Of a stretch of 64,000 nt of DNA, positions 1-64,000 are shown piece after piece. A program made the translations under genes and the position numbers. The stretch spans positions 475,001 through 539,000 of the forward strand of contig RPFO01000027.1 in the NCBI GenBank assembly GCA_009746045.1. The letters run 5' to 3'. Within the stretch, counting starts at the first letter, position 1, and the number at the start of each line of letters is the position of its first letter. The notes below the pieces were generated by a model. It searched no databases and was not told the DNA's origin. It saw only the letters and a list, made by a program, of their open reading frames with translations. This DNA is from Mesostigma viride. Lineage: Eukaryota > Streptophyta > Mesostigmatophyceae > Mesostigmatales > Mesostigmataceae.

Positions 1-126
1 ATCCGGACGAAGGTGAGAGTGTAGAGCTGTGGATACAACGCTTAGGGACGATGTTCGTTATTATCAACCCCAGGAGGTGCTCCCAAACGGAGGAGAAGGT
101 CGCCCATTTGTATTGGTTTTGCAGAC
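1..126 (+). pseudogene. MULE transposase, upstream fragment
   Basis: The frame with codons starting at position 122 is open from about base 17 and reads into a tract ending in LVLQT, the usual lead-in to a MULE transposase catalytic core. Removing the 7974-bp LTR element and one CAGAC copy makes this frame continue directly into the fragment beginning at 8101. A TGA at 14-16 closes the frame upstream; whether that marks decay or an intron edge cannot be told because the window starts here. The AAG/GTGAGAG at 10-19 would fit a 5' splice site, but this is speculative. Confidence 0.7.
122..126. repeat. Target-site duplication CAGAC (left)
   Basis: CAGAC directly precedes the left LTR and recurs at 8101-8105 directly after the right LTR. 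This fixes both ends of the element and shows the MULE fragments were once contiguous. Confidence 0.95.
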
Positions 127-840
127 TGTAACAAGCAAAAATGACTTTGTTGTTACATCCTTTGTTTTGTGAATGCTTGACTTTTATTCGAGGACTTTTG
201 GATCAGTATTGGGAAAGTTATGAGGTTTCCAAGAAGGCGGTACTTGAAACTTGTACTTTGTCAACCGACTGTTAGAAGCCCTTATTGGTCGTGGCCTGAT
301 CCACGTGGGGTTATAGTTTGTTGGTCGGTACTACCAAGTCTTAAATGTTCCTTTGGGACTTTGGTGCTTACTACAGATTCAGGATCTCATGTACAGATTC
401 TGCCAGGCTGTTGGCGTTGTTGTTCTGTTTTGTGTGACTAGGATGGATACGAGGATCTTGTTTAGAATTCCATGATTTTGATTGGTTCTTTTCAGGCTAA
501 GGTTGAGGCATGCTCGACAAGCACGTCGATATCAAGGACGTGGGGTCGCCATTGTTGCTACGTTGGTTTTGATTCACCATGGTATAATAAAGCTTGTCTT
601 TGTTGTCCATTCATAAGAGCCCCTTGGCTATAGACGTCCTTCAGTTCCACAGAGGTCGTCTATACACGAGCTTGTCTTTGTGTCTACAAGGGGTTGTGAT
701 TCCCTAAATCACGTGCTGTGGAATTTCCATCTCAACGTTGCTCGGATACTTGAAGTTCTGCAACTCAGGAAAGCAACCCAGGTAAAAGATCTTTCATATT
801 GGACTGTGGATGATGCTGATGATCATTTTTAGTCGTTACA
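127..840 (+). repeat. 5' LTR of the LARD-like element
   Basis: 714 bp, TGTAAC...GTTACA. It contains a TATAATAAAG stretch near 581-590 that includes an AATAAA and could serve as a polyadenylation signal. It is the partner of 7387-8100. Confidence 0.95.
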
Positions 841-841
841 T

Positions 842-855
842 TGGTATCGGAGGAT
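842..855 (+). promoter_or_regulatory. Primer-binding site, tRNA-iMet type
   Basis: TGGTATCGGAGGAT begins one base after the LTR. TGGTATC is the standard start of a site complementary to the 3' end of initiator-methionine tRNA in plant Ty3 elements. Confidence 0.8.
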
Positions 856-3800
856 CTCTACTTTGGTGTTTCTCTTGAAGTGTAACCTTCCGGGTAGTAC
901 AACGTTGATCAGATGTCTGTCATCCGAGAAGATTCATAGAGTTGCGGAAAACTTACGGTGTTACAGACTGAGACACATCCTGATGTGACTGTCTTGCTCT
1001 GTAACACTAGAAGTCAGCCGTAACCGTTGTCTCTACTAGGCAGACGATCGCGACTCATGTGGAAGTATGAGTAGTTCGAAGACACAATCACCTTTACCCC
1101 CTACTAATCAAGGTGCAAGATCCGTCATCATCTCTGAACCCATTGCTAGGGAAGGTGCTGAGACAACTACTCATACTCCACGGCGTCAACTTAATTTCAA
1201 TCGTACTTCTATGACTGAAGTGAGGCGGGTTACACAATCACCTTCATCCCTACGGAACCAGGTGTGGGCGACTTCTTCTCCTTCACCTCTCCCTAGAAAA
1301 GGGTGTTGCATAAGCCATTATTAACGCACCACTAAGTCACCGTCCCTTTCTTTAAATTCGTGCAATATTTCATTGACAAGCGTCCTTACTTACGGGCTTT
1401 CGGCTGGCTGGCCGCATCGTGCTGAAGTCCGACCACCGCCCTGTCTGTCGTGGCTGCTGACGCCGCAGTCTCTGCCTAGCTCCAAACATCTTTATATATT
1501 AGCATTACGCAAGTGTTGCTACGTTTCGAGCAGGGCCATGCGGAGTGTTGGGCCAGTAGCTCAGCAGGTCCGGCTCCAGAATCCTGCTAGGAGCTGTCTT
1601 TTTTCCCTGCAGGCTCTGTTTTCGGCCAGGCTGACATGGCGCTACGGGTTATGGCTGAGCCGACGCAATGTTGCTGCCGACGGCACCTATCACCCGGTTT
1701 CCGGGTTGCGGCTGCACGCACGACCACCACCGCGACCGCCTGACGACGTCGCCGTCTAAGGTTGTTTTTTTTCCCGGTGCTGCTTTTCTTTGACGACATT
1801 TTTACGGTGTGGCTCAGGTTACACCTCGTGTCTTTTGAGGGTGGCTCCGGATGAGCGGACAGTAGGGATTCATGGCTGCCTTTTTTACGCAAGGTTCCTT
1901 TTGCACTCACTTGACAATCTTTCAGGATCCTTTTCTTCGGTGCATGGGCAGCCTACCCTTGCTGTTTAAGGACTGTGGCACGTCCTTAATTCACGCGTCG
2001 CCAAACATTTGTTTCAGTTGTGGGGGAAACTCTTCCTTTTCTTGTTGAGCATCATGACAGTGGAGGCGTTCTAGGTTGAGCTTTGGTTCCTCCCACGTGT
2101 ATGGTGGTTTGGTTTTGGTGGGGAGGAGAACAACGGCATTTGTGTTGTTCCCACTATCATCATGGTACTATGGGTAGGGCGAGCTCCCTAGGAGTTGTCC
2201 AGATTGGTGGCAGCTACGTCTGGTTACCCTGAGCAATTTTTTGCGGGGGAGTGGACATCCTGGATGTCTGCAATGTAATTTCCAGACGGCATCACACATG
2301 CCAGGGCAGAACAACAGCATTTACGGGGTTTCCACTATCATACTTGGACAGCTGTGTCTAGTTACCCTGAGAAAATTTCTGCGGGGGAGTGGATATCCCA
2401 GGTCTGCCAAAAGGGTGCCAGATGCTATCATGGAGGCATATGGCATGGTAGATGCCACCACATCAGGGGACATCGGGATACCTGCAGTGGGTTGTCCCCT
2501 AGAGGGTATCACACGTGCACCCATGAGTTGCCAGGTGTCTCTTGCATGGGTTGCCCACTTGCTAGACGGTGTCCTTTGACACATGTTCCCAGAGGGGGTG
2601 GACCACTTGCTTGACAACGTCCCTTTACAAGTGGGGTGTGGGTCACTTGCCAGTTGGGGCCCTTACCTGCGCCAGACCATTGTGACCACGCATTTACTTC
2701 TCCCAGGACATGATGGTTACCACTGCTTGTTGGCAGATGGTCCCTGTTGGGCCTAGGAGGTGCACTAGGACAGCAAGTATGGACACCAGGGCTGCTGTCA
2801 TAGTTCTTATCTGTGAATATATCTGATATAGTTCTCAGATCAGAATTTTTGACACTGGTCAAGGCGTTTTTAGGCCCATTTTTTCGACTTTTGGGCAATT
2901 CTGCTGGCTGTTGGACCACCTCAGGCCCTTGTGCTCCTCCGGCTTAGGAGTTCTGGCTACCTGGCACTTGGTAGTAGCCCTGTTCGAGTCTGCTATCTTA
3001 ATAGGTTGGCAGTCTGTGGCTTGCCTACTAGGCAGTTTTTCTGAGTGCCATAGTGAAGAGTGCTGGCTCCTTCCTGCAGCCTGATTGACGTTTAGTCCGG
3101 GCAGTTGACAGCATGTGGTCCTTCTTCCAAGCAGCTTCTGGAGCCAGGCTCATTGGTGTCCGTCCCAGGCCTCCATAAAGCAGCTTAGTCACTTCCCCAT
3201 AGCGTGATCGGCGCAAGCAGCTAGTCTTGGTTGTCCAGTCAGGCAACAGCTGTGTTGGATACCCACATGTGGGGGTGGTCCAACGCTGATTGGGCGTGGT
3301 GGCAGTAGCCTCTTGGGGGCTTGAGGCCAGTGGGGGATTGGAACATGTCTATGGCGGGCATGGTGCATGGAGGCTACGTTGGAGAGTACCCTGGTAGTGG
3401 ACTAGTGCTGTTGGTGGCAACTGCAAGCACTCATGGTGACGAGTGCCAGCACTCCTGGTGGCGACTACCAGCACTCATGGTGGGGCCTGAGAGCACTCGT
3501 GGTGGCGACTGCAAGCACTGCATGGTGGCCGCTGGCGACTCTGGTGACTTGGGGACGCCCAAGTGACGAGTATCTGTAATGCTGGTGCCTGCTCCTGACG
3601 CAGTGCTGGGTCCTGCCTGCTGGTGGACATCAAGCCAGCCTTGTGCAGATGAGTAACCTCCTACCCTTGCTTTGCCCTGCTATGGACTTATTCTTGCTTG
3701 CATGGTGCCAGGATGGCTTGTTGTCTTGATAGTACACCATCCGCCCTTGAGCTGATTGCTTGCACAGCATGATGGTTGTATGAATGGGACTGCTTGCACG

Positions 3801-5339
3801 GGGGGTCTGGCATCATGTTTGCATGGGTAGGATGTCCTTGTTGGTTGGATGATGGGCGGGATCAACGGAGCTACAACTGTGGGGCAGGCTGGAATCTTTG
3901 GCATGACAGTGATGACAATGATGCCCACTCCGTTGACTCTTAATTGAGGAGTTGGACTACTTGGTGCTGGGCGGGGGCTCACATGAGCTTAGAGGTGTGG
4001 GTTAGTTGGGGGACCCATTCAGCCCTCTACCACCCTTACAACCTGCCTCATGTGCATCAGTATCCGTGGTACACTGACATTAATACCATTTGGCAGTCTA
4101 CGTGGTCCACGGACATGGATACTACTTTCCATGCTTTGACTAGGGGGACATGGTTCAGTCTACTTGCTAGGGCCCTGCCAAGCTGAGGGTGTATCTGTTT
4201 GATGACTGATGGCCTCATCCAGCATACCCTTACGCTGCCCTACTTGTGCAACCTTGTCTTGGGCTCCTTCGATCCTAATGCCCACATTACCTTGCATGGT
4301 AGTGCCACCTGGATGGATGCGGGGAGTGATTTGTTGCTGGGGCCCTGCCAAGCTTGGGCACATCAGTTGGCTGATTGGTGATTGCTTTCAGTCTGCTCTC
4401 AAGCTGCCTTGTATGCAACTCTGTCTTGGATGCTGTAGTTCCCACCCCATCTTTAGTCATGAGGTGCATAGGACGTCTTAATAGAGCGACCCTGCAGGCC
4501 ACCAGTGGTTTAGTGGGCTGAGAGACTTGCCTCCCCCACCCTTCTCTGGTTGGCTGGGCCTCTGTCTTCATGCGTATCCCATGGCGTTTGTTCCTGCTAG
4601 GTCATGCTGTCAATCTTGGGAAGCTGATACCAGGATTATTACAGCTTATTCTACGCAGAGGGGTGGAATTATTAGGCATGCTGGTAGTCTCCAGTTTACC
4701 AGTTATGCTGAGGGGGATTTGTGTGGGGAGCAGGGCGTGCAGGGGATTGGGCTGCACCTAGCCCTTGCATGGGGGTAGCGTGTGCTACGATTTACAAGTT
4801 GGGGCATACCGTTCATAATGCTGGTGAGGCATTACTGATCTTCTGCTATCCCTCTCAAGGCTGTGGATGGTTTTCCCAGGCATCTTATGGAGAAATAGTG
4901 TGCCTTGTGATTATCATAGGCCACTGGCTATGGGTTTGAGTGTACTAGCTACTAAGGAGATGTGGCTTTACCTCACTCTCACTCCTTTGGTGCGACTGGA
5001 GGGGGGGAATTTTGTTCTGGTGGGGAGGAGATCTGTGAGGATCATAGCGTGGATTCACCCTGGGATTTCAGTTCATCCTGTCGGGCTCACCTCATAGATC
5101 CCTGACTATGTGGTATCCTGGTTTCGCTGGCCATCGGTGGGCTATTTTGGCTGTGCTTTGTGGCACCTCCCCAACCTGCTGACGGGTACCCACTGGTGAC
5201 AACCCTGTCCACGGCCTCTCTTCATCATGGGTGTACTTCTGAGATACCCTTGATCTTCCTGAGGCGACCCTGTTGGCGACGTCTTCCTGCTGGATTGCTC
5301 CTGCCTCTTGGTGACTGCACTTCCACCTGGGGCGCTGTT
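856..5339 (+). other. Non-coding interior of the LARD-like element
   Basis: No ORF above about 135 codons shows a recognisable domain. An 85-codon frame at 1067-1324 sits where gag would start but has no gag features. Short imperfect duplications are present: about 2210-2290 against 2348-2428 (138-bp offset), a cluster of CACTCATGGTGGCGACT-like units at 3420-3540, and repeats of GGGGCCCTGCCAAGCT near 4169 and 4340. The region looks like eroded or recombined retroelement sequence. Confidence 0.6.
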
Positions 5340-5480
5340 GACGTTTCCTCGTTCCAGTTTGCGTGGACTGACGGGTGTCAGCAGGCCTTGGACTTGCTGC
5401 AGCAGAAGCTCACGCCAGCCCCTGTGTTAGGATTGAGCATTCTTGGAATCCACCCAGCCTGCTATGACCTGTTGGTGATC
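5340..5480 (+). pseudogene. Remnant of Ty3-type pol (RT to RNase H border)
   Basis: Within the 5160-5483 frame a stretch reads FQFAWTDGCQQALDLLQQKL followed by TPAPVLGL. This matches the conserved Ty3 segment after the RT thumb, where FxWTxxCQxAFxxLKxxLxxAPVL precedes RNase H. The frame is lost on both sides and no YxDD box or RNase H catalytic residues were found. It identifies the ancestor as Ty3-like but cannot encode an enzyme. Confidence 0.6.
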
Positions 5481-6210
5481 TGAGGGAGGTCCCCAGTTGG
5501 GATGGATTGGGGATTTATTATGGCTCGGTTACCTGCCACTCTGTTGTGGTGATACAGCATCTGTCCCTGACTACCTCTTCCCTTGAGAAGGGCTGGAATC
5601 TTTGGGTGTGCTGTGGTGACTAGCTTTGATGAGCCTTGGACCCTGGCAGCCCAGTTAGTTATGGGGGTTGGCTGTATAGAGGGTTAGCCTTGCTACATGA
5701 CACTCTGCTTCCTGCCCTGATCAAGCAGTGAGAGTTGTCAGTATTTCGTGGCATGGATCCCTGTGGATGACCCGTTATCCCTGGGAATGTCAGGCTTGTC
5801 TTTCACCCGTGGACTCTAGCTGAGGGAGGGTGGTGTCCCAGAACATGGAGTGGCCTCGCCTTGTTTGGCTTAGGTGCCTTGATCCTGTTTACTCCTTCTT
5901 GGATTCATGTGGACTCATTGAATCCGACGGGGATCTGAGTTGAGTGGGATGGACTCTGGTGGGAGTTTGGTTGGACTAAGCTGAGATGACATCCAGATTT
6001 TGGTGACCAGTTTCTGAGGATGGTTGAGGGGATCTGAGCTTGGATGGCACATGGAGAGTGACTTCTGTGTTGTACCCTCGACATATGGAGTGGTTCACCT
6101 AGGGCTTGATTCCTGGTATGATTAAGACACGTGGGTCATGTTCTGCATGCACGTCTTCGTGTACCAGACCAATAGTATATACCTGGAGGTTTCTACCTTG
6201 GTGCTGCTGA

Positions 6211-7024
6211 GTGGCCTATGTGGATCATAGGAACTGCACGGGCCCCTGTGACCACTATGAGACTTTGGCCAAGGCGTTGGCTGCACTCAACAGAGAGGAG
6301 GGGGAGGTGAGCTCTGAAGGCTATGTGGAGGAGGTCCTATCTCAGCTGCACACAAGCCTGTATGAGAGTGGCTCCCCTTTTTGTGGCTCATCTGCTGCAT
6401 AGGATGTATGCATTGTCACCAGGACCTGAGATTGACATGAGGCCTGCTGAGGGGCCGGTCATGCTGGCAGCCTTACCTGAGGCCTTGAAGGAGGCATTTA
6501 CTCAGTTGCAGCCAGTGAGTATGGGAGAGGCTTCCTACATGGAGCTGTTGGAGTTTTCAGTTCAGAAGGGTGACTTTGATTTGGTTCCTTCTTCCTCCAG
6601 CTCTGCCAGAAGGTGTTTTCCTTTGGAGACTTCTAACCTCTTTTGCAATCCAGGGTTGCCCAAGTACACTGTGGAACTTAAGGTCCGTCAGACGCCACTA
6701 AGGGTGCTGGTGCCTCTGATAGGTGCTAAGTGGTCGGTGGTCAAGACCTTTCTGCAGTTCTGGTGGGCGTACAGATCATGGGTGAGCAGGCACAAGACGT
6801 CCTCTACTTGGGTGATGGACCCTGAGAGTCAGTCTGTGGTGCTCCTCTCCTATCCAGGGGCATGCCTTCGCTATGCTGCCCAGATGGTGGCAGGAGCTGC
6901 TGAGACTTGCGTGGTGTTGCAGGTCAGCAGGAACTGGCCAGAGTTGGCCCACATGGTGGAGCAGTTTCCCATGTGTGGACTCAAGGGCAAGGATGGCCTG
7001 AATGGGGATTGGTATAGCCTGTGA
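6211..7024 (+). other. Two overlapping reading frames, function not recognised
   Basis: Frames 6211-6402 (63 codons) and 6323-7024 (233 codons) overlap and are the longest coding-like stretch in the element. Around 6660-6740 a segment LKVRQTPLRVLV then IGAKWSVV loosely resembles a retroelement protease core, but no DTG/DSG triad is present. Position just upstream of the 3' LTR would also fit an accessory 3' ORF. No function is assigned. Confidence 0.25.
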
Positions 7025-7371
7025 GGAACAGGGCTGAGAAGGAAAGGGGGCTTTGGATTGTGGTGTGAGGGGGGGATTCCAGGATGGATGATGGGGGGGC
7101 TCCATTCCAGTTCTGATGTTTCAGTCCAGAGTTCCAGAATTCCAGAATGATGACGGGATGACTTCCAGTATTGCTGTGTTTATCTGGGCTTGTAGTGGAT
7201 AAGGATGTGACTTGTCTTCTTTAAGCACCTGTGACTAGATGTTTATGAGATAGGAGGCCCTGGCTTCAGGGATGTAAAAACCCACCTGCTTTTCCCAAGA
7301 GATGGTGGATTTCTGTTCAGTGTCACTCCTCCTTAAAGAGTAGTTGATTTTGGGGAACTGGTGGTTCCAGT

Positions 7372-7386
7372 CTTGAGGGGGAGATA
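7372..7386 (+). promoter_or_regulatory. Polypurine tract
   Basis: TTGAGGGGGAGATA abuts the 3' LTR start at 7387, the expected position and composition for the plus-strand primer of a Ty3-type element. Confidence 0.85.
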
Positions 7387-8100
7387 TGTAACAAGCAAAA
7401 ATGACTTTGTTGTTACATCCTTTGTTTTGTGAATGTTTGACTTTTATTCGAGGACTTTTGGATCAGTATTGGGAAAGTTATGAGGTTTCCAAGAAGGCGG
7501 TACTTGAAACTTGTACTTTGTCAACCGACTGTTAGAAGCCCTTATTGGTCGTGGCCTGATCCACGTGGGGTTATAGTTTGTTGGTCGGTACTACCAAGTC
7601 TTAAATGTTCCTTTGGGACTTTGGTGCTTACTACAGATTCAGGATCTCATGTACAGATTCTGCCAGGCTGTTGGCGTTGTTGTTCTGTTTTGTGTGACTA
7701 GGATGGATACGAGGATCTTGTTTAGAATTCCATGATTTTGATTGGTTCTTTTCAGGCTAAGGTTGAGGCATGCTCGACAAGCACGTCGATATCAAGGACG
7801 TGGGGTCGCCATTGTTGCTACGTTGGTTTTGATTCATCATGGTATAATAAAGCTTGTCTTTGTTGTCCATTCATAAGAGCCCCTTGGCTATAGACGTCCT
7901 TCAGTTCCACAGAGGTCGTCTATACACGAGCTTGTCTTTGTGTCTACAAGGGGTTGTGATTCCCTAAATCACGTGCTGTGGAATTTCCATCTCAACGTTG
8001 CTCGGATACTTGAAGTTCTGCAACTCAAGAAAGCAACCCAGGTAAAAGATCTTTCATATTGGACTGTGGATGATGCTGATGATCATTTTTAGTCGTTACA
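7387..8100 (+). repeat. 3' LTR of the LARD-like element
   Basis: 714 bp, nearly identical to 127-840; followed directly by the CAGAC target-site duplication at 8101-8105. Confidence 0.95.
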
Positions 8101-9621
8101 CAGACATCCTGGCAAAGGGAGTTTTGCAAGCAACATGGGAAAAAGAAGGTTTTCATGGATAGCACCTTCGGTGTCTCCATTTTAGGCTATCCAATGATTA
8201 CACTTCGGGTAGAGGACGCGCACGGGAATGGTGTGGCAGTGGGGTGGGGCATCAGTAGTGTTGAGACTAGTGATGTCTTTGCAAAATTTCTAGAAGTTGT
8301 GGTGGATGGTGCCCCTCCTGCTTCAATAATCATAGATTGCAGTGACGCAGAGATCAAGGCCGTGCAGCAGGTATTTCCTACAGCTGAGATTTTTCTTTGT
8401 TGTTGGCATGTGCAGCGTGCATGGTTTACGAATCTGCTAAAAAAAGTGAAAGACCCTAGAGTACGCATGGGCATGATGGAGGATCTGAATGGCATTCTGT
8501 ACTTCACAAGTTCATCTATGGCGTGCGATAAGGATGCATTAGCAAGAGCAGTCCAGGATCGGCTCGAGCAGTTCTATGGCAGATGGGAAAGGGTTGCAGG
8601 GCCGTTCGTTAAGTACGTGCGCAAAGAATGGGAGAACAAGCTGCGGATGTGGGCAAAAGCTTTCAGGGTCGCAGGTTATGGAAAGCACGACACTCAAGTA
8701 CACATGGCTGCAAGGCCGAGGGCGCCAATGTCTAGACTGGCTACTGAACATGCTTCAGGTGATTGATGGGTGGCAGCAAAGGAACCAACGATTGAAGACC
8801 CGCGGGATGGTGACCAATCGCCGTTTGTTGGAACAGGAAATGGCGGAGTTAGACAAGGCTAAGTCACTGAGAACGCAAATAGAGAAAGGTGAGGGCCGCA
8901 ACAGTTGGGTTCAAAGGATACGAGTGACGCTCGTTCTTCCCACTGTCTTGTGGTGGATTCCACGAGTGGCACAAAGTCGTACAACGTGGACATCGATCAC
9001 GAGACTGCCGCATGTGATTGCATCTCCTCAATCAAGGGAAATATATGTTTTCATTTCTTGGCTGTCCTTCTGCTCTCCGGTTTGGCAACGTGCGCGGATG
9101 TAGAGCTTGTGATAAAACGCCGGGCCAATTTTGGAGTTCCTATAACTCAACACGCTAGCGTGCATTTCCTTGAGGAGCTGCTTTGGGCTAAGAGCAACGC
9201 TAGTAATTTGCCTGAGGAAGGAGATAATGTATGTGTTGCCGTAGCTGACACGCCCAGCAATGCCGACAAAAACAATGGCCTACTAGCATGTTCGTATGAC
9301 GAGAAGGTTGGGCAAATGGTCACCGAGATTTTGGCTACTTGCCATGGGATAACAAACGACGAGATTCGCCATCGCGCCTTGGACGGCACTGTTAAAGTGT
9401 TGGCTGATTGGATGCGACGCGTTGATGACATGGCGCTTCTGAGTAGGGGAAGGGAGAGTGCTGGTTCTTGGGTTGCGCCAACATCGCGCCCAAGAGGACC
9501 TGCGGCCAAGAGTGGCACGCGCGATGTTCGCCAGGACCCAGCTGTTTTTGGGCAACAAGGAGTCACTAAGAAACGTGGGCCACTTGTACCCCGATGTGGG
9601 AAATCGAAGAAAGCAAAATAG
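8101..9621 (+). pseudogene. MULE transposase core and SWIM zinc finger, frameshifted
   Basis: Frame 1 runs from 8101 to 8766 and carries a MULE catalytic core: VFMDSTFG supplies the first Asp (codon at 8158), IIIDCSDAE the second, and CCWHVQRAW the conserved C/H motif. Near 8690 the homology jumps to another frame (LKYTWLQGRGRQCLDWLL), and the residues that normally link HDT to LKY seem missing, so a small deletion is likely. It returns to frame 1 by about 8905. There CDCISSIKGNICFH (about 9013-9054) is a SWIM finger of form CxC-x8-CxH. MULE transposases excise Mutator-like elements at terminal inverted repeats; none was located. Frameshifts plus the retroelement insertion make this a dead copy. 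Confidence 0.85.
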
Positions 9622-10745
9622 AGCTTCACTCAGCAGCTGAATGACGGTGTACCAAACGAAGCGCGCACACTCGATTTGGGTGCCAGCAGGGCTGATTGCG
9701 CAGGTGGGACTGGCTATGCCAGCATTGCAAGGACATTCTGACATGGAAGGCGGTGACGTGGGCATTCATGGCCATGGTGGGCTTGACACCTGGGCAGCAG
9801 AGGCAGGCAGGGCAGGGCAAGTGCAAGGAGGGATGGGTGCACCCCCACCCAAGTCCGCATCACAGTTGTAAGGAGGTGTTTGGGGGGTGGCATGTGCAAG
9901 CTCGGTGTGCTTGTTGCGCAGGCAATGGGGGCAGTGCACGGAGACAATTGTTGCGGTCATTCCATTTTTTTGCAAGGAGGGCCGGTTAGCATGGTGGCTG
10001 GGCAAGCAGCACCGCCGGCAGCGGAAGGGGTTGGGGAGCGTTAAGGGTGTATGCGTTCGTGCGATGAGGGCCTTGTGTGCCGATGGCCGGGGCATGTTCT
10101 GCCAACTCCAGCAGTTGTTCGCATGCAGATAAGCCAGCCCATGCACCACGTGCACGCAACTTCGGGGGCGTGTGAGCTCTGGCAGGTTCAACCTTTGCAA
10201 GCAGTGACAACTACTTGGTCGGTCATGGCCGTCCTGCCGCTTTGGGCAAGGACAGATGCACTTTGTGTGCGTGGAGGCATCACCGCACATGCAACTTGGA
10301 TGAGCGCACAAGTCCAGCCGGCTCGGGGAGATCAACTTTTCTGCGCCGCCTTCTAATTCAAACAACCCTGCCCTCTCGTGTCATCAACAAGGTCAGTTGT
10401 GTGATAAAGTTTGCGCTGCGTTTCTTGCTGAATTTGGCATCAAGTTTCCAAGATATCAAAGCCTGTCACGTAGCATACTTGCTAAGGCTTTTCTTTTGCT
10501 TGTATTTGTCGATCATGTGCATTTGCTGATGGACATCGGTGGCGACAGCTTTTGGCATCGGCTTGCAAAGGACCCTTTAATTCGCCAATGTTGGTTAAGG
10601 ATGGACGTACGTTAGCACGCATGACGCCATTTTGACTTCTCGCATGTTTCATTCAGTCCCTCGAAGAGTTCTGTTTCTTGCGTGTATTCCCTGAAGCAGT
10701 GATAGGGAAAGTATGGTAGGGTCCAAGAGATCTAGATTTAGATCA

Positions 10746-10774
10746 CGTGTGTGTGTGTGTGTGCACGCGCGCGT
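10746..10774. repeat. (GT)n/(GC)n microsatellite
   Basis: Alternating GT run followed by a CACGCGCGCG stretch. A (TAAG)n run lies close by at 10857-10874. Confidence 0.9.
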
Positions 10775-11419
10775 CCCACTTCCCCGCCTAACCTTCCCCC
10801 CCCATCTCTCCCTTCCTCTGCCACTCCCTTGCTCTATTTCTCAACTCTCTCAGCCCTAAGTAAGTAAGTAAGTACTTGCGTGTCATGCGCATAGGCATGC
10901 CACGTAGTACTATGCTAATCTCATTAGAAAAGATAATTACACAAAAGTTTAAACAACAGACAAATATCGTCTGCATCATGCCCCAACCCTCCTCAAGCCC
11001 TCCTTTCATGCATTCCTAGGTTTGCTGCAAGTAAAGGCTCTGTTTAGAAGCAAATATGCCCCCCTTTGCTTGTGTAGTTGTTGACGTTTCTTTTGAGATT
11101 TGAAATATACCTTCACTCACTTTCAATTTATTCGTCGCCTCTTTTGTTGCGTGCCTGAATGCCATTTTTCACTTGTCACAGCTGGCTTGCCTTGTCCGCA
11201 AACGGCATTTATGTAAAAGGTGGGAAAGCGAGCCACTGCCTTTGAGGCCATGTTGCTTTTGTTGGGAGCTGTGGACTGTGGCGGCCAAGTTGACCCAGGA
11301 ACCCTTGTCTCAACTTTATGAATGATAAAGGGATCAGCCAAATGGCTCTGCTTTCCATTGTGTGCCAAGCTTTTCTAGTGCCAAAGTGGATGTGTGGATT
11401 GAACCAGTGGATGGTAAGT

Positions 11420-11478
11420 GATGTAAGCCAGCAACATCTTGCATTCAAATGATGTAAGCCAGCAACATCTTGCATTCA
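11420..11478. repeat. 31-bp tandem duplication
   Basis: A unit beginning GATGTAAGCCAGCAACATCT is present twice in tandem, starting at 11420 and 11451, without differences over 28 bases. Confidence 0.9.
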
Positions 11479-11698
11479 TAGTGCTATGGTGGACTCCCAT
11501 TCAGCAGTATATAGCACTAAGCATTACTACTTAATTGGATTATGCACCATGCATGAGACAACGTACGTGATGTATATTGCTTTCGCAAATGGCTTTAGTG
11601 GATGCGGTTTCTTAAAATTTTGCATGCTTACCACCTACAAATTTTCGTCAGCCACAGTTTCGATTTCCGTGCTTTTGGCATTGCAGACATCATACAAA

Positions 11699-12640
11699 TC
11701 ACCGTCCTTACTTATGGGGCCGAGGCGTGGACCCTCACAGCCGACCTTGTGAAGAAGCTGGTCGGCGCGGTCACCAACATGCTCCATTTTCTGTGTGGGC
11801 TATGCCGCACACGTCCGCAGGGAAGATTTGTACCTCGGCATGCCCCTTATCTCCACCACCATCAAGCAGCGTAGATTGCAGCTCGTAGGGCACTTAGCTC
11901 GATCACACCAACCAGGTAGACTCGCATGGACTGCCATGCAGAACAAGAGGCGATGGCAGACAATAGCCCAGGCCCACGAGCCCGCCCCTGTGGGCAAACC
12001 CCCGCGGGAGGGTCCCCCCAGGAAAAAGAGACGCTTTACTGCGTAGAGTAGTTAGGGTTTTGTAGCTTAGATAGATTAGCGTTAGTACTCGTTTTTCGCG
12101 GTTCAGTCACCACCCACCCCCACCCGCCCAGGGAATAAGTGCTACATGATCTCCCAACGGAGTCATGTTATAATTTAATTTTTTTAATTTAACCAGGTAG
12201 ACACTTCCCGCGGCCCCCCCGCTGGACTGCGGCCTGCCCAGCCGGGCAGGCACCTCCTCACGTGGGACGGGCCCGAGAACGCTAGACGCCGCAGGGCCCG
12301 CACTTTCAAGGAACAGCTCAAAGAAGACATGGGGGGCTTAGGCCTCTCCGTGATTTGGAACAAGATGATAGACAAGGCCAAGTGGGCTCAGGTCGTAGAA
12401 GACAACAACCCCCCACCCGTGGGGAAGCCGCGCGTCTGCAAGCGCGGTAAGCATGCTAGGCAAGCCCCCTAGGGCCTGGCCCCCTCTAGATAGATTAGAC
12501 CGATAGCATTGTGTGTATTAGTCTTAGATTAATAGTCCGGTAGGATTGTGTGTGCTTCCATCCATCCATCCATCCATCAGGGTTAATACTCCGTGACTCC
12601 CCCATGGGAGCACGAGTTTATAATTAATTAATTAATGGTT
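11699..12640 (+). mobile_element. LINE A copy A1 (APE-type LINE, 5'-truncated)
   Basis: The 3' end of LINE ORF2 on the plus strand. It reads LTYGAEAWTLTADLV at the start, shifts frame near 11790, continues through RLQLVGHLAR, is interrupted by the D insert (11922-12190), then resumes at QVDTSRGPPAGL and runs to a stop near 12470. The 3' UTR ends in (TTAA)n at about 12620-12636. The same protein is encoded on the minus strand by A3. It includes no RT catalytic box and cannot move itself. Confidence 0.85.
11922..12190 (+). mobile_element. LINE D 3' fragment inserted in A1
   Basis: 269 bp flanked by a 12-bp duplication AACCAGGTAGAC (11910-11921 and 12191-12202). It encodes a short LINE C-terminus ending in KKRRFTA plus a 3' UTR with a T-rich tail. 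Its WQTIAQAHEPAPVGKPP stretch resembles the equivalent part of LINE A (PPPVGKPRVCKRG), so it is a related APE-type family. The duplication shows that the sequence on both sides belongs to one A1 copy. Confidence 0.8.
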
Positions 12641-12968
12641 TTTAATACATTCTGAGCTACTTCCTGCAAGTGGAGGGTGTAAACTGCACCTGCTCGAGGT
12701 GCACAAGGTGCACCTGCACCACCATGATGTATCATACCAAAAACGGCGTGGCATGGGGTGGAAGATGATCATGGGGAAGCAATGGCTAGAGCGTGGCTTC
12801 TCAGCAGAGAGTGGCTCTCTGCATGGGCAAAACTTGGCTAACTCATAGCGGATGCAGTAAGGCTGCCCCATGGTCCAGAGCCCACAGATAGGCTTGGAAC
12901 AACACATTTAGAGGCGCCGGTTTGGGAGAATATAAAGGCCTCTCCCGGAGCCTGAGGGTTTTTAGGGG
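12641..12968. other. Spacer, no gene recognised
   Basis: It contains GGTGCAC-rich inverted repeats near 12690-12720 (AGGTGCACAAGGTGCACCT) that could fold into a hairpin. A 91-codon minus frame (12632-12907) has no recognisable domain. Confidence 0.5.
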
Positions 12969-12970
12969 CA

Positions 12971-13455
12971 TTAATTAATTAATTAATTTACACGTAACTG
13001 CGTCACGTGAGCATAAGTCCTCAGTGGAAAGGAAATGAGATGGAATGGATGGCGCTAGCTATCTAGTTTCTAGTTACAGGGTTGTGGGCACCACGGCCCG
13101 AATCGCTATGACTGCCAAACTTGGTCACACACGGAGCCCCCACTGACTTCTTGGGGGTGGTATCCTTCATGACTACCTGCCACCTATCCTTGCGAGTCAT
13201 CTGCCTCCATATCACAGACATACCAGGAGGCTGGCTAGGCGTGAGCCCGTCCCGTCGAGGGTAACACATGTCCATGCCTAGCCTATCACGAAAGGTATCC
13301 GGGTGGCGTCCCGGCCGCGCTCGGCCCGGGGCACGCCATGTGAGGACGAAACGCCCGGGCTGTGCGGGCTTGGTGCCTGCTCGGCTATCCGAAGTGTCCA
13401 CCTGATCTGTGCGGGCCAGGTGCCCAGCTAGGCCGAGGCGCCTGTGTCTAAGAAT
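12971..13455 (-). pseudogene. LINE A-related copy A2, diverged 3' end
   Basis: On the minus strand the frame reads RRLGLAGHLARTDQVDTSDS, then AQPGRFVLTWRAPGRARPGR, and on to SVIWRQM. Block by block this is the C-terminal tail of LINE A (compare VGHLARTNQVDTSRGPPAG and AQPGRHLLTWDGPANARRR) but clearly diverged. It starts abruptly near 13455 (5' truncation) and ends at a (TTAA)n tail at 12971-12988. It is an older or sister subfamily member. Confidence 0.75.
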
Positions 13456-13568
13456 GTGTGAAACTTAGGGGCACTAGGAAACTTAGGGGCACTTTAGGGG
13501 CATACCCAGGGTTAACCCACAACCCACAACCCAAAGCCTCACATGAGTGGTGCAATTATGGTTCAGAT
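13456..13568. repeat. Short direct repeats between LINE copies
   Basis: GAAACTTAGGGGCACT occurs in tandem near 13460-13500 with a third partial unit, followed by ACCCACAACCC units. This is a junction between two LINE insertions. Confidence 0.6.
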
Positions 13569-13820
13569 ATTAATTAATTAATTAATTAAACTCGTGCTCC
13601 CGTTGGGGAGTCACGGAGTATTAACCCCAATGGATGGATGGATGGAGGCACACAATCCTACCGGTCTATCTAAACTAATACACACACAATTATATTGATC
13701 TAATCAATCTAGGGGGGGCAGCCCCTAGGGGGCTGACCTGGCATGCTTGCCGCGCTTACAGACACGCGGCTTCCCCACGGGTGGGGGGTTGTTGTCTTCT
13801 ACGACCTGAGCCCATTTGGC

Positions 13821-14552
13821 CTAATTGTCCATCATCTTGTTCCAAATCACTGAGGGGCCTAAGCCCCCCATGTCTTCCCTGAGCTGGTCCCGGAAAGTGC
13901 GGGCCCTGCGGCGTCTAGCGTTCGCGGGCCCGTCCCACGTGAGGAGGTGCCTGCCCGGCTGGGCAGGTCGCAGTCCCGCGGGGGGGCCGCGGGAAGTGTC
14001 AACCTGGTTGGTACGAGCCAAGTGCCCTACAAGCTGCAATCTACGCTGCTTGATGGTGCTGGAGATAAGGGGCATGCCGAGGTACAAATCTTCCCTGCGG
14101 ACGTGTGCGGCGTAGCCAACACGGAAAATGGAGCGCAGCATGTTGGTGACCGCGCCGTCCAGCTTCTGCACAAGGTCTGCAGTGAGGGTCCACGCCTCAG
14201 CTCCATACGTGAGGGTGGGGAGGACCAGGACCTTAAACAAGTCCTGTTTCTCTAGCTTGGCCAGTGGCTTGCGCCACAAGGCCCTTTTTTTTTCTAGGGC
14301 GTGCCAGGCGAGGGAGATGCGGTGTTCTACGTCTGCCTCGCAGCTGGGGAGTAAGCTGCCCAGCAGCTTGACACGGTCCCAGTACTGGACGCGAGAGCCA
14401 TCAAGAAGGAAGAGGTCTGGCGGGGACCGGGTGAGCCCTACCGCCAGGGCCTCGGTCTTCTTGCTGACCTCCAGCCCGACCACGCGAGCTTCGATAGCCA
14501 GGCAGTCGAGCCATATCTGTACATGTGCCGTGTCCTCAAAGAGGGTGGTGTC
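13821..14552 (-). pseudogene. LINE A ORF2, C-terminal part
   Basis: Starts in the second half of the YADD box (ADDTTLFEDTAHVQIW) and continues through the thumb and the YGAEAWTLTADL and RLQLVGHLAR blocks to SVIWNKMMDN and a TAG. A1 reads through at that position for about 35 more codons (AKWAQVVEDNN onward), so the stop is secondary. This half is not expressed as RT because B1 separates it from the fingers and palm. Confidence 0.85.
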
Positions 14553-14565
14553 GTCAGCATATATA

Positions 14566-15169
14566 TTATAAAAATATAATTACTTACAGCAGAGTGAAAT
14601 CACTCAAACCAAAGCAAACGCCCAGCTATAAACCTATATACAGAGCCATGTCAAAGCTCTATACTACGATAAGACCAATGGAAACGCCTAACGGGAGGAA
14701 CCTAATAGCCCTGCTGCACCGCAAAATCAGCCCGCGTACGGCGGAGCATGATGTCAGCCATGGCCCGAGTCAGCGCCACCGACAAGCGCTGACGCCAATA
14801 TGACGTCCAGGTCCGCGCCGACCATGGGGCCCGCTGGCCCTCCAGGTCCAGCCGGTCCTCCCGGAGCCGGCAACACTCCTTGAAGAAGGCGGAGGTCAGG
14901 GGCCCCATGGCCCCAAACTCCTCCAGGACAAAGGGCACCACACGATGGTGCCCGACGTCGCCGTAGGCCAGGAGCTTGGCCCGCTCCGCCCGGTCCGCCG
15001 TGTAACCTGCCGTGAGGGAGGCCCCAGCCACGTGGCTAAGAGCCAAGGGCCGCGCCACCGAAACGTCAATAAGCAGATGCCGGCCACCCCCCTCAAAGTC
15101 CAGCACCACGATGTCAGGCCGGTGGTTGGGGGAATAGAAGGCAGCGCCATCCGCATCCTCGGACCGGAT
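14566..15169 (-). mobile_element. RLE-type LINE fragment B1, inserted in the RT box of A3
   Basis: 604 bp on the minus strand, flanked by GTCAGCATATATA (14553-14565 and 15170-15182). It begins inside the C-terminal restriction-like endonuclease (IRSEDADGAAFYSPNHRPDI, then a GGxxHLLIDVSVARPL core). It continues to the family's C-terminus (TRADFAVQQGY) and the 3' UTR shared with copies at 49.6-60.0 kb. It is 5'-truncated. The apparent continuous 861-codon frame from 17287 to 14702 is a chance in-frame fusion of LINE A RT with this insert. Confidence 0.9.
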
Positions 15170-15182
15170 GTCAGCATATATA

Positions 15183-17886
15183 AGCTCCGCTAGCCTGATG
15201 CTCGTGTTGGCCCCGCCGTGCCGATAATCGTTGTCAACCTGCACCCCCGGTTCCCTGCCCACCGCGCGAGCAAACCGCTTGTGCGCCTGGATCATTACGT
15301 ATTCTACCACGATAATGAACAGGTATGGCGAGAGCACGCAGCCCTGCCATACACCCTTTTGTAGAGGGCATGGTGGCGTGGACCCGTAAGAAGTGCGCAC
15401 CGAGGTGGTGGACCCTTCATACAGGTGACGAATGACAGCAATAAGGGGGAGGGGAATCCGGAACAGTGCGAGTATGTCCCAAAGCGCAGACCAAAATACC
15501 GAATCGAAAGCTTTGATGAAGTCCACCAGCACAAGGTGCAGGGGGGACTCACCAGGTTGCAGGCGATGGAGCTCTTCCACGAGGCGGCGAGTAGTGAAAA
15601 GCGCTTGTACAGTGTTGCGGCCAGGACGGAATCCGAACTGAGTCTCGCTGAGGTGACCGTCCAGGGCAGTTCGCAGGCGGTTCAGGATGAGCCGCATCAG
15701 AAGCTTAAGGGGTGCACTTTGGATGCACACCCCCCTGTAGTTGCCGGGGTCGGCTGGCGACCCTTTGTGTTTGTACAGCATGGTCCCAAAGCTATGCTGC
15801 CAAACCGCTGGGGGCAGTTGCGATGGCAGCAGGAGGCGGTTGCAGATGTCCCGGAAGAGCAGCATAACACCAGTGTCCTCGAACTCGGCGGCGAGTTTCA
15901 CGACCGCGGCCGGAATCTCGTCTGAGCCGGTGGCAGCATCGTAGCGCAGGCGCTGGACCGCCTCCGTGACCTCGTGAGAGGTGAAAGGGGGCATGTCCGA
16001 CGGGTCGGCTAGCGGGCCGGTCAGCGGGGGGACTAGGTAGTCCGCCGCGGACGAGGGCGGAGCCGGGGGCCCAGCCGGGCCGCCGGCCAGGGCGGCCTGG
16101 CGGGCGGCGGCGGCGGGCGGTAGGGGCGGGGGCGGCGCAGCCGTCCCCAGGACGGCTGCAGTGGCCGCAGCCCAGGTGCGGAGCCGCTTGGCCGGCGCCC
16201 CGGGTACGTCGTGGCGGTGGGGCCGGCCGAGGCCGTCCGGGTGCCCAAGTCGCTTGTACCAGAACCAGGCCCCCTTGCCGTCATTCTTCTGCTGACAATC
16301 GCGCAGGTCCTTGACCATCTGCTTGGCGTCGGCCTCCTCGGCTTGCATGTAGGCGGCCCGCAGGGCAGCCTGCAGGCGGGCCTTGGCGGTCGGGTCCCGA
16401 TTGCGGCGGAGCATCTGCCGGGCGGTGACGACCGTCGGTGCTTGGCGGTGGACCGCGAGTGGTCGGCGCGGGGGCAGTGACGGCAGGACTCGGGTGGCCA
16501 GGCGATACTTGGCAGTGATGCCCCGGAGGACCACCGAACAATCTCCTGGAGGCGGGATGGCGTGCAGCTGCTGGCGGCTGCCCCCTGCGTCAAAGGCTGC
16601 CAGGAATTTATCCCGGCACGTCATAGCGGCCTGCTCCGCTGCTGACATCCTGTCAGCGTCCTTCAGGACGCGCCGGAGCACCTTGAGGTCAGGCTGAGAC
16701 GCCAGTTGTCGCGACGGTTTCACGCCGGGGAACCGCAGCCTGATGCGTGCGAGCACCAGGCGGTGGTCGGAATCCACCGTGCTGACACAATCCTGTAGCA
16801 CGCGAGCATCCACAACGGAGGGGCGCTGGGACCGACGTACGCAAACGTAATCGAGACACACCACCCGATCCGACGGACCAAAGAAGGTGGCCAGCTGGCG
16901 GGCGGGGCGGTCAAAAGATGCGTTGCACGCGACCAGTGCCGATTCTGCCAACAAATCCACAAAGAGATCCGTGTTACCGTTGGCCTCCGTGGCTGGAGGG
17001 GCGTACTGTGCGCCACCAGTGCCGACGGGCAGTGTAGCGTTGGCATCGAGCAGCATGACCAGGAAGTGCCGAGCAGGGATGCTGGCCTCCGCTTCCTTGA
17101 GCTCGCGGAAGAAGGCGGCCCGTGCCGCATGATCTCGACCCGCATGTGGCGCATAGCCCACAACCACTGTGAGAGTGTGGTGGGAATGTCCCTCGGTGGC
17201 GGCAAAAGTGGCCACGAGCACACGGGGAGATCGCAGCGCGATGGTCTTGAGGTGAGCTGATGCTGCCGGTGAGCACAGGAGGCCCACGCCGCCTAGTGGC
17301 CTGGCGCTGCGCCCCCACCGTAGTGAAAGCGCCAGCCAGCGCGGAGGTCATCTGCCATGAGCCCGTTGACCGCCTGCTGTGGGTCGATTGTGCGTCGATG
17401 CTCCTGGACCCCAAGGATGCCGATCTTGTGGTCGACGCAGAGGGCGATCAGCTCGTCGACGCGTTGGCGGGCTGGGGTAGTGCCGCTGGTAGCAGGATCT
17501 GCAGGGAGGGTACGAACGTCACGTAAAGGTACCAATATACGTTTAGTAAAGGTACCAATGCCTAGAATGGGGCGTTGCCCTATTAGCGGGGGGGTGGGGG
17601 TGGAGGTGGGGGTGGAGAAGGGTAGTGCTGGGGGTGGGGGTGGGGGTGGAGGGGGTGGTGGAGAGGGGGGGTGGCGATTGGGGTTAATACTTGTCAACGC
17701 ATGGAGTCTTTCTTTCAGGCCGGATATGCGTCCTCTCCGTCCTGGCTGGGGTCGCCGGCGTGTCGACTGCGCCTCATCTCGCTCAAGTCGGGCGAGGAGG
17801 CGAGTGAGGCTGGAAAATTGGCGGGAAGGTTGACCGTGGCGTGCCTGGCGACCTTGCATCCCGATCATGCTCGCACGGTGCGACAT
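15183..17886 (-). pseudogene. LINE A ORF2, APE endonuclease and RT palm
   Basis: From 17886 the frame has a long proline tract (the C/G-rich DNA near 17576-17670), then an APE N-terminus with GVQEHR carrying the catalytic Glu. A one-base shift near 17290 moves the rest of APE to the next frame: VGYAPHAG, LLDANA and TVDSDHRLV with the Asp-His pair. RT follows with FGFRPGRNT, VDFIKAFDSV and GVWQGCVLSPYLF, then ELIYAD at the B1 insertion. APE nicks target DNA and RT copies the LINE RNA at the nick. In-frame homology with A1 and A2 supports one family; the clade is not assigned. Confidence 0.85.
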
Positions 17887-17961
17887 GGAGATTTCTGGCC
17901 TGCGCTGGTTGTCTCTTTGATGGAAAGGGGCCTGTTTATTAATAAAGGCTGTGCCCGAAGC

Positions 17962-19332
17962 CTATGGTACCGCGAGGCCGCGAGGGTGTGCCCTTACCGG
18001 GCGCGCTCCTCGCCGGGGACTTGCGTTGACGACGATGCTGCAGGGGCCGGCTGATGGTTCGCCTTGTGCTTCTTGTTGGGGGGAACCACGGCCGGTCGTG
18101 CGAGCCCCGTTGATGAAGAGAGTTGGCTCATTCCTGACGGGACGGACAAAGACGCGCCCCCCCCGCCGCTTGGCTGCTGCGGCTTCCTCGGTAGCGAGCT
18201 GCCAGGGCATTGTTGATGCGGAGCTGCTCCGGTGAGAGCAGGTCGTCGATGCTGGGGTTGCCCCTGCCGCCCAGGCGATTGCGGGCTTGTACCGGACTTT
18301 CACCTTGCTGGCCACACTCGTGAAGGTCACGCGGATGGGGCCAGGCTGGCCTGCCATCCATGCGGCCGACTGAATGTGAATGCGTTCGTTGCCCAGGTGA
18401 AGCAGCCGAGTGATGAGCTCCCGGTGCAGCCGAGTGGCGAGCATGATGTCCGTCTCCTGGGGGCCCTCCACCGGGAAGAAACGCACCACTATACTGCGTG
18501 AGCGGTGATCGTCCTCCATCGCGGTCTTGTGGGCCGCTGCCCCCCTCCTGGCGGCGTCGGCCATCATGGTAGCAATGTCCGCCTGCTTCACCATTGCTGC
18601 ATAGCTGGGAAGCGGTTGGGCTGCAGGCTGGGGCGGGGTGGTCATGGCTGCCTTCACCTCGGCCATACTGGCGCGCAGGGCGGAGGTGTCCCTGAGCAGG
18701 GTAGACGACAGTGTGTCGAGCTGCACGGCCATGGCTGCGACTGTCTGGTTGAGCTGTTGCAGGTCTGCTTCCGGGGAGGCACGAGGAGTGCTGGCGGGGC
18801 CTTGCGGGGCGTCTTTGTAGGCGGCGATGAGTGCCCGGAGGCTTGGGGCCTGCGCGTGGCTCAAGAATACAGAAAGTCGAAGCTGTGACGCGTCCATGTC
18901 GTCTATGTCTTCTATGCTGAAAGTGTCGCCTGGCATGTTAGGAGCGTAGAGCTCGAGGCCCTGGTCCGCCATGTAGCACAGGACGGCCCTCGCCTCCTCT
19001 GCGGAGAGCTCAAAGAACGCGTGCTCCGGCACATCCTGGTTTGGCATGAAAGACTCAGGGTGAAATGCGTCTTTGTCTATAGCATCGTCGATAGTGTCGT
19101 CTCCATTGACGACACCGCTGGGAGGGGCGGCCGGTGGCGGGGGAACCTGGCTTTCCATCTCGTCGGCAGGTCCAACGCAGTGCCGCTTTGCCGGTGCGAT
19201 ATTTTCCGCAGTGCCCTCCTGGGGCTGCGTCTCGAGGGCCGCTGCATCGACGATCAGCTGCGAGATGGTATTGGGAGCATATTCTTCCCCAGCGGCGGGG
19301 GGAGAAGAGGAGGCTGACTGAGTTTCCGCCAT
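17962..19332 (-). pseudogene. LINE A ORF1 (RNA-binding, RRM-like)
   Basis: A 456-codon frame starting MAETQSASSS. The middle has an alanine- and glutamine-rich helical region (LNQTVAAMAVQLDTLSSTLL), then a basic segment and an RRM-like stretch (RSIVVRFFPVEGP... to VRVTF-like strands). Downstream, a better ORF1 match (SIDDLLSPEQLRINNALAAR) lies in another frame at 18128-18361 before the main frame resumes at AKRRGGRVFVRP, so two compensating shifts are likely. The stop TAG at 17962 is in the same frame as ORF2. ORF1 proteins coat LINE RNA. Confidence 0.65.
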
Positions 19333-19420
19333 ATCTCGTAGCCAGAAAATACGATGTCCGCAATGCCGGTTTGCACGGAAGCTGCCGGAATCCGGGGCGA
19401 TAGCTGTATAAAATTATACC

Positions 19421-20099
19421 AACGTGTTCGTCATCAAAAGGCGAGTCTAATGCAACCAACCCGATGAAATTTCCTTGCCGGAATCGAAAGTTATGAGCAT
19501 TCTCGTATATTGCATTTCGTCACCATTTTCGTCCATATATTAGGAGTGTCTAACAGCTGACTAGGCATGTGCCTTCATGGACACATGACAAACAGAAATT
19601 TAAATCCCCGGTCCTCTCATCCAACCCGCGTAGATTACATGGCATGCATTAAACTGGACAAAAAGCCCACGTATTATGACACCTGTGATTAGGTACAGTT
19701 TTATAACAAAGCTGCAGAGGCCTACAATGGACACTCAAGCCAACCGCCATCAACCAACAACGATGAAGTGCGAGTGGAATCTACTTTATACAAAGCAATC
19801 ACAAACATCTCCCCCCAAAATTTAAAAGGTGTACCACCAAGTTATTACATGTCACTATGACAAGGTGTTTAATAAGATGCATGAGATGAGCAAGCACGGA
19901 GCCCCCATGCAACTTCACGCGAACAAGTTTCCCCAACCTCCATGTGGGGACGGAAATACCTTCACAGCGCGGCAAGGTATAAGCAGCGAGGTATAAGCAA
20001 TGGGGCGGGAGCAAAATAACGCCACCGTCCGGGAAAAGGATGGCGGGGAAAGAGGGAGGCAGGGGAATTCCTTTTTCATTAATTTTCCCGCAAAAAGGG
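19421..20099. other. Spacer, nothing recognised
   Basis: AT-rich, no convincing ORF, no known element boundary. Confidence 0.4.
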
Positions 20100-22085
20100 T
20101 CCTTTTTTAATGAAAAAAAAATAAATCAAATCATAAACACTTCAAATGTTGCCATACCATATATTCCCAAATACTAGAGAGGGGGGGACATGCAGCCCCA
20201 AAATTTCAGGTCATTCTGACCACCACAGCTCCAGTTATTAACGTTCTTAGCTTGCCACCTGTGACGAAGCTAAGGGAGGTTTTAGCTAGTATTTAACCAC
20301 ACTATCAACCCTTTATCCATCCAAGCCAAGTGAAAACTGGCCAAACCACATGCTACCATCCTCTGCACATATGGCACCTCCTTTGTTCAAGGTTTGACGC
20401 CATTCTGACAAAAACTGCCCAGGTTACAGCCATTCCAAGACGGCCACCCACGAAGACGCTACAAGGAGGTTTTAGTTACCATTTGTCCACATTAGCATCT
20501 CATTCTTCATCAAAGACCTCTGCAAACTGACCAAGGCACAAATAATTAACTCTTGCACGCTGACAACGACACATGCTCAAGGTTGGGGGTCATTGTGACA
20601 AGAACTGCTCAAGTTGATGGGTTTCATATATGACCACCTGACGAGGCGCTAAGGACCACTCAGTAAGCAGGTACACACAATGACACTTCATATGGCACCC
20701 AACATGCACCAAAACCATGCTGAATATGATTAGAAAGTACAAAGGGGTGGCAATGCACCTCATATGCCTTCACCGCCCCTCGAGCATGGCCAGCCTTGTA
20801 ACTACATATGTGCACAGCAATAACGATGGTAGCACTAACATGCCTAACCAGCATTTTCTATGTTTCTCCCAGGTTAGAGTGGAAGGTTGATGCCAACGAA
20901 GCTAATCAACACAACAACACCTCCTAAACTGCCCTTAACCCGACATGGGCAACAAACAGGGACTATGGAGGGCAAGGAACCAAGTAGGATCATGGTATGC
21001 ATAGCTTGCATGCAGTCAACCATGTCAACCAATGATGGTTGGCTCAGCACATTGTAGTCTTGTCACATCATCATAACAAGGGAAAGCTCAAATAAACCAA
21101 TAGTGGCAGCCATCTACATGCAGTCACACAAATGCAATATCTCCAACATGGTCATCACAATAAACATCCTTCCCTGAACGATAAAAAGTAAAGAAACCAC
21201 TGCCGGCCGTTCAGCTTCTGAGCGCTGTGATGCTGCTGCGAAGAAAGGGTGCGTCACTCTCACACAACAAGAAGCTTCCATACGCACAACATCCTTGCCA
21301 AAACACGTTTTATGAAATCCCTTGAACCTTCCCGACACGACATAGGCTGCGACTGAAGCGTTCCTGACCACAACATCAACGAAAACAGTCTAAAGCTGCC
21401 AGGTATTCGACAACACGACGGCAAGAAACGGCGAGGTAGCTGGCGGAAGCTGCCCAAAAAGAACGCAAAAGACTTCGGACGATGAGTTAATAGAAGAAAG
21501 CACTTATAGCACATAACGTTCGCCACAAATCTATACCTTGCCCTCGTAAATCCCTCGCCCAGGCGCGCAACAACGGCCGTTCTTCCATGGAAGGTCAGAC
21601 ACGCACTGCGCAGGCCTGCATAATAACTTACCGATAATGGCCGAAAACTTGGCAAAAAGCACCCGTTCGGTTTAGAATTCGATGCTACCAAAATTCATGC
21701 CTCCTTCACGGTGATGAACCCCCCAAGAACCTCGAATTTACTGTCGCTATCATGAATTCTATTTCAATTCCCGCGACCAAAAAGTCCAGTTTACCCCCCT
21801 GCCGATGGCATAAAAAAACAAGAGCGATATTGTAAACCAGCTAATTTCCGCAACAAGCCAACATCATTAACTCATCGTCATTAACATTCGAGCATTTGTT
21901 TTGCATTTCGCTCGCCCTATATTGCTAGTTTCGCCTAAACGCAGTCGCCATGGCCACTTCCGCAAAGGGGTGCGCGCACCTTGCACCCAATTTTCACGGT
22001 ACGGACGGTACCGCGAATTTTTTGGCGCGAAAAAATTCGGGGGTGTCCCGTCCCCTTAACACAAACTATTGTCATCACGGGAAAA
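20100..22085. repeat. Dispersed non-coding repeat Q, copy Q1
   Basis: Shares ordered but diverged blocks with 60.0-62.8 kb: ATAAATCAAATCATAAACAC (compare 61063), GGGGGACATGCAGC with TTTCAGGTCA (compare 60210 and 61150), CCAGGCGCGCAA (compare 62183), and a terminal GGCGCGAAAA...GGTGTCCCGTCCCCTT block (22025-22060; compare 62719-62755). No coding capacity was found. It could be a non-autonomous DNA element or a satellite-like repeat. Confidence 0.55.
20205..20680. repeat. Diverged tandem repeat, period about 190 bp
   Basis: Three units each start near a CATTCTGACAAAAACTGCYC motif (about 20210, 20400, 20590), followed by a CCACC...GACGAAG.CGCTA..GGAGGTTTTAG block and a CTGACCAAGGCAC-like block. 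Divergence is high, so the array is old. Confidence 0.55.
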
Positions 22086-24138
22086 AAGTTGCATTTTGAT
22101 CACCCCTTCATCGGCTAACAAAACCCAAGACTCGCCAATCGGTGATTATTCTTTGTTTATGTGCCTCCTACTTCCGTTATTCAACCAATTACGTTAACTG
22201 GATAAAATAACCATGAAGGACATTATCTAGTTCCCGACTGGAATGCATCGAGGCATCTAAGGACGCCGTGATGTCCTTGCCAGTGAAACATAAGAGCAAG
22301 CATTCAGAAGCGCACGGGCATTATTGACATACATAAACCAACCATTTAATCACGGCTAAGCACTCCACACATGCCCACAACAACCCTCACAATACGTGCA
22401 TTAACCCTCCACCCCCCAGTCACGTCTCGTAGCTCGCCCCGGCCCCGGCCCGTCGGCAAGCCCGGGCCCAGCTCGACAATGTCAAAAGCAACCCTGCAAT
22501 GGTGGGCCCTTGTGCCTCACGAGAAGAAATTACTTGTATACTCTCCCACCGACAACCAAATTACAATAAACCCAGGGAACGGATTATAGGCATCTTACGC
22601 AATCCCACCAGCCTGTCACTCCGACATTATTAAAAAAAAAAAAATCAACTCAAACTCGTCCTTCACGTTGGGCCCGCCGGAAGGGTCGGGCAAAAGCAAG
22701 TTGTTAGGTACAGTATGAAACTCCCCACGGCGGGCCCTGTGCAAAGATAACCTGCCGTGCGAGACCGCGGGGTCTAGCCTCCCGTCAGGCCTGCTTTTTG
22801 CAAGTGGCAAAGTCGACGTCTACGCACTTTACAGCGCCGTAGGTAATAAAGTGGCAAAGTCTCAATTTGCGCGCGACAGCGCTGGCATGGCCCTGCTTCT
22901 CGCGCCAAATCCGCTCTCTGGCCCAGCGCGGCGCGGCGGGGCAAGTGCGGGTACCTCGGCGTCACCCGCACCTGCGGCAACCCGCACTTGTGTCACCGGC
23001 ATTTTTTTATTTGTTAAAAAAATTATTATTTGTTAAAAAAAAATATTCGGCATATTCGGCATATTCGGCATGTGTCAGGACTCAGCTCAGATATTATTCC
23101 CACACCAAGATCAACATCTGATTTTTAACGTGTCAGACTACTGACTGACACGATTATCTTATTTTTTCTAGATTTATCCAGGCTGTACTTGTAACTTTTT
23201 AGCCGCGCAACTTTTAGGCCATCATCAAGTCCAAATTCGATTTCCCGCCACGCAAAACCATCATTCTAAAGAATATACTGACTGACTGACTGACACGATT
23301 TTCTGAGATTTGGAGATCTTTCTTTAATTTTTCGGAGCCAGTTGAGGCCGGAGTGTCCATGCTGTCAGGGCCCTTGGTCCGCTCTGGACGCGCGCGGCGG
23401 CATCGTCGTCGGGCCAAGAGCTTACGACAGAGCCAAGACTGGTAAACCAACGAGAGAGAGCATTCATCATGCCATAAGCATAGACCACCCCCTTTTATTA
23501 CCAACCAATAATCACAGCAAAAAAGAAATGTCATGCAGCCTATTGCTGAGCCTACAGTATAGGTGAGCGCAATAAAAAAAAAGGTGGTTTTCGGCCGTGG
23601 TTTCGGCCGTAATCACATAAAGAAATATACGCCTACTGGGACTAGCAGCGGGAGGTGGTAATTGCGCCAAGCAGCCAGCCCAATTTTGCTTTTGTACGAG
23701 GGAAAATGGGGGCAGTCCGCGAAGAGTTTTCAGACACGTCATGGCGTAAGCGGAGGCGGCCAGCAAGATACAGCCGCGCGGTTAATTCCCTGCGGGTATA
23801 CTGGGCCATATTTCTGGCTGCGACCTGTATTGCCGCATCGTTCTTGCTGCAGCCTGTATCGTGCCGTCGCGGCATTGGTGACGTCGTGATTGCAGGCTCA
23901 TCTAATATGTCTGCAGCTGGCGCAGGCGCAGGTAATGATCATTAGTACCGCTGTGTGATGTGCAGCTGGCTTTAATGCAGTGGCAGGCAGGCAGCGCATA
24001 TTGCAGGCACGTTTGGGTATACCGCTGCTTACGTCACATGTCTCGGCTTATGCAACGCGGCAACTTTCATGCATCCTATCTCGAAGCCTGCAGCTTGAAG
24101 AAGCTTACCAGCTTACACATTGCCGTCGGGTCGTGCTC
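22086..24138. other. Spacer with simple repeats
   Basis: No gene recognised. It holds CATATTCGG repeated about three times at 23044-23072, GACTGACT repeats at 23275-23296 with a related CTGACTGACACG at 23140-23153, and a TTTGTTAAAAAA duplication near 23008-23042. Small frames at 23655-23945 plus and nearby lack domains. The stretch ending at 24138 is continuous with 37303 once the Ty3 element is removed, so it may include the start of the Penelope-like element. Confidence 0.5.
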
Positions 24139-24143
24139 CCCAG

Positions 24144-24810
24144 TGTTACGTCCCGTGCCGGACGGTGCGAAAGATCTAATCTAGTATAAGGTGCAGTTTA
24201 ATAAGCCGGCATAGCCGCGCATCCGCGTACCGCGATAGCAAGCAAAGATCGCAGTAAATTGACTAACTGAGCCGCGGTTTATCCTCAGCTAGGCCTTATA
24301 GCATGATTAATTAATCTAGCTATATAACACGGCATGTCATGAGGCAAATGACATCCGGATTAGTGCCCCTTGGTCTGAGAGAGTCGTCAACACTCGTTTC
24401 ATTAATCATCAAACCAAAGAGAGAGAGTCCATCGTCCACAGACCAATTTCACCTAGCTGCGCTACCAAGCTGGCAAGTTGGTGTGCAGGCGCGCCGACAT
24501 GCGCGCCGATCTTCGATCCAGATACTGCCGTCAAGCCCCAATAGGTTCTGTATGACGTCTAGGGCCGGCCCGGCCCCTAGAAGATCTCGTACTTCTGGCT
24601 AGGCCCAAAATAACTGCATGGTCCGGAACACACCAAGTACCAAATAAACACACAAAGTCCCGAACTTAGGACAAATAAGTCCCGAATTGAGTCCTATAGT
24701 CCGGCGGACTATGAAAGCGAGCTATCGAAAGTCCCAAACGAATAACAAATGACTTTCGACTTATTTATTGAAGGCATTGTTACGCCCATACAAAGGTCTG
24801 GGCCGTAACG
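24144..24810 (-). repeat. 3' LTR of the Ty3 chromovirus
   Basis: 667 bp; direct copy of 36628-37297. Compared with it, it has 4-bp extras near 24513 and 24616, lacks 7 bp near 24677 and 3 bp near 24797, and ends in G rather than A. Confidence 0.95.
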
Positions 24811-24826
24811 CTCCTCCCTTCCCCAG
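24811..24826 (-). promoter_or_regulatory. Polypurine tract
   Basis: On the minus strand GGGGAAGGGAGGAG directly precedes the 3' LTR, as needed for plus-strand priming. Confidence 0.85.
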
Positions 24827-25722
24827 GGGACGATAGCTATATCGTCCAGGCTTGGGGCGCACGCAACAAGACAATTAACACAAACAAACAAACAAGAAAA
24901 AAAAAGAAGCTCTTGCAAGCAAAACAAGCAACACACAAAAGCGACAATTCCCCAGGCTGGGCAGTCAGCTATAGAGAACAATAGTACAAAATCGGCCATG
25001 GGGATACTATGTCCCAACCCCTGTTCGCCAGCGGGTTAGTAAAGCCAATTCTCCCCGGCGTTGCCACACAAGGACAATTAATTCCTTGATAGCCGATGAG
25101 ATGCTGTCGCCATCCCGTTGCAATCCATGAGGGCAATGTGACTGGAAACTCTGGATCTCTGGACTGGAACAGCAGGAACAGGAACCCCCATAATCCTTCC
25201 TGGAATCCCCCCCACTTCCCACAAATCCATCAATTAATTTCCCCCTCACCGCTGCCCTCCCTGGCGACCGCGCTAGTGTAGGGCCGCGGCAGCATATAAA
25301 ATTCCGCCAGCGACCCGAATCAGAGGTGCACACCAATCAACGCCATGCAAGACAATTAACCCAATTGATGGGGTCGACCGATACCAATACTACCGGATGC
25401 ATGGTTGCAGGCGACGATGCTTATCACAACTGGGATAATAATACGCGCGTGGCAGACATGTTGCGCGCGACCATGCACAGTGGCGGGCACGCAACAGTTG
25501 GGGTGCGCAACAGTGATCCGCGGGGCGCGCACGCGCCAGCATGTGACAGCGTTGTAAACGCCACCGCCGAGCAAAGGCCAAAATATGGATCACGGCAGTC
25601 GTCATCAGCGACTACGGGAGGTGCTCGCGTGCAGAACTGTCCAATGCGGTCGATGCAGGGAGGACCACCAAGCTGAATCACGTCTTGCCTGTGCGGAGAT
25701 GCGCGCGCAAGCGCTGAACTCG
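24827..25722. other. Ty3 3' non-coding region
   Basis: Between the accessory frame and the purine tract. Small frames on both strands have no domain match. Confidence 0.5.
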
Positions 25723-26729
25723 TCATCCCGTCTGCAAGACTGTCCATAAGGAGGTCGCCCAGTCGAGGAATGCCTCTCCCTCGCACGGAGCATACTTGGG
25801 ACAGTCAACCTTTCGAGGTTTACCATCTACCATGTATTTTGGCAGCTCCCGCTTGGGGCCGTAACGCGTACCAGAACCCTCTGGCGTCGATTTGAGGCAG
25901 TCCTGGGGTCGCGGGGCCGCCCTCCCTGGGTGCAAGTCGAAACAGACTAGCTCGCGCATGGAGCCTCGCTCCACATACGCATGGGTTCCTGCCTCAAAGT
26001 GCAGCGGTTGCGGTCGGTGATAGTCCGCGCTGGCGACGGCCACGAACGGCGGTGGTGGGAGTTCAATGTATACGGGAACACCCCGAAACTCACGTAAGGG
26101 GCGTACTCGTTGTGGGCCGGGAAACGCGCTGACGTAAGCGCCCACCGTCCATGGCGCCGGTCGAGCCACCGCCTGTACGATCAAAGACCCCTGCGCGGGA
26201 GATATAAAGCCCACCGCTGGTATCGGGCCACGCCTCTCTGGTATATGGGCGCGGGACGTCTCCACGCGGGGCAACCGCTCGGAGTAAGTTCGCGATTCTC
26301 GGCGCGGACTCTGGGAATCAGCGGAGACGCTGCCCGCCGACACCGCGTTCGTACATGCGCGACGTCTAACTCTCGCTGGGCATCCGGTTCCACTTGGGGC
26401 GTTTCTGGTTGCTTGCGCTCGATATCCTCGGAATCGAGCTTAGTCGGGTCGGTCGAGCCGCCCGTTCGCCGGGTCGGTCCCGTCCCGACAAGAACCGTCA
26501 TTCCGCCCGTGCCCTGAGTCCGAATGGTTCGCACGGCATCACCGTCCTGTTGCTGGATCGGTGTCACCTCAGGTGTGACAGAACCGCCCGTTCGCCGAGT
26601 CGGCCCTGCTTGCACGTGGCGTTGGGGATGCTTTTCGACCCAATTACCACGATGGTGCGTACACATCGACGTGAATAACACAAGTGCCTTCGCGGCATCC
26701 TGGCTACACGTGATCAAGCCCGTTGTCAT
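25723..26729 (-). CDS. Accessory 3' reading frames of the Ty3 element, unknown
   Basis: Two overlapping minus frames lie between integrase and the 3' LTR: 26729-26181 (182 codons, with two PTRRTGGS-type repeats) and 26343-25723 (206 codons, with VARPAPWTVGAYVSAFPG and an ELPPPPFVAVAS stretch). The second looks like a continuation of the first after a frameshift near 26280. No transmembrane pair or glycoprotein-like pattern is evident, so this is not called env. Position matches the additional ORFs some plant Ty3 elements carry after integrase. Start and product are unresolved. Confidence 0.4.
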
Positions 26730-26761
26730 AGCGCCCCCACCACTACTACCTTCGCGGTAGC

Positions 26762-28657
26762 CTAGTGGAGGGCATGCTCGGCCTTATACTCGCGAAGCAG
26801 ACGTTCACACCCTTCTAGCTCATTCTCGGTTCGCCACGAATCCTCGTAATCATGCTGAGCAAAACGCCACCGTACGCGATACTGTCGCTGTCTACCTCTC
26901 CCACGCTTGATGTCCCGGTGGCCCACGATCTCGGCCACCTCGTCTTCCTGTTCTCCAGTCTCTGGGTTGTACTCGACAGGGGCCGGCGGGTTGAGCCGAC
27001 CTTGGATGGAGTTCTGGTGGTATAACTTGAGCTGGTCTCGATGGAAGTTGGAGGAAGTGTTCCAGGAGCTCGGGATGTCCACCTTGAACATCACATCTCC
27101 AAGCTTCTCCAGAACCTTGTGTGGCCCCAGGAACATAGGACGGAGCTTTGTCTTGAGCTCACCCTCTACCTTCTCAGAGAAACGTCCTAGGCGGGGGCCT
27201 TCCACCAGTACCCAGTCGCCCACCTCGATGGCCGGCGTGCGCGCATCTAGGCGGCCAGCAGTCCTCGCCATGTAGCGCTCTGCGGCGGCCCGGTAGCCCT
27301 TGACCGCACTGTCATGGGCCTGGCGCATCTGGACCAGCAGCCTCTCCACCCCTTCGAGGGTGTCTCGCCGGACCGACTTTTCAGCTAAGGCTGGGCTTGT
27401 GAGAAGGTCAGTCGGCGTGAGCGGATGCCTGCCCGTGTTGAGGAAGAATGGTGTGAAGCCATGAGCTGCCTGGGGGGCGTTATTCAGGGAGAACTCCACC
27501 AAACCCAAGAACTCTTCCCAGTTGCTTCCCACCGCGTCGGTGTAGTGGCGCATGGTCTCTTGCACTGTGCGGTTCAGCCTCTCCACCAGGTGGGAGGACG
27601 AGCTGTGATATGCTGTCCCCAGCGACACCTTGGTGCCCAGGCATTCAAAGAACTCCTGCCAGAAGCGGGCCGTGAACAGCTTGTCTCGGTCCGATATGAA
27701 TTGCCGGCTGAGTCCGTGGTACCTGAACACGTGGTGAAGGTATAGCTTAGCGCAAGCCTCGGCCGTGAGTTCGGCCGGACATGGTGCCAGGTGACACATG
27801 CGCGTCAAACGGTCCAGGAAAACCAGAATCATGCTGTTGCCATTCTTGGTCTTCCGGAAGGGGCCAACAAAATCCATCATCAGGGAATCCCAAGGGCCCA
27901 TCGGGTCTGGTAGGGTCTGGGGGACCGCCTGTGAGCCCGTATTGCGGGACTTCATGATCTGACATGATGGACACTCGCGCACGTACGTCTCAATGTACTC
28001 TCGCATGCCTGGCCAATAGAAGTTCTTTCTGGCCCGTGGCAGCAAGCGGTGGATCCCTTGGTGGCCACCGGCGAGAGAGTCATGGAGCTCATGGAGCAGA
28101 GCCGCTCGACATAACTCCGGGACGTACAGGCGCCAGCAGTCTGGCCTCACCATGACATAGAGTCGCCCGTCCTGGAACTTGCACGGGAGCTTGCCCATCT
28201 GCTTGGGGTGCGACCTGATTGCCTCTAAGGCCGCGGGCTCCGTGACAGTGAACCGACTAATCAACGTCTCCAGGACAGAAGTGATCGTGTACGTGTCCGC
28301 CTCCTCCTCAAGGGTTTGGTGCACGTACTCCGAAAAATGGTAGGGGGCCCGATGCGCTGCAGGTGAAAAATTCCCTGAGCCGGTACCACGTGGCTGAGTG
28401 GCACTCGTGACCGGGACCCCTCCCTTTCCCCGGGGGCGCGCACGTCCTCGCGCGCGGCCCCCAGTCGGGAGACAGGTCGTCCTGGGTCGTGCGACCGGTG
28501 TGGAACAGATAGCGACTGTGCGGCGACCCTGGGTCGCCACAAGGCGAGCCAGGCTCCTGCGCGGAGCCACATGTGGTGTGAAGTACGTCCATAGTCTCAT
28601 AAAAATCTGCGTAGTCCGCCCGCCGAGAAAGGGCGTCCGGGACCACATTCTCTGCAC
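26762..28657 (-). CDS. Ty3 integrase with chromodomain
   Basis: An HHCC zinc domain (HDSLAGGHQG then CPSCQ) is followed by the core with Asp in SLMMDFVGPF, Asp in FISDRDKLF and Glu in SSSHLVERLNRTVQE. A C-terminal domain comes next, and the last about 55 residues are a chromodomain (VAEIVGHRD, QYRVRWRF, EDSWRTENEL). The enzyme inserts the cDNA and the chromodomain reads histone marks. It overlaps the RT frame by about 350 nt in a different frame; the real junction is probably near 28330-28450, so the first residues of this frame are not integrase. All catalytic residues are present. Confidence 0.9.
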   Translation of the reverse strand: MQRMWSRTPFLGGRTTQIFMRLWTYFTPHVAPRRSLARLVATQGRRTVAICSTPVARPRTTCLPTGGRARGRARPRGKGGVPVTSATQPRGTGSGNFSPAAHRAPYHFSEYVHQTLEEEADTYTITSVLETLISRFTVTEPAALEAIRSHPKQMGKLPCKFQDGRLYVMVRPDCWRLYVPELCRAALLHELHDSLAGGHQGIHRLLPRARKNFYWPGMREYIETYVRECPSCQIMKSRNTGSQAVPQTLPDPMGPWDSLMMDFVGPFRKTKNGNSMILVFLDRLTRMCHLAPCPAELTAEACAKLYLHHVFRYHGLSRQFISDRDKLFTARFWQEFFECLGTKVSLGTAYHSSSSHLVERLNRTVQETMRHYTDAVGSNWEEFLGLVEFSLNNAPQAAHGFTPFFLNTGRHPLTPTDLLTSPALAEKSVRRDTLEGVERLLVQMRQAHDSAVKGYRAAAERYMARTAGRLDARTPAIEVGDWVLVEGPRLGRFSEKVEGELKTKLRPMFLGPHKVLEKLGDVMFKVDIPSSWNTSSNFHRDQLKLYHQNSIQGRLNPPAPVEYNPETGEQEDEVAEIVGHRDIKRGRGRQRQYRVRWRFAQHDYEDSWRTENELEGCERLLREYKAEHALH

Positions 28658-30458
28658 CCTTCACGTACTGAATTTTGAAAGGGGCAAACTGAGACAAGTA
28701 CTCCATCCACCGCGCCTGACGGGGCGTCAAGTTAGGTTGGGCGAGCAGATGCGTGAGGGGCCGATGGTCCGTGTGGATGATCAGCCGGTGGGGATCAAGG
28801 TCCCCCTGCTCGCTAATCGCAACGTCAAACTGAGCCCCGAGAAGATGATGGCGCCAAGTGTGACAGCAGTAGACCACAGCAAGAAGCTCCTGCTGATGCA
28901 CCGGGTAGTTACGCTCGGCGGGGATCATGGTGCGGGAGATATACTCAACCGGCTGTAACCCCTGACCCTGGTCCTGCAGGAGGACGCCGCCAATCGCAAC
29001 CTTGCTCGCGTCCGTGGCCACCACAAAGGGCCTTGACGGATCCGGGATAGCGAGCACGGGTGCTGTGGTCAAGCTGTGCTTGAGGGCCTCGAAGGCCTGC
29101 TGGCACGGTTCCGACCAGACAAAGGGAACACCCTTCTTGAGGAGGGCGTTGATGGGGGCAGCTATTGTCGCGAAGCGGGGGATAAAGCGTCGGTAGTATG
29201 ACGCGATACCCAAAAAGCTGCGCACACCCTTGACGTCGGTCGGGGTCGGCCACTGTTGGATGGAAGCAATCTTTGCGGGGTCCGTCGCGACGCCAGCGGC
29301 AGAGAGGGTGTGACCCAAAAAGGGCACGCTGCGTCCAGCGCGGACCTTGGCCTTGCGGACCGAAAGATGCTCCTCTTCCATAATGCGCAACACTGTGTCG
29401 ACGTCCTCTAAGTGATCCTCGAAAGTCTTGGAGTACACGAGGATGTCGTCCAGGTACGCGAGAGCGCATGTGCGCTTGTAGGACCACGGGGGCTTCACGC
29501 CCCTGTTGGGGTCCTTGAGGTCACGGGAAACCTGCGGAAGATGCGCGGTTCCCATGACAGGGCGGAGGATGTCGTTCATGAGCATCTGGAAGCTCGCGGG
29601 GGAATTGCACAAACCCATCGCGGCCACCCGAAACTGGTAATGCCCAAAGGGCGTGTTGAACGCCGTCTTGTGACAATCCTCCGGGGCGATGCGAAGCTGC
29701 CAGAAGCCATCCGCGCAGTCTAGGACTGTAAAGCACGTGGCTCCTTGGACGCGGTTGAAGATATCGTCGATGCGCGGAAGGGGGTACTTGGACTTTACCG
29801 TGATAGCATTGAGCTTCCGGTAGTCCGTGACGAGCCGCCACTTGCCCCCAGGCTTAGGGACCAGTAGCACACCAGCCGAGAACGGGCTATTGCTAGGCTC
29901 GATGAGACCCCGCTCCAAGAGCGCCATCAAGATCTTCTTCAGCTCCACCAGCTCAACTGGACCCATGCGGTACATGGGGGAGGACGTGGGACCATAGCCC
30001 TCCTTCACCTGGATGCGGTGGAGCACTGAGCGGTGCGGGGGAAACTCCTGCTTGCTTTCGTCAAAGAGCTTCTCCCGTCGCGCTAGAACCGCGTTATAAC
30101 GCTCCGTCTCCTCGGGTGTAAACCCCACGCCGATCTCATTAAGAAGAACCTCTATGTTGGAGAGGTCAAGACGGTACATGTAGTACTCCTTGCCTCGACG
30201 CAGCTTACTCTCCAGTGACTTGAGGCTCATGAGGATCTGCGAGGCGTTGCGGGGCTGGGTGACTTCCCGCTCGTGCGTGATGTTATGCACGTCGGGGCCC
30301 TGCACTTGGTATTCGCTGACAGGGCTCCAAAAGGAACCGTCAGGGAACCACACCACGCGACGCCGAATGCTAATGTCCACATCCTGCGCGTCCAGCCAGT
30401 CGATGCCGATGATGATGTCGGCAGCTCCCAGCGGTGCGACCGTGGCTGTGAGCTCCAC
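28308..30458 (-). CDS. Ty3 reverse transcriptase and RNase H
   Basis: 716 codons. The start still belongs to the protease end (LGAADIIIGIDWLDAQDVDI). RT follows: LVTDYRKLNAITVKSKYPLP, TVLDCADGFWQL, FRVAAMGLCNSPASFQ and the catalytic box ALAYLDDILVYSK. The segment GVPFVWSEPCQQAFEALKHS leads into RNase H with VVATDASKVAIGG, the catalytic Glu in HQQELLAV and Asp in IIHTDHRPL, ending with ENVVPDALSRR. The polymerase residues look intact. The frame opens by a shift from the protease frame near 30462 and closes after the shift into integrase. Confidence 0.92.
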   Translation of the reverse strand: MELTATVAPLGAADIIIGIDWLDAQDVDISIRRRVVWFPDGSFWSPVSEYQVQGPDVHNITHEREVTQPRNASQILMSLKSLESKLRRGKEYYMYRLDLSNIEVLLNEIGVGFTPEETERYNAVLARREKLFDESKQEFPPHRSVLHRIQVKEGYGPTSSPMYRMGPVELVELKKILMALLERGLIEPSNSPFSAGVLLVPKPGGKWRLVTDYRKLNAITVKSKYPLPRIDDIFNRVQGATCFTVLDCADGFWQLRIAPEDCHKTAFNTPFGHYQFRVAAMGLCNSPASFQMLMNDILRPVMGTAHLPQVSRDLKDPNRGVKPPWSYKRTCALAYLDDILVYSKTFEDHLEDVDTVLRIMEEEHLSVRKAKVRAGRSVPFLGHTLSAAGVATDPAKIASIQQWPTPTDVKGVRSFLGIASYYRRFIPRFATIAAPINALLKKGVPFVWSEPCQQAFEALKHSLTTAPVLAIPDPSRPFVVATDASKVAIGGVLLQDQGQGLQPVEYISRTMIPAERNYPVHQQELLAVVYCCHTWRHHLLGAQFDVAISEQGDLDPHRLIIHTDHRPLTHLLAQPNLTPRQARWMEYLSQFAPFKIQYVKGAENVVPDALSRRADYADFYETMDVLHTTCGSAQEPGSPCGDPGSPHSRYLFHTGRTTQDDLSPDWGPRARTCAPPGKGRGPGHECHSATWYRLREFFTCSASGPLPFFGVRAPNP

Positions 30459-30459
30459 A

Positions 30460-30668
30460 GCCGATGCCTTGAATCACAGCCTTGATATCAACCCGACCAG
30501 GCGAGGGGCTCTTGCGACCATCTGAATAGGTCACATTCACCACTGTCGCATGTGGCCGGATGTCGTATATATCCTGCGCGACGCGCCAATGCCTTGTTGA
30601 TGAACGACGTAGACGCACCCGTGTCCACCATGAACTGCACGTCCATGACGGTCTTGTCCTTGAGGTAG
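30460..30668 (-). pseudogene. Ty3 aspartic protease, catalytic part
   Basis: FMVDTGASTSFINKALA (about 30585-30634) carries the DTGA active site. Homology then continues in a second frame (RVAQDIYDIRPHATVVNVTY, then GRVDIKAVIQ) and in a third at 30458 (VELTATVAPL). Two shifts within about 170 nt make this copy inactive as read. The upstream half of the same ORF lies beyond the inserted LTR element at 32818-33211. Confidence 0.8.
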
Positions 30669-30671
30669 GGG

Positions 30672-31313
30672 TGTCAGAAATATTGAGACTTGTAGGTCGA
30701 AAACGATAGTGACAATTAAAGATTACGCTTTATTATCATTGCATATTAAATCCCGGACTACCACCGTTTGTCCACCAAAACCATGATGTGGCTCCCGGGT
30801 GGGGACCATAAGCGTCAGCCATAACTCATGGCTCAGACCTTAGGTAAGTGCAACGTAGGTTGCGTCTTCCTCTTATGCACAAAGGTGCACAAAGAGTGAG
30901 TGCTCGACAGGCTGGCACAAAGATTGCGTAGCTTATCTGAAATGTGCTGAGAATGCGTTACGCTAGCCAGATTCCGTTAACACTCTCTAGTCGAGTAGTA
31001 CGACTGAATAGTACGCTAGCTATAGGTCGTAGGACCCTGAACGTACAAGTCTTGATATAATGTGCCGGTTCTCGTAGCTTCGGCACTAATATCTTAGTCA
31101 CTCCGTGACCAAATCATGAGCCGTAACATGACACGTGCTCACTGCCCCAACACTGCATAATACTCTGCCGATATTAATTATGGCCACAAATACGGCAGGC
31201 GGGTGCGATTATTAGGGACGCAACCCTAATACCTCCGTTTACAATGGATGGCCTATATGAAATATATTAACGGCAGGCAGTTGGGCACACAGGGTGAACT
31301 TCACCCCTGACAC
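30672..31313 (-). repeat. LTR (3' in element sense) of the small LTR element
   Basis: TGTCAG...CTGACA, near-identical partner of 32177-32817. Confidence 0.92.
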
Positions 31314-32176
31314 CCCCCTTGCACAATGCCTAAAGTGAAGACACTATGCAGGTACAATAGGGCCAAAAGTTTCTCCCCGCTCAATTCAGGCAAGAGCCTA
31401 AAAAGCTGGGTGGGGCAGCCAGGTATAAACTGGCTCTCACACACCCCTTGTTCAACTTAAGCCGGTACACGCTCTGGTAAATCCAATGGTATCAAAATGC
31501 CCCCCTTGTTGGGTAGTTGGTAGGACTTGCTAGGTATGATAACCAGCACATTCCCCTTACCCAGGAAGCTTGATCACGATGAACCAATGTACCCATTGGG
31601 CATGAACATAAAGGAGAATTAAGACATGCACAAGCATGCCAACGCGGGGCACAATGCGCCCCCCCCCATGCTTTCAAAAGGATAAGCAATAACCAAAAAG
31701 GGCATCGGAATCAAAAAATTCCGACCTCTTCATTTCCATAGACAGCGCTGGCTTCTCGGCTCCGGGATCCCCGATGCCGCCGGCTCAATTCGCATAAAGA
31801 TCGAGCACTTAAAACTCGAGCGAAACAGCGCCTTCCAACCGCACCCAAAAAAAGATAACCACAAAGCTCATTTTCGGCTCACGTTCGCTCCTGGCATGGA
31901 TTGAACTTGGATCTTCTGTAGCGCCAGCCTTCAATCGGCATGTCTGCCGCAGCTGCACTCACGAAATCTGGTGCTTTTGCTGGAATCAGGAAATATATGG
32001 CCCAGCGGCTCTGTAGGCCGCGGCCGACTGGCCACTTCCAGGCCGAGTGTGCGGCTTGCCAACAACAATGCCGCGAACTTCCGGGTAATATTCCATGACG
32101 TTACTTGCGTATCTCGCTAATTCGTAGCATGTCACGTTCTTCATCTTAACCCTAAGGTTTTTCTGTAATGGTTTTG
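31314..32176 (-). other. Interior of the small LTR element, with a tRNA-like stretch
   Basis: No coding sequence. On the minus strand GCAGCTGCGGCAG (about 31953-31965) and AAGTTCAATCC (about 31901-31911) resemble Pol III A and B boxes about 45 nt apart, and GCC/GGC arms around GATTGAA imitate an anticodon stem. A full tRNA cloverleaf does not form. It may be a tRNA-derived SINE head or an eroded tRNA. Confidence 0.3.
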
Positions 32177-32817
32177 TGTCAGAAATATTGAGACTTGTAG
32201 GTCGAAAACGATAGTGACAATTAAAGATTACGCTTTATTATCATTGCATATTAAATCCCGGACTACCACCGTTTGTCCACCAAAACCATGATGTGGCTCC
32301 CGGGTGGGGACCATAAGCGTCAGCCATAACTCATGGCTCAGACCTTAGGTAAGTGCAACGTAGGTTGCGTCTTCCTCTTATGCACAAAGGTGCACAAAGA
32401 GTGAGTGCTCGACAGGCTGGCACAAAGATTGCGTAGCTTATCTGAAATGTGCTGAGAATGCGTTACGCTAGCCAGATTCCGTTAACACTCTCTAGTCGAG
32501 TAGTACGACTGAATAGTACGCTAGCTATAGGTCGTAGGACCCTGAACGTACAAGTCTTGATATAATGTGCCGGTTCTCGTAGCTTCGGCACTAATATCTT
32601 AGTCACTCCGTGACCAAATCATGAGCCGTAACATGACACGTGCTCACTGCCCCAACACTGCATAATACTCTGCCGATATTAATTATGGCCACAAATACGG
32701 CAGGCGGGTGCGATTATTAGGGACGCAACCCTAATACCTCCGTTTACAATGGATGGCCTATATGAAATATATTAACGGCAGGCAGTTGGGCACACAGGGT
32801 GAACTTCACCCCTGACA
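32177..32817 (-). repeat. LTR (5' in element sense) of the small LTR element
   Basis: About 641 bp, TGTCAG...CTGACA, followed by the AGGGG duplication. Confidence 0.92.
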
Positions 32818-33211
32818 AGGGGTCTAATGCTGATCCCGGTACAGCCAGACCTCCCCTAAACAGGAGCAAGTTGCGGGTACCAGCCGGAGTTGCGCGCGTA
32901 GGCTGGTCGGAGCTCGCTGCGCTACCCGTGGCCGGCTGCGTGTTTGGAGCAGAAGTCTCGCCCAAGGATGCATCCGCACTTGTATTCGCTACAAGCGGGG
33001 TGCGACTATCTACTGTAACGACTGATTCTGCGCCCACGCTGGTATTCGCTACCAACGGGGTGTCCTTATCTAAGCTGTCTATCTGCCCGACGTTATTGAC
33101 TTGCGCTATCTTATCTACCTGTCCTACATCTATCTCTATCCGTGTAGGCAGGGACACTACGCACGAGGAACGGAGGGCCGGGAGACCGCCTCGTTCGACC
33201 GCCCGGTCCAC
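32818..33211 (-). pseudogene. Ty3 protease, upstream linker part
   Basis: The frame overlaps the end of gag by about 55 nt and is shifted -1 relative to it, the usual retroelement arrangement. It has a duplicated DTPLVANTS / RTPLVANTS motif and a low-complexity T/S/A-rich linker, then LLLFRGGLAVPGSALDPL, where the LTR insertion cuts it. Reading resumes at 30668 in the same phase with KTVMDVQFMVDTGA. It has no catalytic residues of its own. Confidence 0.7.
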
Positions 33212-35334
33212 TCTTCCCCCTCTACCTCATCCTCCTCGTCGCCATGCCCATAGCCGGCGACCGCCTTGCCATCCATAACCCCCGAGGCGCCATTACCCGA
33301 GTCCTGTTGCTGTGAGAACAACTCATTCAACTCGCGGTTCACCCGCTGGAACGAAGGACCCGTAGCGCGGGGCGTCTGGTGCTGCGTGGGACGCTGCCGG
33401 GCGTCCTGCAACTTGGCTGCGCGCTCGCCCGCGTTGCGAGGCCGGTCTGGGCGCCGTGCTTGTTCCGGGCGCTTACCGAAGGCAGGCCCGGAGAAACGGG
33501 GTGACGTCTGCTCGTCGCCACGATCGCGATCCCGTGGTGGTCGCGTGCAGTCCTTCTTGAGATGACCGACCTCGCCGCACCGGAAGCATCGCGCCTTGGA
33601 CGCATCGATTGCATTGACCTGGGGCGCTTCATAGTCGCCGTCCTCCTGCTCGTGGTCGATAATGTCCTCAGAGGACCCATCTTGGTCCACCGTAGTGAAG
33701 TGGACGCGACGCGGTGCAGCACCAGCATGCCGATAGGTGACCGCTGCGCGGCGGCGTGCGAGCACATCTGACACCTTTAGAAGGTACTGCTGGATCTCGA
33801 TCACATCCCACTGCTCCCACGGTATCTCAGCAAAGCGCTTTAGCACCTCATCTAGGAGCTCCGGACTCAGCGCCTCAATGAACCGCGACCTATATTCGGT
33901 CCAGGTCAAGTCCTCAAGGCGAGCCGAGAATGCTTCAAACTCTGTCAGAAACTCGCGGAACGGTGTGGTGCCTTGGCGTAGCTTGGCAAAAGCCAGACGC
34001 TCGTGGAGCTTCCAGTCAGGGGGCACCAGCTTGCGCTCAATGCGCTCTAGTAGCTCCTCTACTGTGCGAGGGTACAAGCGCGACGCGACACTCTCACAGT
34101 TGAGTATGCCGACCACTGAGGGATCCATGCAGTTTGTGACGACGTAGGAGATAAGAACCTCGGTAGCTAGCTCCCACCCATTGTGGTTGCACCACGCCCA
34201 GTAGATCTGTACCCACATACGCGTCCATTCGTCGATCTCGCGAGGGTTCATAGTCGCGCGCAGCTTGGGCACTGGTTTAAAGTCAGGCATGGGCGGCGCC
34301 TTAAACGCGTCGGCCCGAGGTCCGCCCACTGCGCGATACGGCGGAACATTGAAGATCGACAACGAGTCATCTGCCGATGCAGGCGCTGACCTAGTCGCGC
34401 TGCGTTGTAGCCAGACAGACGAGGGATGCGCGTAGCCAGGATCACTGGGTGCCATGCGACTCAAGTTGAGGTTATTGCCATGCGACACGCTCGGCCGCGC
34501 AGGTCCGGCTGCTGGGACATTGCGCGCCGGATGGGACGACGCGGGCCCAGCCTCATCGTATACCGGCGGTGGAACTCTAGCCTCGTCCTGGGTCCACAGC
34601 GATGTCGCATTGGACTGCAGGTCACTGCCAAAAGAAACCCGTCGACCGCTCGCCCAGGGATGTTGTAATCGTTGGGCACGTTGCGCGTGATAATAGGCCG
34701 CGTTCTGACTAAGCGGACCAAACATCTGCGACCCGGTCGGCTGGCTTAGCGGCTGCTGCTGCTGCTGCAACGGCGGAAGCTGCTGCGGCTGCTGCCACTG
34801 TTGCTGCGGCGGCGGCGGTGGCTGCTGCTGCTGTACTGGCTGCTGCTGCCACTGTTGCTCCTGCGGCGGCGGTGGCTGCTGCTGCTGTACTGGATGCTGC
34901 TGCCACTGCTGCGACAACGGCTGTTGCTGTTCCGAATGCTGCTGTGGGGACTGCACTGGGTGCTGCTGCGGCTGCACTGGCGGGTGTTGTTGCGGCTGCA
35001 CTGCCAGGTGCTGGGCTGCACTCGTGTGATTCGATCTGGGCCGGGCCTCATCACCTGCCCGTTCCATCAGCTGGTTATACTCAGCCTGCATTCGCTGCGG
35101 CTGGTATTCCTCCCTATTATCCATCCTATCCGCTCCTCGTGGCCTTCGCGGCTCACGGGAGGTACTAGCCAGCTCACCTGGGTGACCTACAGGACTGCCT
35201 TGCTGGTAGGACGAGCCCTGTTGTGATACCTCCTGTACTTGGTACTCTGGGCTGCCCTGCCTATCCAAGTCTGCACCTCCCTCCTCGGAATGACTCCTAG
35301 TCGTGCCGCGTACCTTCTTTTTACCCCGCGGCAT
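33157..35334 (-). CDS. Ty3 gag
   Basis: 725 codons from the ATG at 35334 (MPRGKKKVRG); upstream in-frame codons lack an ATG. The N-terminal third is polar. A glutamine/proline-rich tract with repeated QQQWQQQPVQQQQPPPP units (about 34740-34990) follows. The retrotransposon gag domain (EIDEWTRMWVQIYWAW... and LRQGTTPFREFLTEFEAF) precedes one zinc knuckle, CFRCGEVGHLKKDC (about 33560-33600), and a basic tail. Gag forms the particle and the knuckle binds genomic RNA. The Q-rich tract is an in-frame expansion unusual for the domain. Confidence 0.92.
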   Translation of the reverse strand: MPRGKKKVRGTTRSHSEEGGADLDRQGSPEYQVQEVSQQGSSYQQGSPVGHPGELASTSREPRRPRGADRMDNREEYQPQRMQAEYNQLMERAGDEARPRSNHTSAAQHLAVQPQQHPPVQPQQHPVQSPQQHSEQQQPLSQQWQQHPVQQQQPPPPQEQQWQQQPVQQQQPPPPPQQQWQQPQQLPPLQQQQQPLSQPTGSQMFGPLSQNAAYYHAQRAQRLQHPWASGRRVSFGSDLQSNATSLWTQDEARVPPPVYDEAGPASSHPARNVPAAGPARPSVSHGNNLNLSRMAPSDPGYAHPSSVWLQRSATRSAPASADDSLSIFNVPPYRAVGGPRADAFKAPPMPDFKPVPKLRATMNPREIDEWTRMWVQIYWAWCNHNGWELATEVLISYVVTNCMDPSVVGILNCESVASRLYPRTVEELLERIERKLVPPDWKLHERLAFAKLRQGTTPFREFLTEFEAFSARLEDLTWTEYRSRFIEALSPELLDEVLKRFAEIPWEQWDVIEIQQYLLKVSDVLARRRAAVTYRHAGAAPRRVHFTTVDQDGSSEDIIDHEQEDGDYEAPQVNAIDASKARCFRCGEVGHLKKDCTRPPRDRDRGDEQTSPRFSGPAFGKRPEQARRPDRPRNAGERAAKLQDARQRPTQHQTPRATGPSFQRVNRELNELFSQQQDSGNGASGVMDGKAVAGYGHGDEEDEVEGEEWTGRSNEAVSRPSVPRA

Positions 35335-35493
35335 GTTTACCAGTACCACATCCACAAGAGAAGGAAGGAAGGAGAGAGGAAGAAGGAGGAAAATGCCATG
35401 CACATGCCCACAAGCAATCAACCAAGCGACTGCCCTACGTTATTCTGCTAATGTAGCTATTATATAGTAAGCTATAATTAGTACTCTACTCCT

Positions 35494-35919
35494 CTAGAAA
35501 CTAGGTGGCTGCCTAGGTGGGGTGCTGACAGTGAGTTGGCTGAACGTGACTGTGACAGCCTGTGTGTCCCCCGTCCTGCTCTCTACTGTTGCACTATTGG
35601 GTGCACAGCTACGGCCCCTAGGCATTGGGCGAGTCCTAATCTCCTGAGGTGGTGCCTCTACGTGCAAGCCTACTGGACGTGTCATGTATTCCTGGATAAA
35701 CCTATCTGCTTCCCATGCTGTCTTGAATCCCTTAAAGATAGCCCTATGCCTATCCACTATATAGTTCTTGCAGTCTACCCAGCTATAGAAAATACCTACT
35801 TTCCCTGTGCCTCCATCATGTGCCACAGCATAGTAAAGTTGCCTAGATACATCACTATCCCAACCCCCAAGTCCATTATTATATCTATTATTATTTCTAT
35901 TATTACTATTAGCCATCAC
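35494..35919 (-). CDS. Leader ORF0 with RNase H1 hybrid-binding-like domain
   Basis: 141 codons between the 5' LTR and gag. After an asparagine-rich start, residues about 28-80 read YYAVAHDGGTGKVGIFYSW, DCKNYIVDRHRA, FKGFKTAWEADRFIQEYM. This follows the pattern of the RNase H1 N-terminal RNA/DNA hybrid-binding domain, also called the viroplasmin-type domain: Y-A-V, G-I-F/Y, W-x-D/E-C, F-K-x-F, E-A, F-I. The tail is proline- and threonine-rich. The ORF is intact with its own ATG. Binding RNA/DNA hybrids near the priming site during reverse transcription is a plausible role (inference). I do not know of this as a standard Ty3 gene. Confidence 0.75.
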   Translation of the reverse strand: MMANSNNRNNNRYNNGLGGWDSDVSRQLYYAVAHDGGTGKVGIFYSWVDCKNYIVDRHRAIFKGFKTAWEADRFIQEYMTRPVGLHVEAPPQEIRTRPMPRGRSCAPNSATVESRTGDTQAVTVTFSQLTVSTPPRQPPSF

Positions 35920-36611
35920 ACACGTTGTCTATTGCCAGCAGACAGAGATAGAAAAGAGAAAGGAACCTTTTTACCTCTAGTGTGTGACCTGTCACAGGGG
36001 TGGGATGCCAACTGGCTCTAATCTAATCACTATCACAGAAATCAGGAGCTTCGCGCCCCTAATTCCATACAAGAGGGTAGCCTCCGTGATAACTGCCCGC
36101 CTTTTCGCAAGGACGAAGCCACGGAAACCACCCTACCAGCGCCCACAGCTTTCGCAGCCAGGACGCTAGTCACAATACGTCACAGAAACGACAAATTCAC
36201 AAACAAAACAACAAGGATGGGCGCACATCCTACGCGTTGCAGGTAAGAGAGTCGGAGCAAAGCGGTTGGCTGCAAGCTACTACCACATACTGCATGACAA
36301 AACGTACCTTGGCGTTGCGCAGCCGACTTTCCTCCCTAGCTTGTGGCGCCGATTCCTTGTAGTGGTGCAGAGCCGAGCTCCCCGTCGGTGCCCAGTCGAC
36401 GGGTGATGCTTCTAAGCCCTACACTTGACCGCCCTTTCAGCTAGACGATGCCGCCTTTCACCACAGCCAGCTGCCCAGGCTGGCGGGTCGAACTCGGCTT
36501 TCTATCTCACTAAATATTGGGCCGGTCCAGCGCAGGCCCTGCGCTATTAAGAATGCACCTAGCGGCTTAAACACAAGGGCTCTTCGCGAGCACCTGTGGA
36601 AAACCTCTAGA
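35920..36611 (-). other. Ty3 5' leader, non-coding
   Basis: About 700 nt between PBS and ORF0 with no convincing ORF; it probably carries packaging signals. Confidence 0.5.
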
Positions 36612-36627
36612 ACTACCTCCGATCCAG
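36612..36627 (-). promoter_or_regulatory. Probable primer-binding site
   Basis: On the minus strand the bases next to the 5' LTR are CTGGATCGGAGGTAG. They resemble the TGGTATCGGAGG site at 842 with one base missing, so a tRNA-iMet-type site is likely. Confidence 0.6.
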
Positions 36628-37297
36628 TGTTACGTCCCGTGCCGGACGGTGCGAAAGATCTAATCTAGTATAAGGTGCAGTTTAATAAGCCGGCATAGCC
36701 GCGCATCCGCGTACCGCGATAGCAAGCAAAGATCGCAGTAAATTGACTAACTGAGCCGCGGTTTATCCTCAGCTAGGCCTTATAGCATGATTAATTAATC
36801 TAGCTATATAACACGGCATGTCATGAGGCAAATGACATCCGGATTAGTGCCCCTTGGTCTGAGAGAGTCGTCAACACTCGTTTCATTAATCATCAAACCA
36901 AAGAGAGAGAGTCCATCGTCCACAGACCAATTTCACCTAGCTGCGCTACCAAGCTGGCAAGTTGGTGTGCAGGCGCGCCGACATGCGCGCCGATCTTCCA
37001 GATACTGCCGTCAAGCCCCAATAGGTTCTGTATGACGTCTAGGGCCGGCCCGGCCCCTAGAAGATCTCGTACTTCTGGCTAGGCCCAAAATAACTGGTCC
37101 GGAACACACCAAGTACCAAATAAACACACAAAGTCCCGAACTTAGGACAAATTCCCAAATAAGTCCCGAATTGAGTCCTATAGTCCGGCGGACTATGAAA
37201 GCGAGCTATCGAAAGTCCCAAACGAATAACAAATGACTTTCGACTTATTTATTGAAGGCATTGTTACGCCCATACAAAGGTAGACTGGGCCGTAACA
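36628..37297 (-). repeat. 5' LTR of the Ty3 chromovirus
   Basis: About 670 bp, TGTTACG...CGTAACA, followed by the CCCAG duplication at 37298-37302. Confidence 0.95.
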
Positions 37298-37302
37298 CCC
37301 AG

Positions 37303-39720
37303 CTGATCTGCAAGTCCCCCGCTCCCATGCCACTAGTCTGCGAGGCCTTCTCTCACGTATCATTCGGCACCGTGTCAATGGGAATGCAGATGCACTGCGT
37401 CCGCGCCGTTTACTGATCTCACCTTTCATTCATGCTGCGATGGATGAGCTGTGTTTGCCACACATTCTGCATTTGCCGCAAGTGCAGGCTGCGATGCCGC
37501 TCGTGGTGCGCAGCACTTTCGGCACTCCCATTGCCGCCTGGCATTACTCTCCCACCTTGGGACAAATGGTTTTCAGCAACGGGAAGGTCAGCCGCGATAC
37601 AACCCCCACCGAGCTGGCCACCATCTTGGCAGGGCCCTGCCCCTGCCAACAACAACGCTCTTTCAAGTACCTTGATCCCACCTCACAGCACGTCATGACC
37701 GCTGACCTCAGCATCCTGCCGAGCCACACGCTTGTAGACCTTTTTGCCAAAGGCACCATTAGTTTCGGCCGTGGGTCCAGCGCACGTGTGCCAAAGAGGT
37801 GAATGCACTGCTCTCCACATCACTGCGCAAATTCTGCAATGCCATGTGCACGGACCTACAGCTTGCTCCCCTTGCCATGGAACCGTGGTTTCGCGCCGTC
37901 ATTCACGAATGCAATGCACGTCTCACCAGGCTTGATTACCGTCTCCAGCAGGTCCACCGCACCACCTGGCTCAACACCACAGATAAAGCACTTCTTGACC
38001 ACTTCAAGCAGGACTTTATCATCACGTGTGTTGACAAGAGTGCCAACAACTTTGCTTTTATATGCAAGAAGCACTACCTTGCTACTTTGCAACACGAGTT
38101 GGCGTCCAGCGGCCCTACCTATGTTCAGCGTGCACAGTCCACCGCCAGTATCACTGCTGCTCATCGGGCTTTTCTGCACAGCCAAACCATTGTTGCTCGG
38201 GCATTCCTTAAGCGGCAGCGACGCGCCACCACCACTACGTTCCCATATCTGTATCTCACTCTTAAGCTGCACAAAACTCCTGTTGCTTTGCGCACCATTG
38301 CTGCGTCGCATTCAGCCCCACTGATGCCTCTCTCGAAACTCATCTGCCATGCTTTGAATGCGCTCTTCTCCCCGAAGCCAATGCATTATGGGTGGAGGTG
38401 CTGTCGAATGCCGGGTATGAATGCGCTGGTAGTTGGATCGTCATAGACTCAGCCCGAGTACGCCTACTACGCCTTGCCGCCCTTAGCCGTTCTAAGACAG
38501 CAGCAGAGAAACGTATACCTATGCCCATAGCCACCTATGATTTTACCACTCTATATACCACACTAGATTTGCACGATTTGAAAGCTCGTTTAGATAGCCT
38601 CCTTACTCGTCTGTATGCACGTAGGCCTCACGGGCGCAACCACCTGCACGTGCGTGTTTCTCAGACCAAGCCCACGGCAACGTGGCTCTCAGGGATCGCG
38701 GCAGGTGCTATCGTGCGGGATGGTTATCATTATATTATCACGAAGGCTGACCTTGTTCATTGGATCTCTTATCTTGTTGATAACACCTTCATCTGTTTTG
38801 CGGGCAACGTATACCAACAAGCTATCGGCATCCCTATGGGCACTAACTGTGCCGGGCTCCTTGCAAACCTCTATCTATACACTTATGAGCTTGCATTCAT
38901 GGAGAATCTCATTGCCTCAAACGATGATGTTCTCATCAGGCGTTTTATCCATACATGTCGATACATTGATGATGTCATCGCTTTCGACAACCCTGATTTC
39001 GCAACCCATTTGTATATCACCGCTGGTCTGCCTGGCATCTACCCGCAAGCGCCCCTCACATTAAAGCTCACGTCGGAGGATACTCATTGCAATTACCTCG
39101 ATCTTAACATTACCCATAACAAGAAGGGCTGGCGTACGGCTGTCTATGATAAGCGCAAGGATCCTAAATACCAGCAAATTCCTTTTATTCGTTACCCCGA
39201 TATTCACAGTCTCCTTTCCCACACAGCAAAATATGGTGTTGTTCTTTCTCAGTTACATACATCGTTTTTCCCGTCTTTGTTCTTATCGTGTTGATTTCAT
39301 CACGACTCTTGTTTAACTCTTGCAGTGTTTATTGGTCAAAGACTATGACCGAGCCATTATGCTCCGTCAAGTCCGATGTTTTTTGCAACGTCACCCACAT
39401 CTGTTCGGTGCTGCCCCTTGGCACAAGCTCTACAAACAGGTCGTGGACCGGCTGGATCGCATAGTATCTCCGCACATCTGAACCCTGTGATGCCAGATCT
39501 CCTTTGCGGCCGTTCCGAGCTTGGCACTGAATTCGTTGTCCACATCGTCGCGTCGCTGCCGCAACACGATGTTTTCTGGCATCCGCGGGCTTTTGCTTCC
39601 CGCCGCACATTTGAAAGTGCTGTCCTCCGGCTTTTTGCCTTTGCACCGTGTGCAGTTCTTGGACGTTTGGAATCATGGCATGGCTAACGTGATGACTGAC
39701 TAGCTAGACGGCCTTTTCAG
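37303..39720 (+). pseudogene. Penelope-like element reverse transcriptase, frameshifted
   Basis: Three consecutive frames make up one RT. 37440-37802 has a CxC N-terminal region (GPCPCQQQRSFKYLD, HVMTADLSILP, LVDLFAKG). 37799-38446 has the linker (FIITCVDKSANNFAFICKKH, LTLKLHKTPVALRTIA). 38392-39294 has the palm (TYDFTTLYTTLDLHD, AIGIPMGTNCAGLLANLYLY, FIHTCRYIDDVIAFDN, NYLDLNI). These are Penelope-like motifs with a YIDD box. Homology continues in another frame past 39294 (LLVKDYDRAIML) and ends about 39480. No GIY-YIG nuclease was seen, so it is an EN-lacking type or has lost it. The two frame changes are both -1. Confidence 0.8.
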
Positions 39721-40674
39721 TGGTTTTCCATTTGCGGGTATTTCCTCGTAAATGGTGGGAGAGCGATCGCAGCAATGGTGCTCACCACGAGACACTCCCG
39801 GCCAGTTAGGCTCGAAACACACGCCCTGATAAAGCATGCTGTTTCCGGCCCCACCGTCTAGGTCATCTAGTCGCTCCACACGTAAGCCAGCCATAATTTC
39901 AATGCACAAGGATACCCATTTCCATCACCATTCATCTTCATCATCCTGAACGACTCGAAAACGCGGAAAAGATAACGGCAGGCTCGAGCTACCATGGTCC
40001 GGATTCTCCCGATTTCTGGCCTGCGCTGGTTGTCTCTTTGATACCGGGTCGGAGTTTGTTTACGCATATCCTTATATATATACATTAATACGCATTCATT
40101 GATCGAGAATGATAGATTATGTACGGAGCTAGATCAGCATATTACAACATATATATAAGGCAAGCCCCCAAAGGCATACTACCTCCGGGTCTGCATTAAA
40201 ATATCTACATGTACATATTGGACGGTACATTGCATGAGGCATGACTGCCGCGCGGTAATGTACATGTAGGGAGTTTTAAAAAGCCCTTTCATGGCATCAT
40301 ACCTAGAGGTGTGTAGCAAAGACCTATATGGAAAGAAATCTGAGTTTGGAGTCTGAAATTAGAGACACCACAAAAAGACACCAAGGGGGGGGGGGGGGGT
40401 CACCTGGCCCTTGGCTAATGAAAGCATACATGGCCGCGCTATTAATTTAGTGCAATGAAAAACAGGGTCCACATGTGGGATTCGACATCACATCCATGCT
40501 GGTGGAATACTTATTGGGTATGCGCCCACCGATTTCCTGGGTTTCAATCACAATGAAGCGTTTTGGCACATAAAACTGCCATGGTGTACAGTACATCATG
40601 GGTATTTACTATTTTTCAGGGACATTTTTCCATGGTTTTTTATTTGCACTCCAAGTCACATGGAGACTTATTAT
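39721..40674. other. Spacer, no gene recognised
   Basis: Contains a 32-bp exact copy (40011-40042) of 17890-17921 in LINE A, AT-rich TATATATA tracts near 40070-40160, a GAGAATGATAGATTA block shared with LINE C (about 40106; compare 49123), and a poly-G run of about 15 at 40385. Confidence 0.5.
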
Positions 40675-41320
40675 ATTTAGATGAACGCGGATCAGTGAGT
40701 TTCTGGTCTTCCCAAGATGTGATGAATGGAGCCATGGTTTCAACCAGCGGCTTTTAACCTTTACCACTGTTGCCTCACTACCCTGTGGTCACTAGCCTGA
40801 GGCGGCAGTAACCACGGACGGTGTTGGGAAAAGACGCTTGGCCACTGCTGTGTCCGAGCCTTTCTAGGTCTCACCATTGCTGCCAGGCCTTGCACGCCTT
40901 GGCAGGTCCGCCACTGTCAGTTTCCTTGGTTGCATCAATCCAGGACGTCTGTCCTTCCATGAATGACAGTAACGCTCTGGATTTATCCGTCATGACAAGT
41001 ACCCGTCCATCCCAGGCCTGCAGGACTGCCAGTCCTGAAGTCCTGTGACATTCTTGGTACCATCAACCAATATTGACCACAGTACCTCCTAGTGACAGTC
41101 GGTCCTGTGACACGTAACGTGTGATGGTTCACCCAACACTGCCACGTGCCCTGTCCCTCACGTGTCCTTAGTCCTGGTACTGCTGTAGCGTCCGGCGGCA
41201 TTACTTCGGGACTTGATAACTCTCAAGTTCCTTGTCCAAATGAGGCGTTTAGCACGGCGTTGGAAAGGCCACTTCAAGTATGATATGCTTAGCATATTGC
41301 ATCACCAATATGCTAACTCC
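40675..41320 (-). repeat. 3' LTR of copia2
   Basis: Plus-strand reading ATTTAGATGAACGC...ATATGCTAACT; direct partner of 48203-48846. Confidence 0.93.
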
Positions 41321-41621
41321 AACCCTTTCTTGTTTTGGAGCTGCAAGCTTCACACCATGACCAACCCATTCCTTGCTGCCTTGTGAAATGGACACCTGGT
41401 TACCCTGGACTTATAATAAGCCTCATGAGCACCCCTTTTGCCACCTTAATGGTATCCTCTTAGGGATCTATGGTTCAACCCTGCCATCTGATCATTAACT
41501 TGACCTGCAGGTCATCCCCAACCCTTTCTTTTGCAACTGTACCTTGGCTTGGGCTTAAAGGAGGATATTGAATATTCCTTAGGCAACATATCCTGGATAT
41601 CTGAATGAGAGGCCCTGACTA

Positions 41622-41648
41622 CAGGAAACGTATTACAGTGAGTTCCTG
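41622..41648 (-). promoter_or_regulatory. Hairpin presenting the complement of the copia2 primer site
   Basis: Arms CAGGAA (41622-41627) and TTCCTG (41643-41648) enclose a 15-nt loop. In element sense the loop contains ACTGTAATACG (41629-41639), the exact reverse complement of the 11 bases directly after the 5' LTR (48192-48202). The adjoining sequence GGGAAGACCAGGAACTCACT also resembles the 3' end of the LTR itself. Confidence 0.7.
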
Positions 41649-42280
41649 GTCTTCCCAGTTATCACTGGCGCCCGTTTCATGGCGCCCGCCCCGAGCGTTC
41701 CAGGCATCATCCATCCAAATGTTCACCAATGGAAACCACTTCAACACCACTGTGCCACTGCTTGATGGGGAGCCCATGTCATCACTGGGTGTTAAAGCCC
41801 AGGAGTCATACATACCAGGCTGTGGCTCAACTAGGGAATCGAACCCTACCCCAGAACCCCAGGTTAAACTTAACCTGGTCACATGACAGACAACAAGAGA
41901 GATTGGCATACAACATGATTATGTTTTATTATAGAATATCCACCAAAACCAATGTTGAGTGTTCCCAGTGGACCAGCCTGCACCAGCAAGGCCCAACTGT
42001 CAGGTTACAACACCATAATATCCAAGGTTGTCACTTATTCACAGCTAAAGAAAACTAAACAAGAGAGATATATACAAACAACCTGGAAGAACTCTCAACA
42101 TGGCCTGCCCTGTCATGGCCTAACTGCCCGAGGCCAAAGGCATCCCACTGTGCTAATCCTTTACAGGAAGAGCTTGCTCCTGTTGAGCCTTCTACCTGCT
42201 TGGTGACAGGTAGGCTACCTGTTGCCCTCCCCCCTGGGGACAACAGCACTGGTCAGCCACCAACTGGCAAAGGCTGGACT
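41649..42280 (-). other. copia2 3' non-coding region
   Basis: Between the pol stop and the hairpin; no ORF of note. The polypurine-like sequence at the 3' LTR edge (AAAGGGTTGG on the minus strand, about 41321-41330) has a near copy at about 41519-41532. Confidence 0.5.
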
Positions 42281-45200
42281 TCAAGTCCCACCAGAAAAGG
42301 GGTACATGAGCCCTTTGAGCACAGGGTATTGTAGCTCAGCCTTGCTCTCCAGCTTGGTGAGGGCGTCTGCTGGGTTGTCAACACCAGGCACATGTTCAAG
42401 ATGAGCAAGGTAAGACATCTCCTTCAGCAACAAATAATCCAGATCCCTGCTCCTGGCGAGCTGTCTGTGCACAAACTGCACCATGCCCATGCTGTCTGTC
42501 TTGACCAGTGTGTGCAGCTGCAAGCTACAGGAAGCTACCTGACAGAGCTGGTAGAATAACTCCCTGAGGTAAAGAGCAGTGTGTAGCCCCTCACATATTG
42601 CCCTGCACTCAGCAATGTCACTGCTGGGCGTCACCCTGTTCTGTAACCTACTGTACCAGCTGACCAGAGAAGTGTGCTCCTGTTGTAGTGTAATGAGTGC
42701 TGCTGCCCTACCCCTGACATCCGTCACCTTCCTGCTGTCCATGGAACTGTCCACAAAAAGCACCATGTTGAGTGGTTTGTACAAGTCCACAGCTGCCAGT
42801 ATGAGTGGAGGTGAGCTCCTGACAGACTCAACCACCTGCTCTGCCCCTACCTCAACCAGCTGAGCATCTGTGAGCCTACTCAGCACCAACAAATCTGGGG
42901 CACAAATGCTAGCTAGCCAAGCCAACATTCCCCTGATTGTGGCACACCTGGCCTGGGTAATGGGCTGCTGGAGGGCATCAATGATCTGCTGAGGATAGTT
43001 GTTGCCACCCTCCATCTTGATAAACCAAGTACCTGCCCTCTTGATCAGCGTGGCCTGCATTCCACAAAACACCATGGGCTCATCCTGCTTCATGTGCTGG
43101 ACCTTTCCTAACTCAAACCTCTTCTGGATCTTGGACAGTACTGAATCCACCCACTCAGGAGGCCCTAGAAGGTGCAGGTCATCTCCATGCAGAGATGCAA
43201 ACACAGGCAACCCTTCATGAGTACTCTGGAACAAGCAAGGATCAACTGGAGACACAGTAAAGCCACAGTGAGTTTTCAGAAACTTTTCCAGGCTCTTTCT
43301 CCAGATGATAGGGCTGGACCTGAGACCCTCCAAACCCTTGAGTATTCTGAGATATTTTGACTTGATCTCTGCTCTCCACACCTTGGGCACTGTTACAAAG
43401 AAGGGAGGGATATCACGCCACGTCTCCTTGGCCTGCTCCACATCACCCTTGAGAAAAGCCCTCTTGAAATCAATCAGCACAGAGCTGTACGCAATGCCCT
43501 TGACCAGGAAAGACAGATATATACACAGAACAATCCTCCAGGTATCATGCAGCATCCCAGGCGTATACAACTCCTCATCTGTCAGCTCCCCCGTGCCATG
43601 GTACTCAGTCACAACTGGCCTCACATGTGGCACCTGCACACCGTCTATCTCCTTCAGCTTGAGCACAAACAAGAGCCTTAGCAACTGATGCTCCCTGGGC
43701 AACTCATCCACAGGCTCAGCACAGTTAGACACTATCCAGTCATGCCCACTGGAGACAAACCCTAGAATCCATGCCTTAGCCATCTTGGGGCTTTGCATCA
43801 ACTCTACCAACTGGTGCCAGGAAATAGGACTGTGACCAGCAATCTGGTACTTGTGCACCCCCAAGTCCCGTGGATCTAGGGTGGTTGGGATGATCAACAA
43901 GTCCTCAGCAATGGGCTCCTTGCCTTCAGGCCCCACACTCTGCTGCCCCTTCACAGCCTTGACTGCCACAGCTAGACCCTTGGAGTAGTGATATCTCTGG
44001 AGGGGCAAACTGCCATGACCTTCTAGTGCAAGCTCATCTGCTGACAGAGTCACTCCTGGCATGCACAAGAAATTCTGGCCCAAAATGGCAGGCCCCTGGT
44101 ACCCTTCCACCACACAGAACGCAGTGGGGACACCCAGGATAGGCACAGTCACTTCCCCTAGGATCTTCATTGTTACAGTGCCCGTAAAGTCACTCACTGC
44201 CCTGCAGCCAGCCTTATTCACCTTCAGGCCCTGAGCATCCTCCACCCTGATGATAGACACCTCTGAGTTAGTATCCACTTCTAGGGTAGCAGCCCAGCAA
44301 GAACCCCATTCAGTCAACTTAGATACCTTGGGATCCTTGTGCTTGTTGAACATGAGCGACCGGACAATGTCTGCCATGAGTGGCCTCTTGGACCCTGGTG
44401 CAGGCCCAGCCCCCGTTGGCTCCACCACAGGTGATGCAGTTGCCTCCTGCACCTCATCATCATCAGAGGGATAGCCACCTCCCACGTCAGTGACAGGCAC
44501 ATCAACTACCTGGTCCTTAACCTGGCCCTCCAGCCAACACTGGGGTCCAGGCCCGTCTGCAGGCCAGATTGCATGTGGCTTGCGTTCCTTGACGTTGGCC
44601 CAGCTCAACCTGTAAACATGCCTGGGATTACTCTCCAAGGCCACAAGGCAGGAACGATTGGCATCTTCCACACAGGTCACCACCCCGTTCTGCCACTTGC
44701 CCCTCTTGCCCTGCATTGATGGCTCCTTCCACATTCTGACCTTCAGCCCCACCTGAGGCCTCAGCACATTCCAGCCCCTATCCTTGCGTCTCAACTGAGC
44801 AAACACCCTGTCTGCTTTCCTCAAGCAAGCCTGGACCACTTCCTGGGCTAGCATCCCAAACTGCAGTGCTACAGGATTGACAGCCACCCCGTCATAATAG
44901 TAGTTTATTCTGAGGTTCAACTGTTCTTCCACCTGCCTGGTCCACACTGCCCTCTCCAAAGCAGATGCTACCAGTGGCACCTTAGGTTCTGCCAGCACTA
45001 CGGTCTTGACCTCCCTGATGGATCTCTCCACAGCACCTTGCTGTCCATGGCTCTCCCTGGGCGTGACCAGCAGCTTGCATGGCAGTTGCTCCTGCTGTGA
45101 CAGTAGGCACTCAAACTGAATATCAGCCTGTACTGTCTTGTACACCCCAAAGCCTGGTAAGAGAGTCTGCAAGCCCAGCAGCAGGGTATTCCCCTTCATA

Positions 45201-45820
45201 TCTGGCAGAATCTGGAGCAGCCTGTACCTGCTAAATCTGTCCACTGCCACCAAAATGTATAAGCCCCTGATATGCTGGACGTCTACCTGGATGTCCCCCT
45301 TCTCCCTGGCAGGCTCCCTAGCATGGGACCTTGGCTTCTTGGCAGCATTCTCCTTACAAGTACATTGCTCAGCTGCAGCCCTGCATGCTTCCCTCAGTGG
45401 CTCATCTCCAATCTTCCAACCAAACATCTCAGCCATGGCTGTGTGACCAAAGATATTGTGCAGCCTGCGTCCAGCATCCGTGTAGCTCAGTTGCCTAGCC
45501 AGATTACGCACCTGGGAAGACGCCTGGACGGGCCCTGCGTGTGAGGACGCAACATCCACCTTCTGCATCTTGGATCCAGAGGACCCAGCAGACCCTCCCA
45601 GCAGAGCATCTAGGCTCCCAGAGCCAACCCTGTCTGGGGACCCTCCACCTGTTGACAGTTGAGGGGATTGTTGTGCTGCAGCATGCATGCAATCTTGTGG
45701 AATGAGAACATCAGTACACCCCTGGTGCTGATCAGAGGTGGCACCCTGCCCAGATTTATTTACATGTGAAGCTGTGTCCCCACAGGGTGTCTCACTATGT
45801 ACACGGGACTGCTTCACTAG
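42281..45820 (-). CDS. copia2 pol: integrase, protease, RT, RNase H
   Basis: About 1179 codons in the same frame as gag, after one UGA. Numbering is from the GTG at 45817. Integrase: H120, H125, C152, C154, then D179 (IQVDVQ), D232 (QADIQF), E264 (GAVERSIREV). Protease: EVDTNSEVSII (D515-T-N, where DTG/DSG is usual) and PAILGQNFL (about 577-584). RT: VLIDFKRAFLKGD, LEGLRSSPIIW and SLHGDDLHLLG (HGDD for the usual YVDD). RNase H: LFVDSSMD, IAECRAI, VKTDSMG, NPADALTK. The frame is uninterrupted. Standard copia order is protease before integrase, so the protease position is abnormal; copia1 has the same order. Confidence 0.9.
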   Translation of the reverse strand, partial: LVKQSRVHSETPCGDTASHVNKSGQGATSDQHQGCTDVLIPQDCMHAAAQQSPQLSTGGGSPDRVGSGSLDALLGGSAGSSGSKMQKVDVASSHAGPVQASSQVRNLARQLSYTDAGRRLHNIFGHTAMAEMFGWKIGDEPLREACRAAAEQCTCKENAAKKPRSHAREPAREKGDIQVDVQHIRGLYILVAVDRFSRYRLLQILPDMKGNTLLLGLQTLLPGFGVYKTVQADIQFECLLSQQEQLPCKLLVTPRESHGQQGAVERSIREVKTVVLAEPKVPLVASALERAVWTRQVEEQLNLRINYYYDGVAVNPVALQFGMLAQEVVQACLRKADRVFAQLRRKDRGWNVLRPQVGLKVRMWKEPSMQGKRGKWQNGVVTCVEDANRSCLVALESNPRHVYRLSWANVKERKPHAIWPADGPGPQCWLEGQVKDQVVDVPVTDVGGGYPSDDDEVQEATASPVVEPTGAGPAPGSKRPLMADIVRSLMFNKHKDPKVSKLTEWGSCWAATLEVDTNSEVSIIRVEDAQGLKVNKAGCRAVSDFTGTVTMKILGEVTVPILGVPTAFCVVEGYQGPAILGQNFLCMPGVTLSADELALEGHGSLPLQRYHYSKGLAVAVKAVKGQQSVGPEGKEPIAEDLLIIPTTLDPRDLGVHKYQIAGHSPISWHQLVELMQSPKMAKAWILGFVSSGHDWIVSNCAEPVDELPREHQLLRLLFVLKLKEIDGVQVPHVRPVVTEYHGTGELTDEELYTPGMLHDTWRIVLCIYLSFLVKGIAYSSVLIDFKRAFLKGDVEQAKETWRDIPPFFVTVPKVWRAEIKSKYLRILKGLEGLRSSPIIWRKSLEKFLKTHCGFTVSPVDPCLFQSTHEGLPVFASLHGDDLHLLGPPEWVDSVLSKIQKRFELGKVQHMKQDEPMVFCGMQATLIKRAGTWFIKMEGGNNYPQQIIDALQQPITQARCATIRGMLAWLASICAPDLLVLSRLTDAQLVEVGAEQVVESVRSSPPLILAAVDLYKPLNMVLFVDSSMDSRKVTDVRGRAAALITLQQEHTSLVSWYSRLQNRVTPSSDIAECRAICEGLHTALYLRELFYQLCQVASCSLQLHTLVKTDSMGMVQFVHRQLARSRDLDYLLLKEMSYLAHLEHVPGVDNPADALTKLESKAELQYPVLKGLMYPFSGGT

Positions 45821-45826
45821 TCACTT
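45815..45826 (-). promoter_or_regulatory. Gag-pol stop-codon readthrough site
   Basis: In element sense AAG TGA CTA GTG: the gag stop is followed at once by CTAG, with pol open in the same frame. UGA followed by CUA is a documented efficient readthrough context. Use of this site is inferred. Confidence 0.7.
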
Positions 45827-47144
45827 CTGATCAGACTGCCCCTTCTTCTTGTTTGGGCAATCCCTCTTCCAGTGACCTTCCTTGCCACAAGCAAAACACT
45901 TGCTCTTGCCAGACCCTCCCCCTGGGGCCTTGCTGTCCTGCTTGTTCTGGTTGCCTGAGGCCTGATTGTTATTCTGCCCCTGGCCACCACCCTTACCCTG
46001 CTGATGGCTGTTACGGTTGCCAGACTGGTTCCCCTGATTCTGGTTCCCCTGCTGACCTCCTCCACCACCCTGGTTCTGCTCCTTCTGGGCCTGCTTCCTT
46101 CTCCTGCTACCATACCGTGTCCCAGATGGGGTACGGTTCTTGCCCTGGCTAGCCTGAGACGCTGACCCTCCCTGAGAACTGATACCCTTGCAGGTAGGGA
46201 CCCGGGTCCTGAAGTTTAGTATCACACGCTTCAGAGCCCCCCAGGTGCCATCAGTGAGATCACAGAGCTGCCTAGCAGTAGCCCTACCTTCCTCTGACAA
46301 GCCCATCTTATCAAAGAAGTGGTCTGCTGCTGCCCTGACTGTCACACTGAAGCCCTGCTTCTTGCCTGCCTCCACGATCAACTCAAACCTGGCCAGCTCA
46401 GCAGCCACCTCACCCTTGATCTCAAACTCATCAAATTCTCTCTTCTTTTCCATGGTGAGATTGTGAACCCTGTCAGAAAACTCCTCCTTGATGTCATCAG
46501 GAACTGCAGCCAAGTGTGCCCCTCTTTCAGAGCATGCCTAGCCATGTCATTGACCCTTTCAGACGACCCCTTGTTTGCGGTGGAAGAGTGAAACACCCTG
46601 ACAATATCCACACCTGCTGCGACAGAGCCCACAACTAGCTTCATGTCATCAAGCCATTTATCCAGGTTGTCTTGCTTCAGGGAGGGTTGAGCGCTTTCTG
46701 CCCATTCATGACTGTCACAGCATCAGAAAATGGACGGGTGCCAGGCAACACACTCCCCACACGCACTGGTGGTGCCTGGGGAGGGTCAATCCTAGCCTCC
46801 AAACGCTCGGGCAACATACCAGACACCCTATCGTGAACAGCAGCTTGCTTTGCAGCACGCACACCTGGGGTGACGATGGCGTCCTCCTCACCAGGCGTTG
46901 TGAGCACCACTGCATCCGTAGGTCGCCTGGCACGCTTGACTTTCTCCGCCTCAGCTTGCCCATCACGCCACCGCTTGTGTGTTCTCCCGGCTCTGGGGTC
47001 CATCTCTGGGATAGGTTGCCCAGCTGGCGCCTCCACGCCCCTCTCCTCCATCGCCTCCCCTTCCTCTCTGGCGATGTCCTCCTCTGCCGTTCGCTCCCGT
47101 TGCTCCTCGAATGTCGCCGCACCCCGGCTTGCCCTCCTAGGCAT
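45821..47144 (-). pseudogene. copia2 gag, frameshifted
   Basis: Starts at ATG 47144 (MPRRASRGAATFEEQ), a charged region to about 46690. The homologous reading then moves to a second frame (KLVVGSVAAGVDIVRVFHSS, up to 46644) and to a third (46513 onward: DDIKEEFSDRVHNLT, RAAADHFFDKMGLSE). It ends in a glycine/glutamine/asparagine-rich linker and a zinc knuckle CFACGKEGHWKRDC (about 45850-45900). Both changes are -1. The final frame is the one that continues into pol. Gag should package the RNA; whether the shifts are damage or programmed is unknown. Confidence 0.75.
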
Positions 47145-47212
47145 TATATACAATGGCTGCGACCAACTTTGCAACAAGAAAACAGCAAACTCTCCACCTA
47201 TCCTCCACCCCC

Positions 47213-48178
47213 TCAAGCCTCGTTTTCAGACGAAGCTTCTCCTGCAACCGGTGCAGGTGCTGGCTCGTGGAACGGTCCCTCCACCGGATTCAATGGCTGC
47301 CCCTGGTCGTCGTGAGTAGGCACAGGCCTAATAACCACCGGAAGCCTCAAACCATACGCGTAATCACGTATCCAGCGAGAACGCCCCCACCTCAACAAAT
47401 GGGCCTCACCTAAACCAACGTTGTCGTCAATGTGGTAGCGATTAAGCTCGTCCCGCTGCGCCTGCTCACGGCCCTCCTGAGAGCCGTCGCCCTCGTGACG
47501 CCTCTGGGCCGGCTGTACTACCGCCCCTGCTGGCTGATCTACGAAGTCGTAGAAGGCGTCGTCGGCTGAGACCTCTCGACCGCCAACCACGTCGACAGTC
47601 AAACTTAGCTGGTTTAACTCTCGGCGAGAATGTGGAGTATCCCGACTAGTGTAGATGGAGAAGGGATTAAGAGTAATGAAGACACGATCAGCAGCGCCTC
47701 TGGTCAACTCTAAGACAGAGTGCGCCAGATTCTGGCACTCTGCCACCAACGCCTGCGTACTGCCACGAACGATGGCCTCCCGCCTGTCCCGGGCGACCTG
47801 CACCACGTTTGGCACGCCGGTGTAGTCGTCCCCAAGGCGGAGATTGGCGACAAGGTCGTTTATCTCTCGGGCACCCCCGAGGCTTATGGCAATTATCTGC
47901 AAAAGCAGAGTGACCACCTGCTCAAACGCGAATGCGTTTGTGTGGCCAGCCCGCCAAGACGCTGGCAGCCTTCTGATGATTTCCGCGAGGTCCTCGCGAA
48001 ATCTCAGCAGCTGCTCGGCTGCTCCTCGGACGTACTCGCCCGGCGCCGACACCGCACGAATATTTCGGCGCACTTCCTCCGAGTCCTCGTGCCCTCCTGC
48101 GGGTACTGGACTGGACGCCGCTACCGTTGCTGCACGCGCAAAGGTGTTTGTCCTAGCTTCAGAGTCCGAATTCGACAT
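47213..48178 (-). CDS. copia2 ORF-A, unknown protein preceding gag
   Basis: 321 codons from ATG 48178, 24 nt after the 5' LTR; earlier in-frame codons lie within the LTR. The middle is predominantly helical and polar (LLRFREDLAEIIRRLP, EQVVTLLLQIIAISLGGARE) and the C-terminus is acidic and proline-rich. No zinc knuckle, protease or polymerase motif. It may be a capsid-like N-terminal gag part made as a separate protein or a novel accessory protein. The following ORF starts about 70 nt after its stop. Not recognised. Confidence 0.6.
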   Translation of the reverse strand: MSNSDSEARTNTFARAATVAASSPVPAGGHEDSEEVRRNIRAVSAPGEYVRGAAEQLLRFREDLAEIIRRLPASWRAGHTNAFAFEQVVTLLLQIIAISLGGAREINDLVANLRLGDDYTGVPNVVQVARDRREAIVRGSTQALVAECQNLAHSVLELTRGAADRVFITLNPFSIYTSRDTPHSRRELNQLSLTVDVVGGREVSADDAFYDFVDQPAGAVVQPAQRRHEGDGSQEGREQAQRDELNRYHIDDNVGLGEAHLLRWGRSRWIRDYAYGLRLPVVIRPVPTHDDQGQPLNPVEGPFHEPAPAPVAGEASSENEA

Positions 48179-48191
48179 ATCCGTCGACCAG

Positions 48192-48202
48192 ACTGTAATA
48201 CG
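48192..48202 (-). promoter_or_regulatory. copia2 primer-site region (self-complementary type)
   Basis: CGTATTACAGT (element sense) starts exactly at the LTR edge. It does not begin TGG, so it cannot pair with a tRNA 3' CCA end, but it pairs fully with the loop at 41629-41639. Confidence 0.65.
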
Positions 48203-48846
48203 ATTTAGATGAACGCGGATCAGTGAGTTTCTGGTCTTCCCAAGATGTGATGAATGGAGCCATGGTTTCAACCAGCGGCTTTTAACCTTTACCACAGTTG
48301 CCTCACTACCCTGTGGTCACTAGCCTGAGGCGGCAGTACCCACGGACGGTGTTGGGAAAAGACGCTTGGCCACTGCTGTGTCCGAGCCTTTCTAGGTCTC
48401 ACCATTGCTGCCAGGCCTTGCACGCCTTGGCAGGTCCGCCACTGTCAGTTTCCTTGGTTGCATCAATCCAGGACGTCTGTCCTTCCATGAATGACAGTAA
48501 CGCTCTGGATTTATCCGTCATGACAAGTACCCATCCATCCCAGGCCTGCAGGACTGCCAGTCCTGAAGTCCTGTGACATTCTTGGTACCATCAACCAATA
48601 CTGACCACAGTACATCCTAGTGACAGTCGGTCCTGTGACACGTAACTTGTGATGGTTCACCCAACACTGCCACGTGCCCTGTCCCTCACGTGTCCTTAGT
48701 CCTGGTATTGCTGTAGCGTCCGGCGGCATTACTTCGGGACTTGATAACTCTCAAGTTCCTTGTCCAAATGAGGCGTTTAGCACGGCGTTGGAAAGGCCAC
48801 TTCAAGTATGATATGCTTAGCATATTGCATCACAAATATGCTAACT
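48203..48846 (-). repeat. 5' LTR of copia2
   Basis: About 644 bp; followed by ATTAT at 48847-48851. Confidence 0.93.
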
Positions 48847-48851
48847 ATTAT

Positions 48852-49104
48852 AACTTCCTTAAATGAAGTACAGTCAGGTCTTTGAAAGGAGGGGACGTGC
48901 ACTTAATTTTTGGAAACCATATAGTACATAACCTATGCATGGGACAAAAATCCAATGATGATTGGGGTCTGGGGACCATAAATATGATTTTAAAAAAAAT
49001 TCCAACCCCTTGGTGGGGTAGGACCCCCCACCATGTGCCCGTTATGTGCTAAAGAAAGAGAAGACGCTATTTTAGTCACATGTTCCCTAGGACAATATTT
49101 AACG
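48852..49104. repeat. Repeat Q, copy Q3 (left part)
   Basis: Blocks ATGATTGGGG...GGACCATAAAT, a CCTTGGTGGGG...CCCCCCACCA block, GTGCCCGTTA and AAAGAAAGAGAAGACGCTAT match 60745-60905 in order. It ends at the AT-rich site carrying the LINE nest. Confidence 0.6.
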
Positions 49105-49115
49105 CAAACATATAT

Positions 49116-49567
49116 ATTCATTGAGAATGATAGATTACGGAGGTGAGATAGGCATGCAACATAAGGAAAAACCCGATAACTGGGAGAATAACCCTGAAGA
49201 AATTAATAGTAATCCGACACAGACATCCAAGGATCACGCCAGCGGCACAAGGTACAACTAACTATACATCACAAAACTACACGCAGCAACAGCGCTGCCG
49301 GCCCACCATGCAGGCCTGGAAGGGATCTAGACCGCATGGGTCGCGACAAAGTCGGCCCGGGTGCGGCGGAATAACACATCAGCCACGGTGCGAGTGAGGG
49401 CGAGTGACAGGCGCTGCCGCCAATACGAGGACCACGTGCGGGCCGACCACGGGGCGGTCTGACCCTCGAGGTCGAGGCGGTCTTCACGGCGCTGGCAGCA
49501 CTCGTGGAAAAACTCCGCTGTCTTGGGGCCCATGGCCCCGAACTCCTCAAGGACAAAGGGGATGACC
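49116..49567 (-). mobile_element. RLE-type LINE copy C, 5'-truncated
   Basis: The minus frame 49533-49327 (KTAEFFHECCQRREDRLDLE to RRTRADFVATHAV) is clearly related to, but diverged from, the C-terminus of family B (SAFFKECCRLREDRLDLE to RRTRADFAVQQGY). It has a different 3' UTR. CAAACATATAT on the left (49105-49115) and at 49568-49578 is its probable TSD. Confidence 0.75.
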
Positions 49568-49578
49568 CAAACATATAT

Positions 49579-49816
49579 TAAAAATATAATTACTTACAGC
49601 AGAGTGAAATCACTCAAACCAAAGCAAACGCCCAGCTATAAACCTATATACAGAGCCATGTCAAAGCTCTATACTACGATAAGACCAATGGAAACGCCTA
49701 ACGGGAGGAACCTAATAGCCCTGCTGCACCGCAAAATCAGCCCGCGTACGGCGGAGCATGATGTCAGCCATGGCCCGAGTCAGCGCCACCGACAAGCGCT
49801 GACGCCAATATGACGT
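49579..49816 (-). mobile_element. RLE-LINE fragment B2
   Basis: 238 bp of the B 3' end (last about 25 codons and 3' UTR) on the minus strand, flanked by CCAAACATATAT (49567-49578, 49817-49828). Confidence 0.85.
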
Positions 49817-49837
49817 CCAAACATATATATTAGGAGG

Positions 49838-51490
49838 ATTGCTCCGGCTTTCCGCCCCAGCTCTTGGGCCGGGACGAGCGCCTCCATGGGTTGGATGTCC
49901 TCGGCGTTCCGGTTGGCGACCCCGCGTTTGTCATCGATGCTCTGCGGGCCGCCCTCGAGGCACGCACTGAGGTACTGCCCTTGATTGCGCGCCTTCATGA
50001 TTCGCAGACCAAGGGTCTGCTTCTGTGGTTTTGCGCTCACCCTCGCGTCGTTCACTGGCTCCGGGGCGCTCTTCCGTCTCAGGTCCGGCTGGCCGCCGAG
50101 GGCCACGACGAACGCATCCAGTCGGCCTTGGCGCAGCTGGTCCCGGGCCCCGACCTCCCGCCACATGCTATTCGCATTGCCTCCCTGCCTGCACGGATGG
50201 GTGGCTGCGGTCTGACTCGTGCCGCCCGGCTGGCCCCAGCAGCCTTTTTGGGCTCCGTCGCTCAGTCGTGGGCGGAAAGCTGCCGGCTCCTGCCCCTTTT
50301 GGCAACGGCAGCGCCTGACCTCCTGGACCCCAGCAGCCCTTTGCCCTTCGTCACCGCCATCCAGGAGGCCTATGCTGAGATCCAGCAGGCCTGTTCTCCC
50401 GTCCGTGCCGCTCAGGCGGTACAGCGCCACCTCCCTCGCGGCACTCCCTCGGTCGCCTCCGTTCAATCTCCCGCCGCATTCCCTGCTCGCGTCATCGATA
50501 AACACCAGAAAACCTACGCGGGTATTCTGCACACGGCTGATTGGATTGCTCTTTTCGCGGACCTCAACGCCCAGGGACGTGCGTGGCTGTTCTCGCTTTC
50601 CTTGCGGAGTGTGGGCTCGGCGTACCTTCGTGCTCTTCCCATGGCCCCCCCATTCGCCTTGGCTCCCAGCCACTACTCGGTGGCGCTCCGGCACCAGCTA
50701 TTTGCCCCGCAGCCTCTTGTTCCGGCCGGGCGGCCTTGTGGTAGCTGTGGGCAGCCGCTGGATCCCACGGGGACTCACTACCTTGCCTGCATGGGGGGCC
50801 AACAGAATCAGAATTGGTATTTGTATTTGCACACTGTCCTCCTGACGGTGGTGCTCGCCATGATTCGGTCGGTTTTCCCCCACGCGAACATCCGGTCCGA
50901 GGATGCGGATGGCGCTGCCTTCTATTCCCCCAACCACCGGCCTGACATCGTGGTGCTGGACTTTGAGGGGGTGGCCGGCATCTGCTTATTGACGTTTCGG
51001 TGGCGCGGCCCTTGGCTCTTAGCCACGTGGCTGGGGCCTCCCTCACGGCAGGTTACACGGCGGACCGGGCGGAGCGGGCCAAGCTCCTGGCCTACGGCGA
51101 CGTCGGGCACCATCGTGTGGTGCCCTTTGTCCTGGAGGAGTTTGGGGCCATGGGGCCCCTGACCTCCGCCTTCTTCAAGGAGTGTTGCCGGCTCCGGGAG
51201 GACCGGCTGGACCTGGAGGGCCAGCGGGCCCCATGGTCGGCGCGGACCTGGACGTCATATTGGCGTCAGCGCTTGTCGGTGGCGCTGACTCGGGCCATGG
51301 CGGACATCATGCTCCGCCGTACGCGGGCTGATTTTGCGGTGCAGCAGGGCTATTAGGTTCCTCCCGTTAGGCGTTTCCATTGGTCTTATCGTAGTATAGA
51401 GCTTTGACATGGCTCTGTATATAGGTTTATAGCTGGGCGTTTGCTTTGGTTTGAGTGATTTCACTCTGCTGTAAGTAATTATATTTTTAA
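49838..51490 (+). mobile_element. RLE-LINE copy B3 (RT thumb, CCHC, endonuclease)
   Basis: 1653 bp flanked by TATATATTAGGAGG (49824-49837, 51491-51504). The frame from 49864 carries the region after the RT palm (LDVLGVPVGDPAF, RIASLPARMGGCGLTRAARL). A zinc knuckle CGSCGQPLDPTGTHYLAC (Cx2C-x8-Hx3C, about 50736-50790) follows, then a restriction-like endonuclease with NHRPDIVVLDFE. One missing G near 50965 shifts the rest (VARPLALSHVAG onward) into the 51000-51356 frame, so IDVSV is out of frame here. A CCHC knuckle followed by RPD...DV is the R2/CRE-type endonuclease arrangement. Confidence 0.88.
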
Positions 51491-51504
51491 TATATATTAG
51501 GAGG

Positions 51505-51847
51505 CCATGGGGCCCCTGACCTCCGCCTTCTTCAAGGAGTGTTGCCGGCTCCGGGAGGACCGGCTGGACCTGGAGGGCCAGCGGGCCCCATGGTCGGCGC
51601 GGACCTGGACGTCATATTGGCGTCAGCGCTTGTCGGTGGCGCTGACTCGGGCCATGGCTGACATCATGCTCCGCCGTACGCGGGCTGATTTTGCGGTGCA
51701 GCAGGGCTATTAGGTTCCTCCCGTTAGGCGTTTCCATTGGTCTTATCGTAGTATAGAGCTTTGACATGGCTCTGTATATAGGTTTATAGCTGGGCGTTTG
51801 CTTTGGTTTGAGTGATTTCACTCTGCTGTAAGTAATTATATTTTTAA
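51505..51847 (+). mobile_element. RLE-LINE fragment B4
   Basis: 343 bp of the B 3' end, with the same flanking TATATATTAGGAGG on both sides (51491-51504, 51848-51861). Confidence 0.88.
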
Positions 51848-51861
51848 TATATATTAGGAGG

Positions 51862-52187
51862 ACGGCACTCGCGGCGGCCTGCTGTCGCGGTCGGGCACCC
51901 AGCAAGGGGACCCCCTGGGACCCCTGTACTTTGCCGCCCCCCTCCAGGGTTGCCTCCAAGCGGTCCATGCTGCCCACCCGGCGGTCGCTATTCAGGCCTA
52001 CTTGGATGATATCTACCTTCTGGGCCCTGTGCCGGACACCACCGCGGCTCTGCTGGCACTGCAGACCGCGGTGGCCGACATCAACCTCCAGTTGACCCTG
52101 GCCAAGTGCGCGGTGTACTCGCCCCAAGGTGATTGCTCCGGCTTCCCGCCCCAGCTCTTGGGCCGGGACGAGCGCCTCCCTGGGTTG
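51862..52187 (+). mobile_element. RLE-LINE copy B5/6, left part (RT palm)
   Basis: Encodes LSRSGTQQGDPLGPLYFAA and AYLDDIYLLGP, the RT palm with catalytic YLDD, then LTLAKCAVYSPQGDCSGFPP. It is cut at GGTTG (52183-52187) by copia1 and continues at 58340. It is 5'-truncated within RT, so its fingers and any N-terminal domain are missing. Confidence 0.88.
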
Positions 52188-52532
52188 AGTTGAGTAACTC
52201 TAGAGCCCTAGGATCTGGCTCTGAGTTCCCCATGTCCGTCCGCACGCCTTCCGCTAGCGTCCGCTCAGCCGCCGGCTATAATCCGGCGGTCCGATGCGGG
52301 CGACCGGTCTAAGGGCGGCGCCTAGGGCCGGCGCCACCTAGGCCCCAGTCCGGGGCCTTATCCGGGTCAGTACGGACGGCTAGCTTGTCCCACGGTTACG
52401 GCTAACCGGATAGGGTTTGCTGGCTAAGACATAAACCAGTGGTGGGCCAGTTCCGACAGTAGTTCTCTGTGTTCACCTTATCCCAAGCTCAACGTGACCG
52501 ACCGCCATAGCTGAGCCGGTCGGGCTTTAACT
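52188..52532 (+). repeat. 5' LTR of copia1
   Basis: 345 bp, AGTT...AACT termini. A CCGGCTATAATCCGGCGG palindrome-like stretch lies near 52272-52290. Confidence 0.95.
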
Positions 52533-52544
52533 TGTATTCATAAA
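52533..52544 (+). promoter_or_regulatory. copia1 primer-site region (self-complementary type)
   Basis: TGTATTCATAAA begins at the LTR edge. It is the exact reverse complement of TTTATGAATACA at 57645-57656 and does not fit a tRNA 3' end. Confidence 0.65.
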
Positions 52545-52551
52545 AATCCCG

Positions 52552-53391
52552 ATGGCTTCCGGTACACGGAGCCGCACGGGCGAACACACAGATACGCCAA
52601 GTGGCGAGGCCGCAGGGTCCGTCCTGCCACGCTTTAGTGCGGACGAGGCCACGAGGTTGATGCAAACCCTCGTGGCGCAACCTGAACTGGCCAAGCAGTT
52701 CAAGCATCTCATGCTGGCTGCTGACGATGCACTAAATCGCGGCCCTCTCAAGCAAACGGAGGTGCCCGCTGATCTACCGGCCGACTATACGGCGGACGAC
52801 GCAGCAGATTTTCTAGCTGCTCTCAAGCGTCTGCGCGATGGACGCGCAGACAAAGATTCGGAGCTGATTGGCAAGTTCCGTGCAGTATTCTGCAGTACAA
52901 CAAAGCACCCAAACATTGCCAATCTAGTTCGCATTGCGGACGACAACAAACAAACCTGGGAAGTTTTTTACAACGGTCTAGATGCCCACTTGTCGCGGTC
53001 TAAGGAAGAGGCCGACGAGCAAGCCTTCAACGACTTCGAGGGCTATGCAGTTAATAAGGCAAATTTGCCCGGGGCTGCACGTGATTTCCAGGTCTTCGTG
53101 CACAAGCACAAGCTGCTAGATACTCTCAAGCCCATTTTCCTGTGCAATCGATTTCTCAAGAAATGCGACCTGTCGTCGGATGTGCATCTGACCATAGCGA
53201 CGGAACTCAAAAAGAAGAGTGCCGTCAGTTTCGACGAGGGCATGCTGTATTTGATCTCATGCTTCAAGAGTGCGCAGTCCAAGCCGGCTGCCTCGGCTGC
53301 TCTGCCATCCCTGCGCAAGGTGGATGCCGGCGCGTCTTCTTCTTCAGGCGCAGAGGCTCCATTACGCGGTCGGAGCTTACGGCCATCCTGA
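52552..53391 (+). CDS. copia1 gag
   Basis: 279 codons, ATG 20 nt after the LTR. The protein is helical and charged (FSADEATRLMQTLVAQPEL, YTADDAADFLAALKRLRDG, PGAARDFQVFVHKHKLLDTL, LTIATELKKKSAVSFDEGML). No zinc knuckle; the knuckles lie in the next frame, to which reading must move -1 around 53340-53375. Assignment to gag rests on position, since the capsid sequence is not one I recognise by motif. Start chosen as the first ATG after the LTR. Confidence 0.75.
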   Translation: MASGTRSRTGEHTDTPSGEAAGSVLPRFSADEATRLMQTLVAQPELAKQFKHLMLAADDALNRGPLKQTEVPADLPADYTADDAADFLAALKRLRDGRADKDSELIGKFRAVFCSTTKHPNIANLVRIADDNKQTWEVFYNGLDAHLSRSKEEADEQAFNDFEGYAVNKANLPGAARDFQVFVHKHKLLDTLKPIFLCNRFLKKCDLSSDVHLTIATELKKKSAVSFDEGMLYLISCFKSAQSKPAASAALPSLRKVDAGASSSSGAEAPLRGRSLRPS

Positions 53392-54581
53392 AAAAGGTCG
53401 TCGGCCACGGCAACAACGGGGGCCAGCGAGGGCGCAAGCGCGGGCATGGTGGCGACGCCAAGCAGGGTGATAATCCCCCGGCCAAGCGGCAGCAGGGGGC
53501 GTCTACTGACCGCAAGCAACGCTGTGAGCGCTGCTTCGGACGTCGCCATGTCCGGGATGACTGCCGAGTTCGCCCGGACCTGGAGCTCGAGGACAACCTT
53601 TGCCGCAAGTGCCACGACGTTCTGCGTGGTCACAGCGTGGAGGCGTGCAAGGCCAAGCGCATCGTCGTCCACGGCACACGCGAGGAGTGGGCAGAGCGAC
53701 GGGCAGCACGAAAGTCAGGTGAGAGCACGCTCGATACCCCTTCTTTTGCTCAATGCGTCACGCTGAACCGGGCCGTCGTAGAGCCTGACGTCGTTCCTAA
53801 AAGCAACGTGACTGCATCCTCTGTCTCATTCCGTGATGTGCTCACGCAATCCGTTGATGCTGCTCTGGCTCTGTCGCGCCAGGATCACGTGCTTCCTGAG
53901 CACGGGTCTACAATGCGTGACCTAAGCAATGTGGTGTCTTCTAGGTCGGGTGTGTACAACGCCGAGCGACCAAGCACTACTGCAGCACCCCAGCTAGATA
54001 CTGGGGCGGTTGGGCCTATGAGGAATGTTGTGACAGTGCAAGAGAATGCTGGGCGGGCAGATGTTCTCGGTACACACCACCCTAGTGTGGATCTTCACAT
54101 TGGCAAGGTGCTCACACGGGCGGCCTTTCGTGCAGCCTCTGAAGCTGCCCAGTTAGCCAATGTCACTACCCCAGTAGTCACCCCACCTGTTGAGAATCCT
54201 GACAATGCCACTGCACCTCAGGCTGTCACCCTGAAACTGTTAGCATACCAGATGCACCGTGCATACGGGCATGAGGCCCAAGCCGAGGTAGAGGGGGCAC
54301 ACATGTTAGGGGCACCTTTATACAACGAGCTGAAGAATGTGCGTGCTCAGTGTCCTGCCTGCATCAAGATCAGGAAGAAGTCGCGTAGGCGGCATGCCAA
54401 GACTCCACCCTTGGAGCGAGGGTACCTTGTGGGGGATGTCATGCACATGGAAGGGGGGGACACCTATTTCATAGTCAAGGATAGGTTCAGCAAGGCCACC
54501 TACATTGAGCCGCTGCCCCACATGTTGAGGCTGACCTGCACAGGGCTATCAAGATCAGCCTGGCTTTCTTTCATCCCGTAG
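53340..54581 (+). CDS. copia1 zinc knuckles and integrase, first part
   Basis: In the frame 53142-54581 meaningful homology starts near 53350. A basic GQRGRKRGHGGD tract leads to CERCFGRRHVRDDC (Cx2C-x4-Hx4C) and a second CRKCHDVLRGHSVEAC. A variable linker follows, then the integrase zinc domain (HRAYGH...CPAC) and the first catalytic Asp in GDVMHMEGG, continuing FIVKDRFSKATYIEPLP. The frame then breaks near 54531. No protease motif lies between the knuckles and integrase, where copia normally has it. Confidence 0.8.
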   Translation, partial: FFRRRGSITRSELTAILKKVVGHGNNGGQRGRKRGHGGDAKQGDNPPAKRQQGASTDRKQRCERCFGRRHVRDDCRVRPDLELEDNLCRKCHDVLRGHSVEACKAKRIVVHGTREEWAERRAARKSGESTLDTPSFAQCVTLNRAVVEPDVVPKSNVTASSVSFRDVLTQSVDAALALSRQDHVLPEHGSTMRDLSNVVSSRSGVYNAERPSTTAAPQLDTGAVGPMRNVVTVQENAGRADVLGTHHPSVDLHIGKVLTRAAFRAASEAAQLANVTTPVVTPPVENPDNATAPQAVTLKLLAYQMHRAYGHEAQAEVEGAHMLGAPLYNELKNVRAQCPACIKIRKKSRRRHAKTPPLERGYLVGDVMHMEGGDTYFIVKDRFSKATYIEPLPHMLRLTCTGLSRSAWLSFIP

Positions 54582-55333
54582 TGGAGCTCATGCTAGACCA
54601 GCAGTTCCGCTGTGTGCAAGGTTTGCCGGGGATGGAGGCCGTGGTCATCGTGGGGCGTGAGGATCACGGCAATATGGGCATGATAGATCGCACTGTAAGC
54701 TATGTCAAGACTGTGGCAGCCAAGCGACAGGATAACCCACATGGCAAATCCTACGCGGTCAAGACGGCGTGGTGCAAGGAGCTCATGCATGTGTGCAACC
54801 ATAGGCACGTGCTTGATGTCAAGGGCTTTGGGCTAGTCACGCCTCGGGGGCTGTCAGCGGGCACCTACTCACCCGAGGTAGTAGAGGCATACCAACAGCA
54901 TCTACAGGATACCGCCGCCAAGCTGCGGCTCAAGGATGCCACGCTGCCTGATTTGTCTAGCGCTTTTGAGGTCGGGCAGTTGGTCATGTTCCACAAGGAG
55001 AGCTCGCCCAGCGGCAAACGGGGCACCATGCAGGGGCCTGGGGCCATCACAAAGTTAGACTGGCCGCTGCGGGTCATAGACATAGAGTGGAATGATCGGG
55101 TGTATAGGGTACCATGGGCATCGGTGGCAGGCTATAAGCAAGGGGATAGCATGGAGAGTGAGCTGGCAGCCAACAGGGCACTGGGGTGGGTAGTGAAGGA
55201 TAATGCGCCTGTCGTAGCATCTGAGGTGGTACCCCACGGGTCGCTCCCAGGGGCAGACACAGCTACACCCCCCCCTCCCCTGGGCCCCAATATGACCCCG
55301 TGGATGGGTGGGATGAGGATGGGGTGGGTTTGA
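54531..55333 (+). CDS. copia1 integrase, second part
   Basis: Continues after a -1 change with EADLHRAIKISLAFFHPVVE, the second Asp in LMLDQQFRC, and GREDHGNMGMIDRTVSYVKT. Here Asp stands where copia2 has the catalytic Glu (GAVERSIREVKT). The spacing (29 residues) is close to copia2's 31. The GPGAITKLDWPLRVIDI and YRVPWASVAGY strands form the C-terminal domain. The frame stops at 55333; reading moves -1 into the next frame, probably at the C8 run 55268-55275. Confidence 0.75.
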
Positions 55334-57618
55334 CGGGACCTAGTGCACGTAGTGACTCACCTCCTGTGCTAGCCACGGATAATGTGGGAGGCCCGCCTAG
55401 CGTGGCCTCGCCGGAGGGTCAGGGTCCTGCCCATGCGCCTCGCCCACCTAGGGACCTGGCTTCAACGGTCACGGCCTTGTGGCGTGCTCAGGCGCTTAAA
55501 GCGAAAGCTGCATCAGGGGTGGCTCAGGTCAAAACTCTCTCACAGGGGGTCAGGCCGGTTAAGTCAGCCTTGTTTCCTACGTGTAGACCGTGGCAGCTGG
55601 TGGCTGTGGACACGCAAGCATCCGTGTCTATTATCTCTCGTCGGGCAGCCACCCTGTATCCAGTGCTAGAGTCGCCGTACAAATCGGTGACCGACTTTGC
55701 AGGCACTTCGGCATATCAAGTTACCGGGATGGTGGTGCTGCCGGTGTTGGGCATTGACACGCCGTTTCACGTCGTGGATGGCTACGAGGATGTGGCCTTG
55801 CTGGGCGAACCTTTCGTATCATACCCGGGGTTCTCAGTGTCCGCTGACTTGCTGTCAGTCGCGGGGGTGGGCAGCATCCCGCTTCGCGAGTACCACGCTC
55901 CATTGGGGGTGGTGGTCGGGCAGCCCGGCGTCGTGCGGCGCTTACCGATGGCGGCGTTTTCCACACCGCCGCTCGTCCAGTCCATCATTCAGCCTCAGGA
56001 TTGGCACCCGCGCAGCTTCGGCCTCCACTCACACTCACTGGCGGCGGATAGCCCTGTGACGTGGGAGCAACTTGTCCTGGACTGTCAAGATCCTCTCAAG
56101 TTTGCTTTGTGGCGCGACGCGTTCATTCGAGCCAAGGAGCAGTGGCGAGAGCGCGAGGTCTACCGAGGATTGGAGAGTGTGCCAGCCGGGGCCACGCGGT
56201 TGCGGTTGAAGTTCGTGCTCACCTACAAGCCGGACGAGACCAACTCTTCGGTGGTGTTCCGGGTAAGGCCCGTGGTCACGGAGACGAAGGGGTCCTCCCC
56301 GCTGGACGCCAAGGATCTTTATACCCCTGGGCTCAACCATGTTTCGCATCGGCTACTGACGGTCATCTACTTGGGCAAGCGGAACGCGGGCAAGGACTAC
56401 GGGATGTGGTGCGGTGACTTTCAGCGGGCATTCCTCCACAGCGACGCTGGGGTCGCGCAGCAAACATGGCAAGGCACCCGCTACGTGGTGAAGGTCCCGG
56501 TGGTCTGGCAGGATGGCACCATTGGCAGCGAGTATATCGAGCTGTTGACAGGGGTGGAGGGGCTGCAGAGCTCTCCCATCATCTTCCGCATTTCCGCGGA
56601 GGAGGTCTTGCAGAGCTTAGGGGCCACGTACCATCGCGCGGATCCTAACTTCTTTGTGGTCCCCACCGGCGTCCCTGGCGAGCCAGCCCTCTTCGTGTGG
56701 CATGGCGATGACTTCAAGCTGGTGGCACCTCGCACCTTTGCTACCCAGTTTCTTGCTGCAGTGGCGGCTAAGTTTCCCCTGGGCAGGGCGGTGGATCATG
56801 AGGAGGGTAAACCCGTGGTGTTTTGCGGCGTGCAGTCTACGTTGCAGCGGGATTCGCGTTCTGGCGAATGGGTCATGCACATGCAGGATAGCCGCAACTA
56901 TGTGGTTGACCTGCTGGCCGACCTCCCGTCCCCGCTGTTGGCAACCCATGGGCCCTCGGTTAAGGGCAAGCTCGGGTGGTTGGCGGACACGGTGGCACCT
57001 GATTTGGCAGTGCTCGCTCGCCTGCCCGATGATGTGCTGGAAGGACTAGGGTCCATTCATGTTCGGCGGCAGCTGGCCATGACGCCCGGCATTGTGCTTC
57101 GTGGGCTCGATTGCTCACAGCCGGTGCACCTCGAGATAGTGACGGATGCTAATCTAGAGACGCGCACAGTCAGCCAAGTGCGGGCCCGCATGGGGGCACT
57201 GTTCTTTATCAGCAATGAGGGCCAGCCTGGCATGTTGTTAGATTGGTACTCGCGCTTGCACAGCCGCATTGCCACTAGCCCCAACACGGCTGAATGCCGG
57301 GGCATTGTTTCAGCTATCTCACATGGCATGTGGCTGCGGTACTTGCTGGGTTGGGTATTTGGCTCGTGTGGGTTCACTCTTCACTGGACTAGCACGGTGC
57401 ACACTGACTCACAAAGTTGTTTGGCCTTCCTTGACAATCCCTATGCGCGGTCACAGGACGTTGATTACCTCGTACTCGCTGAGGCGGCCTCCTGCGTCAC
57501 GCGTCTCCAGCACATCGCGGATGAACTCAATCCCGCGGATGCACTCACCAAGGAGGCGCGGGAGGCTGCCCCGCAGTACGCAGTGTTGCGCAAGCGCATG
57601 ACGATGCAACACCCGTGA
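55300..57618 (+). CDS. copia1 protease, RT and RNase H
   Basis: 772 codons. Protease: AVDTQASVSII (D104-T-Q-A) and VALLGEPFVSYPGF (about 165-178), aligning block by block with copia2's DTNS and AILGQNFL. RT: LRLKFVLTYKP, VVTETKG, WCGDFQRAFLHSD, VEGLQSSPIIF and FVWHGDDFKLVAP (HGDD). RNase H: EIVTDANLE, TAECRGIV, VHTDSQSC, ELNPADALTKEA. The frame is complete to its stop. The start is a frame entry, not an initiation codon. Active-site Gly of DTG is replaced in both elements, so the change predates their split. Confidence 0.9.
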   Translation: MDGWDEDGVGLTGPSARSDSPPVLATDNVGGPPSVASPEGQGPAHAPRPPRDLASTVTALWRAQALKAKAASGVAQVKTLSQGVRPVKSALFPTCRPWQLVAVDTQASVSIISRRAATLYPVLESPYKSVTDFAGTSAYQVTGMVVLPVLGIDTPFHVVDGYEDVALLGEPFVSYPGFSVSADLLSVAGVGSIPLREYHAPLGVVVGQPGVVRRLPMAAFSTPPLVQSIIQPQDWHPRSFGLHSHSLAADSPVTWEQLVLDCQDPLKFALWRDAFIRAKEQWREREVYRGLESVPAGATRLRLKFVLTYKPDETNSSVVFRVRPVVTETKGSSPLDAKDLYTPGLNHVSHRLLTVIYLGKRNAGKDYGMWCGDFQRAFLHSDAGVAQQTWQGTRYVVKVPVVWQDGTIGSEYIELLTGVEGLQSSPIIFRISAEEVLQSLGATYHRADPNFFVVPTGVPGEPALFVWHGDDFKLVAPRTFATQFLAAVAAKFPLGRAVDHEEGKPVVFCGVQSTLQRDSRSGEWVMHMQDSRNYVVDLLADLPSPLLATHGPSVKGKLGWLADTVAPDLAVLARLPDDVLEGLGSIHVRRQLAMTPGIVLRGLDCSQPVHLEIVTDANLETRTVSQVRARMGALFFISNEGQPGMLLDWYSRLHSRIATSPNTAECRGIVSAISHGMWLRYLLGWVFGSCGFTLHWTSTVHTDSQSCLAFLDNPYARSQDVDYLVLAEAASCVTRLQHIADELNPADALTKEAREAAPQYAVLRKRMTMQHP

Positions 57619-57621
57619 GCC

Positions 57622-57675
57622 ACACAGGGTTACGGCTCGGGCGCTTTATGAATACAGCCATAACTCACCCTGTGT
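57622..57675 (+). promoter_or_regulatory. Hairpin presenting the complement of the copia1 primer site
   Basis: ACACAGGGT (57622-57630) pairs with ACCCTGTGT (57667-57675), and TACGGC with GCCATA (one mismatch) inside. The 20-nt loop 57637-57656 ends with TTTATGAATACA, the exact complement of the post-LTR sequence. The loop start TCGGGCGCTTTA resembles the LTR 3' end TCGGGCTTTA. Confidence 0.75.
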
Positions 57676-57994
57676 TGCTAGCATTCACGAATATCATGGT
57701 GGTAGTTTTTTTGCTTGTCCTGACCATACCCTAGCCACGTTGGACGGTGCCTTGGGCCCGTCGGCGGGTCACTGGTCCTAATAAATGGGTCACCTTTTGT
57801 CTGGTGGCATAGTTGTTTTTTCTCGCTACTTATTACATCACTATTCATGTGTGATCACAAGGGCGCGGGTCGATACCGTGGTGATTTTGACGGCCTTGAG
57901 GCCCCCTTGAGTTCCCTACCTTAGAGGGTTTTGTATGGTCTGCATTTGATGTAATTATTTTGATAATTAATCAAAGAACAAAAGAGTATGTCGG
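57676..57994 (+). other. copia1 3' non-coding region
   Basis: No ORF. The purine-rich CAAAGAACAAAAGAG near 57971-57985 lies 10-25 nt before the 3' LTR and is the best plus-strand primer candidate. Confidence 0.5.
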
Positions 57995-58339
57995 AGTTGA
58001 GTAACTCTAGAGCCCTAGGATCTGGCTCTGAGTTCCCCATGTCCGTCCGCACGCCTTCCGCTAGCGTCCGCTCAGCCGCCGGCTATAATCCGGCGGTCCG
58101 ATGCGGGCGACCGGTCTAAGGGCGGCGCCTAGGGCCGGCGCCACCTAGGCCCCAGTCCGGGGCCTTATCCGGGTCAGTACGGACGGCTAGCTTGTCCCAC
58201 GGTTACGGCTAACCGGATAGGGTTTGCTGGCTAAGACATAAACCAGTGGTGGGCCAGTTCCGACAGTAGTTCTCTGTGTTCACCTTATCCCAAGCTCAAC
58301 GTGACCGACCGCCATAGCTGAGCCGGTCGGGCTTTAACT
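57995..58339 (+). repeat. 3' LTR of copia1
   Basis: Read as identical to 52188-52532; followed by GGTTG at 58340-58344. Confidence 0.95.
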
Positions 58340-59953
58340 GGTTGGATGTCCTCGGCGTTCCGGTTGGCGACCCCGCGTTTGTCATCGATGCTCTGCGGGC
58401 CGCCCTCGAGGCACGCACTGAGGTACTGCCCTTGATTGCGCGCCTTCATGATTCGCAGACCAAGGGTCTGCTTCTGTGGTTTTGCGCTCACCCTCGCGTC
58501 GTTCACTGGCTCCGGGGCGCTCTTCTGGCTCAGGTCCGGCTGGCCGCCCAGGGCCACGACGAACGCATCCAGTCGGCCTTGGCGCAGCTGGTCCCGGGCC
58601 CCGACCTCCCGCCACATGCTACTCGCATTGCCTCCCTGCCTGCACGGATGGGTGGCTGTGGTCTGACTCGTGCCGCCCGGCTGGCCCCAGCAGCATTTTT
58701 GGGCTCCGTCGCTCAGTCGTGGGCGGAAAGCTGCCGGCTCCTGCCCCTTTTGGCAACGGCAGCGCCTGACCTCCTGGACCCCAGCAGCCCTTTGCCCTTC
58801 GTCACCGCCATCCAGGAGGCCTATGCTGAGATCCAGCAGGCCTGTTCTCCCGTCCGTGCCGCTCAGGCGGTACAGCGCCACCTCCCTCGCGGCACTCCCT
58901 CGGTCGCCTCCGTTCAATCTCCCGCCGCATTCCCTGCTCGCGTCATCGATAAACACCAGAAAACCTACGCGGGTATTCTGCACACGGCTGATTGGATTGC
59001 TCTTTTCGCGGACCTCAACGCCCAGGGACGTGCGTGGCTGTTCTCGCTTTCCTTGCGGAGTGTGGGCTCGGCGTACCTTCGTGCTCTTCCCATGGCCCCC
59101 CATTCGCCTTGGCTCCCAGCCACTACTCGGTGGCGCTCCGGCACCAGCTATTTGCCCCGCAGCCTCTTGTTCCGGCCGGGCGGCCTTGTGGTAGCTGTGG
59201 GCAGCCGCTGGATCCCACGGGGACTCACTACCTTCAATGCCTGCATGGGGGGCCAACAGAATCAGAATTGGTATTTGTATTTGCACACTGTCCTCCTGAC
59301 GGTGGTGCTCGCCATGATTCGGTCGGTTTTCCCCCACGCGAACATCCGGTCCGAGGATGCGGATGGCGCTGCCTTCTATTCCCCCAACCACCGGCCTGAC
59401 ATCGTGGTGCTGGACTTTGAGGGGGGTGGCCAGCATCTGCTTATCGACGTTTCGGTGGCGCGGCCCTTGGCTCTTAGCCACGTGGCTGGGGCCTCCCTCA
59501 CGGCAGGTTACACGGCGGACCGGGCGGAGCGGGCCAAGCTCCTGGCCTACGGCGACGTCGGGCACCATCGTGTGGTGCCCTTTGTCCTGGAGGAGTTTGG
59601 GGCCATGGGGCCCCTGACCTCCGCCTTCTTCAAGGAGTGTTGCCGGCTCCGGGAGGACCGGCTGGACCTGGAGGGCCAGCGGGCCCCATGGTCGGCGCGG
59701 ACCTGGACGTCATATTGGCGTCAGCGCTTGTCGGTGGCGCTGACTCGGGCCATGGCTGACATCATGCTCCGCCGTACGCGGGCTGATTTTGCGGTGCAGC
59801 AGGGCTATTAGGTTCCTCCCGTTAGGAGTTTCCATTGGTCTTATCGTAGTATAGAGATTTGACATGGCTCTGTATATAGGTTTATAGCTGGGCGTTTGCT
59901 TTGGTTTGAGTGATTTCACTCTGCTGTAAGTAATTATATTATTAATATATATT
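58340..59953 (+). mobile_element. RLE-LINE copy B5/6, right part (thumb and endonuclease)
   Basis: Continuation of 51862-52187 beyond copia1: LDVLGVPVGDPAF onward in the frame 58342-59811. Relative to B3 a C is lost near 59100 and four bases are gained near 59236, so the CCHC knuckle segment is read out of frame. The endonuclease (NHRPDIVVLDFEGGG, HLLIDVSVARPL) is in frame. It ends in TRADFAVQQGY and a 3' UTR reaching TTAATATATATT. The RPD...D core fits a restriction-like endonuclease. Confidence 0.88.
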
Positions 59954-60002
59954 ATAAAAATATAATTACTTACAGCAGAGTGAAATCACTCAAACCAAAC
60001 GC
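59954..60002 (-). mobile_element. RLE-LINE micro-insertion B7
   Basis: 49 bp of the B 3' terminus in inverted orientation, flanked by the 17-bp duplication TATTATTAATATATATT (59937-59953, 60003-60019). Confidence 0.85.
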
Positions 60003-60019
60003 TATTATTAATATATATT

Positions 60020-62770
60020 GGGACCAAACCTCATATTTCCATGTAGTTCCCCTACTTTTGGGAATTTCTACCTAACTTTTGAGCGCACAATAGCCATATG
60101 TTTAGATACTGTCGTTGATGGATTTTCCCGTAAACTGGGTACTTTCTAAGCTAAAAATGAAATGAGAAAATGATAAACACATGGTATCATGCTCCACCAT
60201 ATACTGCAGGCAGGGGGGACATGCAGCAAAAAAGTTTCAGGTCAATCTGACGAGCGCAGCTTCAGTTGTGGATGTCTTAGGAGACAAAATCGCTTTTTAT
60301 TTTTAGCTCGCCAGACATATCGTGTGGATGATTTGGAGTAGTACCCCCGACCAATCGTGTAATAAGGTGCCAAACATGGCAAGTCTCGGAGTCCCCAAGC
60401 ATTACTGAACATCGTACCGTTGTATTACATTAGGATGCGTACAGTATTCGATGTCGGCGCTATTTTTTAGGCGAAAAAAATTCTATGTACCATGTCCCGT
60501 CCGTTATAAAATGCAAGATTCCCAGACTTCATTGAAGCGACTGGCACCTCTAAAGCCACAGTTAGGGACCATTAATTAAGCCGTGACTGGACGTGTAAGC
60601 AATGCCTACAAAATCATCACCAAAAATGAGCTCCCCATGCCCTCTATAAACTGGAAAACCGAAAAACTGGACACACTGGGGATGCCGGGTTGGGGCATGT
60701 GCGCCTGAAGTGCCCTTTTCTGGAAAGCATACCTGAGCATGTGATAAAAATCCTGAGTGACGATTGGGCCGGACCATAAATTATATGATTTTTAATTTTT
60801 TTCCCAACCACCTGGTGGGGGTAGTACTGGTGGGGGTACATAGTACCCCCTACCAGGTGCCCATTACATTAATGTCAGAGCTAAAAATAGAAAAAGACGC
60901 TATTTATGTCCTATTTTCTCGGCATAACAAATGTGACCAAAACATATTTCCATAAAATCCCCACCCTTGCAAAAATTCTGGCCACTCAGGACCGCGGAGT
61001 AAGCATCTTTAGACACTTAGAAATATTTTAGGAAAAACATGTATTTTTTGGTGCCTAAAAAGATAAATCAAATCATAGACACATCCAACTGAGTCAAACG
61101 TTATAATAAAAAATGGCCCACCAGGGTGGGAATTTCACAACCCCAAAATTTCAGCTCATTCTGCATGACCACGTTTACTCACATTGAATGATTGAAACAT
61201 GGTCACGTGCCAAAAAAAAAAATCACACATAAGAACTTGTTTTGAGCACAAACACCACTCCAAAGACACCCATGCCCACCAAAAAATGGGCCAAAACAAG
61301 TGTAATGAATTAATTGAATGTATCATAAAGCAAGGTTGCCACCAAATTACAGGTCATTCTGACCTCTAGAGTTAGTTTGCCCGTATTACATCATGTTATA
61401 CATAGCTGCCACGTCCTGCATGCCTGGTAGTAGGTGCACCCATGTGGCATGAGGGACACCATAAGCACATTCCTAAGCTTGCCCCCGGCAAATTGGGCAG
61501 AACCACGTAAAGCAAATGCTAGACATGTTTGTTGAAGACACAACCACCAACTCTTTAACCATTATGAGCAGGTATGACCGCTTGCGGGAGTCACTCATAG
61601 CTAACATCAAGTCATGATGCTAATGGACAAAAGGGGCATCCTTAAATAATAATATGGTCATAACCACCTGACCCTTGTCAATGATCTAGGAAGCCCAAGC
61701 CATGTTTAATCGAAGCAAAATTACTAGCAGGTGGGGAGGAGATAAGTAACCCACACATGCTCACCTTCCCTACAACTTCACCTTGTTTTCCAGCAGGTTG
61801 AAGAGCCAAGAAAGTCGTTTATGAGCTCGCCAGCTCCTTGCAACGGTGATGCTGCTCCCAGTTGGTAGCTAGGGTCCTTGACTGTACGCAATATAGAATG
61901 TCTACCAAACCTCCATAAAGCAAGCGTAGCAAAGCCAGATTACTGCCCGATCAATTGATCTTGGTTAAGCTTTAACAAGCCGCATGGCATACGCAGCGTA
62001 AGGCAAGACATTGAAAGCTGCGGAAAATCTGATAGCGCAATTGCAACAAGTGGCGAAAAAATAGCAAGAACTTAACCCGGAAACGGCGGCAAAAGCTTCA
62101 TGCCATGAACATTTAGAGTGCAAACAGATTGGGCGGTGACATGAGGCAAATGAACTTACCATGGCCGGCATTAATTTCTACCCAGGCGCGCAAGAAAAGC
62201 CAGTCATCCATGGATGGCTTCGACGCGGATCGCACAGGACTGAAGCCCTGAACGATATCATTTCAGAAATGACGGGAAATGGCCGTGCAGATGGCAGCTT
62301 AGGTTATTTTCATTGTTGCCATTACTAAACGCTTCTTCCTGAATCAATTATTGCCCACAAATCTTAAACTCTACCGTCGCAGGCACGCATTCTAAATTAT
62401 TTATCGTGGCCAGATTTCCGGATAAGACCCCCGTGCAAATATGTATCAAGATCAAAGGCAGCGATTTTTCAAGTAATGCATATTCATTGGCTATCAAACA
62501 TCATGCTCTATAACATCATTTTCAACCTCCGGACGGTATAATTTTTCCGCCTGTCGCTTGGCCGATTTGGCAAATTTCTATGGAACGCACGTCACCATGG
62601 CCACCTCCGCGCGCATTGCGCACCACAATTTCACGGTCCGGACTCCGCGGCTCGCTACCAGTTAGTAATGTGGTTTCGTTGGCGGTGCTCGGGTACCGTC
62701 GGCACTATCCCAACTTTTTTGGCGCGAAAATAGTCCCGGGTGTCCCGTCCCCTTGAGTACGAAACATATT
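60020..62770. repeat. Dispersed non-coding repeat Q, copy Q2
   Basis: Continuous with 49104 once the LINE nest is removed. It shares ordered blocks with Q1 (20100-22085) and Q3, including the GGCGCGAAAA...GGTGTCCCGTCCCCTT block at 62719-62755. No ORF with a known domain; short minus frames at 60562-60841 and 61965-62171 look random. Confidence 0.5.
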
Positions 62771-63184
62771 ACTTTTGCCATGCACACTTGCGCAACTAAG
62801 GGACAAAATTAATGCATTTCGCATGAAAACTAGGCCACGTGTGGAATTTGGATATTCGCATTCCATACTGCGCTAATTAATTCCCAACTTGGCCAACCCT
62901 GGCAGGCCTCCGCCGTACATACTATAGGAAATGGCCTATACCCGGCCTCCACCGCAAATATTCCGCAATTGAACCCGGTATACGACCAGCGTGCGCATAG
63001 TCTTAGTTAAGTAATTCAAAACTCATTACTATTGCCTCTTGCACATATGTAATGTTGCCTGTTTGATCAATTTCCCTTTTATTAGTAACTGTAGATGAAA
63101 GCCATGAAGCTCAGACTGTTGTAACTTTACTGATCCGAGTGCTTTCCTGGCCAACTCCCACTAATACATTGGATTATCCCACAG
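62771..63184. other. AT-rich spacer
   Basis: No feature recognised beyond a possible intron end (CCCACAG) at 63178-63184. Confidence 0.4.
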
Positions 63185-63324
63185 GAGAACCTGAAGCCGG
63201 AGCCCATAATCTTCCTGCTGCCTATCCACGGAGAAGTCACATCGGTCAGCTGATCAAGGAAGACAGTATGTCATCTCATGTCAACAGCATTGTGGCAGGA
63301 AAGCCCGGCCGGGCTGATAATGAG
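63185..63324 (+). CDS. Possible host-gene exon
   Basis: 140 bases between an AG acceptor (CCCACAG) and a GT donor (GAG/GTAAAT), open in one frame (GAHNLPAAYPRRSHIGQLIK onward). No domain is recognised. Downstream AG/GT-bounded stretches at 63494-63579 and from about 63742 (CCTGCCATGAACTCG) could be further exons, but their phases do not join cleanly. A weak candidate only. Confidence 0.2.
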
Positions 63325-63940
63325 GTAAATTCTAAAATGTAAATGCGGAATCATTTGTTACATCATTGGATTGGTTTGAATATAGCGTGATGCCGCCATC
63401 AGGGAAGCCTTTTAGTTATCGACCCCCCTATGCATTGCACCCATCATCAGTGCACTATAGTCATATGTAGCTGGGGTCTTCCTGAACCTACAGCCGGTTC
63501 CTCCCCAACAGATCAAGTCCCAACTGAGAGCGAGCGCCTGTCGTGGAATGCTGTTCAGCAACAAGAAATAAAGCGGCAGGTTGCCTCCCCATCCTTCTCA
63601 TGGTGCATTTGGAATCCACAGTGTTTATTAATTACTCTCAGTGTTTACTCCCCGTTTTTGTTGTGACACGTTTTAATAGTCTTCAATTCAATCAGTCAAT
63701 GACATAATTATAGTGCCGCCATAATACGCTTTCGTTTGCAGCCTGCCATGAACTCGAAGGTGAAGTGCTTCGATGCACCAGCTTTTGTAAACCTGCTGAA
63801 CTGGATCGAGTATGCCTACTATTTAGGACCTTGCTTAGTCCCGGATGGTTCGTTGCTTGGAATTTGACATTCCTCGCACTATCACCGTATGTACAACATG
63901 CATAGGTATATGCCGGTCTAGCTGTTTAGGAGTCACTTGC

Positions 63941-64000
63941 AATATGAGAGGGAGAGGGATCGAGAGGGAGAGGGAGAGGGAGAGGGAGAGGGAGAGGATC
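63941..64000. repeat. (GGGAGA)n purine microsatellite
   Basis: GAGAGGGATC, then at least six GAGGGA units running to the window end. Confidence 0.9.

Follow-up and report, generated by a model that had tools for sequence, protein, structure and literature searches.

Five copia-related retrotransposon families of Mesostigma viride pair their post-LTR bases with a site near the 3' LTR, a candidate self-primer

In five families of copia-related LTR retrotransposons from the genome of M. viride, the bases directly following the 5' LTR are complementary to a site that precedes the 3' LTR by a few hundred nucleotides, and both sites co-vary between the families. This suggests that these elements carry a primer of their own rather than using a cellular tRNA, and we consider self-priming of reverse transcription from the 3' site the probable reading (probability roughly 0.7). 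Host tRNAs prime most LTR retroelements, and to our knowledge the self-priming exceptions place the primer at the 5' end of the RNA.

Complementarity between the LTR edge and the 3' region

Two of the families, copia1 and copia2, are located in the window, i.e., the whole 64 kb stretch of DNA that was analysed (Table 1). The LTR pair of copia1 is 100% identical over 346 aligned bases and that of copia2 98.2% identical. Both LTRs open with AGTT, close with AACT or AAAT and are accompanied by 5-bp target site duplications (TSD; GGTTG and ATAAT, respectively), although copia2 may alternatively have a 6-bp TSD with its edge one base earlier. The 12 nt adjoining the 5' LTR of copia1 are the exact complement of a site 338 nt upstream of its 3' LTR, and the 11 nt adjoining the 5' LTR of copia2 are the exact complement of a site 310 nt upstream. 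In the whole window, the two positions listed for each element are the sole two places of its 12-mer or 11-mer pair. The initial annotation had reported both complements, their start at the exact LTR edge, a distance of 300-340 nt to the 3' LTR and a primer side that does not start with TGG; all of these were confirmed, the edges being set by LTR alignment together with the TSDs.

Table 1. Features of the five families. Positions without a locus name refer to the window.
Feature	Position	Strand	Basis or remark
copia1 5' LTR (AGTTGAG...TTTAACT), 345 bp	52188..52532	+	LTR alignment and TSD GGTTG
copia1 primer-binding position TGTATTCATAAA	52533..52544	+	directly after 5' LTR
copia1 first open frame, "gag position" (named by position)	52552..53391	+	no Pfam match
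copia1 stretch in which pol order was read	53142..57618	+	motif reading
copia1 open frame with DTQAS protease-like motif, RT (HGDD) and RNase H	55300..57618	+	motif reading; no Pfam match
copia1 hairpin, 9-bp outer stem, 3' site in loop	57622..57675	+	folding
copia1 3' site TTTATGAATACA, proposed self-primer	57645..57656	+	exact complement of 52533-52544
copia1 3' LTR	57995..58339	+	LTR alignment and TSD
copia2 5' LTR (AGTTAGC...CTAAAT)	48203..48846	-	LTR alignment; TSD ATAAT
copia2 primer-binding position CGTATTACAGT	48192..48202	-	directly after 5' LTR
copia2 frame with zinc knuckle (gag-type)	45821..46513	-	zf-CCHC, E 1.7e-7
copia2 pol open frame, 1178 aa: integrase-like, protease-like motif, RT (HGDD), RNase H	42281..45817	-	profiles and motif reading; pol order by motif reading
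22-nt copy of copia2's own LTR	41636..41657	-	LTR copy at 48221-48242; overlaps 3' site by 4 nt
copia2 3' site ACTGTAATACG, proposed self-primer	41629..41639	-	exact complement of 48192-48202
copia2 possible hairpin, 3' site in loop	41622..41648	-	sequence reading; forms in 47-nt piece only
copia2 3' LTR	40678..41318	-	LTR alignment and TSD
copia3 LTR, followed by CAAATTACAACC	L029 957-1654		TSD CTTAC
copia3 stretch in which pol order was read	L029 3984-7541		motif reading
copia3 3' site	L029 8108-8117		complement of first ten post-LTR bases
copia4 5' LTR, followed by CGTATTATTGT	L030 395-1038
copia4 3' site ACAATAATACG	L030 7918-7928; L011 4906-4916		in L011, 311 nt upstream of 3' LTR
copia5 5' LTR, followed by CGTATTACACGC	L031 962-1578
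copia5 3' site TGTAATACG, 9 nt	L031, L033, L034		in L034, 442 nt before 3' LTR

Twenty further copies of copia1 were fetched from the genome. The primer position was identical in 21 of 21 matches from these copies, and the 3' site with its hairpin was identical in all 14 copies with uninterrupted coverage; the other six were left out, five lacking that stretch and one, L016, carrying an insertion inside the site. The inserted piece (L016 5577-6230) is LTR-like and starts with AGTTAGC. Since the copies are 98-99% and above alike, they are too similar for compensatory changes.

Three further families of the clade, all from the same genome, were reached via database proteins: copia3 via P0006 (55% to copia2 over the aligned RT-RNase H region), copia4 via P0005 (85% to the copia2 RT) and copia5 via P0009 and P0010 (59% and 64% to the copia2 RT), whose places in the genome overlap and thus represent one family. 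The genome matches that were scored are lower bounds, comprising the best 40 of 599, 39 of 9994, 103 of 7195, 101 of 7278, 150 of 6195 and 141 of 5859 candidates. Both sites occur within one copy in copia4 (L030) and copia5 (L031). In L031 an insert of 1.8 kb (about 7724-9490), apparently flanked by a short target duplication, lies beside the 3' site of copia5; the site is intact there as well as in L033 and L034.

The exact complement measures 12, 11, 10, 11 and 9 nt in copia1 to copia5, respectively, so that at least 10 nt of self-complement to the post-LTR position were found in four families and 9 nt in copia5. In all five families examined at both ends, the pairing begins at base 1 past the LTR, the distance from the 3' site to the 3' LTR is 231-442 nt, and the primer-binding position starts with TGT, CGT or CAA and never with TGG. 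Within the own 5' LTR, the complement starting from the edge reached only 3-5 nt in each of the five families, which rules out a Tf1-like primer inside the 5' LTR for all of them.

The background was assessed by taking the longest exact complement from each internal position, with the 900 nt that precede the 3' LTR as the target. Positions matching or beating the length at the edge (edge included) numbered 1 of 4547 in copia1, 3 of 5969 in copia2, 4 of 5779 in copia3, 3 of 6147 in copia4 and 10 of 5407 in copia5. With a 400-nt target, the LTR edge was the single top position among 4962 (copia1) and 6381 (copia2). On these position fractions, a chance origin of the match was rejected. The remaining three LTR pairs in the window, searched in both orientations, gave runs of at most 9 nt and none in the arrangement of copia1 and copia2; 9-nt runs appeared in two of the six orientations, one beginning 4 nt inside the LTR and the other having its partner inside an LTR. 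Duplex energies of the flanked regions did not separate the real pairs from shuffled ones, as long flanks dominate (best of 200 shuffles -43.1 vs. -35.1 kcal/mol for the real pair, and -37.9 vs. -30.7 kcal/mol); the exact runs by themselves reached -11.3 and -13.2 kcal/mol.

Co-variation of the two sites

The initial annotation had noted that copia1 and copia2 pair through different sequences and read this as co-variation, an observation that extends to all five families. Over the first ten positions, the families' own pairs match in 49 of 50 cells, and among the 120 possible re-pairings of the families only the true one reaches 49. The next best reaches 48 and is a swap-like case permitted by the nine bases that copia2 and copia5 share. 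Columns 1, 2, 3, 7, 8 and 9 show two or three types of Watson-Crick pair with every family paired, and column 10 shows two types with four of the five families paired; column 11 is paired in three families and column 12 in one. Between copia2 and copia4, whose pol stretches are 77.6% alike in DNA, positions 8 and 9 have changed on the primer side as well as on the 3' side, and the same holds for positions 2, 3 and 10 between copia2 and copia3. Relatives lacking the complementarity would have spoken against the initial proposal; all three added families have the complement together with compensatory changes.

A match due to chance or shared ancestry, without any function, is scarcely credible. 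Part of the match does reflect shared ancestry because CGTATTA is common to copia2, copia4 and copia5, and copia2 and copia5 are not independent since they share nine bases at both sites. However, this reading is opposed by the position fractions given above, by the compensatory changes that separate copia1, copia3 and copia4 from copia2 and by the agreement of all three families that were searched for.

The co-variation as such fits any selected pairing, and it is thus compatible with the view that the pairing only closes the RNA, circularising or dimerising it and aiding packaging or strand transfer, the primer itself being a host RNA. The long-range 5'/3' pairing with a hairpin loop in copia1 accords with such a role. 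We nevertheless regard it as unlikely. The pairing occupies the primer position and begins at the LTR edge in all five families, neither of which closing needs, and there is no G-U among the 53 pairs. The 53 contiguous pairs are without exception Watson-Crick, in part a consequence of the exact-match rule of the search, and the first pair beyond each run is never G-U. Runs made entirely of Watson-Crick pairs are expected if one side was copied from the other.

Surroundings of the 3' site and coding regions

In copia1, folding gave the hairpin proposed initially, whose 9-bp outer stem encloses a loop containing the 3' site; it reached -18.6 kcal/mol and a z-score of -3.0 in a 57-nt piece, whereas another fold wins in a 101-nt piece (z -1.3). 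The 6-bp-stem hairpin proposed for copia2 stood only in part: it appears in a 47-nt piece but is not the minimum-energy fold in two longer pieces, which fold otherwise, so that full support was not obtained. In short pieces of copia2 and copia4, CAGGAAC and its partner close a loop that contains the site, and the 3' sites of copia3 and copia5 gave weak folds. According to these predictions, the hairpin is a likely but not a general feature and is well supported only in copia1.

The suggested resemblance of the loop flank to the LTR applied to copia2 but not convincingly to copia1. At the 3' site of copia2, a 22-nt stretch is identical to its own LTR in 21 positions (E 1e-5), and in copia4 (L011 and L030) a 23-nt stretch is identical in 21; each copy matches the LTR of its own family. 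In copia1 the flank has only a 10-nt match (E 0.46), and no LTR copy was seen beside the 3' site of copia3 or copia5. Because new minus-strand cDNA is complementary to such a stretch, the LTR copy could catch cDNA near the 3' end. In copia2 and copia4 it may thus serve the first strand transfer from its place beside the putative primer; cDNA docking of this kind would also suit a pairing that only closes the RNA.

The usual domain order of Ty1/copia elements is PR-IN-RT-RH, with the protease before the integrase. In copia1, copia2 and copia3, motif reading instead gave integrase, protease, RT and RNase H; the RT active site reads HGDD, and the protease had no profile match. In the copia1 frame, DTQAS, HGDD and RNase H are likewise assigned by motif. 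In copia2 pol, the profile rve (residues 174-209, E 0.017) precedes the protease-like motif, read near residue 520, and RVT_2 (residues 705-910, E 8.5e-7) comes after it, its 29.2 bits being below the cut-off of 31.6. The profile search gave no RVT_2 match in copia1 or copia3. The RT-RNase H region of copia1 shares 37% identity with that of copia2. The database proteins nearest to the copia2 RT are the M. viride models P0005 (85%) and P0008 (99%), and the nearest outside proteins, which carry RVT_2, share 22-24% identity. No relatives were confirmed in the collections of viral contigs and genome contigs. Two RT fragments with close similarity to these families, P0007 and P0010, are listed under dinoflagellates (Prorocentrum lima and Alexandrium andersonii). 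Many copies in this genome match P0010 at 100% identity over 220 aa; either cross-contamination of datasets or recent transfer may lie behind this.

Two more LTR elements were noted in the window. The element at 127-8100, one of the three further LTR pairs compared above, is of a second kind: its ends are TGTAACA...GTTACA, and its LTR is followed by TTGGTATCGGAG, a tRNA-type site of ordinary appearance that resembles the usual initiator-tRNA site. In the 2.1 kb element at 30671-32817 (- strand), a 9-nt run that starts one base inside the LTR edge is exactly complementary to a stretch within the LTR, which may be either a Tf1-like self-primer or a chance match.

A proposed self-priming route and its comparison with known systems

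By definition, the 3' end of U5, i.e., the 3' edge of the LTR, is where the 3' end of the primer lay, and the register of the pairing at this edge is therefore what a primer predicts. The start at the edge, the lack of TGG and the lack of a complement in the own LTR are all predicted by a primer and are not required by mere closing. In the proposed route, the 3' site would pair with the 9-12 nt after the 5' LTR, either in cis or between the two RNAs packaged together; a hairpin loop would present the site in copia1 and, probably, also in copia2 and copia4. Cleavage at the 3' terminus of the site, which the element's RNase H might perform as described for Tf1, would free a 3'-OH exactly opposite the first post-LTR base, from which minus-strand synthesis would start into U5. 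Plus-strand synthesis would then copy the primer RNA. The primer-binding position of every new element would in this way be written anew from the 3' site, and both sites would stay exactly complementary. As the cut would sever the 3' LTR from the body of the RNA, the route needs a further RNA, either another one packaged in the particle or a separate short primer RNA.

The initial annotation had considered a cis-encoded primer or a closing interaction possible, and the compensatory changes in the three further families support this; from the arrangement of the sites we infer priming itself, the cut that frees the 3' end, annealing, strand transfer and primer copying. The fuller scenario, in which a hairpin-borne primer is cut from the element's own 3' region and copied into the primer position in each cycle, both sites drift together and the clade diversifies without any host tRNA, has in our view an even chance of being correct.

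Half-tRNA priming is used by Drosophila copia, and a host RNA could also prime here, for instance a different half-tRNA in each family, with the 3' site as a second, decoy or mimic copy. A reading of copia2 ACTGTAATACG gives a possible GTA (Tyr) anticodon in an anticodon-loop context; no tRNA gene was found in the 64 kb window. Among green plants, Osser, Bryco, Gymco-II and Bianca are elements for which half-tRNA priming is predicted (PMC6317226). One shared tRNA does not explain the sites, since the five differing primer sites each match their own 3' site, and with differing tRNAs several of them plus several mimics would be needed. Priming by host RNA is accordingly quite improbable, and self-priming remains the preferred reading. 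The half-tRNA systems Osser, Bryco and Bianca likewise have a primer-binding site without a TGG start, but their partner is a host tRNA and not an own 3' site.

In Ty1, the long-range 5'-3' pairing CYC5:CYC3 is proposed to circularise the RNA; it resembles the pairing described here as a 5'-3' interaction in a copia-group RNA but is not located at the primer position, and tRNA-iMet primes. A close analogy is provided by Tf1/sushi and Tcn1, in which an element-encoded primer of about 11 nt is the exact complement of the position after the 5' LTR (PMC7175516, PMC6317226); the Tf1 primer consists of the first 11 nt of its own RNA and is released by a cut between bases 11 and 12 (PMC7175516). Tf1 is, however, a Ty3/gypsy element with its primer inside the 5' LTR, whereas the families described here are copia-related and their candidate primer is unique sequence 231-442 nt before the 3' LTR without LTR complement. 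A survey of LTR elements in green plants predicted self-priming in the Tcn1 and TAR lineages (PMC6317226). The TAR lineage (Houba, Osr-1) belongs to the copia group, to which the present families are related, but self-primers were sought only in the 5' LTR in that survey (PMC6317226). In Ty3, a bipartite tRNA-binding site at both RNA ends likewise makes priming depend on both ends (PMC11381356), but there both ends bind one tRNA-iMet and here they complement each other. Titles and opening lines of abstracts in the open-licence literature name no self-primer located at the 3' side, which is weak evidence of absence.

A survey restricted to the 5' LTR, such as that in PMC6317226, would count elements with a primer near the 3' end as lacking a primer-binding site or miss it. 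If the proposed reading is true, elements without a recognised primer-binding site could be rescanned by a simple rule, comparing the bases after the 5' LTR with the last kilobase before the 3' LTR. It would also raise the question how the RNA survives or uses a cut upstream of its own 3' LTR. Self-priming from the 3' site would represent a second way for an LTR retroelement to prime itself, and it predicts a visible cDNA-RNA junction.
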